Positions 1 through 64,000 of a stretch of DNA of 64,000 nucleotides are shown piece by piece. Location: positions 111,456-175,455 of the forward strand of contig JAAVTG010000917.1 of the NCBI GenBank assembly GCA_011947345.1, read 5' to 3'. Origin of the DNA: Phytophthora quininea (Eukaryota; Oomycota; Peronosporomycetes; Peronosporales; Peronosporaceae). The translations under genes and the position numbers were made by a program. The notes below the pieces were generated by a model. That model had not been told where the DNA came from. It saw nothing but the letters and a program-made list of their open reading frames with translations, and made no database searches. Each line of letters starts with the position of its first letter. The first letter of the stretch is position 1.

Positions 1-1506
1 GATGTGACTGCGCCAGTACTGGCAGCCGCAACAGAATCTGTTGTGACAACCCCGCTGAGTGGCATGGGTCTATCCCATACGACAGACAAAAGCGAGGAAG
101 AGTTGGCTCTCGATGCAGCGTTAGCGCGTGACTTGGGCAAGAAATGTCTTCGCCAAGGTCAACAAGGTCTGGCCGAAAAATATTTCCAGACGTCATTGGA
201 GCTTTTTCCTTTGCCCAGAGTGAACCACTTGTTGGATAAAGCCAAGAGCCTTCGTCTAGAGAGTGAACAAAACGATGGGCCATTGTTGGATCCGAAATTC
301 GCACAGCTTCCGTCAACCTCAGCAACTAGCGGAAAGAATGTTGCGATTCAGCGGCTGCGCGATCAGCTAGAGAAAGCAGACTCAAACACTCCAGCTTGTA
401 CTATGTTGGAACGTGAAATTAGCAAGCTTGAGGGGTTTTCAGAGAACGATTCTGAGTTTTCGTCGGCTTTTCGATGGGTAGAGTGGTTAATGGCTCTACC
501 GTGGGGAGACCCTAGCTCTGGTCTGCAGAGTGAGAAGTTCTACGACTCGAAGAGGAATCTATTTGACCGACTGAATGAGCTGGAACTTGAAAAACTAGAC
601 TCTCACCGCAAGAAGGCGGCATGCACCATCCAGCGTACGTTTCGCGGCAGATATGCCGCCCATTTGGCTTTGCGAGCAGACTCAGCAGCTCGGATTCAGG
701 CTGTGGTGAGAGGCCGACTAGCTCGTCAGCATTACAATTCCCCGAAGCAAACAACTCGTGAAGATCACGTTCAGCTGCCTTCTAGGATGGTGTATGAACA
801 CGATGGCACCGACGTTGCTGGGGCATTGGACTTGGACTACACAAGCGCGATTGATCCAACGTTGTATCGCCAATTGAAAGCAGACTGTCGGCAGATGAGG
901 CTGATTGCTGGGCAACAGGTTTTGGAGCAAAGCTTTTTCGTGTGGTACAGCTCGTCACGTGCGATTACGACAGCTCTGGTCTCGGGAAGAGCACGCTCTA
1001 CTTTGCAGGATCCGACGCAGCTCTGACAGGGTCGGTGTTTTTCGTTTGGAGTCGATGGGGAAAGCGTCGAGATGAAAAGTGCCAAAGCTCCTTGGGAGGC
1101 CCGTACGAAGGCGAGATTGATGCCCAGCGCCGCTTTGATCGGATCATAGGCGAGACGCAGCGTCGGAATGGGCGCAAAAATGACAATTCGTCACATCAAA
1201 ATGCTGGATGGCAGCGAAGTGCTCGAGGTATTGCATCTGCATAATCCACTATCCTCACAACAGAACTTCCTCTTGAATTTATACCACACCTCGTGCTGCT
1301 CTTTGTAGACTTGTTCAGCACTTGAAGCAATTTGTTGAAAATAAGCAACATGCTGACAAGTTTGAGGACATTCACGGATCGGCGCAATGCTGACCGCGGG
1401 TGAAACCGATTCTCCTGGTAGCGGCCCGACAACAGCGTGTAGGGCCGGCACTACATTGGCAGAATTTTTACCACGTATGTCGGGAATGCTGCGCTCAAGA
1501 GGTTGA
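1..1506 (+). CDS. IQ-motif (calmodulin-binding) protein, 3' part, reading frame broken
   Basis: The frame is open from the left edge, so the 5' end lies outside the window. The clean part (to about 930) has a helical region followed by two IQ motifs, seen as IQRTFRGRYAAHLA and IQAVVRGRLARQHY, which in this family bind calmodulin or myosin-type light chains. Past a T5 run at 934-938 the coding character moves to another frame (GLGKSTLYFAGSDAALTGSV), then returns to the first frame near 1050 and meets a TAG at 1147-1149. Coding-like stretches such as LVQHLKQFVENKQHADKFED continue near 1310-1380, and the last open piece ends at TGA 1504-1506, 28 bp from the convergent FYVE-GAF stop. An unplaced intron or real decay may both contribute. 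Family beyond the IQ motifs is not recognised. Confidence 0.6.
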
Positions 1507-1534
1507 AGCCACATTCTCCGCACAGGAATCAATG

Positions 1535-2896
1535 TCAATCATTTCTCTCGTTAGAAATGGACACCGAAGCGGAGATGGGACTGTCTTCAATCTCTTTGGC
1601 TAGTGGTCCCTCTTCAGGAAGAAACGATTCTTTCCAGATCGTCGACAACACCGCCGCAAGTGTCGTCACCACCGAGTACTGCATCGTTGTGATATTCCTT
1701 CTAGGCTTTGGATCGACTGCAAACAAATTCGCGATGATAACATCGTCACCAGCTAGGATAGGGGCCCCGAAGAAGAAACAGATGCCTTCGTTCGCTGTGA
1801 CGGTGTTGTAGTGTCGGAAGCGGATGTCGAACGGCGCATTCCGGACGAGAAAAGGCTTCTTGTCCGACAGTAGCAAATGCGCCGAGAACGAGTGTTTCCG
1901 ATCGTTTACAGACACTCCTTGGTATGTTCGCAACGCCGGGATGAACAATTGTTGGTCGCCAAGGATGACGCTGACGAGACCTGTATTCGCTTCCAGCTCC
2001 TTGGCGACCAAGTCACAGATCAGAGCAAGCTCTTCCGTCAAAATGTCTTCATGGTGGAGTTTGTATCGCATGATCAACTCCTCGCGTTCGGCTTCTCTGG
2101 CGTGGTTTGGCACATCTGCCGGCTCTTCAGGCGACCGATACGTGAGCGGGTACTTGCGACGGCCATCCATTTCCGCCAACACACACTTCTCTAGAGGAAC
2201 TTCTGGGATACGGACGTCTAGACACTGCTGCACGAAATACTGAGCTCCGCGGATGAGTCGCGAGTCCGATCGTTGGGCGGACGCCGTGTCTTGCTGGTGC
2301 GACGACGACACGGTAGCGGCCCATTCGTTCTCACTGATGTCGTCCAGCAACACGCCAGCCAAACTGTCGAGTTCCTTGCCGAGGTGCCGCAGAAGCGACA
2401 GCACAGCGTGACGCCGTTCAGGTCGAGACCGAAGCATTTCGGCGAGGTTGACTCCGAGAGGACTGACGCTGGATTGGATCACCCACGGGGAAAACGTGAA
2501 CCCCGTCAGCTCTTCAACATTGACAGCCCAAGTGTTCAGGAGCGGCAGACATTTTTCGCAGCAGCGGATGAAGCGAATCACGAGCTCCACCCGTTCTCGC
2601 TCCATCACTCGTGAACAGGGCTCGCAGACCCAGTGGCCGCACACATGACACAAGTAGGGCTTCCAGATCGTGTTAAACGATCGCTGGCAGTAGGAGCAAA
2701 ATTCCGCTCGTGATCGCGGAGAAGCAGTGGTCGAGGCCTCTGCGGGTGGATCGAGTATGAGGGCTTGGAAGCCGATGTGTCGCCGTCGAACTAAAAGCTG
2801 CTGTCGGGTGAGTCGAGTGAATATGGGGTGGTCCGATCTAGTGGAGGCCACCGTGCAACGAGTCAATGCAGGGATGTCTGACCTTGCGGAGCGCAT
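1535..2896 (-). CDS. FYVE-like zinc finger plus GAF domain protein, copy 1 (intact)
   Basis: An uninterrupted 453-residue frame. Residues 67-116 hold eight cysteines in a FYVE-type spacing (C67/C70, C83/C86, C91/C94, C113/C116; core LCHVCGHWVCEPCS), but the basic RRHHC patch that binds phosphatidylinositol 3-phosphate is absent, so lipid binding is uncertain. Residues about 289-437 form a GAF-like domain (a small-ligand sensor fold) with the DPKPRRNITTMQYSVV signature shared by all four local copies. It is the only member here with an intact frame. Its first 670 coding bases, through the finger, are nearly identical to copies 3 and 4, whereas its GAF half is clearly diverged. It is head-to-head with copy 2, the start codons being about 110 bp apart. 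A signalling-adaptor role is inference. Confidence 0.85.
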   Translation of the reverse strand: MRSARSDIPALTRCTVASTRSDHPIFTRLTRQQLLVRRRHIGFQALILDPPAEASTTASPRSRAEFCSYCQRSFNTIWKPYLCHVCGHWVCEPCSRVMERERVELVIRFIRCCEKCLPLLNTWAVNVEELTGFTFSPWVIQSSVSPLGVNLAEMLRSRPERRHAVLSLLRHLGKELDSLAGVLLDDISENEWAATVSSSHQQDTASAQRSDSRLIRGAQYFVQQCLDVRIPEVPLEKCVLAEMDGRRKYPLTYRSPEEPADVPNHAREAEREELIMRYKLHHEDILTEELALICDLVAKELEANTGLVSVILGDQQLFIPALRTYQGVSVNDRKHSFSAHLLLSDKKPFLVRNAPFDIRFRHYNTVTANEGICFFFGAPILAGDDVIIANLFAVDPKPRRNITTMQYSVVTTLAAVLSTIWKESFLPEEGPLAKEIEDSPISASVSISNERND

Positions 2897-3007
2897 GTGT
2901 GTGCTGAAGAGCCCGTGAGGAAGTCTATAGTACCCGTTGGTTTCGCAGTTGCAAGGGGTTTCATGGGACTTTCAGTCGTGGATTTCGCTCGAGGGATTCC
3001 GAGCAGG

Positions 3008-4273
3008 ATGAACAACTCGAGAGACCACCCTGTCTTCAGGCGGCTGAATCGCCAGCAGCTCATCACTCGTCGGCGCAGCCTCGGTCTCCAGCCCCTCGTG
3101 CTCCACCCCGACTTCGCCAGCTCCCGCAAGTCTCGCTGCAAACACTGCGGCCGACGGTTCAACCCCATCTGGAAAAACTATCTGTGCCATCTCTGCGGTC
3201 GGTGGATCTGCGAGCCGTGCTCCAGCGTCGTGGAGCGGGAGCGAGATGTCCTGCTCGTCCGGTTCGTGCGCTGCTGCGTGACGTGCCTCAAGATGCTCAA
3301 CAAGATCCCGGAGCCGGAGTTGATCATGCCGTACATGGCGGTGCCTTACGTAAGCGCGAGCTCCAATAGCCAACTTGGTCTACACCTTGCAGACGTGCTA
3401 CGTAAAAGAAGGAGCTCCGTCCGGCAGTGCTGCAGCTTCTCAGCTGCCTGGGCCGGCCACTCGGTACCGACGACAAAATCCTCGCCGAGATCCGAGAGGA
3501 CGAGTGGATGGCAGCGATCGAGACGCTCTCGAGCCCGACGTCGGTGGACTGTGCCAATCGGACCAAGAGCGGCAACCAGAGACGACGTGAAAAGCGACGC
3601 AATGGAGACAGCGGCGTCAAGCCTGGCAACTGAGTGGGTGCAGTTCCTCGTCCAGCAGTGCTTTGAAGTGTCGCTCTCTGAGTTGTCGCTGGACGAGTGC
3701 GTGGTGGCGGAAGCGGACGGCACGAGGACGTACCCGATTTTCTACGACGAGGAGACAGACATGCCCTTCGCACCAGGCACCGCCAACGAAGTCGAGCGAG
3801 ACGAGTGCATGGTCAAATGCAACTTGCTAGACCGAGGGATCTCTGAGCACAAGGACGTTCAGCTCATCTGCCACCTCGCAGCCAAAGAGCTTGACGCGTT
3901 GGCGGGGACGATCACGACCGTCCAAGGCGAGAAGCAGTACGCGCTGACCATCGTCAACGACTCGGTTTGTGTGAGCACCGACCGCTCCAAAAGCTTCTGC
4001 GCGCACGCCTTTGCTTGCGGCCAGCCCTTCATGGTGCGGAATACGATGCTCGACGTGCGCTTCCGTAACTTTGCCTGTGTACGGGGCGACACTGAAGCTG
4101 CTACCAGTCGAGTTTTGTTCTACTTTGCATTTCCCATCATGGCGCCGAGGACGAACATAGCCATTGCCTTGCTTTGTGTGATGGATCACAAGCCCAGGAA
4201 GAGTATCACCACCATGCAGTACACGATCCTCAAGACCCTATCGGAAACGTTGACGGCGCTGTGGGATAACTAG
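3008..4273 (+). CDS. FYVE-like zinc finger plus GAF domain protein, copy 2
   Basis: I start at ATG 3008 because the following residues (MNNSRDHPVFRRLNRQQL) align with the N-terminus of the other copies; the frame is open upstream to 2897. It has the same eight-cysteine finger (CKHCGRRF, LCHLCGRWICEPCS, CCVTC) and a C-terminal GAF-like domain. It is the most divergent of the four copies and shows no recent sequence exchange. Between about 3404 and 3590 the family-like sequence lies in another frame (VLQLLSCLGRPLG, then AEIREDEWMAAIETLSS), and family similarity resumes in the original frame at TEWVQFLVQQCFEV. There is thus a shift at the A4 run 3404-3407 and a compensating shift of opposite sign later, leaving one long open frame with about 55 altered residues. 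Confidence 0.75.
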   Translation: MNNSRDHPVFRRLNRQQLITRRRSLGLQPLVLHPDFASSRKSRCKHCGRRFNPIWKNYLCHLCGRWICEPCSSVVERERDVLLVRFVRCCVTCLKMLNKIPEPELIMPYMAVPYVSASSNSQLGLHLADVLRKRRSSVRQCCSFSAAWAGHSVPTTKSSPRSERTSGWQRSRRSRARRRWTVPIGPRAATRDDVKSDAMETAASSLATEWVQFLVQQCFEVSLSELSLDECVVAEADGTRTYPIFYDEETDMPFAPGTANEVERDECMVKCNLLDRGISEHKDVQLICHLAAKELDALAGTITTVQGEKQYALTIVNDSVCVSTDRSKSFCAHAFACGQPFMVRNTMLDVRFRNFACVRGDTEAATSRVLFYFAFPIMAPRTNIAIALLCVMDHKPRKSITTMQYTILKTLSETLTALWDN

Positions 4274-4311
4274 CGCTCCACGATTAATATATTCGACGCA
4301 TGCGTCTCCAT

Positions 4312-5256
4312 TTACTGTGGTTGCTCCTGTTGTTGTTCCTTCAATTTTAACTGCTGGTCCTGATAGACCATGAATGGAGTGCGAGGCTTCGGAGCGACGA
4401 TCGGGAATCCCCGTCGTCCGAAACACTCTTTGAATCGCAACCTACTCGTTAAATGACCACGTTTGATTCGATCGCAGTGTTCTCGGTCGCAACAGTCCTC
4501 GCAGAAGTATCGGCTGCTGCATTCCAAGCAGAGGACGTCAGCAGGCCGCCTCCGCCCTTGTGCAGTGCAGTCCGAGCAAAATTGGGCCTCGGTTGTCGTC
4601 GGTGGGTCTCGGTTGATTAAAATTCTCTGAGGCAAAATCTTAGCGAGCAAAGCGCGACGCTTGTCTTCCTTTTCTCGCTGCTCTCGCTCCAGCTGTGCCG
4701 TCTCTAGCGGGTGCCGCCAAGTACTTTGATTGGTCTCCACATTCCAATAGTACGCAGTGTACGGGGGCTCGTTCAAGTAGCACCGTTGCCAACCCTCACG
4801 AAGAAGTGCTGCATCCTCCTCAGCAACCGCAGGGTCCACAGGCTCAGCGGACAGTGTGAAGACCGTCGTTAGCAGTTGGTCTGGATCGCCGACATTTAAC
4901 AACATACAGGCGCTGCGAACGAGGTCCTCTCGTTGGTCGACGAAATGTTGTTGTTGCCGAAGCCACGCCGTACTGGAGTCAGCGACTTCATACCAACTCT
5001 CGTGTAGATCCACCAGGTGCGTGGCACAGTAGACAAGCACCAGTACGGTTGTCCAGATGACGTTGGAGATATCGTCCTTGGGTGTGGGCACGATGAGGAG
5101 ACGTTGGTAGGGGATTGACAAACACTTTGCTAGCGCCTTGGACGGCGACCAGCCTTCGTTGGGTTTGACGCTGCGGCAGATCACATCCGCCACTTTCTCG
5201 GGGCTGAACGCACTTCCATCGGAGGCTTTAGAGCCAACTCCACGGCGTCTGGACAT
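4312..5256 (-). CDS. WW-domain and B-box-like zinc-finger protein
   Basis: An intact 314-residue frame. A WW domain occupies residues about 152-185 (GWQRCYLNEPPYTAYYWN, conserved tryptophans 156 and 180), expected to bind proline-rich ligands. A short charged helix follows (about 185-205), then a cysteine/histidine-rich module at about 227-268 (CSDC, CLEC, CEDCCDREHC, H268) resembling a B-box-type zinc finger. The tail is rich in Gln and Lys. The N-terminal 145 residues are helical with no recognised domain. The start lies 70 bp from the ATG of FYVE-GAF copy 3 on the opposite strand, so the two almost certainly share one promoter region. No substrate can be assigned; a scaffold or adaptor role is inference. 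Confidence 0.8.
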   Translation of the reverse strand: MSRRRGVGSKASDGSAFSPEKVADVICRSVKPNEGWSPSKALAKCLSIPYQRLLIVPTPKDDISNVIWTTVLVLVYCATHLVDLHESWYEVADSSTAWLRQQQHFVDQREDLVRSACMLLNVGDPDQLLTTVFTLSAEPVDPAVAEEDAALLREGWQRCYLNEPPYTAYYWNVETNQSTWRHPLETAQLEREQREKEDKRRALLAKILPQRILINRDPPTTTEAQFCSDCTAQGRRRPADVLCLECSSRYFCEDCCDREHCDRIKRGHLTSRLRFKECFGRRGFPIVAPKPRTPFMVYQDQQLKLKEQQQEQPQ

Positions 5257-5326
5257 TTTTCAATAGCAACGTCCAGGTTGTTGCCGGGGTTTCGTTGCGC
5301 GACTGAGCAGTATTGAATTTGACTCC

Positions 5327-6603
5327 ATGCAGTCGACACGCTCAGACCACCCCATATTCACTCGACTCACCCGACAGCAGCTTTTAGTTCGACGGCGACA
5401 CATCGGCTTCCAAGCCCTCATACTCGATCCACCCGCAGAGGCCTCGACCACTGCTTCTCCGCGATCACGAGCGGAATTTTGCTCCTACTGCCAGCGATCG
5501 TTTAACACGATCTGGAAGCCCTACTTGTGTCATGTGTGCGGCCACTGGGTCTGCGAGCCCTGTTCACGAGTGATGGAGCGAGAACGGGTGGAGCTCGTGA
5601 TTCGCTTCATCCGCTGCTGCGAAAATGTCTGCCGCTCCTGAACACTTGGGCTGTCAATGTTGAAGAGCTGACGGCGTTCACGTTTTCCCCGTGGGTGATC
5701 CAATCCAGCGTCAGTCCTCTCGGAGTCAACCTCGCCGAAATGCTTCGGTCTCGACCTGAACGGCGTCACGCTGTGCTGTCGCTTCTGCGGCACCTCGGCA
5801 AGGAAGTCGACAGTTTGGCTGGCGTGTTGCTGGACGACATCAGTGAGAACGAATGGGCCGCTACCGTGTCGTCGTCGCACCAGCAAGACACGGCGTCCGC
5901 CCAACGATCGGACTCGCGACTCATCCGCGGAGCTCAGTATTTCGTGCAGCAGTGTCTAGACGTCCGTATCCCAGAAGTTCCTCTAGAGAAGTGTGTGTTG
6001 GCGGAAATGGATGGCCGGCGTAGCTATCCGCTGACTTATCACTCGCCTCTAGAGCCTCCAGAAGCGCCATCGCACACCAGGGAAGCCGAGCGCGAGAAAT
6101 GGATCCGACGGTATCGGCTAGAGACGGAAGACGTGATGACAGAGGAGCTCGCGCTAATTTGCGATCTGGCGGCGAAGGAGCTGGGAGCGACCATCGGCCT
6201 CGTCAGTGTCATTTGTAAACACCGACATCAGTTCCTGCCGGCGATGCGCAACGTGAACGGCACGTCAACTTTCGACCGCAAGCATTCCTTCAACGCCCAC
6301 TTGCTGCTGTCGGATAACAAGCCGCTCCTAGTGCGGAACGCTCACTTGGACATTCGCTTTCGCCATTTTGGAGTGGTCACTGCTGGAGACGGCGTGTCAT
6401 CTTTCTTCGGCGTCCCCATTACGGCGGGCGACGGAGTCATCGTCGCTGCTCTTTTCGTAGTGGACCCAAAACCTCGGAAGAACATCACGACGATGCAGTA
6501 CTCGGTCGTGACCACATTAGCGGAATTGTTGTCGACCATGTGGGAAAAGAAGTTCGGCCGACGAAAGCCAAAGAAAATTCAGGCGCGTCTTGATGCCTCG
6601 TGA
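5327..6603 (+). CDS. FYVE-like zinc finger plus GAF domain protein, copy 3 (one frame break)
   Basis: Starts MQSTRSDHPIF and follows copy 1 through the zinc finger. The frame breaks at 5622-5625, where this copy has AAAA and intact copy 1 has five A; after the break the sequence continues in the next frame through the end of the finger, the linker and the GAF domain to 6603. Bases 5339-6017 are almost identical to copies 1 and 4, then identity falls abruptly and the GAF half is a distinct sequence (for example CKHRHQFLPAMRNVNG). If the missing A is a sequencing error, the product would be about 425 residues. The same A4 run is present in copy 4. Confidence 0.75.
5339..6017 (+). repeat. Near-identical FYVE-half tract shared by copies 1, 3 and 4
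   Basis: This 679 bp tract recurs at 6827-7505 (direct) and at 2160-2833 (inverted, in copy 1). The only differences I noticed are one G/C change between copies 3 and 4, one G/C change against copy 1, and the A5/A4 run. Similarity drops at once to ordinary paralogue level on the 3' side (after GAAATGGATGGCCG) and disappears on the 5' side. The sharp edges inside otherwise diverged genes point to gene conversion rather than whole-gene duplication. Confidence 0.8.
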
Positions 6604-6775
6604 GAGCATTTTTCCTCGCGATGTTTAGTACCGACAGCTTGTAGAATACAGCCTTTTGACATCCCATTACTTGTCCAACGTGCATGCAGGCGTTTGTAGA
6701 TTCATACCCCTTGCATTTTGGACGGTAGTTTCGCCTTCCCGTATTTGGACCAACCTGCATCACCGCGCAAACTCC

Positions 6776-8134
6776 ATGCAAGGGCGTGCGGAACCGCGGC
6801 CTGCTCTACTCTCCGCACCATCAACTCGCTCAGACCACCCCATATTCACTCGACTCACCCGACAGCAGCTTTTAGTTCGACGGCGACACATCGGCTTCCA
6901 AGCCCTCATACTCGATCCACCCGCAGAGGCCTCGACCACTGCTTCTCCGCGATCACGAGCGGAATTTTGCTCCTACTGCCAGCGATCGTTTAACACGATC
7001 TGGAAGCCCTACTTGTGTCATGTGTGCGGCCACTGGGTCTGCGAGCCCTGTTCACGAGTGATGGAGCGAGAACGGGTGGAGCTCGTGATTCGCTTCATCC
7101 GCTGCTGCGAAAATGTCTGCCGCTCCTGAACACTTGGGCTGTCAATGTTGAAGAGCTGACGGCGTTCACGTTTTCCCCGTGGGTGATCCAATCCAGCGTC
7201 AGTCCTCTCGGAGTCAACCTCGCCGAAATGCTTCGGTCTCGACCTGAACGGCGTCACGCTGTGCTGTCGCTTCTGCGGCACCTCGGCAAGGAACTCGACA
7301 GTTTGGCTGGCGTGTTGCTGGACGACATCAGTGAGAACGAATGGGCCGCTACCGTGTCGTCGTCGCACCAGCAAGACACGGCGTCCGCCCAACGATCGGA
7401 CTCGCGACTCATCCGCGGAGCTCAGTATTTCGTGCAGCAGTGTCTAGACGTCCGTATCCCAGAAGTTCCTCTAGAGAAGTGTGTGTTGGCGGAAATGGAT
7501 GGCCGTCGCTGCTACCCGCTTACATATCCTTCGTCGTCTGAGGTGCCGCTTGTGCCAAACCACCCGATGGAGTCCGCGAGAGAGGAGTGGCTCGTGCGCT
7601 ACAACCTCCACAAGGAAGACGCCCCTCCCGTGTCGGAGGAGGTGGCTCTGATCTGCGACCTGGTCGCCAAGGAGATGGAGTCAGCCATCGGCTGCACCAC
7701 CGTCGTCATGGGCGAGCGCCAGTGGTTCCTCCCGGCCATGCGCTCCGAGGACGGAGGCGTGCTGGTCAACGAGGGCAAAGAGTCCTTCGGCGCACTCGCT
7801 GCTGACGCGCAACTTGCCGCTGCTGGTGCGCAACGCGCAGCTGGATGTCCGCTTCCGAAACTACAAGGTGGTGACCGCCAAGAGCAGCAGCCTGCAGTTC
7901 TTCTTCGGGGTGCCGGTGCTAGCGGGCGATGGCGTCGTGGTGGCCACGCTCTGCGCGCTCGACACGCGGCCGCGGAAGAGCATCACAACTACGCAGTTCT
8001 CGGTGGTCAAGGCACTGGCCGACGTGGTGGGCACCGTCTGGAAGGAGGCGCTGGACGTCAAGGCAAGTGATTGCCCCGACCTCGCGCCGACTAATCAAAC
8101 GCTGCGTCATCTTGTCGTCTCGGCGCCGCACTGA
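6776..8134 (+). CDS. FYVE-like zinc finger plus GAF domain protein, copy 4 (two frame breaks)
   Basis: ATG 6776 is the nearest start; the N-terminal leader (MQGRAEPRPALLSAPS) is unique to this copy. From 6827 to 7505 it matches copy 3 almost base for base, then switches sharply to a different GAF-half sequence. Break 1 is the A4 run at 7110-7113, shared with copy 3. Break 2, near 7785-7795, shifts the frame in the opposite sense; after it the usual LLVRNAQLDVRFRNYK and DTRPRKSITTTQFSVV signatures reappear and end at 8134. The GAF half is more GC-rich than in the other copies. Two breaks of opposite sign make a real pseudogene more likely here than for copy 3, though this is unproven. Confidence 0.65.
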
Positions 8135-8569
8135 CGTGGCGAGTCCTTCCGCTGGGGGCAACGCGCCTCGCGCCAATGGCAACAACTCGAGCCACGCGCC
8201 GACGGGCGATGGACCACCGGCAGAGCACCGCCTTCCATTTTGGTGGGAGACTCGGCCAAGAGCTCGAGGCTGGCGCTCGGCGGCGACGCGATGGAGCTGC
8301 AATGGTGAGTAGCAGGTGAGACCGTCTTGCCTCGGCGACGCCGTCACAGGTCAGGAAAAAGGCAACGCGATGGTGAGCGTGCGTTCTGGTGGTCTCTCAC
8401 CCCGCCGCACACGTCACAGCTTGCGGTTGTATGCGTAGTTGCCGAAAAATGACTTGGGTTTTGTATGAGCACGTGGCTTTGTCTCGTCGTCGGAGCCTCA
8501 GCTCAACTGCCGCCTCATTCCTGGTCTTGCTCGTGACTCCATCCATCAGTAGGAAACTCGCTTCAGGAC
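8135..8569. other. Intergenic stretch between FYVE-GAF copy 4 and the cytochrome b5 gene
   Basis: 435 bp of GC-rich sequence with only overlapping short frames that show no recognisable domain. It should hold the 3' end of copy 4 and the promoter of the cytochrome b5-domain gene. I see no repeat, RNA gene or clear core promoter. Confidence 0.4.
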
Positions 8570-9460
8570 ATGGTGGGCGACGTCGTAGCGCTCACACAGC
8601 ACGCCCCACTCCGCAGCCACCCCAAGGGCAAGGCGACGGCAGAGATGAGCGCGTCCCAGACCTTCTGCCCCGAGCCGCAGCTCTTCAGAACGCCAGTGTC
8701 CGCCCCAAGCGCCATGGGCTCGTGCTACCCCAAGTGCATGGGCGAGCCGGAGACGCAGGCTGCCGCGCGCGCTCGGAGACCCTCTACGGACCGAGCATCC
8801 AGCGGCCTGTACAGCGACAACCAGGCGGAGCTGCTGGCCAGCATGCGGACGTTCGACTTGGAGGAGCTGGGTCTGAGCACGGAGGCCTCGGTGGTCGTGC
8901 AGGAGACGCAGCTGGAGGTCGAGTACGAGGAGAATGACGAAGAGCACCAGCAGGCAAGAGCAGATGCCGCGCAGTGCGCTCCTAGCGCCTGTGGGCTGCT
9001 GGAGGACAAGGAGACGCCACTAGTGGACAGCAGACGGCGCCTGAGGGCAGGAAGCGAGGCGGTAGCCCCCACGTCCGGCCTCAAGGGCAAGAGCGTCATC
9101 TTCGAGCAGGACAAGACGCCGCTGGAGTACAGTAACTCGACCACCGACCAAGGGGACGAGCCGGCGCGCTGCTCTAAAGTTCACAAGCTCTGCATGTGCG
9201 AGCTGAAGTTGCACCGCTCGCTCGAGAGCTGCTGGCTCGTGTCCAGCGGCCAGGTGTACGACGTCACGGGGTTGGTCACGGCCCACCCGGGCGGCGAGCG
9301 CTCCATCCTGCGCAAAGCCGGCGGCCCGGACTGCGCGCGAGACATGAAATTCCACACCAAGAAGGCGCGCAAGATGATGGACAAGTGCTTCATCGGCAAG
9401 CTCGAGCCCTGCGGAGACGACGCCGACTGCTCTGGCGACGCCAATTGCAGCATCATGTAA
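8570..9460 (+). CDS. Cytochrome b5-domain protein with a C-terminal CaaX-like motif
   Basis: A 296-residue frame. The C-terminal third is a cytochrome b5-like haem-binding domain (WLVSSGQVYDVTGLVTAHPG): the first axial histidine is in HPGG at residue 239 and the second in MKFHTKKA at about residue 262. Such domains carry electrons to desaturases or hydroxylases or act in sterol/haem binding. The N-terminal 200 residues look disordered and acidic. The protein ends CSIM, which fits a CaaX prenylation box, so it may be tethered to membrane by a lipid rather than by the usual C-terminal helix; no hydrophobic segment is visible. The start is uncertain: ATG 8570 gives the longest frame, ATG 8645 is an alternative. 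No frame break is apparent. Confidence 0.75.
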   Translation: MVGDVVALTQHAPLRSHPKGKATAEMSASQTFCPEPQLFRTPVSAPSAMGSCYPKCMGEPETQAAARARRPSTDRASSGLYSDNQAELLASMRTFDLEELGLSTEASVVVQETQLEVEYEENDEEHQQARADAAQCAPSACGLLEDKETPLVDSRRRLRAGSEAVAPTSGLKGKSVIFEQDKTPLEYSNSTTDQGDEPARCSKVHKLCMCELKLHRSLESCWLVSSGQVYDVTGLVTAHPGGERSILRKAGGPDCARDMKFHTKKARKMMDKCFIGKLEPCGDDADCSGDANCSIM

Positions 9461-9615
9461 CTCGGTAGACTGGCACGAAGCGTGCGGAAAGAGTGGAGCC
9501 CACGCCTTCTCTGTGTACTTTTAGGACCGACGGCGGCGATAGACGAAGCGTCCACCAGATTTTTATTTACCTCTCACAAGAGAACTCGTTTCTTCCTCCG
9601 TCGTCTAAGCTTGCC

Positions 9616-9640
9616 ACGTACTAGTAGTAGTAGTAGTAGG
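9616..9640 (+). repeat. Short (AGT)n microsatellite
   Basis: Six tandem AGT/TAG units just downstream of the ARPC4 stop codon. The length is likely to vary between isolates; no function is implied. Confidence 0.7.
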
Positions 9641-9661
9641 CAGTACAGGCAATAGAGCAGC

Positions 9662-10292
9662 TCAGGTGAACTGCTTCATGAACTCGGTGGCGACGATGCG
9701 GCCGCGGGCGTTGAGCGAGATCTTCATCTCGCTGATCTCCTTGTCGATGTCCTCCATGAAGGTGATGACAAAGTCGATGAGCTTGTGCTTGTACATGTTC
9801 TCGAGGTGCTGGTGCACGATGAGGAAGCTCATGTCGTAGCCCTCCACGGGAACCCGTCGCATCACGATGAACTGCTCGGCCCTCTGCATGAGAAAGCGGT
9901 TGAACTTGTGGCTCAGGATGGTCTCGATCTCGTCCGCCTTTTTGATGCTGATGCTCACGCGCGTCGAGTTGATGCTCGGCTCGATCAGACACTTTTCCTG
10001 CTCGTTGCGGCAGATCAGCACCGGGTTCAGCAGCAGCTCCTTGCTCATCCTGGCACGAGTGGTTAGATCCTGCTGCTGTATTTCCCCATACAGTTCTTAT
10101 AGTACGCACTGCAGCTCCACTTCTGGCTTGTTGTGACGCTCCACCGTCTGCGACGGAAAGTTGCGCAGACACAGCGCCGAGTCCAGCGAGCTGCGGATGG
10201 CGCTGAGGTACGGGGCGAGCGTGTTGGCCTACAGGGGGACAGAGGGGGATTAGACGTCGTAGAGAGAGAAGGAAGGCCGCTCTGCTTACCAT
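9662..10292 (-). CDS. ARPC4: Arp2/3 complex subunit 4 (p20-ARC)
   Basis: Three exons: 10292-10290 (the ATG alone), 10228-10110 and 10049-9662, with introns of 61 and 60 bp. The lengths sum to 510 nt, giving 169 residues against about 168 in animals. Recognised from the whole-protein match: [71 protein letters not shown] and a C-terminal [14 protein letters not shown]4 forms the core dimer with ARPC2 of the actin-nucleating Arp2/3 complex, which makes branched actin in the cytoplasm. Splicing of the lone start codon (ATG|GTAAGC ... TGTAG|GCC) is inferred from the correct joined frame and conserved N-terminus. No frame break is seen. Confidence 0.95.
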
Positions 10293-10399
10293 ATTCGTAG
10301 CTTCGTTCTCAGCTTGTGCAGAATCGGAAATGCACATGGATTTGAGTGACTTGGTGTTTGTATGCCATATGTACTGAAATTACGTTAGTTGAAATCTCC

Positions 10400-10480
10400 T
10401 ACGGCAACGAAAACGACGTCGACAGAGCTGTGCATGACTCTGACATTTCTCGTGAGGAAACCTTCGACACGAGCAAATAC
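10400..10480 (+). pseudogene. Aldo-keto reductase relic
   Basis: The translated stretch NENDVDRAVHDSDISREETF, then DTSKY, aligns with residues about 54-78 of the intact aldo-keto reductase that starts 280 bp downstream. No catalytic domain continues on either side. It is best read as a fragment of a former tandem copy. A separate coding-like stretch on the minus strand at about 10490-10570 (KDKENKLPLVYPSFF) is unassigned. Confidence 0.65.
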
Positions 10481-10757
10481 GGCGAAGAAGCTGGGGTAGA
10501 CCAGGGGAAGCTTGTTTTCTTTGTCCTTCATAATCACGGTGATTATGGAGGACGAGGGGTATTCAAAGCCACTGCCTGTACAAGGTACATGTCGACAAAG
10601 TCCCAGACAGAAAGCCTCAGCGCCGAAGTGCCATCGTAATCTCTCTCGATGACGGTGGTCTTCCCAGTAGAGTCTTGGATGTATTCGTTGCTCTCACCAG
10701 GTTTCATTATCTAAAAGTTTTCCTCCGCGCAAGACCAGCATTCCTCACCTCACCCCC

Positions 10758-11624
10758 ATGGCTGCATACGTCGAGTCCAAGCCTCTCCCGAGCGGCCACT
10801 CCATTCCAACGTTGGCGTTGGGCGTCTTCCAAAGCGAATCAGGCGCTGAAACATACACGTCGGTTCTGACTGCACTCCAGCTCGGCTACCGGCACATCGA
10901 CACGGCAACTGCGTACGAGAACGAAAGCGACGTGGGCAGAGCCGTCCGCGACTCTGGAATTCCCCGCGACGAGATCTTCGTCACCAGCAAGTACTATGAG
11001 ATCTCCTGGATCCCTTGGTCCACCACTGCTCACCAGCCTTGGTCTTACCAGAGAGTGGTGGACGGCGTCCGTGAGAGCAACCGCAAACTCGGACTCGGAT
11101 ACATCGATTTGTATCTACTACATGCGCCATGTGATGCCAACACCCGTGCAGAAGCCTGGAAGGCTCTTGAAGACATGCAAGCCGAAGGAATTGTTCGCGA
11201 CATCGGCGTGTCCAACTACGGTGAGGAGCACCTCAAGAAGTTGGCCACGACTTGGCGCGTCAAGCCGGCCGTGAACCAGATTGAGTTGCATCCGTGGCTG
11301 GCTCGCCCCGACACTGTCACATACTGTGAAAGCAAAGGCATCTTGCTGGAGGCGTACTCACCTCTGGCCCGCGCAGAGAAGATGGACGATCCCGTAGTCG
11401 TGGAGATCGCGAACGAGTTGAATGCAACTCAGGCGCAGGTGATGATCGCCTGGTGCCTAGCGAAGGGCTTTATCCCGTTGCCGAAGTCGGTCAAGAAGGA
11501 TCGCATCAAAAGCAACTTGGAGGCAGCGACGCTGAAATTCTCAACTGAGCAACTGGCGAAGTTGAAGGCTGTGGACGAATACTTCGTCTCGGGTTGGGAT
11601 CCGATCAAGCAGCATGTCGTGTAG
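10758..11624 (+). CDS. Aldo-keto reductase (NADPH-dependent)
   Basis: An intact 288-residue single-exon frame, usual length for the family. It contains the AKR signatures: GYRHIDTATAYENE with catalytic Asp and Tyr, the catalytic Lys in VTSKYY, the catalytic His in LYLLHAP, then VSNYGEEHLKKL, NQIELHPWL and the nucleotide-binding LPKSVKKDRIKSN. These enzymes reduce aldehydes and ketones with NADPH in the cytosol; the substrate cannot be told from sequence. The ATG context CCCCATGG is good and a pyrimidine-rich leader precedes it. A relic of a second copy lies upstream, which suggests a formerly duplicated locus. Confidence 0.93.
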   Translation: MAAYVESKPLPSGHSIPTLALGVFQSESGAETYTSVLTALQLGYRHIDTATAYENESDVGRAVRDSGIPRDEIFVTSKYYEISWIPWSTTAHQPWSYQRVVDGVRESNRKLGLGYIDLYLLHAPCDANTRAEAWKALEDMQAEGIVRDIGVSNYGEEHLKKLATTWRVKPAVNQIELHPWLARPDTVTYCESKGILLEAYSPLARAEKMDDPVVVEIANELNATQAQVMIAWCLAKGFIPLPKSVKKDRIKSNLEAATLKFSTEQLAKLKAVDEYFVSGWDPIKQHVV

Positions 11625-12753
11625 AGAGATACTGCGTACTGCAGTGCCAAATTCCAGCAAAAATGGGGCCGATTCCGGCGGAATTTTCTTTCCAGCGGAA
11701 CGGCCGATCCGCTGGCGCGAACTGCATATAATTTGAGCGGATAAATGCCCATATTCCAGCGGATTCAATCCTCCCGAATTCCGGCAGATAGCGGATTGAT
11801 CCAGCTGATTGAGCGCGAGCTGCCTTTTGAACACATAATTTCCAACGCGAACATTTTGCTTCATGAACGAATGCTATTAGACAACAATTTCGCCCTCTCT
11901 ACCAGCTACGAATACGAGGTAGCTTCGCCACTTGTCGGATGCTATTTTATCGCGAACCTGTTTCATCGATGCGTCGTCCATCTCGTCAGTTCCAGTAGCT
12001 CTTTGTGCGGCCTCCGTGTTGTCTTCTTCCCTCACACGACTATTCTGAAGCTCCTTATCGGCAAATTCAGTAGCGAATGAATTATGAATCACAAATGTGG
12101 TTTGTACGAGGCCCACCTGTGCGCCCAGCCCGTGGTTGGGCATCGATTGAGATCGGATTTTTTATGGAGCCGTAGGTCCTCTCGATGACGTTGCGTAACG
12201 AAGACGTCGTGATCAAGGAGTTCAAGGACCAGCTAGCAAGCACGATTGAGGTGGCTGCACGTTTCCGGTTTATATAACTGCTGGCGACGAACCCAAACAC
12301 CGCAACGATGTACTGCGGCATGGATGACGAGTGCAGGTTCTACTTTGTCCAGGAGTTTTTGGCGGGCAACACGGATTTCCTGTAGTTTAGCATGGCAGGT
12401 TGTCTCCCCTACAACTAAATACACGTTTGTTTTAATGCTCTCAGTCTTAACTACATTTGACGGATCGGTGAGCAGTGAAATCGTGCACTGCAAACAAAAC
12501 AGCGGAACGGACAATCCGTCGGATCATTGCAGCGGAATGGCAGTACGCAGCCTTGTTGGACTAGAACGAGTAATCCAACACATGGTGAAAGCTTTCTCAG
12601 CCGTGGAAGAAAGAAATTGATTTTCCCTTGTGGTTTGTCTTGCTTGCACATTACTTAAACTTTGGACGACTTCCTCTTGGATCCCAAGCTTGTAGGCAAA
12701 CCAATTATTTTTCTGTCTTATTATCCCACTCCACACAGTCTCGGGATTCCGAC
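11625..12753. other. Gene-poor stretch with decayed frames and GC-box-like repeats
   Basis: About 1.1 kb between the reductase and the pectin lyase. The motif TTCCAGCGGA and variants recur near 11687 and 11755, and an imperfect CAGCGGAACGGNCNATCCG occurs at about 11690 and again at about 12500 in the same orientation. Minus-strand fragments between 12080 and 12514 look coding in places but no frame is long and none is recognised. A decayed mobile element is the likeliest content. Confidence 0.4.
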
Positions 12754-13976
12754 TTAGTTCAGTGCCCCGACGCCAAAGTTGCCAGCCGCCAGCTTCAACT
12801 GCTGCGCTTGCTGCGGTTTGTAGCGAGCAATCGTGGGGTGCTTCTTCACCATCTCAATCACGTCCGTGCCGTTGAACGAGCCGAGCGGCCCGCTGTCTTC
12901 CAGCACGTTCTCTTCGCACAAGCGACCCAAATTGGTGGAGCACTCGTCGTCACCAGTCTCGACGTAGATGGCGCCTTCGTAGCCCCCACCAACGTCGGGG
13001 TCGTCGCCGTCATACAGTGGCTTCGTCACGTTCTTGAAGTAGTTGCCCTCGGCGAGTACGTACGAGTTAACACTCAGCTCCATCGAGTGGTAGGAGTTGT
13101 CCTCGAAGTAGTTGTTGGCAATGTGGGTGACCACTTGGACGCCTTCGCCACCAGCTTTCGGAAGGCGACCAGACATGGAGTGGATGTAGTTGTTGATCAT
13201 GCTGATGCCAGTGTGCTTGCCATCCAGGAGGAAAGCCCAGTAGTGGTGGCCGTCGCAGGTCTTGGAGTACTCCGTTCGGCCGTCAAAGTCGCAGTTGCTG
13301 ATCGTCATCGTGGACGCCCCAGCCCTGTCAACAGCCAGGAATTGTCGACCGATGCGAGAAATCTTCACGTGGTCGAGCCAAATGTGCTTGAGTGGCACCG
13401 TGCCGTCCGTGGTCCCCTGGATGGTGATGGCATCGCCTCCCCATACGAGATGCGCGTTGAGCCCAGTGATGTGGACGTTCTGAACAATGATGTTGTCGCC
13501 GTTCAGCGCGAGACCTTTGCCCATGATGACTCCGCTGGTGCCCACACCACGGATGGTCTTGTTGCCTTTCACATTGAGGCGATTCATGGCCGCGTTGTCG
13601 TAGGTAACTTTCACACTCGTGCCGTTGGTGCAGCCACCGGTGTTGTTTAGCGCGCCGCCCTTGAGGATAACATCCTGACTCTTAAAACTGTTGTCGAGAG
13701 CGATGCATCTGCGCATGTAGTCGGGGCGGCAACCGTCAGCGGTCGTGTTGCCCTGTAGTCCGCGGAAGTCGAAAGTCTTTGTCAATACGATCACGTGTGC
13801 TTCTGAGTCCCTTAGAAGAGCCTCCAACTCTTTGGTGGTGTTGGGATAGACTGGGAGACGTCACCACCGCCAACAGTGCCAGCACCCATGCCGATGGGGG
13901 AACCGATCTCGAAAGCATGCGCAAATTGAATTGCGAGAGAGAACGCTGCAGCGAATAGAAGCTGGCGGTAACTCAT
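12754..13976 (-). CDS. Secreted pectin lyase, polysaccharide lyase family 1 (one frame break)
   Basis: ATG 13976 opens a signal peptide (MSYRQLLFAAAFSLAIQFAH) and a short linker GSPIGMGAGTVGGGD. The frame then breaks at a run of three T on the plus strand (13831-13833), and the rest (12754-13827) is open to the stop. The mature part has the parallel beta-helix features of PL1 pectin lyases: WGGDAITIQG, HIWLDHVKISRIGRQ, the SGRLPKAGG catalytic-arginine region and a cysteine-rich core. It would cleave methyl-esterified pectin in plant walls by beta-elimination. With one base restored the total is 1,224 nt (407 residues), a normal length, so the break may be an error. A relic of a related gene lies near 43.6 kb. 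Confidence 0.88.
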
Positions 13977-14262
13977 TCTGCGAGTGTTCGACTTGGCCGG
14001 TAGTTGTAGAATGACTCCTTCCAGCAAGTGCACGCAAAAAGCAATCGGCGATGTCGTTATGCCCATACTTTCTTCACGGGATCTGCTTCCTCATCTTTAT
14101 TGAGTCAGTCGACCAATTGTACAAACCAGAAGTTGTCTTGAGATCATCTGCTTCCATTCTACAGCCAGCATAGCAGTACTGTATCACCACAGTCGCCATT
14201 CGCAATGACACTTCGGGATTACATTCCAATGACGCGGGTAGGATCTCGAACGCTTTGCTGCT

Positions 14263-15576
14263 TTACTTGCTCGAGCAAATGGATGCAGGGAGGTCAACGG
14301 TCGACTCTTTGAGCTGTTTGCTGGCAGCCTTTTGGTCCGAGTTTGCTGACACAATGCAGCAAATGGGAGCATTAGCATCGTCCTGCGAGCGGAATTTGCA
14401 GTGTCCCGACGCAATCTTGTAGAACTCTGCTCGTCGTAGCAACATGTACGCCACGCGCAGCAATTGTAAAGCCTCTTTCTGAAGATATCCAACAGAAATT
14501 GAGACTTATTAGTCGGTAGTGGAGAGATAAGTTGGTGCAAACTGCGGATACAAACCTCAAGGGTGGGTCCAGCGGTGAACACGTCGAGACCGAGCAGCAA
14601 GCCGGTGCCAAAATCGCATTCGTCGCTGGCAATTGTGGCTCGGGTGATGAGTTCGCTCAAACGTTTGCGCGCTTGACGAGCCGGCCTGCTTCCTGCTTTG
14701 CTTTTCACTTGTCGTAGCAGGTCTTCAAGGTCTTCTCCAGTCGTAGGAAGCTCACGATATCCCGTGTTGGTTTTGGCGTTCACCGGGACTACAATTCCCA
14801 ACCCATGTAGCGACTCCGCGACGATGTCCTTGGCTCTCTTGCGTCGGGCTGTTGCTCCATAGTCGTCACTGGTGCTACTGCGATGAGCCTCGATCTTCCG
14901 GAGCAGTTCATCAGCTTTGCCTTTCCCAAGAGTCGATCGCCGAGTTTTCACTCGCGTCTCCAGTACTTGGAGAAGATTACTCCCGACGATATTGAACTTG
15001 CACTCGTGACTGTTCGCGGCCTGGACAACATACGTCGGCGCTTCGTCCGGGGCGTCTCTGAATTCATTCAAAACACCATCAGTGACCAACAAAACCAACC
15101 AAAGCAAGACATTGCTCCCTCTCTCCAACCTCAAGTATCCCCAGTGCTGCCCCACATCACTCTCAGTATCCGCCATGACGGTCGTCACCTCGGGCGGGTC
15201 AAAGAAGAATCGACCGTGAAGATGCAGCGGCTTGTCCAGCGTGAGCTTCTTGTCCGTCGTAGCCAACAGGTCAAATGGGCCGCACAGTCGAAGTCCTAAA
15301 GTGTTCACAAACGCCTCTGTAAAGGGGTCACCTTCATTAGAACCCGCAGCGTCCTAGTTGATGGCAATCGCCCTCACCGCATGGAGTTTCAGGCTGCAGC
15401 TCGTGGGCCAGCTCGACGACGGCGAAAAGGTCTCGGGACGGCTGGAAAAGGCATTTCTCCCTCAGAAACGAGCTCCACTCAGTAGTTTCTTCCTGCTCGC
15501 TCTCGATCTGGGCAAGTTTTTGCCGCTTGGGCGCTGCGCCGGCATCGTCTTGACGCCGCCGACTCGAGCGGCGCAT
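14263..15576 (-). CDS. HPF1: Histone PARylation factor 1 homologue
   Basis: Three exons: 15576-15378, 15316-14556 and 14478-14263, with introns of 61 and 77 bp showing GTGAGG...CTAAT...ACAG and GTTTGT...CTAAT...TTCAG. The sum is 1,176 nt (391 residues) with no frame break. Recognised by order and content: LGLRLCGPFDLLA, GRFFFDPPE, FRDAPDEAPTYV, GLGIVVPVNAKTNTGYRELP, SDECDFGTGLLLGLDVF and the C-terminal RSQDDAN. In animals HPF1 docks on PARP1/PARP2 and lends a glutamate (in the DECD segment, present here) that completes the active site and directs ADP-ribosylation to serine. The N-terminus is basic and nuclear-like. Two PARP genes occur at 45.6-50.4 kb. It is head-to-head with the aminopropyltransferase, 133 bp between ATGs. 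Confidence 0.88.
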
Positions 15577-15668
15577 CGTGTGGCAAAATCAAAACGGGCT
15601 CTAAATCTAATTTTAACCGTACTATTTCTAAAAATCTGATGGTTGTCGACGAAAGCTCATCCGTTGGA

Positions 15669-15685
15669 TGAGCCATTTCATTTCG
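15669..15685 (+). promoter_or_regulatory. Possible oomycete Inr/FPR core promoter
   Basis: The segment GAGCCATTTCATTTCGT, about 40 bp upstream of the aminopropyltransferase ATG, resembles the oomycete initiator-plus-flanking consensus (TCATTYBNCAWTTT-like). The assignment rests on the motif alone. Confidence 0.35.
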
Positions 15686-15709
15686 TAGATTGCCAACCGT
15701 CAAGAGACC

Positions 15710-16699
15710 ATGGCCGAGCAGAAGAAAGAGGCGATCGCCACCGAGCAGGCGGAGCTGGCTCCGATGGAGAAGTCGTTCTGGTACAAGGAGGCTCTGACCG
15801 AGGACTTGTACCTGTCAGCGGCGCTCAAGACGATCACGTTCGAGGCCAAGTCCAAGTTCCAGACCATGCAGATCATCGAGACGCACTCGTTCGGCAAGAC
15901 GCTCGTGCTGGACGGCAAGACCCAGTCGGCCAAGAAGGACGAGTCCATCTACCACGAGACGCTCGTGCACCCGGCGCTGCTGGCCCACCCGAACCCCAAG
16001 ACTGTCTACATCGGCGGCGGCGGCGAGTTCGCCACGGCCCGCGAGGTGCTCAAGCACAAGTCGGTCGAGAAGGTCGTGATGGTCGACATCGACGAGCTGG
16101 TGTGCAACATGTGCCGGAAGGAGATGCCCGAGTGGGCCGACGGTGCCTTCGAGGACCCGCGTCTCGAGGTGCACTACACGGACGCCCACGCTTTCCTTAA
16201 GCAGTACGACGGTACCTTTGACGTCATCATCATGGACATCGCCGACCCCATCGAGGCTGGCCCGGGCTACGTGCTGTACACGGAGGAGTTTTACAAGTAC
16301 GCCCAGACCAAGCTCAACAAGGGCGGATTCATGGTCACCCAGTCGGGCCCTGGCGCTGTGTACAACTGGAACGAGTGCTTCTCGGCCATCTACAGCACGC
16401 TCAAGACGTCCTTCAACACGGTGGTGCCCTACTCGGTGGACATCCCGTCCTTCGGCTGCATCTGGGCCTTCAACATGGCCACCAACGTCGACCACGATGG
16501 CGAGACTGCCGTCACGGATATCCGAGAGCGCCGCATCGCCATCACCAACAAGCTGATCGAGTCGCGTGTCAGCAAGCCGCTCAAGTTCCTGGACGGCGTG
16601 AGCCACATGGGGCTCTTTGGTCTGCCCAAGATCGTGCGCGAGGCCCTCGAGAAGGAGACGCGCGTCATCACGGTGGACAACCCCGTCTTCATGTACTAA
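15710..16699 (+). CDS. Polyamine aminopropyltransferase, ACL5/thermospermine synthase-like
   Basis: An intact 329-residue single-exon frame. Features of the spermidine-synthase fold: a small N-terminal beta domain (LVLDGKTQSAKKDESIYHE), the cofactor loop YIGGGGEFATAREVLKH, VVMVDIDE and the catalytic DIADPIEAGPGYVLYTEEFY. The DP(V/I)E.GP.Y.LYT segment followed by VTQSGPG is typical of the ACL5/thermospermine branch rather than classical spermidine synthase, whose motif reads D.SDP.GPA..L. It would transfer an aminopropyl group from decarboxylated S-adenosylmethionine to a polyamine in the cytosol. The exact product (spermidine, spermine or thermospermine) is not decidable here. Confidence 0.9.
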   Translation: MAEQKKEAIATEQAELAPMEKSFWYKEALTEDLYLSAALKTITFEAKSKFQTMQIIETHSFGKTLVLDGKTQSAKKDESIYHETLVHPALLAHPNPKTVYIGGGGEFATAREVLKHKSVEKVVMVDIDELVCNMCRKEMPEWADGAFEDPRLEVHYTDAHAFLKQYDGTFDVIIMDIADPIEAGPGYVLYTEEFYKYAQTKLNKGGFMVTQSGPGAVYNWNECFSAIYSTLKTSFNTVVPYSVDIPSFGCIWAFNMATNVDHDGETAVTDIRERRIAITNKLIESRVSKPLKFLDGVSHMGLFGLPKIVREALEKETRVITVDNPVFMY

Positions 16700-16951
16700 G
16701 AAGCCTCGAGCTGACTCTGTAAATGCCATTCTACCACACACACACACCAACGTAATCTACATCACGTCTCCCCCTGTGTGCAAACGACATAGAAGCAGAA
16801 TACATGAAGTGTTTTTGTTGCAGGAAGCATTGACTTTTTCCTCTACTACCCTCGGCCGTCCGCTGCTTGTGGCAGTTGGCGGCTCTAGCTGCTCTACTAT
16901 CAACCAAGTCCACGTGCGAACCCTCGCTGTTCTATCACCCGCTCGACACAC

Positions 16952-17933
16952 TTACGCCTCCTCCTCCTTACTCTCACCGACGCCGAAGCGCTCGTACGCA
17001 GCCACCTTCAGGTCCAGGCCCAGCTTCTTCGCCTGCTCGTCCACGAACTTGCCCACCTTGGGGTTGCCCTCCTCGATAAAGTGGTCCTGCTCCAGCAGCG
17101 TGAACTCGCCAAAGAACTTGTTCAGCCGTCCCTCGGTCATCTTGGCGACAATGTGCGCCGGCTTGCCCGAGTCCTTTACCTGGTCGGCCAGGAACGCGCG
17201 CTCCTTCTCTACTATCTCCTCGGGCACCACTTCTCGCGAGAGGAATCGGGGCTTGGCCGCCACAATGTGCATGGCGAGTCGGTGTCCAATCTCCTTCACA
17301 CCAGTGACCTGTTCCGGCGTGGCCGTCTTGGCTGGGAACTGCAGAGCCACCAGAGCGCCGGCGCGGCCAAGTCCTGGAGCCGCCGCGTTGTGCAGGTAGC
17401 TGCAGATGGTGCCGTCCTCCAGCTGGAAGTGCACGGCCCGTTTGGCGACAACGTTCTCGCCCACGACGCCCACGAGTTCGGGCACCTTTTGGGCCACGGA
17501 AGCGCCGTCAACATCGACGAGAGCCAGCTGGTCGGCCGGCAATTGGATCACTCCTGTCGCTGCGTCGGTGGCCGCCACCGCGTCCGCGATGTTGCTCACA
17601 AGCGCCTGGAACTTGTCGTTCATGGCCACAAAGTCCGTCTCGCTGTTGATCTCCACCATGGCGGCACGCAGACCGTCGGCGGCGATACTGACGCCCACAA
17701 GGCCCTCGGCAGTGGCGCGCCCCGCCTTCTTGCTGGCCGACGCGATGCCCTTCTTGCGCAACCATTCGAATGCGGCGGGAAAGTCTCCGTTGGTAGCGGC
17801 CAGCGCGTTGCGCACGTCCTTCAGCGGCGCCTGAGACTCGGCACGGAGCTTCTTGACGGCCTCGATGTCGGGCTTGTAGGTGCTGAGGCATCGCACCAGG
17901 CGAGGCGAGCGCGCGCAGCGAGATGGCGAACAT
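16952..17933 (-). CDS. TSFM: Mitochondrial elongation factor Ts
   Basis: The body (16952-17896) is continuous and carries the EF-Ts hallmarks: the N-terminal UBA-like helix bundle VKKLRAESQAPLKDVRNAL, NSETDFVAMNDKFQ, and the C-terminal HRLAMHIVAAKPRFLSRE plus GRLNKFFGEFTLLEQDHF. EF-Ts recharges EF-Tu with GTP in organelle translation. A good mitochondrial presequence start (MFAISLRALASPGA) lies at 17933 but in another frame. Joining it to the body requires removing one base between 17895 and 17933, which would give 326 residues; alternatively there is a small unrecognised exon. This break has the opposite sign from most others in the window. Confidence 0.9.
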
Positions 17934-18278
17934 GGTGCTGATACACCCTTGGCAATGGAGCAATGACAACCGCAGGGATTAAGTCAACAAACGCACTTAT
18001 ATCGACGAATGTATGTTTTGTTAAGTCAACAACAGCAATTACCTGTCGACGAAAGTGACGAGCATTGACGGCAGATGGAGCTCCTTGGCGCTCTTTCGCG
18101 CCGACGCAATGGCAGACACTTGACATCGCAACGCCGCATGGAATCCGGGAAGCTGCTGCTCACCAGTCGGACAGCAATCGTCGGGGATGTCGACGAAGTT
18201 ACAGTCAACTACAGACCGCAACAACGCTTTCATTCTCGAATTCGCCTGTCATCACCGCCACCACCGCTTCCTTTCGCA

Positions 18279-18933
18279 ATGGGCTCATACCTCTCCGTCG
18301 TCAACAACACCAACGACCACTGGACGTGCAAGATCGGCCCCGACGAGGCCGCGCTCAAGCTCGCGGGCATCGTCGTCTCCGTCATTGGTGCCGCCGCCAT
18401 AGTCATTGGCAGTGCCGGTGTGGTCACCCCGGTTGCGTCCGCCCTTGCTGCTAACGGGATCGTGCCGGTCTTCGGGGTCTCCACCAGCGCTCTAACCACC
18501 GCGACGGCAGCTGTGGCCAGCACGGTTGGTTCGGTGGCCTCCGTCACTGGTGCAGTGTCTGGCTTCGGTATCGCCGTGGCGCAGGGTGTCAACGACAACC
18601 AAATCAAGGAAGGGTACCAGAACATCGCGCCGGGTGACAAATTCCGATGGGGCAAGATGAGCCTCCCGCTTTGGCAGCAGGGCACCTGTGTGCGTACGAC
18701 TATCGTGGATGACCACCGACACGCTGTACATGCGCCCGATTTTCAGCGGCGCCACGGACAACTCCAATCTCGATCACGAAATCCAGTTCTGGATCGACAA
18801 CTTCGGTCTCGAGTCGCAGACAGTGACAGGGTCGACCGATCAGCAGCAGCAGACTCACGAGTTGGGAAAAGAAGGCGACGCTCAGATCGTTTACTTTTAC
18901 GCAAACGGCTCCAACACGTACTACGAAGACTAA
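18279..18933 (+). CDS. Putative N-myristoylated glycine/alanine-rich membrane-active protein (unknown)
   Basis: The start MGSYLSVVNN fits the N-myristoylation consensus (Gly2, Ser6). Residues about 28-105 are a long stretch rich in Ala, Gly, Val, Ser and Thr with alternating small residues (AGIVVSVIGAAAIVIGSAG and so on), suggesting membrane insertion or glycine-zipper packing. A soluble C-terminal domain follows, GYQNIAPGDKFRWGKMSLPL. The frame changes near 18,695-18,712 and continues as MTTDTLYMRPIFSGATDNSN to a stop at 18933. Going between the frames needs one base fewer or two more. Family not recognised. The gene is divergent from EF-Ts and its end is 41 bp from the convergent small secreted protein. 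Confidence 0.6.
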
Positions 18934-18973
18934 GAAAGCACTTGGGGCGCCATTAGCGATCAACTTTTGTGAA

Positions 18974-19213
18974 CTAGTTTTCTTTGATTTTGAAGACAGC
19001 TACGTAACCTTTATCGTTCACAAAGTTTCGTTCAGTGCCGTACGGAGACACAAACATCGAGCGGATGTTGTATGTAGCTCTGAGATTTCTGTAAAAAAAA
19101 GAGTGTGAGCGTTCGCACTGGTTGGCCTCAGTGCATGGACGACGATCGTCAGCAGCGCCCACTAGGCCCACTGCCAACACCGCGGCGATGAGGAAAACAC
19201 AGGAAAGCGTCAT
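18974..19213 (-). CDS. Small secreted protein with an RNLR sequence
   Basis: From ATG 19213 the frame gives 79 residues: a strong signal peptide (MTLSCVFLIAAVLAVGLVGA), then a short cysteine-containing segment (RRPCTEANQCERSHSFF) and RNLR at residues 42-45, inside the positional window of oomycete RXLR effectors. There is no dEER motif and the protein is short, so the match may be chance. A T8ACAG tract immediately before RNLR looks like an intron 3' end; if an upstream donor is used, the N-terminal part would change. The frame is open further upstream, but the signal peptide supports this start. Function unknown. Confidence 0.45.
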   Translation of the reverse strand: MTLSCVFLIAAVLAVGLVGAADDRRPCTEANQCERSHSFFYRNLRATYNIRSMFVSPYGTERNFVNDKGYVAVFKIKEN

Positions 19214-20394
19214 ATTGTCACGGTTTAGCTGCGTGCGCTGGAGTTGAAGTCTTCGCCACGAGGAGAATTCGAGAATGCGAAAACTTGGATCGCTCACGAT
19301 GCGTCCCGTATGCTTCACATCGGAAGATTTTCGGGTCGCTTGCTGTTCCATCAACAGCAGTCGCTGCTGCGCCGAATCGTTCGCTAGCGTAATGGCGAAG
19401 TCGTTCGCAAGGAGCGGGCTCGAAGGCCATGCCCGAACAGGAAATGGTGTCCGTCCGGCAGCAACTTCAACGAGACAGTCAATCACCATCGCATTTGCAC
19501 GGCGAGCAACAGATATTATATTTGCAGGTGGAGCACATCAAGCACAAACAATTGCAAGTGCGTGGTGAGAACAACAAGATAACAAAGTCATCGGACAATG
19601 TTTGGTCGTTTGCCACCGAATAATGATGACAACAAGACCAGGCAACCCATTTCCGGAACTCCAAATGTGGAGTCTGCACTACCACCTGACTCCAGACCAC
19701 GCGAGTCTGACAGCCGAGCACTGGAAACCAATCGAAGGAGGCAGCGTCTTCTTCAAAACTACAGATGTCGGAATGCTAAAGATGATAGCATTACTCCAGC
19801 GAAGCCTCACGAGATTATTAGAGTTGACACAACCAGATCAAGTAGTTCTACGAATCGACACGACGGACAAAAACTACTACAAACTGATGCTCAAGCGAGA
19901 TTTTGAGCTGCTTTCACTTCAGCATGATATTAACAGCTTTTTCGCAGTCCAATGGGCAGACAAGACTCCAAAGGAGTAAATTTTCTAGCAACACTGGACA
20001 CCACGACTACTTCTGAATTCTATGGCGATAATGGATCTCTTGACACAAGAAGGCTTACCAGGAATGTTATCGTGACAGCTGCACCAACCATGCTGGAATC
20101 TTCATCACAGAGAGTCGCGTCTTAGTTAGTACCAGGCTTCTAAAGGAAAAAGACATCAAAACCAAATAGAAGGCCAATAACACCGCATTTGCACGGCGAG
20201 CGACTCTTGTTTCCAACAGGAGTCGTCATACCTGTGTTCGAGCACAAGTAGTCAGTGACAGATTAGACGGCGTTCCTTTCGTTGTTGTCAACCAGTGACA
20301 CGGTACCGATGAAGCACAAGAAAATATTGTTTGATAAAAAGATGTTTCGCGTAGTCATACAGAGTAAAAGTTTGGAGAACTGCTTACGGCCAGC
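19214..20394. other. 1.2 kb stretch without a recognised gene
   Basis: Separates the small secreted protein from ATPase copy 1. It contains one moderately long plus-strand frame (annotated separately) and two copies of a direct repeat sharing CGCATTTGCACGGCGAGC at 19490-19507 and 20184-20201. The sequence is less GC-rich than the neighbouring genes. Confidence 0.4.
19602..19979 (+). CDS. Hypothetical short frame of unknown origin
   Basis: A 125-residue frame with plausible composition (LTPDHASLTAEHWKPIEGG, VLRIDTTDKNYYKLMLKRDF). No domain or signal peptide is recognised. The first ATG is uncertain; the internal MMTTRPGNPFP or MWSLHYHLT are alternatives. It lies between the two copies of the 18 bp direct repeat, so it may be part of a degenerate mobile element. 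Low support. Confidence 0.3.
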   Translation: MVVCHRIMMTTRPGNPFPELQMWSLHYHLTPDHASLTAEHWKPIEGGSVFFKTTDVGMLKMIALLQRSLTRLLELTQPDQVVLRIDTTDKNYYKLMLKRDFELLSLQHDINSFFAVQWADKTPKE

Positions 20395-23300
20395 TTACTT
20401 CCGCATAGGGATCAAGTCCGTGTGGTACTTGTTGCGGAAGTACGTGCGGACGGGGCCGAGGACCACAAAGTACTCCCACAACATGCTGCCGAAGGTGTTG
20501 CCCAGGATGATGCCGAGGTACTTGAGACGGAAGCTCATGGGCATGGGGATATCCGGCAGACCGACGACGTTAGTGCTGCTCGAGATGCGGAACTGGTCGG
20601 TCATAGCACTGGGCTCACCCAGCAGCAAGTACAGATCAAGCACCACCAGACACGCGAAGAACACCATCAGCAGGTAGTTGCGCCAGATCGGCTGACGGTA
20701 GATGGAGCCGAAGCTGAAGGTCCAGCACGCCGTGTGCTGCTGGGTGATGACCGTGAAGAACAGTGTCGTCGCCATGTGGTTGTCCGACATGAGCCACCAC
20801 TTCGCTGCATCGACGTTGTCAGGCGAGAATGGGCAGTACCAGACTTGACTCGATAGCATGTGTACGCCGCAAGACAGGAAGATGATGTTAAGAGCCTCCT
20901 GTCCAAGGATGGAGGCCAGCGTCGTTGGTCCGATGAGACTGGAGGTCGGACGGGTGTCCTTCAGCTCCTTCAGGGGCTTGGACAGAGTGATCACGTACGA
21001 GCAGCCCACCAGCGTAAAGCCTTCAGCCAGGATCCAGCACCACTGCGACAGATTGACGGCGTGGTAGTACTGGAACATGCGCAGTGAAGAACCAATGAGG
21101 CCGTAAATGACGAGGAATTTCACAGAGGCGAAAGACGTCGCGACACTGCAGCGACCTTCACGGCACAGATCGACGACCGACTGAATGGACTTGGCCTTGC
21201 TCGTAAACGGAGACACCACTGAAGCTTCAGCATCGCTCAACGCAACACCGGCGTGAGCGAAACGGAGAGCACCGCAGTCATTGCCACCATCACCGCACAT
21301 TCCTGTGACCGCACCAGTCTCCATGTGCAGTTTGACGCACTCGACCTTGCCATCAGGAGTCATTCGGCTGTAAATGCGAATGTGAAGCAGCAGGCCGTTG
21401 ATCTCGCCCATTGCGACAAGGTAGTCGAAGGCCACGCCAGTCACAGCCAGCTCCACATCCTCGTTACCCTCGATCATATTTTTAATCTGGGGCAAGTCGT
21501 ACTCTTCTTCCGAGTCGACATCGCGCCACACTAGCTTCTTCGCTTCCTTCGTTGAAACCATCTCGCCCAAAATCACACGAGAGCTGCCGGTGATCATTCC
21601 ACTAGCACGCGCAATGTAGCAGCCACACATGGCGTTGTCTCCGGTGATCATGACCGTACGGATGTCTCCTGCTTTGAGTTTCGCGATGGCATCGGCCGTG
21701 TCGTCCTTCAGTTCATTTCGGAAGAGGATCAGACCCAGCAGCGACAGATCATCATCGACAGCCTCGCGGTTGGCAGCGAACTTCTCGACCTGCTCGCGGG
21801 TCCAGTCGTTGGGTAACTCGCGGTACGACATGCCCAGCACATAGCAGCCGTCCTTCGCGAGACGATCAGCCACCGTCTTGTAGTCCGCGGGGACGCTGCC
21901 GGGGATGCTCAACTGCTGCATGCGCTCGTACGAACCCTTGCAGAAGACGTAGTACTTGCCGTTCTTGCGGTTGCACACCACCACGCTCATCGACATGCGG
22001 TGGTGGTCGAAGTCGTAGCGCTTGACAAATTCCAGCTCGAGACCAGGGTCCACCTTCGACTTGACGTACGGCACTTCGCCCTCCTTCTCGACCAGCTCCC
22101 AGCCCGTGGCCGTGAACATGCGCACTTCAACTTCATTTCCGACCAGGCGGTCTTCGAGTGAGCCGACAGCGTGGCAAGTAGCCAACGCGAACTGCATTTC
22201 CTCGGACGGAGGAGCTCCCTGGATGTCCTTGGCGATGGGGTCGAACAAGTTGTTTTTCACAGGTTGAACCCCGAGGAAGTCGAGGCCCTGCTTGGTGAGG
22301 GTGCCGGTCTTGTCGAAGCAGAAAATGCGGACCTTACCACACAGAGTGATCCGCTGCACGTTGAGAGAGAAGATACCCTGCTTTTCGAGACGCTGAGAAG
22401 CGTTCACTTGGCCCACCGTGATCACCACTGGCAGAAGCGGACTGATCACCGACGAAAGAACGAAAATGGCGTAACAGAATGCAGCGAACCGGTTGCTCAG
22501 CTTGCCATTGCCGAGGAGGAAGTTCACGACAAGGATACAAGCGACAACAGCGTAGATCAACAAACCCCGATTAAAACCTTGAGGTGCTCGTTGTACTTGA
22601 AGCGCATCGGGACCGGGAACAAAATGGACTGGATGAGAAGACCCTTAGTCGTGTGCGCACCCGTGGTCTGTACAACCGCAAGGATCTCCTCATTACGGCC
22701 CGAAGACAGCACGCGGGTACCAGAGAACAGCGTGTGCTTCTTGCTGCCCTTCTCGGGGTCGTACACTTCGTTGCTGCGCTCAGGGATCGGGAACTTCTGC
22801 ACCGGCATCGACTCGCCCGTCAGCATCGATTCGTCGCACACCGTCGTGCCCTTGATGATGGCCATATCGCATGGCACCACCCAGTTCTCGGACACCTTCA
22901 CGAGGTCGCCTGGGGCAACGTCGGGAGAAGACACCACGCGCCATTCACCGTTGCGGAACACCGTCACATCCGTGCGGTAGCGAGTCATTCGGACGATAGA
23001 CGACTGGATCTGGCGCTGCGTGTAGATGTTGACGACGGCAGCACCAACGACCACGACCGTCATAACGATGCCCATGTTCCAGTACGTGAAGTAGTACCAG
23101 ACGTAGTAGCACATGATCTGGTAGACGTAGAACAGCGTGAAGAACTCGTGGGCCATCGAAACCGGCAGCGACGGCATCTCGACATCCACCGAGTTAAGAC
23201 CAACAGTGTTGATGCGGTCCTTGGCCTCCGAATCGGACAAACCACCAGACTCACGCTGCATGTCTTCGTACGTACGACCAAGCGCAACAGCACCTGGCAC

Positions 23301-24601
23301 AAAACGACCCTCGGATTCCTCGTACACGTAGCGCACATGCTGGAATTCGACAATGCGAAGACCATCAACCTTCACCACCGGGATCGTCGTCCGGTAGCCG
23401 TTCAGCTTTCCTTTCGGAGCAAAGCAACTCTCGATCTTGGCCACAAAGTCCGAGACACCCGAGCGATCGGCCAGCAGCACTTCCGTGTCGTCGCGCTTCA
23501 GCATGTAGACGTAGTCGCACTTTTCGAGCGGAACTCGCAGACGGAAGAAGTTGAACATTCGATCCTGCGTGGTCACAATGACGACAAACCAGACGGACGT
23601 GATGGCCCACACCACGATGAACACCACGGCATTGTCCTCGGATGCGTCAAAGAGCGGCGGGTCGAAGTTGCCGTAGTAGTCGGCAATTACGATAATCAGA
23701 AGCACGTTGAGCGCCACGGTCGCGACCACCACACAGGCGAACACAAAAGATCCGATGAACGACGTGGAGAAGCCCGTCTGGAGAATGTCCTCTCGGGCCT
23801 CATTCTGCAGACGAGTGTCTGATGCACGGACGCTCGTATGGCGGCCGACAGCACTGCCCGCTACAGCCTGAAGGGGAGTGTTCGGAGTAGCCAGCAATCG
23901 CTTGTCCATCTCATTGATCGACTTGTTCTTCATCTGCAGGTAGTGCTTATAACCGGTCCAAGCCCCCAGAATGAGGAAGAACGCCAGATACAGCAGATAG
24001 ATGATCACCAACGGGGTCTCAGTGAATTGGGTGAAGCGAGGCTCAGCAGAAGTTGACGTGGACGTGCATGTGTCCTTCAGGTCGGTGTCGACCGAGCCGT
24101 CACGCAGCATGAGGCTGTAGCAGTTGGCACCGATCGGGAACGTGGCGTTGTTGTTGCGAACGTTGGCTGGGTACGTCCAAAAGGAAGTGCTGTCCTGCGA
24201 GTCCGCAACGAGCGACGAGTTGGTGTCGCCGCACTGCAGCTCCTCCGTCAGCTCACCGGTCTGCGTGTTGGCCACGGCGTGCACCCGACACACCGTGCTG
24301 GGCTCGTCGTAGTAGAACTTGGGTGTCTTCGGGTGGTACATGACGTACGGGAAGTTGACCTGGCGCCGCTTGTTCCAGCCGTCCACGTAGAAGGACTCGT
24401 AGTCGCCCCCGTCGGTCGGTTGTACTTGGTGTAGAGCACCTTGGTAGTCTCCGAGTACTCGCAGCAGAAGTACTCGGGGCGGTGTCGGATGGGGCAGGCG
24501 GCGAAGTCCATTTGGTCGGCACTGGCGGCTCGCACCTGCTCGGGGGCGAGCGTGGCGAGTGCCGTTGCGGTCGGCAGCAGCACCGAACTCCAGCGGGGCA
24601 T
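20395..24601 (-). CDS. P5B-type (ATP13A-like) transport ATPase, copy 1 (two frame breaks)
   Basis: ATG 24601 to stop 20395, no intron visible. Two breaks, at C5 24406-24410 and C4 22565-22568 (plus strand), split it into three open pieces; with one base at each, the length is 4,209 nt or 1,402 residues. P-type signatures: MLTGESMPVQKF (actuator), FCFDKTGTLTKQGLDFLG (phosphorylated Asp), MITGDNAMCG, and GMCGDGGNDCGALRFAHAG with SDAEASVVSPFTSKA, the last diagnostic of the P5 class. The M4 sequence is SPLLPVVITVGQ where P5B enzymes usually have PPALP. P5B pumps act in endolysosomal membranes; animal members export polyamines. Identical to copy 2 apart from a few substitutions, except the last ten codons. 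A hAT element sits 134 bp upstream of the ATG. Confidence 0.9.
20421..24601 (-). repeat. Inverted repeat, left arm (4,181 bp)
   Basis: Identical in length to 30394-34574 in inverse orientation, with fewer than about ten substitutions noticed and no indel. The identity starts exactly at the ATPase start codon and ends within the tenth codon from the stop; upstream leaders and downstream flanks are unrelated. Arms are separated by 5.8 kb. Confidence 0.9.
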
Positions 24602-24726
24602 TGTTGCTTCGGGAGACTTGGAGTTTGGTGTGAGCCCGGCGACGTGAATTGGCGAATGAATTCCTTGCAAGCGGCGACGGTAGTGTGTTCACGCTCGGAG
24701 ATCGGTGCTTCTCCTAGCTGCGGTGC

Positions 24727-24734
24727 ACTATCCG
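24727..24734 (+). repeat. hAT target-site duplication, left copy
   Basis: ACTATCCG directly abuts the left terminal CAGGCATGCTC and is repeated without mismatch at 27728-27735. Confidence 0.9.
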
Positions 24735-24921
24735 CAGGCATGCTCAAACGGGGCATTTTGAAAGTCGATGGGATTTGATGTAAAATGGGCAGACTTGGGA
24801 AACTTCAAAGGGGCATTGCACAGGAAATGTATAGAATTGCCAGAAAACCCTAAAAGGACACAGGCTTACGCATGGAAATGTAAGAGAGGTTAGCCTACGC
24901 ACGCTCTGGTGGATCAGAAAC

Positions 24922-27285
24922 TTAATGTTGTGCTATAGCTTTCTTGCTTGACTCCAATCTGTCCGCCAGCTCCATGACTTCGAAGTATTGACGCGCTTGC
25001 AGTTCTCCTTCAACAGCGTATGTGCTCAGTCGTCCTCGCTGTGGACCAGCTACTCGGTTTAGCGTACTGAAATCCCCTTCCACAGTATGAGTTCCTGGAG
25101 CAATACTTGCGAGGCCAACAGCAAATTCGGTGAGCGCTCCAAATTCACCACAAGGGTCGACTTTAGCCCACGCGTCTTCAAGCGACAGATCACCTTGATC
25201 CTTCACCTTTCTGCAAACATCACTCTTTAGCTTGTATTCGTGGATCAGGTTCTTGCGCTGGCTCCAGATCTCCTCGGTCGCCGATTCACCTAGGTGCTCT
25301 CGCAATTTTGCTGAATGAGCGATCAGCAGACGACGGAACGCTCCATCCGTACACTTCACAATGTCAATCGGTCTCGTTGGAGGCGCATCGCGGGTCTCTG
25401 CTGCAATATCGAGCTTGATATCGGCAATTCCGTCGATCATCACGGTCAGAGCTGTAGTAACAGCTTCCACCAAGCCTTGCTGACTCGTTGATTGCTGGGA
25501 TTCAGTCGGTTCATCTACTTCATTGAGTTGTGGCATGTCTTCGTCCTCGTGGGAACTCGGGGTATCTTCGTCTACCATGTCCGCCAGATGCGCTAAAACT
25601 TCCAAAGCCTCTTCGCCGTCTTGATGCTTGTGGATGTTTGGTTGGTCCAGAGCCATGCCAGCGATACCCACTTCAGCTCCTTGACGACATGTATGAGCAT
25701 TATGTTGTCCCGCAATCTTGTCGAATAGGTCTTTAGAGTGAAGGCAGCACCACTGCAAGTGATCAGAGACCTTTGCTGAATCGACAGTCGGCGCACCTTC
25801 GTCATTCGAATCGCTTTCAAATTTCAACGCCAGCGATAAGTGGAGTTCGTCCAGAGCAGCGTATTGTTCGCGCATAGTAACCGTCTTATACTGCAGCTTG
25901 CGAAAGCAGGCGCGGATCTTCTCGCTCAACTTGCAGACCACAAATAAGCATAACCACCATGCGTCACTCGATTTCGTGTAAGCCTTTTCGTCTTGGACAA
26001 TCCCAAGACGAACGTAGTTCTTCAGCAGAAAGTGGCATGCATCGTGGATCGACTCCCAACGTGTCGGCGAGTATGTAGGACACAGACCCACCGTTAATCT
26101 CACGCTCTCATGTTTTCGAGTAAATGAGATTTCAGAACCGAGCCTGGAGCGGAAATTGACGTTGCGGTCAAGGACCCGAAGGAACTCGTTAACAACCAGG
26201 TTGAGCTGGTGACTTCCACACCAGTTGATGACTACGGATGTGTTACCAACAAGCTGAGCTGCATTTCGAAGTCTGGTTGAAAATCCCCGGTGGCGGCCTA
26301 ACATGTTGGCCGCACCATCGCTCGATACACCAAGTAGATTTGGCATCAAATTTTTGCCTCCGATATCTTCTAGCAGCCCAAGTACTAGTTGAGCAAAATT
26401 GGCGCCAGTATGACCGAGTTGCCCCAGCGGAACGGCGAGCAGATGGACGTTGTGGACGCCCCCAAAGTCCAAATGAAACTCTAACATCCAGGTAGCCTTC
26501 ACGTCGGTGAGTTGCTGCATCGACCAGGATCGAGAAACCCCAGGTGTTGTTGAGAAGGAACCGAATCGCTGTCAAATTCAGAGCCACCACGAAGCGGACT
26601 TGTCGGCCGATGACATTGCGGTCTGGAGATCCGAGTTTCATGTTGCCCAAAACCGTGCCAAACTCGAAAAACATCTTTTCGGTAGCGCGAAAACTCACAC
26701 CTGCCCTGATACAGCGCAGCACAGTTTCGAATTGTTCGCGGTTGCTAATGAACAGAACACAAACGTCCCTCGTTGTCTCCACAAAGTCTCTCGCCATCGT
26801 CACCTCTCCGATGGTTGCATCCACTTGAACCAAACCAACTCCTCCATCATCGCTGTTGCAGAAGAAACGGCGAATGATGCTGACAATCCCGGAGGAACCT
26901 CAAAGTCGAAGGCAGGTAAAGCTGGTAGAAAATGTTCTATCATCTTTGGGAGAAAGAACTGCACACGTGCGCTTACGTCTTGAAGGGCTTGGAAGGCTTC
27001 CCATTTACGAGGATGTTGACTCTCCATATGCGCTGTGATGTGGTCTCGCCGAAACGATGTAAAGATCTGAGCTTTCGATTTCTTTTTCCGCTGCTTCTTG
27101 TTCAGAAGTGACCCAAAAGCCGAAGACTTCGATTTGTCCTCATCTTCACGCCCAAATGCAGTACAAAACTGGCAGATGGCCTCAATAACTTCAAAATCTT
27201 TGTAGCTGAAGGGGCGTATCCCCAGTTCGTTGACATACTTCGGCAACCAGTGTTGCCGTGGCGCTTTCTTTTCTCGATCGTGCAT
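24922..27285 (-). CDS. hAT-type transposase (two frame breaks)
   Basis: Three overlapping open pieces: 27285-26800, 26833-26243 and 26520-24922. The first starts MHDREKKAPRQHWLPKYVNE and carries a BED-like zinc finger (CQFCTAFGRE ... FRRDHITAHMESQHPRKW) that would bind DNA. The second and third form the RNase-H-like core, with VSSDGAANMLGRHRGF, WCGSHQLNLVVNEF (the CxxH motif of hAT enzymes) and PTYSPTRWESIHDACHF. The C-terminus ends with the dimerisation-like VEGDFSTLNRVAGPQRGRLS. Changes of frame occur near 26,815-26,830 and 26,470-26,520. Together with an otherwise coherent protein this could be one recently disabled copy or a sequence with base-calling errors. It fills most of the 2,993 bp element. 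Confidence 0.85.
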
Positions 27286-27496
27286 CGCAACACCTCGTTG
27301 ACGCTACGCCGAGTGGAAGAAACACGGTTCTGCTTGGACTTGTAGGGACGTTTCCCTTTGGGGGTGAGTGGCGCGCCATCCGAGGCAGCGTAACGACTCC
27401 TTCTCGATTCTGGATGCACGGTAAAACGGATAATGAACGTTGACAATGGACAACAGGACGAATGTGGCATGCTACAGACAACAATGATTCATGTTA

Positions 27497-27597
27497 GTAG
27501 TTCATACTAATGGCGTTAGCTACGTTGGAAGTAGCTCATACTAATGGCGTTAGCTACGTTGGAAGTGGCTCATACTAATGGCGTTAGCTATCTGGAA
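27497..27597 (+). repeat. Three tandem 33-34 bp repeats inside the hAT element
   Basis: Units start at 27497, 27531 and 27565 and share CATACTAATGGCGTTAGCTA. They lie between the transposase 5' end and the right terminus, where hAT elements carry subterminal transposase-binding repeats. Confidence 0.85.
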
Positions 27598-27727
27598 GTA
27601 ACAGCAATTGTAGCCTGGAGAGCTCCTTCAACAGCCTTGAATCCGAGCGGCAAAATGGGCACTCCTGGAGAGTTTCAAAAGGGTTTTTGGCTTTTTATGT
27701 GCAAAATGCCCCGATAGAGCATGCCTG

Positions 27728-27735
27728 ACTATCCG
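27728..27735 (+). repeat. hAT target-site duplication, right copy
   Basis: ACTATCCG follows the right terminal GAGCATGCCTG and matches 24727-24734 exactly. Confidence 0.9.
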
Positions 27736-30393
27736 CAGCCTTAAACAAGTTCGACCAGCTGCTGGAGCACCGCCGTCTCTGCAGCACCGTGTTTCCTCAA
27801 ACAAACTGCGACAACGGGAGCTAGCCGGGTCACGCCAGGGTTTCGCCGCTTGTGTCGCGTGCATAAGCTTTTGTTTCGTCTCGGGATCTTCACTGTTTCC
27901 ATAGAGAAGGCAAGTCTGGCAAGGTTGTCATGAACAAAAAGTTGTGGATTTCCGCTGCAAGACAGAACCGTGCAGACTTCATTTGCAGTCCTCGACATCC
28001 CCAGGCGGAGCAGACGAAGCAAACACTCCGCTGGAGTCGCCGTTGGCCTTGGAGATCGTTTCGCACAGCCAAACTTACACACGAGCGCAGCTAACGCTCT
28101 CCAAAGCTCTGCAGGTAATTTTTCGCCGCATCAGCTTTTGACATGCTGTAGACAGACAGGGGCGTGTCTTCCTTACCTCTGCAACAGCAAGTCAAACATT
28201 CGCGCCGACAAAGCGCTGCAGCCGGTGGGGTGTAGCCGTGGCAGCGGAGATCTCCACAACTGCTGATTGCAGCCGCAGGCATCTGGCTGTTTGGGAGCAG
28301 TATCATCGGAGGCAGGTGGTGTGCCAGCTTCGTGGGCGGCTTGCACAACTATTATTTGGGTGAGAGGTGCGGCCTAATTCCTCCCTGCTGTTGCGCTGGA
28401 GTTGAACTGCTGGGCATGAAGCAGATACGGCGTCGAGGATATGACCCGGTGCAGCATTGGCGTCGGACTGGTGCTCCAACGAACGGTACTGTGTTGGAAG
28501 TATTATACACAGTGTGCTGTATGTACACCAGCAGGAACAGCATCTTTTGCTGTCTGCTCTCTCTACGGGCATCTCCACTGAGAGAGACAATATTTCGTCC
28601 TGCGAGGCGAAAGTAAAAGGGATGGGAATGGCGGTGCAGGCGAAGGCAGTGCTGTTCACTCCGGGCGGTGCGGCCTCACACGGTGCCGTGCCTTCCAATA
28701 TTAGACCAGACTTCGCAGGCCTCATTCTCCTTTTGTCTTCCCGAGTGCTCAACCCCAGGAAAACACTGTCGATCAGCTTTGGAGTCCACACCGCCAACTC
28801 CTGAAGCGCGCCAACATGGCCGTCAAGCCTCGTGTTGTCGGTTGAAGCCGCCTGAAATGCAAGCGGCGACGAGGGAAAGGTAGGTGAGCCCATGGTAGAC
28901 TTCTATGCTTGTCAAGAAACGACGATATCCCAGCGTTCACTTTTTCCGGCTCTTTGCATCGACGAGTCGGTCCAACTTTCGCGATCCAAGACAGCGAGCA
29001 TCCGTGGCGAAGACGCTTGTCGGACGCTTTCGTCTGCGTTGGCAACGGGCCAGCAAGCCACTCGTAAGTAAAGCTGCATCGGTACACGACGCCGACGATA
29101 AGGTCGTTTCGGAGCCTCCTCGGGTCGATGCTCGAGTCGCGTTGCTGGTCAAGCGAGTCGCTGCTGGCTGAATGCAAGCGCGAGCGGGCTGAGCAATCGA
29201 ACCCACGACGGCCGCGGAACAACGGACCGCCCAGACCTTGCACTGCGTCTCCTGCGTTTTGTATGGAGCCGGCAGTCTCGTCCACGGTCCTCGTCGACAG
29301 CCCCAACGGCGTGTTGGCACTTAAGATCCTGAACACGCAGACATCTACGTCTCGCGGCGCCGTTGTTCTGTCTCCAAGGACCCGACGAGCAGCTCTCCAA
29401 CGGCGGGAAGCCTCGACGAGGGTGTCTTGCTGCCGATACCGGAGCCCGTCGAGCGCTGCCGCCGCCGAGACCTTGATGCACGCCCCGCAGGTCTGTGCAG
29501 CCCCATCCCACGATGCCCATGAATGGATGGGACAGCAGCCGCGCCAAAGCGCAAAGAGTGAAATAGATGTGGCGGCCGCATGGAGATCCGCAGGAAGCGT
29601 GCGATTCCTCGCGGGTTAATGGCCGCCACCGCCGTGAATGGTGACTGCAGCTGGGCATGGACCGTGTCACTCTCGCGCAACAGCAAGCGCCGTGGCTTGG
29701 ATGCGGACGGGCGAGCGTATCGCCGCTCGTGTTTGCTGAGTTTCGTCGAGGACAGGAACTGCAGCAGCAGCATTGGGGTGTGCGGCAGGGCAGGGAGGGG
29801 GCTGCATCGGAGACGACCCCCAATACGTATATTGTCAACGTCAGCGATATTGTCCTAAGGCGATTGACACACGGGCGAGAGCAAACAGGGGGTCTCCTCC
29901 ATAACTTTCTTGGCAGTCAAGTGACCAGTACCTCAATCGCGTCCTACTACTTTGGGCTGCGACATGAATTCCCTCCAAACAAGCATACGTTCGTGCACCA
30001 AGATTCCGTCACTTGGTCAAAGTATGCTCGCTGGGCGTCTTATTGGTGACCACGATTCTCTCGTGGAATATGTAGTCATCTCGCCCGAGACTGCAGTTTT
30101 GACTTGCTAGCGCGACGCATTGGTCAGCATTGCTACCATCTCGCTGCGATTCCCATGCAACAAGGTCTCTCTGCACCAACTAAAGCTTGCAGCGAGTTTC
30201 TGTCGTTGTGGGTTCGCCGTGAAGCGTGACCAGGCTACCCGAACCTTGAGGACGTCAAGGCCGTACCCGACACCACGCACCACCACCACGTTACCGAGCG
30301 CATCCCAACCATCGCCGCACTCGGCAATTCGTCGGTGACCTCGCATCCAGTCGCCAAGCAACCTCGACCCAGCCAACTGAGCCATTGTAAACG
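27736..30393. other. 2.7 kb spacer between the hAT element and ATPase copy 2, no assignable gene
   Basis: Several frames of 60-230 codons overlap on both strands (for example minus 28303-28893 and minus 29149-29838), but none shows a recognisable domain, convincing splice structure or consistent coding bias. With the hAT removed, this and 24602-24726 form the original head-to-head interval of about 2.8 kb between the two ATPase genes. The last few hundred bases should hold the copy 2 promoter. Confidence 0.35.
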
Positions 30394-33300
30394 ATGCCCC
30401 GCTGGAGTTCGGTGCTGCTGCCGACCGCAACGGCACTCGCCACGCTCGCCCCCGAGCAGGTGCGAGCCGCCAGTGCCGACCAAATGGACTTCGCCGCCTG
30501 CCCCATCCGACACCGCCCCGAGTACTTCTGCTGCGAGTACTCGGAGACTACCAAGGTGCTCTACACCAAGTACAACCGACCGACGGGGGCGACTACGAGT
30601 CCTTCTACGTGGACGGCTGGAACAAGCGGCGCCAGGTCAACTTCCCGTACGTCATGTACCACCCGAAGACACCCAAGTTCTACTACGACGAGCCCAGCAC
30701 GGTGTGTCGGGTGCACGCCGTGGCCAACACGCAGACCGGTGAGCTGACGGAGGAGCTGCAGTGCGGCGACACCAACTCGTCGCTCGTTGCGGACTCGCAG
30801 GACAGCACTTCCTTTTGGACGTACCCAGCCAACGTTCGCAACAACAACGCCACGTTCCCGATCGGTGCCAACTGCTACAGCCTCATGCTGCGTGACGGCT
30901 CGGTCGACACCGACCTGAAGGACACATGCACGTCCACGTCAACTTCTGCTGAGCCTCGCTTCACCCAATTCACTGAGACCCCGTTGGTGATCATCTATCT
31001 GCTGTATCTGGCGTTCTTCCTCATTCTGGGGGCTTGGACCGGTTATAAGCACTACCTGCAGATGAAGAACAAGTCGATCAATGAGATGGACAAGCGATTG
31101 CTGGCTACTCCGAACACTCCCCTTCAGGCTGTAGCGGGCAGTGCTGTCGGCCGCCATACGAGCGTCCGTGCATCAGACACTCGTCTGCAGAATGAGGCCC
31201 GAGAGGACATTCTCCAGACGGGCTTCTCCACGTCGTTCATCGGATCTTTTGTGTTCGCCTGTGTGGTGGTCGCGACCGTGGCGCTCAACGTGCTTCTGAT
31301 TATCGTAATTGCCGACTACTACGGCAACTTCGACCCGCCGCTCTTTGACGCATCCGAGGACAATGCCGTGGTGTTCATCGTGGTGTGGGCCATCACGTCC
31401 GTCTGGTTTGTCGTCATTGTGACCACGCAGGATCGAATGTTCAACTTCTTCCGTCTGCGAGTTCCGCTCGAAAAGTGCGACTACGTCTACATGCTGAAGC
31501 GCGACGACACGGAAGTGCTGCTGGCCGATCGCTCGGGTGTCTCGGACTTTGTGGCCAAGATCGAGAGTTGCTTTGCTCCGAAAGGAAAGCTGAACGGCTA
31601 CCGGACGACGATCCCGGTGGTGAAGGTTGATGGTCTTCGCATTGTCGAATTCCAGCATGTGCGCTACGTGTACGAGGAATCCGAGGGTCGTTTTGTGCCA
31701 GGTGCTGTTGCGCTTGGTCGTACGTACGAAGACATGCAGCGTGAGTCTGGTGGTTTGTCCGATTCGGAGGCCAAGGACCGCATCAACACTGTTGGTCTTA
31801 ACTCGGTGGATGTCGAGATGCCGTCGCTGCCGGTTTCGATGGCCCACGAGTTCTTCACGCTGTTCTACGTCTACCAGATCATGTGCTACTACGTCTGGTA
31901 CTACTTCACGTACTGGAACATGGGCATCGTTATGACGGTCGTGGTCGTTGGTGCTGCCGTCGTCAACATCTACACGCAGCGCCAGATCCAGTCGTCTATC
32001 GTCCGAATGACTCGCTACCGCACGGATGTGACGGTGTTCCGCAACGGTGAATGGCGCGTGGTGTCTTCTCCCGACGTTGCCCCAGGCGACCTCGTGAAGG
32101 TGTCCGAGAACTGGGTGGTGCCATGCGATATGGCCATCATCAAGGGCACGACGGTGTGCGACGAATCGATGCTGACGGGCGAGTCGATGCCGGTGCAGAA
32201 GTTCCCGATCCCTGAGCGCAGCAACGAAGTGTACGACCCCGAGAAGGGCAGCAAGAAGCACACGCTGTTCTCTGGTACCCGCGTGTTGTCTTCGGGCCGT
32301 AATGAGGAGATCCTTGCGGTTGTACAGACCACGGGTGCGCACACGACTAAGGGTCTTCTCATCCAGTCCATTTTGTTCCCGGTCCCGATGCGCTTCAAGT
32401 ACAACGAGCACCTCAAGGTTTTAATCGGGGTTTGTTGATCTACGCTGTTGTCGCTTGTATCCTTGTCGTGAACTTCCTCCTCGGCAATGGCAAGCTGAGC
32501 AACCGGTTCGCTGCATTCTGTTACGCCATTTTCGTTCTTTCGTCGGTGATCAGTCCGCTTCTGCCAGTGGTGATCACGGTGGGCCAAGTGAACGCTTCTC
32601 AGCGTCTCGAAAAGCAGGGTATCTTCTCTCTCAACGTGCAGCGGATCACTCTGTGTGGTAAGGTCCGCATTTTCTGCTTCGACAAGACCGGCACCCTCAC
32701 CAAGCAGGGCCTCGACTTCCTCGGTGTTCAACCTGTGAAAAACAACTTGTTCGACCCCATCGCCAGGGACATCCAGGGAGCTCCTCCGTCCGAGGAAATG
32801 CAGTTCGCGTTGGCTACTTGCCACGCTGTCGGCTCACTCGAAGACCGCCTGGTCGGAAATGAAGTTGAAGTGCGCATGTTCACGGCCACGGGCTGGGAGC
32901 TGGTCGAGAAGGAGGGCGAAGTGCCGTACGTCAAGTCGAAGGTGGACCCTGGTCTCGAGCTGGAATTTGTCAAGCGCTACGACTTCGACCACCACCGCAT
33001 GTCGATGAGCGTGGTGGTGCGCAACCGCAAGAACGGCAAGTACTACGTCTTCTGCAAGGGTTCGTACGAGCGCATGCAGCAGTTGAGCATCCCCGGCAGC
33101 GTCCCCGCGGACTACAAGACGGTGGCTGATCGTCTCGCGAAGGACGGCTGCTATGTGCTGGGCATGTCGTACCGCGAGTTGCCCAACGACTGGACCCGCG
33201 AGCAGGTCGAGAAGTTCGCTGCCAACCGCGAGGCTGTCGATGATGATCTGTCGCTGCTGGGTCTGATCCTCTTCCGAAATGAACTGAAGGACGACACGGC

Positions 33301-34574
33301 CGATGCCATCGCGAAACTCAAAGCAGGAGACATCCGTACGGTCATGATCACCGGAGACAACGCCATGTGTGGCTGCTACATTGCGCGTGCTAGTGGAATG
33401 ATCACCGGCAGCTCTCGTGTGATTTTGGGCGAGATGGTTTCAACGAAGGAAGCGAAGAAGCTGGCGTGGCGCGATGTCGACTCGGAAGAAGAGTACGACT
33501 TGCCCCAGATCAAAAATATGATCGAGGGTAACGAGGATGTGGAGCTGGCTGTGACTGGCGTGGCCTTCGACTACCTTGTCGCAATGGGCGAGATCAACGG
33601 CCTGCTGCTTCACATTCGCATTTACAGCCGAATGACTCCTGATGGCAAGGTCGAGTGCGTCAAACTGCACATGGAGACTGGTGCGGTCACAGGAATGTGC
33701 GGTGATGGTGGCAATGACTGCGGTGCTCTCCGTTTCGCTCACGCCGGTGTTGCGTTGAGCGATGCTGAAGCTTCAGTGGTGTCTCCGTTTACGAGCAAGG
33801 CCAAGTCCATTCAGTCGGTCGTCGATCTGTGCCGTGAAGGTCGCTGCAGTGTCGCGACGTCTTTCGCCTCTGTGAAATTCCTCGTCATTTACGGCCTCAT
33901 TGGTTCTTCGCTGCGCATGTTCCAGTACTACCACGCCGTCAATCTGTCGCAGTGGTGCTGGATCCTGGCTGAAGGCTTTACGCTGGTGGGCTGCTCGTAC
34001 GTGATCACTCTGTCCAAGCCCCTGAAGGAGCTGAAGGACACCCGTCCGACCTCCAGTCTCATCGGACCAACGACGCTGGCCTCCATCCTTGGACAGGAGG
34101 CTCTTAACATCATCTTCCTGTCTTGCGGCGTACACATGCTATCGAGTCAAGTCTGGTACTGCCCATTCTCGCCTGACAACGTCGATGCAGCGAAGTGGTG
34201 GCTCATGTCGGACAACCACATGGCGACGACACTGTTCTTCACGGTCATCACCCAGCAGCACACGGCGTGCTGGACCTTCAGCTTCGGCTCCATCTACCGT
34301 CAGCCGATCTGGCGCAACTACCTGCTGATGGTGTTCTTCGCGTGTCTGGTGGTGCTTGATCTGTACTTGCTGCTGGGTGAGCCCAGTGCTATGACCGACC
34401 AGTTCCGCATCTCGAGCAGCACTAACGTCGTCGGTCTGCCGGATATCCCCATGCCCATGAGCTTCCGTCTCAAGTACCTCGGCATCATCCTGGGCAACAC
34501 CTTCGGCAGCATGTTGTGGGAGTACTTTGTGGTCCTCGGCCCCGTCCGCACGTACTTCCGCAACAAGTACCACA
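30394..34574 (+). repeat. Inverted repeat, right arm (4,181 bp)
   Basis: Counterpart of 20421-24601. After position 34574 the copies differ at many of the remaining coding positions and then share no flank. Confidence 0.9.
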
Positions 34575-34600
34575 AGGATGTTCTTCCCATGAGGAAGTAA
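30394..34600 (+). CDS. P5B-type (ATP13A-like) transport ATPase, copy 2 (two frame breaks)
   Basis: Same organisation, length (4,207 bp) and same two break points as copy 1: the G5 run at 30585-30589 and G4 run at 32427-32430. Conserved TGES, DKTGT, TGDN and GDGGND motifs are all present, so apart from the breaks nothing essential is missing. The few amino-acid differences from copy 1 include Arg for Lys in FDPIARDIQG, Arg for Cys in VVVRNRKNG and Ala for Val in KKLAWRDVD. The C-terminus ends HKDVLPMRK against HTDLIPMRK in copy 1. Upstream sequence is unrelated to that of copy 1, so the genes may be expressed differently. Confidence 0.9.
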
Positions 34601-34706
34601 GGCTAGCCGAACGTATGTCGTGTCGTATCCAGCAGTAGTCGATAAAGGTGATTCCGTCACATCAAACGCAATATTATTCAAGCAATGGTAGCAAGCAAAA
34701 GTCACC

Positions 34707-37700
34707 TCAGTTGCAGTCTTCGAGATCCATGCGGCGGCAGAGGTCATGCAAGAACGAGCGAGTCCACATGTGGCCATTGCCGCGTGACTTCACGAAGTTA
34801 CTCAAAACGGATTCTCGCTCCGAAGCGGTTTGAGAAATTTCTGAGCTCGGCATTTCGCTGATGTTGAGCCAGAACTGTCTCGCCGTTGTGCACTACTGTA
34901 GCTAGGATCTGTAGACTTTGACTACAGTTAGAGCCGAGCGCCAGACTCACGTTGCCAAAGCTGGCGCGCTTTCCAAAGAGGTCAATGCACATGGCAGGTT
35001 CACGAAATGAAAAATGCCTTGCTTTTCCCATGACCAGAACACCACCAAAATATGGTCGGCCTCGTACTCGGACACAAGCAGAACTTGCTTGTTGTTGAAC
35101 ACAAGCAGCACGTCAACCACGCGTAGAAATTCATTCAAGCAGTCCAACTTGGACCGCGCAACGATCGTTGAGAAGAAGTTTGCTGCCCCGAAAATGTGAG
35201 CGCCAACCCAATCCAATTCCGTTAGCTCTTTAGGGAGACCCACTCGCAAATGAAACTCTTCATGTCCTGGTCTCGCACAATGCCGCTCAGATCTTCAACA
35301 GATTGAGCACCTAAGAGAGCAGCGTAGTCCCACACCTTTTCTTTCGCTGCCGCTTGTTGAGCCGACTCCACCTCGTGCTGCTCTTCCGTTTCCTCTTCAA
35401 TTGGCAGCTCTCGTTCGCACGCGTCAGGGTGTGAGGTGACACAAACCTCATCGTCGAGACCAAACTCCTGGCCACAAGCACAAATTGCAGAGACTACATC
35501 GTCGTCAATACCCTCGACCTTCGACGTAATCACTTGAGCAATTGTGTCGCTGGATAACTTTTCCTGATACTTTTGCTGAGTGACCAGTTCTCATCTACTA
35601 ACTCGACGTCGCGATTAAGTCACGTCTTTCGGAAGCGAATTCCGTTGCCAGCCCACTCCAGCAGTCCGCGAACTGACTCGGTTCTAGTGTTGTCCATGAC
35701 CCAGTTTAGTACATCAATCGCGGACAGATCTGCTAGCTCGCTCTTTTCGTTTGTATGCACAATGCCTTGCGCAATCTCATCGAAGCTGGCGATCAACAGT
35801 GACTGATTGCAGCCCAGCTGTCGCATCCGCCCCGCTCCTTGCAGCAATTTGACCTTGGTGAGCTTGGGGCCAAGTGTCGGCACAGCCGAGGTGTCAGGCA
35901 ATAGTTTCATATCGGAGCCTACAGAACGAGCTTCGCCGAAGATAACAAACGTATCTTTCTCTGTCATGGGCGCACCTTCAACGGTATCACTAGACGACGG
36001 GCCTTCTCTGCAATCATCCTGCAATTGTGCTCGCTACGACTATCATAATAGGTCACCCCATCGAATTCAAAGCCAGCCAATGCCAAGGGAAAGTTGGCCA
36101 CGTTGTGGTTTGCGACCCCAGCGGGTCGCGCGCCAGTGTCAATCAGAGCCGCGCATTCTTGACAATCGCGAGGCTGCCTATCTGGTAAAGCGACTGACGG
36201 ACAACAATGCCAACTCCACCGTGATTCCAAGGCAGTGCATCCCGCAACAAGGTACACCGCAAGTTGTTTGGGTAGGCACGTAGTTTCCGAGTGCTATGAA
36301 TGAAGTTTTCTCAAACGATTCTGGTTGCTGGCACAGCTGCGCGTAAACCAGATTTCCTCGCGTGTCTCCTCCAGGCCAAGCGTTCATCCACTGCCGCTGT
36401 TTCAATTCTCCGGACAGTTCCTCGATGAAGCTACTGATAACACTGCTGGACGAAGCATTAAATGGATTCATGCACACGCCCGTAACATCTTTCCACATCA
36501 CAGCCGTGCCTCTTATAGTAGGATTCCAGACGCATTCCTGCTTATAATGGGCAATACTGTACAGGTCGTCCACAGTGCAGGGACCGTGCGATCTCGGAAG
36601 TGAGAATGGACTCGGACTGGCTGTAAAAATCTTTGTTGCGGCAGAAATGACTCGGGACGGCACGTGCTGCTGGTAAAATTGAAGCCATGCGGTCGGACTC
36701 AATTTCGGTAGCGTTGTCATGTCAGACGTTGCCGAGCTAAAAGCAAGAGCTCGTTGGGCTTTTAAACACAAATTTCCACATTCCGCGGCATGTTCAGCAT
36801 GAATATGATTTGAAGAGCGCCGTCTCTTGCAGGTGGAAGTGGTCTTACCAGATACCGCGGCACTGCAAGTCCCGAGCTCAGCCGTCCTTTTGCTTCCATA
36901 GTTTGGTTGCCCGCCGCAAACTTCACATCGAAAGCAAATGCTGGTTCCTGGTTACTCAAATGGAATAATGGGGACCCAACAGTGCGCTTGTTCCAACCGC
37001 GTATATACCCCGTGACGTGTTGAAGCGCTGGAACAGCAGCTCTATCGCTGGCACAGCCATCTTTAAGTCTTCCCAATCAAGAGCAATATTGTACTGCGCA
37101 AGCGAACGGATCTCGCCCACGGACTTTCGGTGAACAAGACGAAATGCAATCCACAACACCAGCATTTCGCGACTGCATTGCTCCACGCCCAAGGCATCAG
37201 TGAGGCGAGGAAGGCGGCGCCAGACATTTTGATATACCTCGACGAGAGTATGAACTCCTCCAGGCTGGTAGATTCGTCGGAAGGATCGTCATTTAGCTGT
37301 AGCGTCCTCATGAATGCTTCTATCGTACGTAGAGCGAGGATATACTTGTGTTTTGAGCTTATATTTCCTCCTTCCACCGCAGTAAGCCAACGCTACTTGA
37401 TGATCCATCAAGGAAACAGCACCCTTTCAAGTTATTCCAAGCTCGGTGGCGCCGTTCATCAATACTACTGCAAGCACCATGAACCACTATTGGGGAAGCA
37501 ATTGCCACACCACAGGTCGAATCATGGAGTTGCTGCAGTGTGCTCGGGTCGGACAGCGTAAAGTCACTCGCGGTTTGGCGGTTCAAGACATCCACAAAGC
37601 CACCGATCTTGGAACGAATCGATATCAACTGATCTTGCAGCGTCGAAACATCGCAGCCGCAGCCCAGTAACTCAACAGTGCTCAAAGTAACCACTTGAAG

Positions 37701-38260
37701 CATGAAGAAAAGATCATCGACACTGGATCATCCTCTGGCAGGTGCAGACTCAACTTGAACAGGACCATCGCTTTCGGCAAAAAGCCATCTCCACAATAAA
37801 CGTTTTGATCAATGGCAGCCTGCACAAGAGGCCAGCAGGTGTCTCGTGGTTGTCCTCCAGTGTGCTGTCCGTCCTCCAAAGGGGCCGCTGTCATCCACAC
37901 CACAGCCCGTTACTGAGGCAACTGCACGGCGGACCACTGTCGCAATCAACTACGGGGTCTTTTGGCGTCCTGGCTTATCTACCGCCGCACTTCGCTCGGA
38001 GCCACTCCGACTTCGGGCTTGGTTGAGCTCGGCTGCGAAGCTTGTACAAACTCCGTCTCCAGAGCTGTATCCAGGTCTGCGCAGTGCAAGATGAGGTGCA
38101 TCTTGGGTACTGCACTGTGAACACACTCACCTTCCGGAAGGAAATACAGTCGACGAACAGAACTTCCATTCCAGCTTGACTTTGGTGGCGCTCAGCTTGT
38201 TTCTCTGCACAACAAAGCCGTACGTGGGCAGCCAGGGGTCGTGCCAGATGTCCCCGCGTC
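34707..38260 (-). pseudogene. Decayed DUF3638/DUF3645-type large protein
   Basis: On the minus strand about a dozen short open pieces in changing frames line up as one long protein. Upstream pieces include YIRGWNKRTVGSPLFHLSNQ and CTVDDLYSIAHYKQ. In the middle, CAALIDTGARPAGVANHN, FDGVTYYDSRSEHNC and FVIFGEARSVGSDMKLLPD with LTKVKLLQGAGRMRQLGCNQ match the helicase-like DUF3638/DUF3645 region, where the usual text is ALIDTGA... and QGA.RMR.(I/L)G. The 3' end (NGHMWTRSFLHDLCRRMDLE) stops at 34707. Lesions average one per 250-300 bp, much denser than in any other gene here, which favours true decay. The 5' boundary near 38.2 kb is approximate. Intact relatives are often labelled ubiquitinyl hydrolase-like without proof. 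Confidence 0.7.
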
Positions 38261-38705
38261 GGTATCTTCCCCCACTAGGAGCCAAGAGATGACGACTCGC
38301 CTGCTGAAGCGACTCCAAACTCATGCACCGCAAAGTCGCAGACCGGGACGACGCGGTCGTCAGCCTCTCTGCGTCTGCGCCGCGTCAACGCTGTACAGAA
38401 GGAGGCGTCTTGACAGACACTCGGGGCCTTGTGCTTGACGCGGAAGACGGGCTTGAGAAGCTCTGCGTCCTCCATCGTCAGTTCTTTTGGCCTTCTCTAG
38501 GACCAGGAAACTTGGCGAGTGAGGGCTCGTGACGCACAGGCTGAAGACGTCGACGGCCAGTGCGAGGCTTCTCTCCGTTGGCGGCCTGTTCCCACAGCTT
38601 CTGGCGCATGCGAGAGCGCTCTAACCGTCAGCACCTCATCCTCTTCGCGCTCCGATCAAAACGTTTTATGTGCACTTTTATCTACGCCACACGCTCGTCG
38701 GTCGA
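38261..38705. other. Intergenic stretch upstream of the TACO1/YebC gene
   Basis: About 440 bp with overlapping short frames only. It may include the far 5' end of the decayed DUF3638-like gene on the minus strand and the promoter of the TACO1/YebC gene. Confidence 0.35.
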
Positions 38706-39972
38706 ATGTCGTTGCTCGCCCATTGCTCCGCCGCGTTCAAGGCGTCGCGGGAGGTCCCTCTGGCTGCTGCCAGCGGCGTCTGGAGCCAGAACGTGCGCTG
38801 GATGGGTCGAGGCCCTACGATCCAGGGCAAAAGAACGCCACGGACGCGGTGCGACTTTGGTCTTGAGCTTCCTACTTGACAGGCAATTGTTGCTGATGGC
38901 TCTTGGTCTGCTAGAAACGCACCGCGACGAATGCCAAGTTGGCGAGGGAGATCATGGTCATTTCCAAGTGTAGGATGTGATAGCCGATCGACTGAGGTGG
39001 TGCGGAGTGTGCAGAAGCTGATGGTGTTGTGGTGATTGCTGCAGCTGTGGGCGGCGACGCTAACAACGTGGTGCGTGCAATGGAGACAACAGTACGAGTA
39101 GTGTCGTGTTCCTAATTGGTTTTTGTTGTTGCTCGTCGCAGCGGTTGGTGGCGGCGGTGAACAAGGCCAAGGCTGCCAACATGCCCAAGGACAAGATCGA
39201 GGCGGCCATCAAGCGCGGCGTCGAAGGCAAAGACGGTAACGCCGCTGTCGATCTCTGACGTGGGATCGCATCGATGCTAACTGAACAATCGCTGCAGGCA
39301 GCAACGCTGAGGCGGTCCTCTACGAGGCCTCGGGTCCTGCTGGCAGTGCAATGATGGTTGGGCTTTCGTTAACATTACTTTGAAAGAAGGACTAATTTGT
39401 GTTGTCGGCTAGATTGAGACGCTAACGGACAACAAGCGCCGAACGGCACCTGCACTACGCCACACCTTAGGCAAGTTCAACGGCTCACTGGGCACGAGCG
39501 GCTCTGTGGCTTGGATGTTCGAACGCAAGGGCTACCTTGAGGTACTGGTCGAGAGGTTTGCAATGGGGTTGTTTTGTTTTAACTGGAGGTGGTGCTTTCA
39601 GATCGAACTGCCTACTGGTGATGCAGCGGTTGATGAGGACTCGCTGATGGAAATCGCGGTACGTTTTTATCGTTTGTCGATATTACTTGTTGGTCTCGAC
39701 TCTCACCCAGTATACAACAGTTAGAAGCAGGGGCAGACGACGTCGAAATGCGTGAAGGCCTAGCGCAGGTGACTTGTGAGCCAACCGAGCTAGCTGCCGT
39801 TCGCAAAGGCTTCACGGAAGCAGGATTGGAGCCTGCCATCGCTGAGCTCATCTACAATCCAAAGGAGTTCCTGGATCTTGAGGGAGAGCAACGCGAGTCC
39901 TTCGACAAGCTCATCGATGCTCTCAACGAGGACGAGGATGTGAGCCAGATTCATCACAACGTGAACGAGTAA
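38706..39972 (+). CDS. TACO1/YebC-family mitochondrial translation or transcription factor
   Basis: Eight exons: 38706-38848, 38915-38969, 39045-39070, 39142-39235, 39298-39356, 39413-39541, 39602-39658 and 39721-39972, all with good GT/AG ends. They sum to 815 nt; one base missing in the A4 run 38829-38832 brings it to 272 codons, a normal length. Exon 1 gives a mitochondrial-type leader ([20 protein letters not shown]) and [12 protein letters not shown]. The body has the YebC signatures [53 protein letters not shown] and [16 protein letters not shown], and ends [16 protein letters not shown]. Human TACO1 activates mitochondrial COX1 translation; bacterial YebC relieves ribosome stalling. 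The open frame at 39748 is only the last exon. Confidence 0.88.
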
Positions 39973-40264
39973 GCGACTAGAGATCGTTGCGAGGCTGCGT
40001 GTTTTGGGGGAAGGCGTCCGAGAACTGAATGAAATCTCAATTATGTGCGGTGAAGCGCGGAGTTTGGGCTCTCGTCTGAGCGGCGTCCGTCTTGCTTCCT
40101 ACCAAATAGATACGCTACTTACCTCCCGTCTCTCGACGGGTGTCTGCTTGCCTGCTTTGCTTATCACTTCTGTCCCTTGCTGATCAGAGATCAGAAAATG
40201 AAAGCCGCTTGTCGTTTTTAACTGCGAGAAGGTCAGCGGGTCGTCCTGCTGGTCTCCAGTCGCT
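39973..40264. other. 3'-to-3' intergenic stretch
   Basis: 292 bp between convergent genes; no repeat or frame of note. Confidence 0.4.
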
Positions 40265-42535
40265 TCAGTAGTTGTCAGCTCGGCCAGGTATGGAGGCGAC
40301 GGGGTTCTCTCCTGGGGAAACAACCTCCACACCTTCCTCCGGCGGTTCCAACTCGTCCATCGGGAACGCTGCGACAACTTCTTCGGCGCGAAGAACTTCA
40401 CGCTTACTCACCAGTTGGACAGCGTCTACAATCTCGTCTGGACTATCATAGCCGTCGTCTTCCTCCTCAGACTCCACTTCAAACTCGCGGCACTGGATGT
40501 TCATGTCGAAGCGCACATGCCGTCCCCGAGCTCGCCTTTTCTTCTTCTTCAGCAGCTCGTTTTGCGCTGCTAGTGACATATATTCGTCCCGGAACTCGAG
40601 AGGCACGCGGTTGCGAGCCTCGCGGATCTTTCTCGCAAGCTCGGCCGCCTTTTGCTCTTCTGCTGTTAGACGCGCGTGCCGTGCAGCTCGCTTGCGACTC
40701 ACCAATCCACTGGCACCTGATCGCCGAGACAATTGCCCCTTGAAGCCGCCTACAAACTCCGCTACACTTGTAGCGCCTGACGACACCCGTACGCGGCCTG
40801 CGAAGTCGGGTGAGTTTACATCCGGGAAGTCACCATCGACCGCCGCCGCACCGTCATGCTCGTCATGTTCGGTTTCATGCTCGTGTTCGTCCTCGTCCTC
40901 CTCGCCCTCCTGCTTTGATCGAATCAAATCCACATCACGAACATTCTGGAACGACCGGCACAACGGATTGTCGTCTTCATCGTAGGCGTCATACGCCAGG
41001 GGCGGCGCTGGCAGATCCTTCCTGGGTTGCAGTCGTGGCAGAGTCTTTAATGGGCCACTGCCACCACCAGTCACGTTCGAAGAGCTCGTAGGGCTTGCCC
41101 CACTGGCTGTACTGGTGCCGCTCGCCGAGCTAGCTCCGCTGATCCTGCTCCCGGCACTCGCTGTGCTGTCCATACTGTCTGTGTAGCCATCCATTTTAAC
41201 CGTACGAACTGGTTGCTTCACCACCTCTTCCTCCACGTCCACCAGCTCCACCACCGTGGCCTTGTGCACCTCCGGTTCGATCTCCACCATTGTAGCTGTA
41301 TGCACCTCAGGTTCTGGCGCCGCCGGCCTGACCGGCACCTCCCAGCTCGAGTCTGTACGGTTGCGATCCACATTTTCTGGGTCCAGCATCGGCACCTCGT
41401 TCTCTGCGATTGGCTGCACGGCAGCAGCGGGACTGCCCAGCACCGCCGTCTCCATGTGCTGGTGTTCCTGCTCCGCCAACACATTCAGGTCGCTGGCCAA
41501 TCCCTTCTTGTCCTTCTTCTTGAACGGGAAGCCCTTGAACCCCAGCAGCGTCTTGCCCTTTTTGTCGTCCTCTGCGTGCTCCTCTGCAATCGGCGCGCCT
41601 ACAAAGTCCGAGCGTCGGTTGTTCTGCTGCCACCCCCTGTCTGCAAGAAGTCCATGTCCGAGCGTCGTCCTGGCGCGTCGTTTCCACGCTGGAGGTTGTG
41701 GGCGAATCCATGCTTGCTGGGCTTGAGGAAGATCTGGCCGATGGCCGAGTCTTCAAAGTACTTTTGCCGTCCGAAGCCGCCACGTAGGGCGTGCCGTCCG
41801 CTGCGTGCTCGATGACGTACGTGACGGTCTCCGGCTGCGGGGCTGTGGTGTCCACGATGTTGGACAGCGCCTTGGACTTGCCCGTCATGACCTCGTTGAG
41901 CACGCTGGAGAGCGAGGACACTGGCTTGGCGTCCTGCGTCCTGTCTGGTGCCTGCTGCTCGTCCGTCTTGGGCTCTGGCGGCAGGCCGAAGCCTCTGCGT
42001 CCGCGTCTGGAGCCGCCGTGGCGTCGGGAGAAGGACAGCTCGTAGGTCGTCTGGCCTGGCTTGACGAAGCGCCGGCGCGAGCGCGAGCGCGTGGGCGGGC
42101 TGGGGAAGCCGTCCACGGGGTCCAGCTCGTCCACGTCGTCGTCGTCCTCGCTCTTGTCGCCCGCCAGCGGGCTGTGGGTCGTGCGCCGCCGCTCGGCGTC
42201 CTCCATGAGCGAATTCATGGCCAGCATGCGCATCGGAGAGGGCGGCCAGGGCGACGGGGACGGCGCTGCTCGCTCGTCTCGCTGTTTGGTTGTGTCGGGT
42301 GTCGGCGGCGTCTCGAGTGGCCTGCGCTGCCGATTTTGGTGTGCCAGAGATGGGCGTCGCCATTCCACGCCAAATGCCGCTTCAACCACACGAGTTTTTG
42401 GCCGTCGCCTTTCGGTGTGCTTTTGGCGGGCGGTCGAGTCTCGCTTTGTGCTGCGAGGCAAGCGAAGACAATCAATCTGTAGACATTCTTCTCCTTCCTC
42501 GCCAAGCTCGATGTCTTTACGCTGGAGCTGCTCAT
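40265..42535 (-). CDS. Acidic, low-complexity protein with a PP1-docking (RVxF-type) motif
   Basis: One long gene in four pieces. Frame changes fall at the T4 run 42334-42337, the T4 run 41762-41765 and the C5 run 41633-41637 (plus strand); adding one base at each joins 757 residues from ATG 42535. No globular domain is recognised. The middle is Asp/Glu-rich and Ser-rich (DEDEHEHETEHDEHD, SRISGASSASGTSTASGAS). Near 40,500 the sequence KKKKRRARGRHVRFDMN holds R-x-V-x-F, the docking site for protein phosphatase 1, followed by an acidic tail. A phosphatase-regulatory or scaffold role is inference from that motif. N-terminal residues LVWLKRHLAWNGDAHLW may form a short structured region. An intron near the 5' end cannot be excluded. 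Confidence 0.6.
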
Positions 42536-43830
42536 GGCGGTGGGGATCCAGCGGAAGGACCGGCCCACCGTTTTATGCCGGGTTATAGTCTTTTCTCCGT
42601 CTCTCCGGTGCAGTCAGGCTAAACGATCGGGAACACCAGGGATGGATAACAGTCGTCCGACGTCTCGAAGGTAAATGTTGCTGGCGCGCAAAACAGCTCA
42701 GTGTCCGAAGCCTCCTCTTGCCGATCACAATTTCTGGTACTGGACGGGTCAACAAATACAAATATAGTACTATACTCATTCATTTTCAATGATAGCAGTA
42801 TTACTGGAGTAGTACTATGTAGTACTACGTTTTGTGTGCCACATATTTTTAAAATCAATGGCAGAGGTGATCGTGCCTGTGAGCCACTTTATATGTTCCG
42901 ACTTCTGTCAGTAAGACAGCCGCATGACGAAGTTTAACTTTTTTATTTCTTAATGGACTTTCAGGGATTCTATTGGGTAGCCGATCTTATTGTCGGCATT
43001 TAGTTCTGAGCGAAACCGCGCGATTTAAACAATTACAATCGGCAAGGAACAGTGGCGACGCCGCTTGGAGATCGCAGAACACGATAAATACTTTTAAAAG
43101 ATTTACACAAAATGAATGCACTCGACTGGGTCGTCAAGACCGCGACTAAAAGCCATCGAATGACAGTACAAGAGAGATTTCGAGTTAACTGAGTTGATTG
43201 ACGTACTGTTGTTGTTTATCAGTATGAAAGAAGAAATTCAGTCACGGCCGCGACGTCAAAACATGGCAAGGTGAAATGTAGTAATACGCATTTATATTTT
43301 GTGGAAATTTCAGTGATGTAGCACCATATAGACAAATGAGTGTGTAGACATTTTGATATAGTACTATAGTAACAATATGGTAGTATATTACTATGTAGTA
43401 GCTCTTCATTTTTACTACTAAACCCTGGCTGGCGCTCAACAAGCACGACGGAAGGGCCACAACCAAGCTCTCCGTTCACCAAAGTGGTTACCACATATGC
43501 CCAAGTACGGCAAAGTCAAGCTAGACGATGATTATCTTCATCCGGCATCATTACTCTAGAATTGTCGCCAGCATACGATGGCTTTGTCGTGTTCGTAAAG
43601 TACCTCAGCTGAGTCAGCTCCATCGAGTCACTCGGTTCCGTGTCGTGGACACCCCAGCCTTGTCGACAGCCAGGAGCTGTCGACCGACGCGAGAAATCGT
43701 TGCGCTCTCTCTGTTTCCTGGTGACAACGCACGTGGTTGCCTTTAGCAATGTACTTGGTTACGTTAAGTACTTGGCTACATTTAGTGTAAATAGTCACAG
43801 TCTCCGATCCCTTACAACGTCTTCTTGGTC
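42536..43830. other. AT-rich 1.3 kb stretch with TAGTA palindromes and a pectin-lyase relic
   Basis: The stretch 42740-43420 is unusually AT-rich for the window and repeats TAGTACTA-type palindromes (near 42765, 42810, 43360 and 43390). No gene frame is recognised apart from the relic listed separately. It should also hold the promoters of the acidic-protein gene and the SET-domain gene at its two ends. Confidence 0.5.
43562..43702 (-). pseudogene. Pectin lyase relic
   Basis: The minus strand encodes ISRVGRQLLAVDKAGVSTT, matching ISRIGRQFLAVDRAGASTMT of the pectin lyase at 12.8-14.0 kb. A few bases on comes SMELTQLRYFTNTTKPSYAG, matching SMELSVNSYVLAEGNYFKNVTKPLYDG. The 60 or so residues between these segments in the full gene are missing, so an internal deletion has joined them. 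Nothing else of the gene remains. Confidence 0.8.
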
Positions 43831-45442
43831 ATGAGTGCTCCGCCGCCGCCGTCTGCGGGCGCTGCGGCTCCTCCCGCGCCCTCCACTGCACCTCTCAACG
43901 CGTCGGGGCCTTCGCCTCAAGACTCTACGCAGCAGCCGCGCAACGGACTGAGCCGAGAGGACGCCGTGGGCCGCGAGCTGATCGAGTGGCTGGAGACCAA
44001 CGGCGCCGAGACCAAGAAGCTCAGTCTGCAGGAATACGCGCCAGAGGTGCGCGGCGTGCACAGCCGCAAGGTGCTGGCACCGGGCGAACGCATCCTGGTG
44101 ATCCCCAAAAGTGCCTCATCACGGTGGAAATGGGCAAGCAGACGGACATTGGCAGGAAGCTGCTGGCCCGCAGCGTGGACTTTGTGGCGCCCAAGCACAT
44201 CTTCCTCATGATGTTCCTGCTGACGGACATGGAGCACGTACGTGTTGGGGATTGGTGGGAGGGCTGTAAACAATGATATTAAGTCATTGTATATTGTCTG
44301 CGCAGGTGGAGGACTCGTTCTTCAAGAGTTACTACGGGACGCTGCCCTCGACGCTGAGCAACATGCCGATCTTCTGGTCGGAAGAGGAGCTGAGCTGGCT
44401 GAAGGGCTCATACATCATCCAGCAGATCCAGGAGCGCAAGGCAGCGATCCGAAAGGACTACGACGTCATTTGCAGGGTCAGTAGAGATACTTTAGTTGTT
44501 GCTTTTGGACGGAGGAGCTGAGATATGCTATTGTGACTGTTGTAGATCGACCCGTCCTTCGCCAGGTTCTCGCTTGATCGCTTCAGTTGGGCGAGGATGA
44601 TCGTGTGCAGCCGGAACTTTGGGCTGACCGTTGACGGTGTCAAGACGGCGGCATTGGTGCCTTTCGCAGACATGCTGAACCACTACAGACCGCGCGAGAC
44701 TAGTTGGACGTTCGACCAGAGCATCGACGCATTCACAATCACATCCCTCGGTACGATTGGGGCCGGCGCACAGGTCTATGACTCGTACGGCAAGAAGTGC
44801 AACCACCGCTTCCTATTGAACTATGGATTTGCTGTGGAGGACAATACCGAGGAGGACGGTCGTAACCCGAACGAAGTGCTGATCGACTTTCAATTGGCAG
44901 CTACAGACGGCCAACTGTTCTATGACAAACGTGCATACCTGCACGAAAGCGGAATCTACACAATGGATGCGAGACTCAGTTGCTCACACTCGGACGCCAA
45001 CACCCGCGAAGGCTTCAGCTTCGCCCGCTTGATTGTGGCCACCGAGGAGGAGTTCTCCACGATGAAGATGAAGAGCCCCGCGCACTCGTCGCCGCCCATT
45101 TCCTTTGCCAACGAGATCCGCGCACTGCAGTATCTCGGCAACCTCATGACGCACCAGCTGAGCCTGTACGAGACGACCATCGAGCAAGACAACGAACTGC
45201 TGGCCTCAAAGAAGTACCCGCTGTTCTCGAATCGCATCCAGGCCCTGTTCTTCATTCGAGGAGAGAAGCAGGTCTGCAGATACTACCAGGAGCTTGCCGA
45301 CAAGGTGATTCCGCTGTTCAGTCTACCGCTGACGCAGTGTCGTGAGGAGTTGCAGCGCAGCTTCGACGGAGATGGAGATATTGATCGCTATGCCCAAGAT
45401 GTGATCGCCTATTTAGTCACTCAGGTGTACCGAGAGAGCTAG
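43831..45442 (+). CDS. SET-domain protein lysine methyltransferase (SETD3/LSMT-like)
   Basis: Three exons: 43831-44237, 44306-44476 and 44546-45442; with one base added in the A4 run 44107-44110 they give 1,476 nt (491 residues). The N-terminus is a Pro/Ala-rich leader, then the start of a split SET domain (GVHSRKVLAPGERILVIPK), the inserted helical region (SYYGTLPSTLSNMPIFW), and the SET core ALVPFADMLNHYRP with the S-adenosylmethionine-binding NH pair, and SYGKKCNHRFLLNYGF with the catalytic tyrosine. The C-terminal third resembles the Rubisco-LSMT substrate-binding domain. Relatives methylate lysine or histidine of non-histone proteins, including actin His73 by SETD3; the substrate here is unknown. 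Confidence 0.88.
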
Positions 45443-45627
45443 TGGCGGGACGGCGAGCAAGCAGGCGTCATATTTTGTGGGTCCAGCACGTCGTGGTACG
45501 CAGTATCACTTTTGAATGCAGCAATACTGGCCTGAGGACGGTAACAACGTCTTGGAGCAGTCGGCGATGCACATTAGGGATACAGTTAGAGAAAGAAACA
45601 AGCGCGTTATGGTCATTTCGTTGTCCT

Positions 45628-47971
45628 CTAGGCTTCTTCCTCGTCCTCGTACAGGAAGTCGAGAGTGACCAAGTACCGTAGCTTCACTTGCTCCTGGCGG
45701 TACACGATGAACTCGTTGTACAGCAGCGATCCACTCCCGTCCGCCGGCAGGAATTCGCCAATGGGGACTACAACACCGTCATCCCTGCTCGGCAAGACAC
45801 ATGGTGAGTTAAACACAACAAGGCTAGTACAGCTTTGTCAAGACGTACATGGTTTCATGGTCCTCTTCAGGTGGAGCCATGCGACCCACACCGTGTGTGC
45901 TATCGCAGCCTTTGGACTTTCTCAAAGTCGAATACGTCAAATCTTCCGCCTCCTGCGCTTGGTATGATTTCCCCAACGCCACCTCGGCCAAAATCAAGAC
46001 ACCCTGCGCATCGAACAGCAACGTATTGTAAACGACCCGCTGGTGTGTTTACCGTTCGATTCCATCGTACCTTTGGGGTTTGTGGAGTTGTCCAGCAGTA
46101 GTTAGCAGATTTGGAGACGGAGTCTGCGAAGTAGATCTGCAAGGCCCAGCAGTGAGTTCGCTGCAGAACGCGTCAGGGCAACCATTGAAAACGTACGCCT
46201 TTGCCGAACATGTAGCCGTTGTTAGGAGCTTCTGGGGGAGCAACGCGAAGACCTTTGGACAGAATACCGACGACATTGGACAATCGCGACCCGTGCCACA
46301 GCAACTACAAATGACACCAATTTAATATCAGCAGTCAACACACAAATTCTCATGTTGCGGGACCTTATGGTTGTTGACAGCCTTGAACTCCTCTTGAAAA
46401 GCATCTTCATCGCGCCGAGTAAGTCTCAGAACCGACTTGATGTGCAGTTTGTACTGCACGTGAGTTGGGGCGTGCGTTGTCTCCACATATCTGAGTGCAA
46501 TAGACACATTAGCCACAGCCAATACTGAATCCCGCCCACCATTCTACACCACCTTTCGATAATCTTAAACTCGTCAGTTGCCTCAGGCAGGGGCTCCAGC
46601 TTGATGTTGAGCATATTGTACTGGGCATCCAGAGAATTGATCTTGGGTTTCTCTGCGCCATCATTCGTCTTGGCGTTCTTCTTTTCCGCTTGGAGCTTTT
46701 GAGAAATCTCAATGTTTTCGAGCACTTCGAGCAGATCCATTTTCAGCTTGACCTCATTAATCGAGTCGATGACTGGCGGCAAATCACGGCCAAAGTCATG
46801 CGGGATCAGCGTGTAGAACTCGCTGCTGAAGGTTTTCAGGCTGCTTCTCAATTTGCGGATCTGAGATGCATTGGGGTTTACTGCTCGTTTGACGCGGGTA
46901 GATCGACGAGTTCCAGGTCGCTTTGCGGGAGTAGGCTCTGCATTGGGCACCTTTTTCAACTCTTCGATCTCTTGCAGTGCCGCCGACAGTTGCTGAAGCA
47001 AATTGTAGCCTTGCGAAATCTGCGCTTTCGAAAGCTTCCTGGAGTTATGCAAATAAAACGACCAAGTGATTATTGACGAGCCTCCATACGAATGTTCCCG
47101 ATACTAGCGGTCTCACCTAGCGGAAGTCTTTTCAAGTCAAGGTTCATTTTCGCCACTTCTCGTGCAATCAGATCAGCATCGCAAATTAACTGTAACCGAG
47201 TGTTAGTGCGCATTCTTCACAATGTAATACAGTATTGTGAATACCTTCATGGCGTCTTGAACTGTTTCAGGAAGAGTCGAAGGTACTTCTTCCTCTTTAG
47301 CCTTCTCCTCCTTTTCATCTTCTTCTGGCAATTCATCATCCAGCTCTGCAAGGATCTCAGATTAACTATCGATATCACAACAGCAAGCCTTTCTTACTTA
47401 CCAACGAGCACATATTTCCCCTCCACCTTCTCAAACGGCCCTGTCAGAGGCCACTCATTGCCGCTTTTGGCTAGAAATTTCTTGGTGAAGGAGTCTTGGG
47501 CTTTCTCTAGCGACTTGTTGTATCGCTCCAGAGCTCGCTATGGAACAACAACTTTAGCTGCAATTGGCAACAGGTGAGATACCTCAATTCCACCTGACTG
47601 ACCTGCGGGTTCTTCGCGCCTACACGCCCCCACTTCCGAAACACAAAGTAGTTGCTGCCGTCCTGGATCAGCTGCACCATGTAGAACTTGTTGTTGCTGA
47701 AAAACAATCCAACTTCTCGTTAGCACGTATTGTGAAGATAGCAAACACGCCTTTGATCGCTCACCCGTACGTCCCGAAGGAGATGTCGGTGTAGTTGAGC
47801 ATAAAGTTCCAGGGCACTCCATCGGCGTCCTAAATTGTACAAGACAGTCAATGTAGGGCCTCATCGGTGCCATCTGAGCAACGGCAAACGCACCTCGTAG
47901 ATGACAGCCGAGCTGGCGCAGCCGCTCAACGGGTCGACGGTCTTGGCGGGGCTCTGTCGAGGCATTTGCAT
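45628..47971 (-). CDS. Poly(ADP-ribose) polymerase, PARP2/3-type (copy A)
   Basis: Twelve exons: 47971-47894, 47829-47765, 47696-47603, 47537-47402, 47345-47245, 47189-47117, 47038-46553, 46490-46364, 46304-46197, 46136-46071, 46003-45849 and 45784-45628. The sum is 1,646 nt; one base appears missing near the 47117/47038 junction, giving 548 residues. Domains in order: short N-terminus ([17 protein letters not shown]), WGR domain ([15 protein letters not shown]), helical regulatory domain ([20 protein letters not shown]) and catalytic domain. The H-Y-E triad for polymer formation is present: [25 protein letters not shown] and [19 protein letters not shown]. It lacks PARP1-type zinc fingers. 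The protein should modify nuclear proteins at DNA breaks. Tandem with copy B, 180 bp away; an HPF1 gene is also in the window. Confidence 0.9.
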
Positions 47972-48150
47972 TTTTGAGTCACAAAGTGAGTTGATGGCGC
48001 CAAACGCGCTGATTGGACGAAAACTCGAGGTAAGGTGCTGCACAGCAACTAGTTGCATTTCCTGACTCATTAGATAATTGTGCTCGCTGCATAGCGACTG
48101 CTCGTCCACGCCACTGCTGCATTCTGCTCCGAGACCACTGCACTCGCAGC

Positions 48151-50370
48151 TCAATAAGTGTATCGCAGATTCTTCAAGTCCACCGCGACGAGATAGCACA
48201 GCTGGACTTGCTCTCGGCGGTACACGATGAATTCGTTGTACAGCAAGGACTGATTGCCTTGCGAGGGTTTCAGCGTGCCTGCGGGCACCACAACGCCGTC
48301 GGGTCTGCGGATATCGCAGCCAATTAGATAAAATAGATTGATCAAGGAAGCGAACAGCACGACCACTTACAACGTTTCGTACTCGTCTTCACTTGGAACC
48401 ATTTTTCCAAGGCCATGCGTGCTGTCGAAACCGCGCTGCGTCTTCACGATATTGTAGTCCAGGTACTCCCCGTATGGAGTCTGATATGGCGTGCCCAGTG
48501 CGACGTCGGCGAGTAATAGGATAGCCGTTGGGTTTTGGGTAGACGCGCAGCAGTAGTTCGCCGACTTCGCCAATGCGTCAGCAAAGTAAAGCTGGTATGT
48601 ATTACCATCGACAAAACCACCGTTAGCTGAAGACTACGGCAATAACAACACGATGTCTTACCCCTTTGCCGAATTGGTATCCATTCCTGGGCGCTTCCGG
48701 TGGGGCGATGCGAAGTCCTTGCGACAAAATTCCAACGAAGTTCGACAGGCGAGAACCATGCCACAGCAACTGCACTCATTCATAATACAATCAGGAACGA
48801 AAACAGAACTCGACGATAAGTCGGTGACGTACCTTGTGGTTGTCGAGTGATTGCAACACTCCCTGGTGGGTGTCCTCGTCGGGACGAGCAATCTTGAGAA
48901 CCGTTTTGATCGTCAATTTGCTTCCGGCGCTCGTCTTGTTAATGAACCTGCCAGACGCAAGGCAACGATTAGTAACTAGTCGAGGCGTACACCTTCCGTG
49001 CCTACCTCTCGATGATCTTGTACTCCTTCGTTCGCTTGCTCAGCGGCTTCATGTTGGTATTCAGCGAGTTGTAATGCATATCAATTGGGTGAATCACCGG
49101 CCCATCCGAGCTTTCTGCTTCCTGTTTCTGCAGCGTCAGCGATATTTCCAAGTTGGACAGCACTTCCAGCAGCTCCAGCTTCAGCTTCAGGTCCGCTATG
49201 TTTGCGATCACGGGAGATAGCGAGCGACCGAAGTTGTGCGGGATCAGCGTGTAAAACTCGCTCGAGAGGGTCTTCAGACCTCCCTGAAGACTCGACAAAC
49301 TCGTTGTAGTGGCAGCTGTCGGTCCTTTTGCCTTTGCCTTTGCTTTGCGTCTTCCTTTCCCACCAGGTTTACCGTTGGCCTTTTTCGCTTTCGTCGGCGT
49401 AGCAGACGGACTCGTCAGCTCTGCAATTTCCTCCAGAACCGCTGACAGACGCTGCAAGATTTCGTAGCCTTGTGAGATCTGAGCCTTTGACAATTTACCT
49501 ACAATGACAGCGCGCTCGTTAGCGTTGATACTCTCCTTACAGCCAACAGGGAAATGTCGTGGACCCACCCAGTGGAAAGCGCTTCAGATCAATGTTCAAG
49601 CTAATCATCTCTCTCTTCACCACTTCCGGATCACAGATCAGCTGCAACAGTAAAATACGCCTCGATCTGTCGTGAGAAACGACAGTATCAACACTCGAAG
49701 ACACGGTACCTGGACAATGTCCTGCACTTCCTTCGGGAGCTTGGAAGGCGCCACGTTCTCTTTTCCTCCAACCCGCCAGCATCAGCAATTGCCTGTTCCT
49801 CTGCTCCATCGTCCAGCTCTGACGGAAGTTGATTAGCTCATTTGCTCTCGTAACACAAGAATAAAAAGCAATTGCCAACTTCACGCACCAACGAGCACGT
49901 ACTTGCCCTTCTTGCGCTCAAAGGGCTTCGTGGGCGGCCACTTGTTGCCGCTCTTGCCGGCGAACACCTTTTGAAGTCCGCCTCTGCGCTCTTCGAGTCG
50001 ACGTAGTGCTTGATGGAGGTCTGCGGCGTCTTGGCGCCCACTCGCCCCCACTTGCGGAACACCACGAAGTTCGCGCCATCCACGATCAGCTGCCCCATGT
50101 AGAACTTGTTGTTGCTGCATGACAATCGCTCTGGTTAGTACGCAGAGAAGTCAAGAGGTCTATGCCCTTTCTCACCCATATGTGCCGTAGTCGATGTTGG
50201 TGAAGTTGAGTATGTAGCTCCAGCGCTGTCCAGCGCCATCCTGCAGTATGGTACTGAGTGTTAGTGGTGTAGGCGCAGGAGATGGAGAGGAGTCTCGCGC
50301 GTACGCGGTAGATCTCGGCGCTAGAACTGCAGCCGCTCAGCGGGTCGACCAACGTGGCAGTTGACGCCAT
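48151..50370 (-). CDS. Poly(ADP-ribose) polymerase, PARP2/3-type (copy B)
   Basis: Ten exons: 50370-50305, 50240-50176, 50114-49889, 49818-49710, 49641-49569, 49498-49006, 48947-48833, 48769-48662, 48591-48371 and 48304-48151. They sum to 1,630 nt; two T4 runs on the plus strand (49969-49972 and 49761-49764) each appear one base short, giving 543 residues. Same order as copy A: WGR ([16 protein letters not shown]), regulatory domain ([38 protein letters not shown]), then the catalytic domain with [25 protein letters not shown] and [19 protein letters not shown], so His, Tyr and Glu are kept. A Lys/Ala-rich insert ([13 protein letters not shown]) in the regulatory domain could act as a nuclear or DNA-binding patch. 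Exon positions match copy A, showing tandem duplication; the sequences are clearly diverged. Confidence 0.9.
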
Positions 50371-50551
50371 GAGAGCGAAATCCAAAGTGAAGTGGTTCGA
50401 CCACGTACTTTGGACCGATCATTAAAACACACTAAACTTGAATAACGTATTGGGCGTGGTTTACCATCACTAACGATGCGAAACTGCACTTCAACTTGTC
50501 GACGAATTGAATTGAATTGGATCCTATGTCGTTTGCTCTGGAAGAGATTGT

Positions 50552-51812
50552 TTATTCACACCAGGACGGACGATGAGGTGTCTGCTTTCTACTTGGATGT
50601 TGCTGGGGTAACGTTGCCGTCGACCTCTCGGCGTACTCTAGAATGCCAAAGCCGCCCATGACCAGCACGGATCCAGCTAGGCACTGCCACGAGAACGACG
50701 TGCCGTGCACGACCGTGTCTACAATCCCAGACAGCGGGATGGTGAGCATACACCCCACGCTCGTCTCCAAGGGCGACGTCCAGCACAGCGACAATGGCAG
50801 AAATACGCAGAAGACGATGGCCATCATGCCGCTGACCATGAGCAGCAGCAGTCCGTGGGTCGACACTGGCAGTCCAAGCGGTTCGTACAGGGATTCAATC
50901 GGACTGTACGCCAGCGCAAGGCTACCGACAATCCATAGCGGGAACGTGAAAAGCCCGCATAATCCTGTCATTGTCAGCAGCGTCGTCGTGTCCGTGAGGT
51001 CCTCGCCCACGGTGAGCCTGATCGCGACTTCGTAGCCGCCGTACAAAGCAGCCGAGAGCACGACCATCAAGCCAGCAACCACACTCGTGCCGGCGATCGC
51101 GTCCAGATCGCTCTCGCCTTGGAACATGACGACCAGCGTGACTCCGACGAACGAGGTCAACACGCCGCACATCTTGCCGAGCGACAAACGTTCTTGCAGG
51201 AAGCAGATGGAGAAGCAGTACACGAACAGCGGCGAGCAGTTGAAGATAGCCGTGCCCACAGCCACGCTGATGTTGGCCAGAGCCGCGTACCAAAAGTAGT
51301 CGGTCACGCAGTAGAATGTGGTGAGGAACATGGCGATCCGACAGAGCTGGGAAGCGGGCGCACCGAGTGGCGGCTAAGCACACCGACGACGTCCCAAGGC
51401 GCGCGTCGGTCTTCCTCGTCACCTCGAACCCAGTGGTACACAACCAACATGGGGAGCAGCGCAGCCTGGCCATGGACAGAGTTTTAGATCACTGCGGCAT
51501 TCAAGCGTAACAGCGAGAGCATTCGCACCGGCATGGCGTGGTTGAAGCACACGAGGAAGAAGGGCTTGTCGAACTCCACTGCGGCCTGCACTGCTTGCGA
51601 AGCCTCTGCCTGCAGCACCCACGACCAAATAAGCGCTGAAACACACAGGGGACAGTCACTTAGTGCGTCACTATAGCTGGGTGTTTTAACGGGGCGCTAC
51701 CTGCTAACGCGACGAAGCCGGCGCTCTTGGGCACTATGTGCGTTGCAATGGACTTCTTGTCCACTGCGATGTCGTCCAGGTGCAGCAACTCTGTGGTCTC
51801 GAGTGGTGCCAT
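50552..51812 (-). CDS. EamA/SLC35F-like membrane transporter (DMT superfamily)
   Basis: Three exons: 51812-51701, 51635-51529 and 51465-50552, introns 65 and 63 bp. One base is missing near the GG at 51369-51370; with it the total is 1,134 nt, 377 residues. The N-terminus is soluble (MAPLETTELLHLDDIAVDKK). About ten hydrophobic segments follow, including LANISVAVGTAIFNCSPLFV, VYCFSICFLQERLSLGKMCG and VGCMLTIPLSGIVDTVVHG, the pattern of EamA repeats in drug/metabolite and nucleotide-sugar-like carriers; the SLC35F branch fits best by the ALANISVAVGTAIFN and CMLTIPLS motifs. Substrate and membrane are unknown. Confidence 0.8.
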
Positions 51813-52274
51813 GAGGGAGGGACACAGGCTCGAGGCTCGCGTTCTGGTTGGAAGATTGGCAACTGACGCCGTTGAAGACCCCGGTCCATGAGATGCATGA
51901 ACTTGGCATATGGTGTTTACTATGCAGCGAGCCTCGCAGTCTCTGATGGCGTGTTCCTGGGAACACGCCGAATTTCTTCAGCCGCGTTTGCTCGAATGGA
52001 TGGAAAAAGTGTAGTCACCGCGCTTAACCAATTCCTCCTTTGCGGCACCAGTGTCTTGCTCTTGACAAAGTTGTGTATCGTTGCAGCTGTTTGACAACGA
52101 CTGCGGTAGCTTGTGCTCGAGTTATCCGCAACGCGAGGTCCACTATACGATTGTTGTCCTTGCAAACTCTTACCGTTCTCGATGACGGGACGGTAGAGAT
52201 CGCGATTAAGATGCGTTTTTGGGCTTGTCAAGGTTACCTCACTTCCGCATCTGCACCATCGATCAAGGACTACC
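51813..52274. other. Divergent promoter interval between the transporter and the NLP gene
   Basis: 462 bp with the two genes facing away from each other. A minus-strand frame (51920-52324) spans it but shows no domain and overlaps the NLP signal peptide, so I treat it as non-coding. No clear core promoter motif. Confidence 0.4.
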
Positions 52275-52981
52275 ATGAATCTGCTATTGTACTTGATCGC
52301 CATTGCCGTCTGTATCGCCTCCACTGACGCGATCGGCCATAATGAAGTGGCGCCCTTCGCTCAGCCCGAACCTGTCACCGTGTCGGAGAAGGCTGCCGTC
52401 AAGTTTAAGCCGCAGCTCAAAATCATGGGCGAATGCCACTCGTACCCCGCTGTCAACGCTGCTGGCGAGACAAGTGGAGGACTCAAAGGGACTGGCTTCA
52501 CCTCCGGGTGCGAAGGCCCTTCACTGGGGTCCCAAGTCTACGGGCGGTCGGCTTGGCACAACGATGTCTGGGCTATCATGTACGCCTGGTACTTTCCCAA
52601 GGGCTTTTGGGCCGGTTTCGCGTCAAGGCGGCACGACTGGTCTAGTATCGTGGTCTGGATCGACAACCCGGCTCTGGAGACACCGAGAATCATGGGACTC
52701 TCGATCTCAAAGGGTGACACGAAATACCGCTCGACGACCAGTGTTCCCGCCTACGCCCTCGACGGAACCTCCCTCAAATGTATCGCGATATGGCGGTTTT
52801 AGTTGGGCCCGCTTCGATGGACTTTGCTGGCTGGAGAGGCGCGTACCAAGACCTCATTCTCTGGGACCAACTGACGGATGCGGCGCGATCGGCGCTAAAC
52901 ACCACGGATTTCGGGAAGGCCGAGGTCCCGTTCAATGACGCTCATTTCGCTGAGAGGCCGGAGAAAGCGTGGCCGTTCTAA
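52275..52981 (+). CDS. Necrosis-inducing NPP1-like protein (NLP family), frame broken near the 3' end
   Basis: ATG 52275 opens a signal peptide (MNLLLYLIAIAVCIASTDA). The mature part follows the NPP1/NLP domain: two cysteines in the N-terminal half, then AIMYAWYFPKGFWAGF just before the family heptapeptide. In cytolytic members that heptapeptide is GHRHDWE; here it reads SRRHDWS, so three of seven positions differ, including residues needed for metal and membrane engagement in studied members. The frame changes near 52.78-52.80 kb, and the C-terminal part (from about WRGAYQDLILWDQ) continues to 52981 in another frame. Secreted NLPs act on plant plasma membranes, but variants like this are usually non-cytolytic. 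Whether the break is real or technical is unresolved. Confidence 0.85.
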
Positions 52982-53120
52982 GCAAGGAATCGGGTAGTAG
53001 CTGATGGAATGCAAAGAGATTACGTCCCTGCACTTGCAGCATTCACTGTCTAAAATTCCAACTTGGTCTGCCAACTATTTATACGAAGTGCCTTGCTTCC
53101 TCCAGCAGTGGTGATTGATC

Positions 53121-55286
53121 ATGGCGTGGGTAAATCGCACAACTCGCGACAACTGTCCCGGCGGCCTGCAAGCCAAGTCCTCGACGTCGACGCAGCTCGG
53201 ACCTGGGTACTATGAAACTTGCCACGCTGCCCACATCCGACCAAATGCTGCGGGGTTTGGTTCGGGCGAGAAACTTGAGCGCGGTGCCAACGCAGGTTCG
53301 ACCAAAGGATTGACGATGATCACACCTGGCCCTGGGGCCTACGTCACGAGCAACCAGACATCGTGGGAGTCGCCTACGAAGAGCAAAGCCTCGGCAACTT
53401 CAGTCTTCCAGTCAAGATCCCAACGCCTTGGAGAAGTGAAGCTTCGTAGGGGCTACAGTACCCCGGGCCTGGCACGTACACAAAGCAAGACTCGTTCTCA
53501 TCGAAGTCGAAAACGTAAGTTCCGCGTTGATCGGTAATGGTACATTTGGTAGCTAACACTGAAGTCTGGACAGGAATTCGAGTTTAGGAAACCCTTTGGT
53601 GAGGACTCCTCCTACCAACAGCAAGATCCGATGGACGCGGCTTCCGACTGCTCCGTCGATCCCCACTGTATCTCAGAGTTTTGGTTACGAACAAAGTGCG
53701 TACGGCAAGCTGGTTCGGCATGAACCTGCGAAAGAGGGCCATACTGGTGTTGGCAGCGATACGCTGGGGCCGGGAGAGTATGAGCCGATGAAAGGTTTGA
53801 AAAGCATCAACAAGAGCCGCACAACTGACTTTTCCAAGGGTAAAGTGACTCGGTTTATCGAGAAAGAAGTGCAATCCCGAGCAGAAATCCCCGGTCCAGG
53901 TGAATACAAAGGTGATGACGCTAAAGTATCGAAAGATGCTGCAAGGATCAATGCCGTCTTTAAGTCTACCATCAGTCGAGAGCAAGCAAGGCAAGGCGTA
54001 TCAACGAAAAACATTCCCGGACCTGGAGCCTACCACCCCAACCAGACACACGGCTTCGCAGCCGAGACTAAGCCGGAACACCTTCAATTCTTTGGCAGCA
54101 CGTCCACGCGATTCGAGACCTCGCACCGGTACAATTTGCTTTGTTAGTTGCTTACGGTGTTAAAGCTGATCTTCTTCGGTCCACTATGTATCTGCTAAGC
54201 GATGTTCCCGTGCCTGGCCCCGGCACTTATTACTGTCCACCATCGGGTGTCGTTGCACCTCCCCGACCCGTGTCTCGGAGCAAGAAAGCTCCGTTTACCT
54301 CCAAGAAGGAGCGATTCGAAGCACCGTCAGTAAAAGATCAGTCGCTGGCAGCACCAGGATCGTACGAAATCCCGTCTGCGGTGTCGGAAGTGCTCAACAA
54401 AGTGGTAAGCGCGTTGGTATTGCCCGGTGAGATGCGGTTTTAACAACATGTTTTCCGCTCCCAGACAAGCCGAGTCGGCAATTTTGGCAGCACCACGAAG
54501 CGCTTCGATACCATTTCTTCGGGCATGAACGACCACGAGTCCTTCGAGTCCCAGTTAGAGCGAGATATGAAAGCTCAAGAACCAGCTCGACATCAAGAGA
54601 AACCGAGCAGGAAGCGACAGCCAAAGGCGTCGTCCATGTTCGCGTCGACTACCAGTCGACCGCACCAACTTCAGAAAGCGACGGGACCTTCCCTGGCGAC
54701 TACGAGGTTGGCCATCGATCTTGGATTGTTTGTGTTGTTTGCTGATGCTAAACACGGCCCTGCTTGTCAAACTTTCAGATCCAGAGCTCTTGGAACGCTT
54801 CTGGGGCGAACGGCGCCTTCAAATCCGGCATCGACCGCATGAAGGACAAGCCGAGCGCAGGCGTATTCGTTCCTGTACGTTGACGAGTCTAGCCTTGGGA
54901 TTGAATCGCTATCTAACTGATTGTCGTCGACAGGGTCCTGGATCGTTCTCGACCGAGCGATTGACTCAGAAACCAGTGCATCTGGCTCGACCAAATGTAT
55001 TCTACGGAGCGGTATGCGATAGCACGTTGTTGCAGTCTCGATGTTCCTCGCCTCACCCTGCACTTTGCAATAGGAACCTCGCTTCAAGGAAGCACACCCG
55101 AAAGCTCCTGTACTGGTGCGTCGAATCTACCCCTTTTATTGTTTGAAAACGGCAACCTAACTAAACTCTACTTGGTTTCAGGGTCCTGGCCACTACAACA
55201 CCGACACCATCGAGTCGGACTGGAACCGCCCTACGCACAACATCTCCATCGCCACCGAGATGGAGATGGCCCTCCTCACACAGTAG
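53121..55286 (+). CDS. SHIPPO/STPG-repeat axonemal protein (ODF3/CIMAP-like)
   Basis: Eight exons: 53121-53514, 53574-54128, 54200-54404, 54465-54706, 54779-54874, 54934-55011, 55074-55109 and 55182-55286. The total is 1,711 nt; runs C4 53461-53464 and G3 54683-54685 each look one base short, after which 570 residues are continuous. The protein is built of Pro-Gly-Pro-Gly-x-Tyr repeats: LGPGYYE, TPGPGAYV, PGPGTY, LGPGEYEPM, IPGPGEYKG, IPGPGAYHP, VPGPGTYYC, AAPGSYEIP, GPGSFST and GPGHYNTDTI. Such SHIPPO proteins line flagellar microtubules as inner proteins. In an oomycete this implies expression in zoospores. No membrane segment or enzyme domain. Confidence 0.88.
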
Positions 55287-55385
55287 CGCCGCAAAATACT
55301 GTATTTACTCACAAAATACTTTTTACCATCGAAATCTGCCCCATACAATATCCCAGTGTTTCCCAGTTTTCGACGTTTGGCCGCG

Positions 55386-58300
55386 ATGGGGGACAATGGA
55401 CGTGCGCGATCGCCCGCTTCGGGCGGCGAGGAACGCCCCGCCAGGCCTCCCACGGCTGCGTCGGCGTCTGCAGCGGATGCGCCGGTGTCTCCTGCGTCCA
55501 ACGCGCCGTCCACGGGCTCCAGCGAGGCTGTGCCGGCGTCGACAGGGTCGTCTCGCCTCGACGTCCTGGAGCCTAGCGAGCCTACCCGTTTTACCCCTAC
55601 GGCCCAGCTCCCGCCGAGACACGAGAAGACCCACAGCTCTGCAGACAGGAAGCGCCGCAAAAACGGATCCCACCGCACTCCGCAGACACCGGAGCCTACC
55701 TCCACTCTACCTTCGGGTAGTCTGGAGCCGGAGAAGCCCCTGCTGTCCGACTCCCAGTGGGAGCAGGAGATCGCCGGTTTCGGCTCCGTGCTGAACGACG
55801 TACTACACTGCGTGACCAACCGGGAGCTGGTTGCCAAGACGGCCGAGTATATGGCTACATTCCCGCAGCATTCGCTGCGCTTCCAGATCAAGATGAAGCA
55901 GGTACTTTACTTGTTGTATAAGAAGAATCAGAGCCAGAGCCACCCTACCTCCCCCATATTAAAAAGCCGTTGCCGTCGCCGCCCTACCAAACAGACCACA
56001 ATCGCCACCGGACTGGATGTACACGTGTGTGGGAGTGACTCTGCTGTGTGACTTGATGTGTCTGTGTTGCGGTGTGGCTGGTTGTGGTGGTGACGGTGGC
56101 GTGCTTAATAGAATAGATCTCTGTAGTCGATCCTGCCTTCCTTGTCACTGAGAACAAAGTACAAAACTTACTAACGATCCTGTTTGTGTGTGAACTGTTG
56201 TCTCTGTAGCGAGCGAACACAGACGGCTCTCGAGGATTCCAAGCCAAGTTGATGCTGTTCTACGTGCTGCACGAGTTCCTCAAGTCTTTCAACGGAGAAC
56301 GGCTGGACCAGATCCAGCGAGAGTGGTTCCAGACTGTCGATGAAATCGTCAATGCCTGCGCCAGAGAAATCCGCTACGGAGACAAACGCAACTTGGAAGA
56401 GAACCGGAGACGTGTCTTCAAGGTGAGAGCTTTTGCACGTTTGAGTTTGGCTTCCCTTTCGGTGCTAAACTATTTCTTCACATTGTCGCTCTGCAGACCC
56501 TGGCCCGGTGGGAAGAGCTCAAGCTCTACCCCAAGAAAGTCAAAGCGTGGAAAGGGCTCGTGATGGGGAGACCAAGCCGAGAAGACCTCCTGCCCCGCTG
56601 CCTCGCGGTGAAACTGAACGACTAGCAGAGGCACCGGACCAGCTTCAGCAGTTTGAACTGCCACCGCCGAGTCAACCTCAGCTGCAGTTGGATCGGTCCA
56701 ATTGCCCGCTAGTGTTTGAGCGGTACATCTCCAACAAGTCCGAGGAGAAGCAGCACTGGCGCTACACGGCCATCGCCTTCATTGACATCCTGTCGCGATG
56801 TCTTGGTTTAAACAGCGACATTTCGCTGACTGCGTGTATCTTCTTCCACCGCGTGTTTGACCGAGGCATTTACGCACAAGAGAGGTATAAGTTTGCAGCC
56901 GCCTGCCTCTTTCTTTCAGCCAAGGCTTCCAGCAAGCGTATGAAACTGCTGCGTATGGTGCGAATCATGTACGACATCTTGGAGACGCCGTTGTTCGCTG
57001 GCGACGAGGAATTGCTCGAGATTGAGCGATTGCAGCTGCTTTACTACGAGATGGAAGTCCTGCAGGGCATCAAATTCGAGCTGACGACGGAGATGCCGTT
57101 CTTTTATCTTCGCCGTCTGCTGGAGGAAATGCCTGAAAAGTGTAAGTGCTTTTGCTTTTTGCGGAGCTATGGTTGTAAGACCCATACTGACTTGGTCTTT
57201 GTGTACACCAAGTTCGGAAAGCTGTCAACGAGGACTCGCAAACCGTTCTGGAGGAGTTGTGCGTTACCGACAACACATTTTGAGTTGCATCCTCACATCT
57301 AACTTCGCGATGCTCTTTGCAGGTTCTTTTTGCCAGTGTGTGTCGACATTCCGCCGCAACTGCTGGCAGAGGCAGCAGCCTACATTGCAACGTGGAACAA
57401 GGGCAAAGACTTTAATTTCAAGTGGTGCAAGCCGAGTCAAGAAGGCTACGTGTTCAATGAACGAACAGCGAGTACGTGGTTGTATAATTGTTTGCATGCC
57501 GACACGACACAAATCTAACGGTGCATATTGGTGTGTATGCCTGCAGAGGATGCGCTCCGGAGCTACAGATCACTTGTGAAGTGGAAACGAACCCAGCAAA
57601 GTCACTTTGATGCTCTTGTTAAAACGGTGGACTCGACGAGCAGCGACGATGATAAATTGAAGCTGAAAGTGGCGTTCAAGTCGCAGATTGGGGGTCTTCG
57701 CATCGATCCATCGACGCTCCGAAATGATGCAGAGTTCACGGAGAAAGCGCAAGAAGACACCAAAATTGGGTCAGGACCACGAAGAAGCACAACAGCATTG
57801 GCTCATCTCACCGCGACTACCGAGATGCACGGGGTGAACACTCCGCAAGCAACAGCGAGTCGAGAAAAACATGGCGAAGATTACGTCCGGATCAAGGTCG
57901 AGCCTCGGTCGTATGATGATAGTTACCGCTATGACGACCGGGAACGAGGACGTAAGCGTGACAAGAATCTGGGTCGCTATGGGCCCCGAGACAGGAGCAG
58001 AAGTCGCAGCGATAGCAACTCGCGGTATGGCAGAAACAGCAATGGTGGCGGTGATCGCCACAGCCGCGACCGCGACCGCTACACCGACTACTACGAGGAC
58101 TACGAGGACGGAGACCGATATCGCGAGCGTAGGCGAGATGACAGGTACGATTCGCGTGAACGATCGTCAAACTACGACAGAGAGGAGCGAGGTTACGATC
58201 GCCGTGAGCGAGAGGACCGGGGCTATGACCGACGCGACAGCAGAGACATCGAATATCGTAGAGATCCTTCATACTTTGACCGCCGGGACCGCAGCAAGTC

Positions 58301-58626
58301 TTCGCGCAGTGGGGTGACTACCAATACGGAAGTCGCAGTGGCAGCCGCAGTCGAAGCCCCTCGCGAAGCCCCGGGAGTCCTCGAGAAGCGGCAAGAAGCG
58401 CAAACGAAACTACCGCAGTCGGGATCGCTCTGAAAGTCGCAGCTCCAGTCGAAGTGCCAGTCGGGAGCGTGGCAGCAGCAACAGTCAGTACTACCGATCG
58501 GATAGCCGCAAGGAGCCTTCTCCGATGTACTCCAAAAACAAGCGCGGAAATAAAGGCAACAAGCGGAAGCAAGCGAGTCGGCGGGATGAAATGCCGCGCA
58601 TTAAACAGGAAAGCAGTGCGGCCTAG
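55386..58626 (+). CDS. CID-cyclin-RS fusion protein (CTD-interacting domain joined to a transcription-type cyclin)
   Basis: Six exons: 55386-55901, 56210-56422, 56497-57141, 57213-57258, 57323-57471 and 57547-58626 (2,649 nt). Runs G4 56565-56568, G4 58311-58314 and G3 58373-58375 each look one base short, after which 883 residues are open. Residues 1-115 are disordered. A CID-like all-helical domain follows (KLMLFYVLHEFLKSFNGERL, RRRVFKTLARWEELKLYPKK), the fold that reads the RNA polymerase II C-terminal repeat. In the same exon 3 comes a cyclin box (EKQHWRYTAIAFIDILSRC, ACIFFHRVFDRGIYAQERYK, FAAACLFLSAKASSKRMKLL) of the cyclin K/T/L type. The last 300 residues are RS/RD-rich with a basic tail, as in cyclin L. 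A role joining CTD recognition to a transcription or splicing kinase is inference. Confidence 0.8.
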
Positions 58627-59133
58627 GCACGACGGAGCGACAGAATGTACAGCATGTGCGGTGAGGGCATCAAAGTAGTTGGCCAAGGATGCACGTTGCT
58701 TCTAACCACCGCTGTCTGCTATACAGGAAAGTATTGCCGGTAGCGCGTCGGATAGGAACCTCGTCTGTCTGGGAGCTGTACATTGCAGACGAGAGAGCTG
58801 GTGTGGTTTGGCGGTTGATTTCTGCTGGTTTGCATGCTCGAGATGATGATACTTTTGCATTGGTAAGGAGGAGCGTGCATTGGTTGAGCTTGTGTTCGAG
58901 TGAAGACTGGAGCTTACACCATTGCTGTGTGGTGAGTACAGCGACGTCAAACCAAAAGAATGACCAGCAACCCAGTCAGAGTTTGCATTGAAGGCATCGA
59001 AAAAGCAGGGAAGAACGGAAGAAGGACAAGCGGAGACGAGTAGTGTCCACATCAACATTGACTTTCAGATAACGTCTTCTGCGGTTACACTATGTAACCC
59101 TTCGTACCCTCTATGCTAACCAATCGTTGATCG
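58627..59133. other. 507 bp interval, no gene seen
   Basis: Downstream of the CID-cyclin gene and upstream of unknown gene U1. Only short overlapping frames; presumably the U1 promoter. Confidence 0.4.
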
Positions 59134-60657
59134 ATGGCGGCGAAAACGTACGAGCGCGTGTTGGCGGGCGTTGCCCCACCCGAGCTACAATCCAGTTGCA
59201 ACGCCGTTCTGCACGAGGAATTCGCAGCTGTGGACCATGCACTGGACGACGTATCCGCGGCGTTCGTCAAGCTAGAGGAAGTGAAGGTCGCAGTGGCCAA
59301 GCTATCGTCTTTTGGAAGCAGCCCCAGTCTCTTGCGGACACTGGAGAGTACACTAACATTGCACCGTGAAGTGGAAAAGAAGCTCAAAAGAAGTAGAGTT
59401 GCTACTATCCTGTCGAAACCTTCGAAGAGGAAGCGAATGCAGGCTGATGGAGACTCAGATGAGTCGGAGAGAGACGATGGAAATGAAACTGGGTGTAGTC
59501 AAGCGCGTAATGAGAATGCCGTAATGATTTCGGACGCTCCACTATTGAAGGAGTTACCGCCGTATTACAAGAGCTTAGTGGTGACTGCAAGGAATTTACC
59601 TCATGAAATTAGACGCGATGTACTAGAGGACGCTCTTCTGGTGCTGCGAGACTGGGTGGACCAACAATTGGATGGGCTTCAGATGCATGAGGTGGTTAGC
59701 GCACTGCGAAACGTTGTTGATTGGGCAGCCCAGGAGCGCCCTGGGAAAAATCATCGCATGAGTTTGTTTCGTGACTTCAGTGAAAGTGTTGAAGCATACC
59801 TAGAACGCCTTCCACTATCAGCACAGACGAGTGAGCTTGAACGGTACGCTGACATTTTGGAGCTGCACCACTGCATTTGCTTAATGATTCGCCTTGTTTC
59901 CCTGCAGATTGCAGCACAACCTGTCGAGTACGCTAGAGCTGTATCCCATGGTTGCGAAAAAATCAATTGGTTTAGCCGCCTGGTTACGAATCTGATCGAG
60001 AAACCACCAAAAACCCGACGACACCGCATGGCTGGAGTGCTTTCCGCCTTTAACAAGGAGACTGAAATGGCAATAGATGCAACGGATGGGGTCATTCCAA
60101 ACACTCAAGCAAATAAAATGATCAAGGCTGTGTGCAAGGTCGCGTGTTGGATATTTGATACCAGTTATAAGCCCAACCCCAGTGAGCTTACGTTGTATCG
60201 TGCGCTGATCCAAGCAATGCGCGGCTTCCTTAGCCGAATCCCCGAGCAAAAGCGTCCGCGATACGACAGGTGTGTGGTGTGTTTTGTGATGGTCGCTCTC
60301 ATTCGTGCTCATGTATTGTGCTTTGGCGACTTTAGCATGACAGAAAGTATGGCGGAAATGGTTGCAGAGACCCCAAGTCGCAGATCACACGAGCTTTTAG
60401 CCTCAGCGCAGGCCAATGCCGCTCGTTTATTAAAAGAAGTGACGCAGTGGAAAGATGAATTTGCGACGCCAGAGAAAGTTGAGGCGATGATACATAAACT
60501 GGAAGGCAGTATGCTCTACTTAACGCGTGGATGGGTCCCTCGTGAGGACCCATCGATTTGCCAGTGTGTCACGGAGCTAGAAGGTCACATCAGGCGTGTT
60601 GGTCCAGATGAAGCACGTGCGGTTCTTATTGCAAGGTTAGCGGCCTTGACAAGTTGA
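59134..60657 (+). CDS. Unknown protein U1, first of two tandem paralogues
   Basis: The whole stretch is open (507 codons), but 60270-60335 is very probably a 66 bp intron: it begins GTGTGTGG, ends ACTTTAG, and removing it keeps the frame and aligns with a stop-containing intron at the same place in paralogue U2. The spliced protein is 485 residues. It is mostly helical: an N-terminal region (MAAKTYERVLAGVAPPELQS), a basic/acidic spacer (KPSKRKRMQADGDSDESERD) that may be a nuclear signal, then a large helical domain (LPPYYKSLVVTARNLP, AIDATDGVIPNTQANKMIKA). No known family recognised. It is one of the few long genes here without a frame break. Confidence 0.75.
   Translation: MAAKTYERVLAGVAPPELQSSCNAVLHEEFAAVDHALDDVSAAFVKLEEVKVAVAKLSSFGSSPSLLRTLESTLTLHREVEKKLKRSRVATILSKPSKRKRMQADGDSDESERDDGNETGCSQARNENAVMISDAPLLKELPPYYKSLVVTARNLPHEIRRDVLEDALLVLRDWVDQQLDGLQMHEVVSALRNVVDWAAQERPGKNHRMSLFRDFSESVEAYLERLPLSAQTSELERYADILELHHCICLMIRLVSLQIAAQPVEYARAVSHGCEKINWFSRLVTNLIEKPPKTRRHRMAGVLSAFNKETEMAIDATDGVIPNTQANKMIKAVCKVACWIFDTSYKPNPSELTLYRALIQAMRGFLSRIPEQKRPRYDRCVVCFVMVALIRAHVLCFGDFSMTESMAEMVAETPSRRSHELLASAQANAARLLKEVTQWKDEFATPEKVEAMIHKLEGSMLYLTRGWVPREDPSICQCVTELEGHIRRVGPDEARAVLIARLAALTS
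60270..60335 (+). other. In-frame intron of U1
   Basis: 66 bp, GT...AG, no stop codon inside, length a multiple of three. Paralogue U2 has an intron at the equivalent position (after KPALL, before IAEQMHELVGG) that does contain stops. Confidence 0.7.
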
Positions 60658-61152
60658 CGCTGTTTCTCCGACACAATACCTGAAAGTTATTGAAACGTTT
60701 GCCTGGGGGCAAAACGAGGTGGAAGTGTATCTTGGATGAAAGCCTTGTTTGAAATTGAAACTACGCAAGGATTATCCAACAGTGGTTCCCGTGGCATGAT
60801 GAATAAATAATATTAGTACAACATGGGCCTTGTAAACCATTTGTAGCTGGGGAATTTGACAGGATTCCGCGCGCTCAGTTGCAGACAGTTAGATGAGGTA
60901 CTACTAATCTATTTGCAATTGCCACGAGATACGCAGACGGAGGCGTCCTTCCCACTAGTTTTCAGTTCTAGTAAACGTTCGGCATCGGTGCAAATAGTTC
61001 GTCGAGCAGTGGCTTGATGGACCAGCCACAAAAAGTGGCGGCAATGCGTAGCAAGATTTTAGACGCCGAAAAACAAGCAAGTGTAATGACAAAAGTTGAA
61101 GTTGGGTTACGTATCTATCGTACCCCTCGATTCCCGCCAACCATTTGCAGCA
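60658..61152. other. 495 bp interval between U1 and U2, no gene seen
   Basis: Moderately AT-rich; no repeat or domain found. The last 60 bp before the U2 ATG carry CCAACCATTTGCAGCAATGG, a possible but weak initiator-like sequence. Confidence 0.4.
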
Positions 61153-62869
61153 ATGGCGACTTGGACGGAGGCACTATATGAGCACATCCTGGGCGGCGTA
61201 CCGCTCGCCCAGGTGCACTCCAGCTGCAATGGCGTTATACAGAACAAGTTGATGTCCGTGGACAATGCGGTGAGCGGCGTAACCTCCGCATTCACCAAGG
61301 CCGAGGAGGTGCGTGACGCCGTAACCAAGTTACAGCAGCAGCAGCAACCGAGTGAATTGTCAGTGGGGGCAGCCCCAGTCTGCTGCTGGCGATGGAGAGC
61401 ACGATGCAATTGCATCAAGAGCTGCAGCTGATGCAAAGATTGGAGACGGCGGCATTGGTGCGTTCTGTTGCTCTCTAATTTACAGCGACGAATCCGTTGA
61501 TACTGAAGATGCGTGGTCAAGTAAACAGGGCGATGCGGCTCTGCAGAGCAAGAGGACGCGAATGGCCACTGATAGTCCTGAAGCAGAGTCGAACAAACGG
61601 AGACGAATAAAGGCGTCGGAATCGGGTGACAGTTCGTCGGACGTCGAGGCCGGTTCGGAGACGCAAAATACAGTGGCAACTGACGACTATGGCAGCCATG
61701 GCGAGGCCACTGGCCGTCCCTCGGAGACACTTGTTGACATTTGGGAGACGCTACCTGGGTACTACCAAAATCTCTCCAAGAAAGTGGACGACCCCAACAT
61801 GAAGTCAGACTACATTGCTGCTGAGACCATCCTTGTATTCAAAGAGTGGGTGGGTGCGCAAAAGACAATCGCCAAGTGAAACTGGTGGTGCTTTTGACCC
61901 GAGCCGTGGCGAAGTGGGCACGTTGCGAAGCTGTCGGCAGCCCTCGCCGTGGCATGTATGCTGACTATCGTGATGTCACGACTGCGTATACCCGTCGCCT
62001 TGAAGTTTGCCCGCAGAGAAAAGAGCTCAACCGGTGGGAGATCATCTGCCGGCGTTGTGATGGTTGCCGGTGGCGTACACAGCTAACTGTTTAGCTGGAC
62101 TGGTTTGTGCTTTAGGCTGCTTGGAGAGTTGTCTCCTCGATCAAGAAACTTAATCATGGTTGTAAAGGCAAAGGTAAAGTCAAGGACAACGACAGCAGGG
62201 CGTTCTTTAAACTTGGTCGCCATTTGGGCAAAATGCCACCCAGTACACGCAGGAGACGCACTATTGGGGCGATCGCGACCCTGAAGCACGACGCAGCCCA
62301 GAAATCCACTCCTGCTCGCATGCGTAGGATGATCAGCACTCTCCTACTCGCGATAAAATGGCTGCAGCAGGATATTCAAGACGCGGGTACGCTCCCTGCG
62401 AATCGGCTTCTTGTTGAGGCAGCGCGCGAGTACGCAAATCAGGCCCCGGAGCTTCCTACTAAGCCAGCTCTTCTCAGGTACTGCTGTCATGCTTCGTTTG
62501 AGTTCAAGTCCACTCGCTGATTTGTCCTTTCTCAACTGTAGCATTGCCGAGCAAATGCACGAGCTAGTTGGTGGAGTGCCAAACAAGATGCCCCAAGAAT
62601 TTCTCGATGATATCCACACTCGAGTACAAGATTTATTCGAAGACTTGACTCGAGGCAAAGAGAGTGAATTCAGTGGCGGCGATGCGAACGCAGCATTGGA
62701 GAAGATGGAGGTCGAGTTCAACGACCCGACTGTCGGCTGGGAGCCACTTCAAGACCCGCGATTCTGCCAATGCGTTGCCATTCTGGGACAGCAAATTCAA
62801 GGACTGAAGTGTCAAAAGCGTGGCTATTACTTAGCAAGGATTGCAGCGATGGGATTCAACACCGGTTGA
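61153..62869 (+). CDS. Unknown protein U2, degenerate tandem paralogue of U1
   Basis: Starts MATWTEALYEHILGGVPLAQ, aligning with the U1 N-terminus. Frame changes occur at the G5 run 61365-61369, near 61,470, near 61,860-61,880 and again around 62,100-62,220. Segments that align with U1 include LTRAVAKWARCEAV with RRGMYADYRDVTTAYTRRLE, the MRRMISTLLLAIKWLQQDIQ region, and the 3' end DPRFCQCVAILGQQIQGLK. An intron like that of U1 lies at about 62478-62543 (GTACTGC ... CTGTAG). The number and spread of breaks is higher than in U1, so decay is likely, but some may be sequence errors. Confidence 0.6.
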
Positions 62870-62925
62870 AAATGTACACGATCGACATTGAATTTTCTTA
62901 CTGCTCCAACCCACAAGTTGTTGTG

Positions 62926-63075
62926 CTAATTTTCGCACATGCTACACAACTCGTTGAATTTCTTCTCGTTTACCTTGCCCACCGCGCACGCGATGCGGGG
63001 AGCCACGTCGCCGCACACCGCGTTTTGACCGCCTGCTTGGCTGTAGTCATCGACGAGACTTGTGGTGGTGATCAT
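62926..63075 (-). CDS. Short cysteine-containing frame, possible 3' exon
   Basis: A 49-residue minus-strand frame from ATG 63075 (MITTTSLVDDYSQAGGQ, then CGDVAPRIACAVGKVNEKKF, ending CSMCEN). Composition is protein-like with four cysteines. It lies 240 bp downstream of the START-like gene on the same strand and could be a remnant or last exon of a related gene. Weak support. Confidence 0.3.
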   Translation of the reverse strand: MITTTSLVDDYSQAGGQNAVCGDVAPRIACAVGKVNEKKFNELCSMCEN

Positions 63076-63314
63076 CGCGAACGTGGCGAGAAGCTTACTT
63101 CACTGCATCTTGGTCCGGAACACCGCTGGAGGTTGTTTAGCGTGGAGTTGAGCGAATTAAAAAGTAAGACCGACAAGCTTCAAGACCGAGAGTGTTAAAC
63201 ACCGCAGTATGTGCTCGTCATTGGCGGGTTACGCTGTTTCTGTCCGCTGCCGTTGCATGAACATCCACATTCCAGCTGGAACCAAGTTCTGGGTTGTTCA
63301 TGATCTTTTTGACC

Positions 63315-64000
63315 TCACTCCTCGAGCACTTCGCGTCCAAAGGTGGCTTTCCAGTCCTCCTCCAGTAGCACCCTGCCCATTTTCTGGCAGAAGGACTTGT
63401 TTACTTTGTTGTATGATCGATCGATTTCGTCGATGAGGGTCTGGGTTTGTTGCTCGCGATCTGCCAGACCCTCTCGAAACACTGGGATCGTCTGGAATGT
63501 CGTCTCCACAACTGTCGACGTGGATTGGTGGCCGGGGCCCTGATGAATAACGCGTCGCAACTTGATAACACCTCGCTTACGAACTTGAATACCATGAAAC
63601 TTGGTGCTACCGAACTCCAAAACATCGCCGCCGCCAACCCAGACGATGGTCACCCCGTCCTCTTCCAAATACCTTCGACACGTAAATTTGCCTCTCGTCT
63701 TGGCTGTGAAACCCTCAAACTCAATGCGCAGCTGGAATGAGCGTGCAAGAACGTCCGTCTGAGTACCAAACATTTCGTCAGTAGATGGAATGCCACGAGC
63801 GACGTATAGCGACCCACCATTAGGTCCGAAGGCTTGCGGACATGACATTTCTCTCCATACCCGCAGCCGAAGAATCGCCAATAGGCCTGGACAGCGACGT
63901 TCAGCTCGAACGGCAGCATCGAGCCCGATCGGTTCTCCATGATAAAGCCTGCATCAACTTTCGGGTCCCATTTCACCACCTCCGCCCCATGCTCAGCTCG
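63315..64000 (-). CDS. START-like domain protein (M96 mating-specific-like family), 5' end beyond the window
   Basis: The frame enters from the right edge (open from 63979 with VKWDPKVDAGFIMENRSGSM), changes at the T3 run 63848-63850 on the plus strand and continues to a stop at 63315. Visible features: VAVQAYWRFFGCGYGEK, SLYVARGIPSTDEM, VTIVWVGGGDVLEF, KFHGIQVRKRGVIKLR and a C-terminal QTLIDEIDRSYNKVNKSFCQ helix. The order of beta strands and the YWRF start resemble the START-like C-terminal half of the large oomycete M96 family, many of which have an N-terminal coiled coil (outside this window). Lipid binding is only inferred, and the family call is tentative. Confidence 0.5.

Follow-up and report, generated by a model that had tools for sequence, protein, structure and literature searches.

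Probable gene conversion confined to the front halves of FYVE-GAF paralogues, and an inversion between two of them, in an oomycete locus

In bacteria, phase-variable promoters are inverted by site-specific recombinases, and each inversion changes the gene that the promoter faces in a fast switch. The closest known case to the locus described here is, in our assessment, the flip/flop region of Saccharomyces, where, according to the accessible part of the report, the inverted repeats YNL018C/YNL034W are homogenised by conversion, crossover inverts the segment between them, and both orientations occur (PMC9731477). Those repeats are 4.2-kb units that comprise whole genes with their promoters, and they enclose a segment of 24 kb (PMC9731477). 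In the Plasmodium msp7 family, conversion is partial and acts mainly at the 3' ends, while other parts of the genes are diverse; in these merozoite surface proteins it is the C-terminal region that is converted, balancing selection acts on the central regions, and inversion is not mentioned in the portion of the paper available (PMC5126858). FYVE proteins are expanded in oomycetes and joined there to unusual partner domains, with 191 stated for P. sojae; the accessible text of that paper, which treats FYVE kinases, mentions neither a FYVE-GAF gene nor conversion (PMC10381902). The accessible literature searched for FYVE with GAF contained no FYVE-GAF gene from an oomycete. A study of Xenopus RTPs was considered as a precedent and set aside, since its available part favours recent duplication over conversion for the fish RTPs (PMC8172065).

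The present locus belongs to this oomycete expansion of FYVE proteins with unusual partners. It resembles the Saccharomyces region in that homogenised inverted paralogues are linked to an inversion between them, and differs in that its arms are only the 674-nt front halves of genes; a flip therefore gives different C-terminal sensors each other's upstream regions and leaders. As in msp7, conversion would be confined to part of the gene. As with bacterial invertible promoters, the inversion would alter the pairing of promoter and gene, but the arms here are homologous and the inversion is known from the comparison of contigs, not from switching within one organism.

The locus spans positions 1535-8134 of the window, by which we mean the whole stretch of 64,000 nucleotides analysed (bases 111456-175455 of contig C909, from an 87 Mb assembly of 993 contigs). 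Four related genes, G1 to G4, lie here with one unrelated gene (4312-5256) amid them. G1 (1535..2896, minus strand) is an open frame of 453 residues encoding a FYVE-like finger, a helical linker and a GAF domain. G2 (2897..4273, plus strand) is a diverged paralogue outside the homogenised set; judging from its open reading frame, its start codon is likely near 3008, about 110 nt from that of G1. The unrelated gene (minus strand; hereafter the WW gene) has weak WW and ZZ-like matches, both below the Pfam cut-offs, and is divergent from G3 (5327..6603, plus strand), their likely starts being about 70 nt apart. G3 and G4 (6776..8134, plus strand, its start inferred from the leader) are FYVE-GAF genes. 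The preliminary description of a cluster of four paralogues stands as regards the gene family and needs a correction: G3 and G4 are frame-shifted in the window. Both shift at the same position, close to where the finger ends, and a second shift in G4 lies in its GAF half.

Two further contigs, C977 of 40 kb and C978 of 33 kb, carry the same cluster, and on C977 the frames of G1, G3 and G4 are all open. The frame shifts in the window would be either assembly indels or haplotype-specific lesions. C909 and C977 differ by 41 mismatches over 12.6 kb. C977 and C978, with 11 mismatches and 45 gap letters over 20 kb, are probably one haplotype, C978 being rich in indels.

What do these proteins contain? 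G1, G3 and G4 score 30.0, 30.2 and 30.2 bits for FYVE, above the Pfam cut-off of 27.8, and G2 lies just below it at 27.0. The GAF domain was recognised both by sequence and by fold match; for G2, there was no GAF match among the Pfam matches listed. The basic R(R/K)HHCR patch of FYVE fingers is their PI3P-binding motif. In the profile alignment this patch is absent from the family, and we call the finger FYVE-like and would not expect PI3P binding through the patch because WKeYLCH replaces the RRKHHCR of RUFY1. G2 shares 31-32% identity with the other three proteins over the front half and 36-38% over the GAF half, and reaches 52% over the finger region (front-half identities start at the MERER motif, as several database models lack the beginning); it is an older paralogue with no part in the homogenisation. 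We infer a role in signalling, in which one finger/linker output would be common to different GAF inputs.

It had been noted previously that three of the paralogues share a near-identical front of about 675 bp, one copy inverted, and this is borne out by a repeat finder and MAFFT alignment. The tract occupies 2833-2160 in G1 (minus strand), 5345-6017 in G3 (plus strand, inverted relative to G1) and 6833-7505 in G4 (plus strand). Each copy is 673-674 nt long, with only one or two differences per pair in the window (G1-G3, 2/673; G1-G4, 2/673; G3-G4, 1/672) and two (2/674) in each of the three pairs on C977. All nine copies on the three contigs carry the tract, and they vary at four substitution columns and by some indels, several of which are specific to C978. 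The abrupt common divergence point reported at the 3' end is likewise real: the last letter of GAAATGGATGG is at 6014 and at 7502 on the plus strand, and its copy on the minus strand spans 2163-2173, each time 3 nt short of the tract edge, beyond which identity in the window falls to 397/623 (G1-G3), 396/643 (G1-G4) and 351/613 (G3-G4), or 57-64% in DNA. This edge lies in one hinge ahead of the GAF fold, about 16 residues before the matched fold. The sharp boundary is, however, not confined to this side. The 5' edge, a few codons downstream of the start codon, is equally sharp, and ahead of it stand unrelated leaders (27/67, 33/71 and 29/65 identical) and differing upstream regions. Among the six pairs examined, the first mismatches fall at alignment columns 754-758 on the right and 73-79 on the left, so that both edges coincide within about 4-6 nt, and the split of mismatches over 1179-1182 sites has P <= 4e-60 for each of the three window pairs (binomial test). 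A DNA search for the tract elsewhere in the genome, the counts of which are lower bounds, listed matches only on C909, C977 and C978; a mobile module was rejected on the grounds that the matches listed were confined to these contigs.

Are the shared fronts a sign of recent duplication or of conversion between old genes? On the open-frame copies of C977, tract dS is 0.030 (G1-G3), 0.006 (G1-G4) and 0.024 (G3-G4), slightly overestimated as the split point lies slightly beyond the 3' edge, whereas GAF-half dS is 1.85, 1.09 and 1.73 for the same pairs. Synonymous divergence is thus far from uniform along the genes, and the uniformity that the preliminary description named as a refutation is not seen. 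GAF-half dN is 0.31, 0.38 and 0.43, respectively. The two halves also conflict in their trees. In the GAF-half tree, G1 and G3 form a clade with the homologue P0007 (support 97/94), and G4 falls among ordinary Phytophthora genes beside that of P. kernoviae (86/80); the front-half tree unites G1, G3 and G4 (99/98). By AU tests, grouping G1+G3+G4 is rejected on the GAF halves (p 1.0e-5) and grouping G1+G3+P0007 on the front halves (p 0.0076). These AU tests used 24 sequences, namely 20 of the 30 homologues (P0001-P0016 and P0019-P0032) with G1, G2, G3 and G4; P0017 and P0018 are the C977 versions of G3 and G4. P0010, P0012, P0013, P0014, P0019 and P0027, which were truncated, unusual or long, were dropped from the trees, as was the window G1, a near copy of that on C977; P0022, P0026, P0031 and P0032 were never entered. 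The G1 homologues (16 entries) include 13 from Phytophthora (12 species) and one from Pythium oligandrum.

Other comparisons concern the same question. The GAF half of G4 is 64-69% identical to those of Phytophthora entries versus 56 and 54% to G1 and G3. Among 28 pairs of eight ordinary orthologues, mean identity is 83.8% in the front half and 73.2% in the GAF half, and the front is therefore by nature only somewhat slower to evolve. P0007, which does not carry the tract, is 72% identical to G1 in the front half and 69% in the GAF half. An aldo/keto reductase gene lies near G4, and a reductase and a gene of the close type are apparently linked in P. pseudosyringae, P. citrophthora, P. cinnamomi and P. 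fragariaefolia, as well as in P. sojae by way of lower-ranked reductase hits; this synteny supports G4 as the ordinary gene. The best hit of the reductase is to P. nicotianae at 83%, so that the source species is probably absent from the protein set, and its genus is probably Phytophthora. Could the three genes stem from a recent tandem triplication, with GAF halves that then diverged very fast? P0007 is the only protein in the GAF tree to join G1 and G3, none of the named Phytophthora entries doing so, which might favour this reading, but we regard it as practically untenable: it is contradicted by the GAF-half dS, by the AU rejection of the three-gene clade and by the greater closeness of the G4 GAF half to Phytophthora entries than to G1 or G3. 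The tree conflict, the sharp breakpoint and the low tract dS are together what interlocus gene conversion would leave, and the shared fronts most plausibly reflect such conversion between old paralogues. The earlier proposal that conversion is limited to one module is supported by the tree conflict and by the dS contrast between tract and GAF half. At least two conversion events are implied, because for each of the three pairs dS exceeds 1 in the GAF half and does not exceed 0.03 in the tract.

Which gene was the donor? In the front-half tree, the tract joined the ordinary genes with support of 69/53. Joining the tract with P0007 was not rejected (AU p 0.35), nor was joining P0007 with the ordinary genes (p 0.25), and joining the tract with P. 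kernoviae was mildly rejected (AU p 0.032). Since the G4 GAF half pairs with P. kernoviae, the last result makes the G4 lineage a somewhat less likely donor. G4 as donor had been our first reading, and it was withdrawn, as direct AU tests on the front halves did not single out a donor.

We propose, as a likely explanation of the whole locus, that the fronts of old paralogues have been homogenised by conversion and that crossovers between two of these arms flip the segment between them. G1/G3 and G4 would be old FYVE-GAF paralogues whose front 674 nt were made alike by gene conversion, and this likeness may either have been maintained for long or result from renewed overwriting in recent times. 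Front halves would be copied by conversion wherever two genes still match; exchange would end on the left with the loss of homology at the unrelated leaders just past the start codon, and on the right at GAF halves that have diverged too far to pair. The common edges in three genes suggest an early conversion whose edge was inherited while homogenisation continued. Alternatively, each recipient may have been converted independently and recently, with no long concerted evolution after one ancestral event, a possibility we take seriously though we think it somewhat doubtful. P0007, beside G1 and G3 by its GAF half yet without the tract, is consistent with independent conversions, as are differences within the tract between paralogues (2 per 673-674 nt) that are similar in magnitude to those separating the contigs. 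However, edges matching within about 4-6 nt in six pairs are unlikely for random end points; coincidence in three genes needs an inherited edge or a strong barrier of heterology and would not be expected from several independent conversions.

The inversion, which the preliminary description could not have detected, is, in our judgement, the most unusual part of the locus. The segment between the G1 and G3 arms (2834..5344), which holds the G1 leader, G2, the WW gene and the G3 leader, is inverted on C977 and C978 relative to the window, and the flanks on both sides are co-linear on C909 and the other two contigs. Of this segment, 2487 nt align in reverse on C977 at 99.4% (12 mismatches) and on C978 at 98.6%. 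The leaders are swapped accordingly, the G1 leader of C977 and C978 being the G3 leader of C909, and vice versa. Both orientations are thus present among the contigs of this one assembly, with the break within the repeats. G1 and G3 would form facing inverted arms, and some exchanges between them would resolve as crossovers, flipping the roughly 2.5 kb between; crossover within the arms is the presumed cause of the flip. At each end of the segment stands a close divergent gene pair, G1/G2 at one and G3/WW gene at the other, and with the swapped leaders this means that the flip swaps the upstream regions and first residues of the G1 and G3 sensors. The locus would thereby exist in two versions, with each of the two sensors taking over the divergent promoter region and N-terminal leader of the other; promoters presumably lie within the swapped upstream regions, and expression may be affected.

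Could the assembly itself have produced these features, by collapsing the front halves or by a false inversion at repeats? The assembly seems to hold haplotigs, an indel-rich contig covers the locus, and the arms are nearly identical. C977 and C978 may moreover be one haplotype, in which case only one independent assembly may stand behind the inversion. Against this, each copy is flanked by a unique leader and GAF half on all three contigs, an assembler would hardly equalise fronts as different as the GAF halves are, and the inverted order appears on both C977 and C978. An artefact is thus improbable, and collapse of the tract, the danger raised in the preliminary description, is very unlikely given two further contigs that carry it with different leaders and GAF halves.

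It is tempting to see here a selected set of constant and variable parts, in which the finger and linker are kept identical for a common partner, the GAF sensors diversify for their ligands and the flip re-pairs promoters. The 3' edge does sit at a module hinge, about 16 residues ahead of the matched GAF fold, all three proteins are open on C977, and the inversion re-pairs the leaders. However, GAF-half dN/dS is 0.17 (G1-G3), 0.35 (G1-G4) and 0.25 (G3-G4), values taken over 190-199 codons and rough because dS is near saturation, and the GAF halves are on average under purifying selection; the pairwise dN/dS, taken over the whole half, gave no sign of positive selection or hypervariability, and the suggestion that this half is a selected variable region free to diversify is not upheld. 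The C909 and C978 copies are frame-shifted, unless by assembly error, and both edges also simply sit where homology drops. Finger-only homogenisation was found in none of 14 other FYVE-GAF loci of the genome compared by blastn (L039-L042, L044, L045, L048-L050 and L058-L062; a minority of the 89 matches found when the genome was scanned for the family), and a single close-type entry was found per named Phytophthora species, except for two in P. pseudosyringae (entries are clusters at 90% identity, in which near copies would be masked). The constant/variable arrangement first suggested is thus possible and unsupported, and we consider such selection unlikely. A promoter-sensor flip-flop of eukaryotic type that recurs in populations, its finger/linker half kept constant by conversion and its two orientations wiring the same pair of upstream signals to opposite GAF sensors, strikes us as slightly less likely again.

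Conversion of old fronts, with crossovers between the arms, would make this locus a very clean natural case of conversion within one protein module, its edges resolved to a few nucleotides and its inversion arms being the coding front halves of genes. Should further isolates show the flip to recur, it could be tested whether a population exchanges promoters between sensors while the frames downstream of the leader stay unchanged. Furthermore, trees built from the whole length of FYVE-GAF paralogues like these can give a misleading picture.

The 14 other loci showed different patterns: whole-unit copies (three on C75, 99.7-99.9% identical), pairs of contigs alike throughout (95.8-99.7%) and matches of 67-75%. 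One pair, L061-L062, matches at 75% over 320 nt in the finger region only, which is not a full test, as L061 stops before the second half of the gene. Finally, the P. megakarya protein P0019 was considered as a second module swap and rejected; examined by windows, it is G2-like as far as the middle of the GAF domain and then matches the ordinary gene, and we interpret it as two neighbouring genes fused in the gene model.

The homogenised FYVE-GAF paralogues G3 (5327-6603) and G4 (6776-8134) share an identical frame interruption in the window, located at the end of the finger. Near this position the copies on C978, one of two further contigs of the assembly that carry the cluster, are likewise broken; those on the other, C977, are open. 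If the interruption is real, then gene conversion may have been the route by which the lesion spread.

Elsewhere in this genome, three copies of one FYVE-GAF gene (L058, L059 and L060) lie on contig C75 at a spacing of ~8.6 kb. Comparison of 1.8 kb of them gives identities of 99.7-99.9%; these are whole-unit tandem copies. In the P. megakarya protein model PHMEG_0001529 (P0019), a gene resembling the diverged paralogue G2 is joined to the ordinary FYVE-GAF gene, with the junction falling within the GAF domain; this model probably represents neighbouring genes fused by gene prediction.

The cluster is neighboured by genes encoding cytochrome b5 (8570-9460), aldo/keto reductase (10758-11624) and pectate lyase (12754-13716) domains. 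Further along the window, two arms of 4212 nt each (20394-24605 and 30390-34601) are inverted relative to one another, and ORFs inside them match parts of P-type cation ATPases. Contig order near these arms also differs from C909, the contig containing the window, in both C977 and C978; the locus may have flipped here a second time, or the palindrome may have arisen in assembly. The complementarity of the arms is reported as 100%, with a spacer of 5.8 kb.
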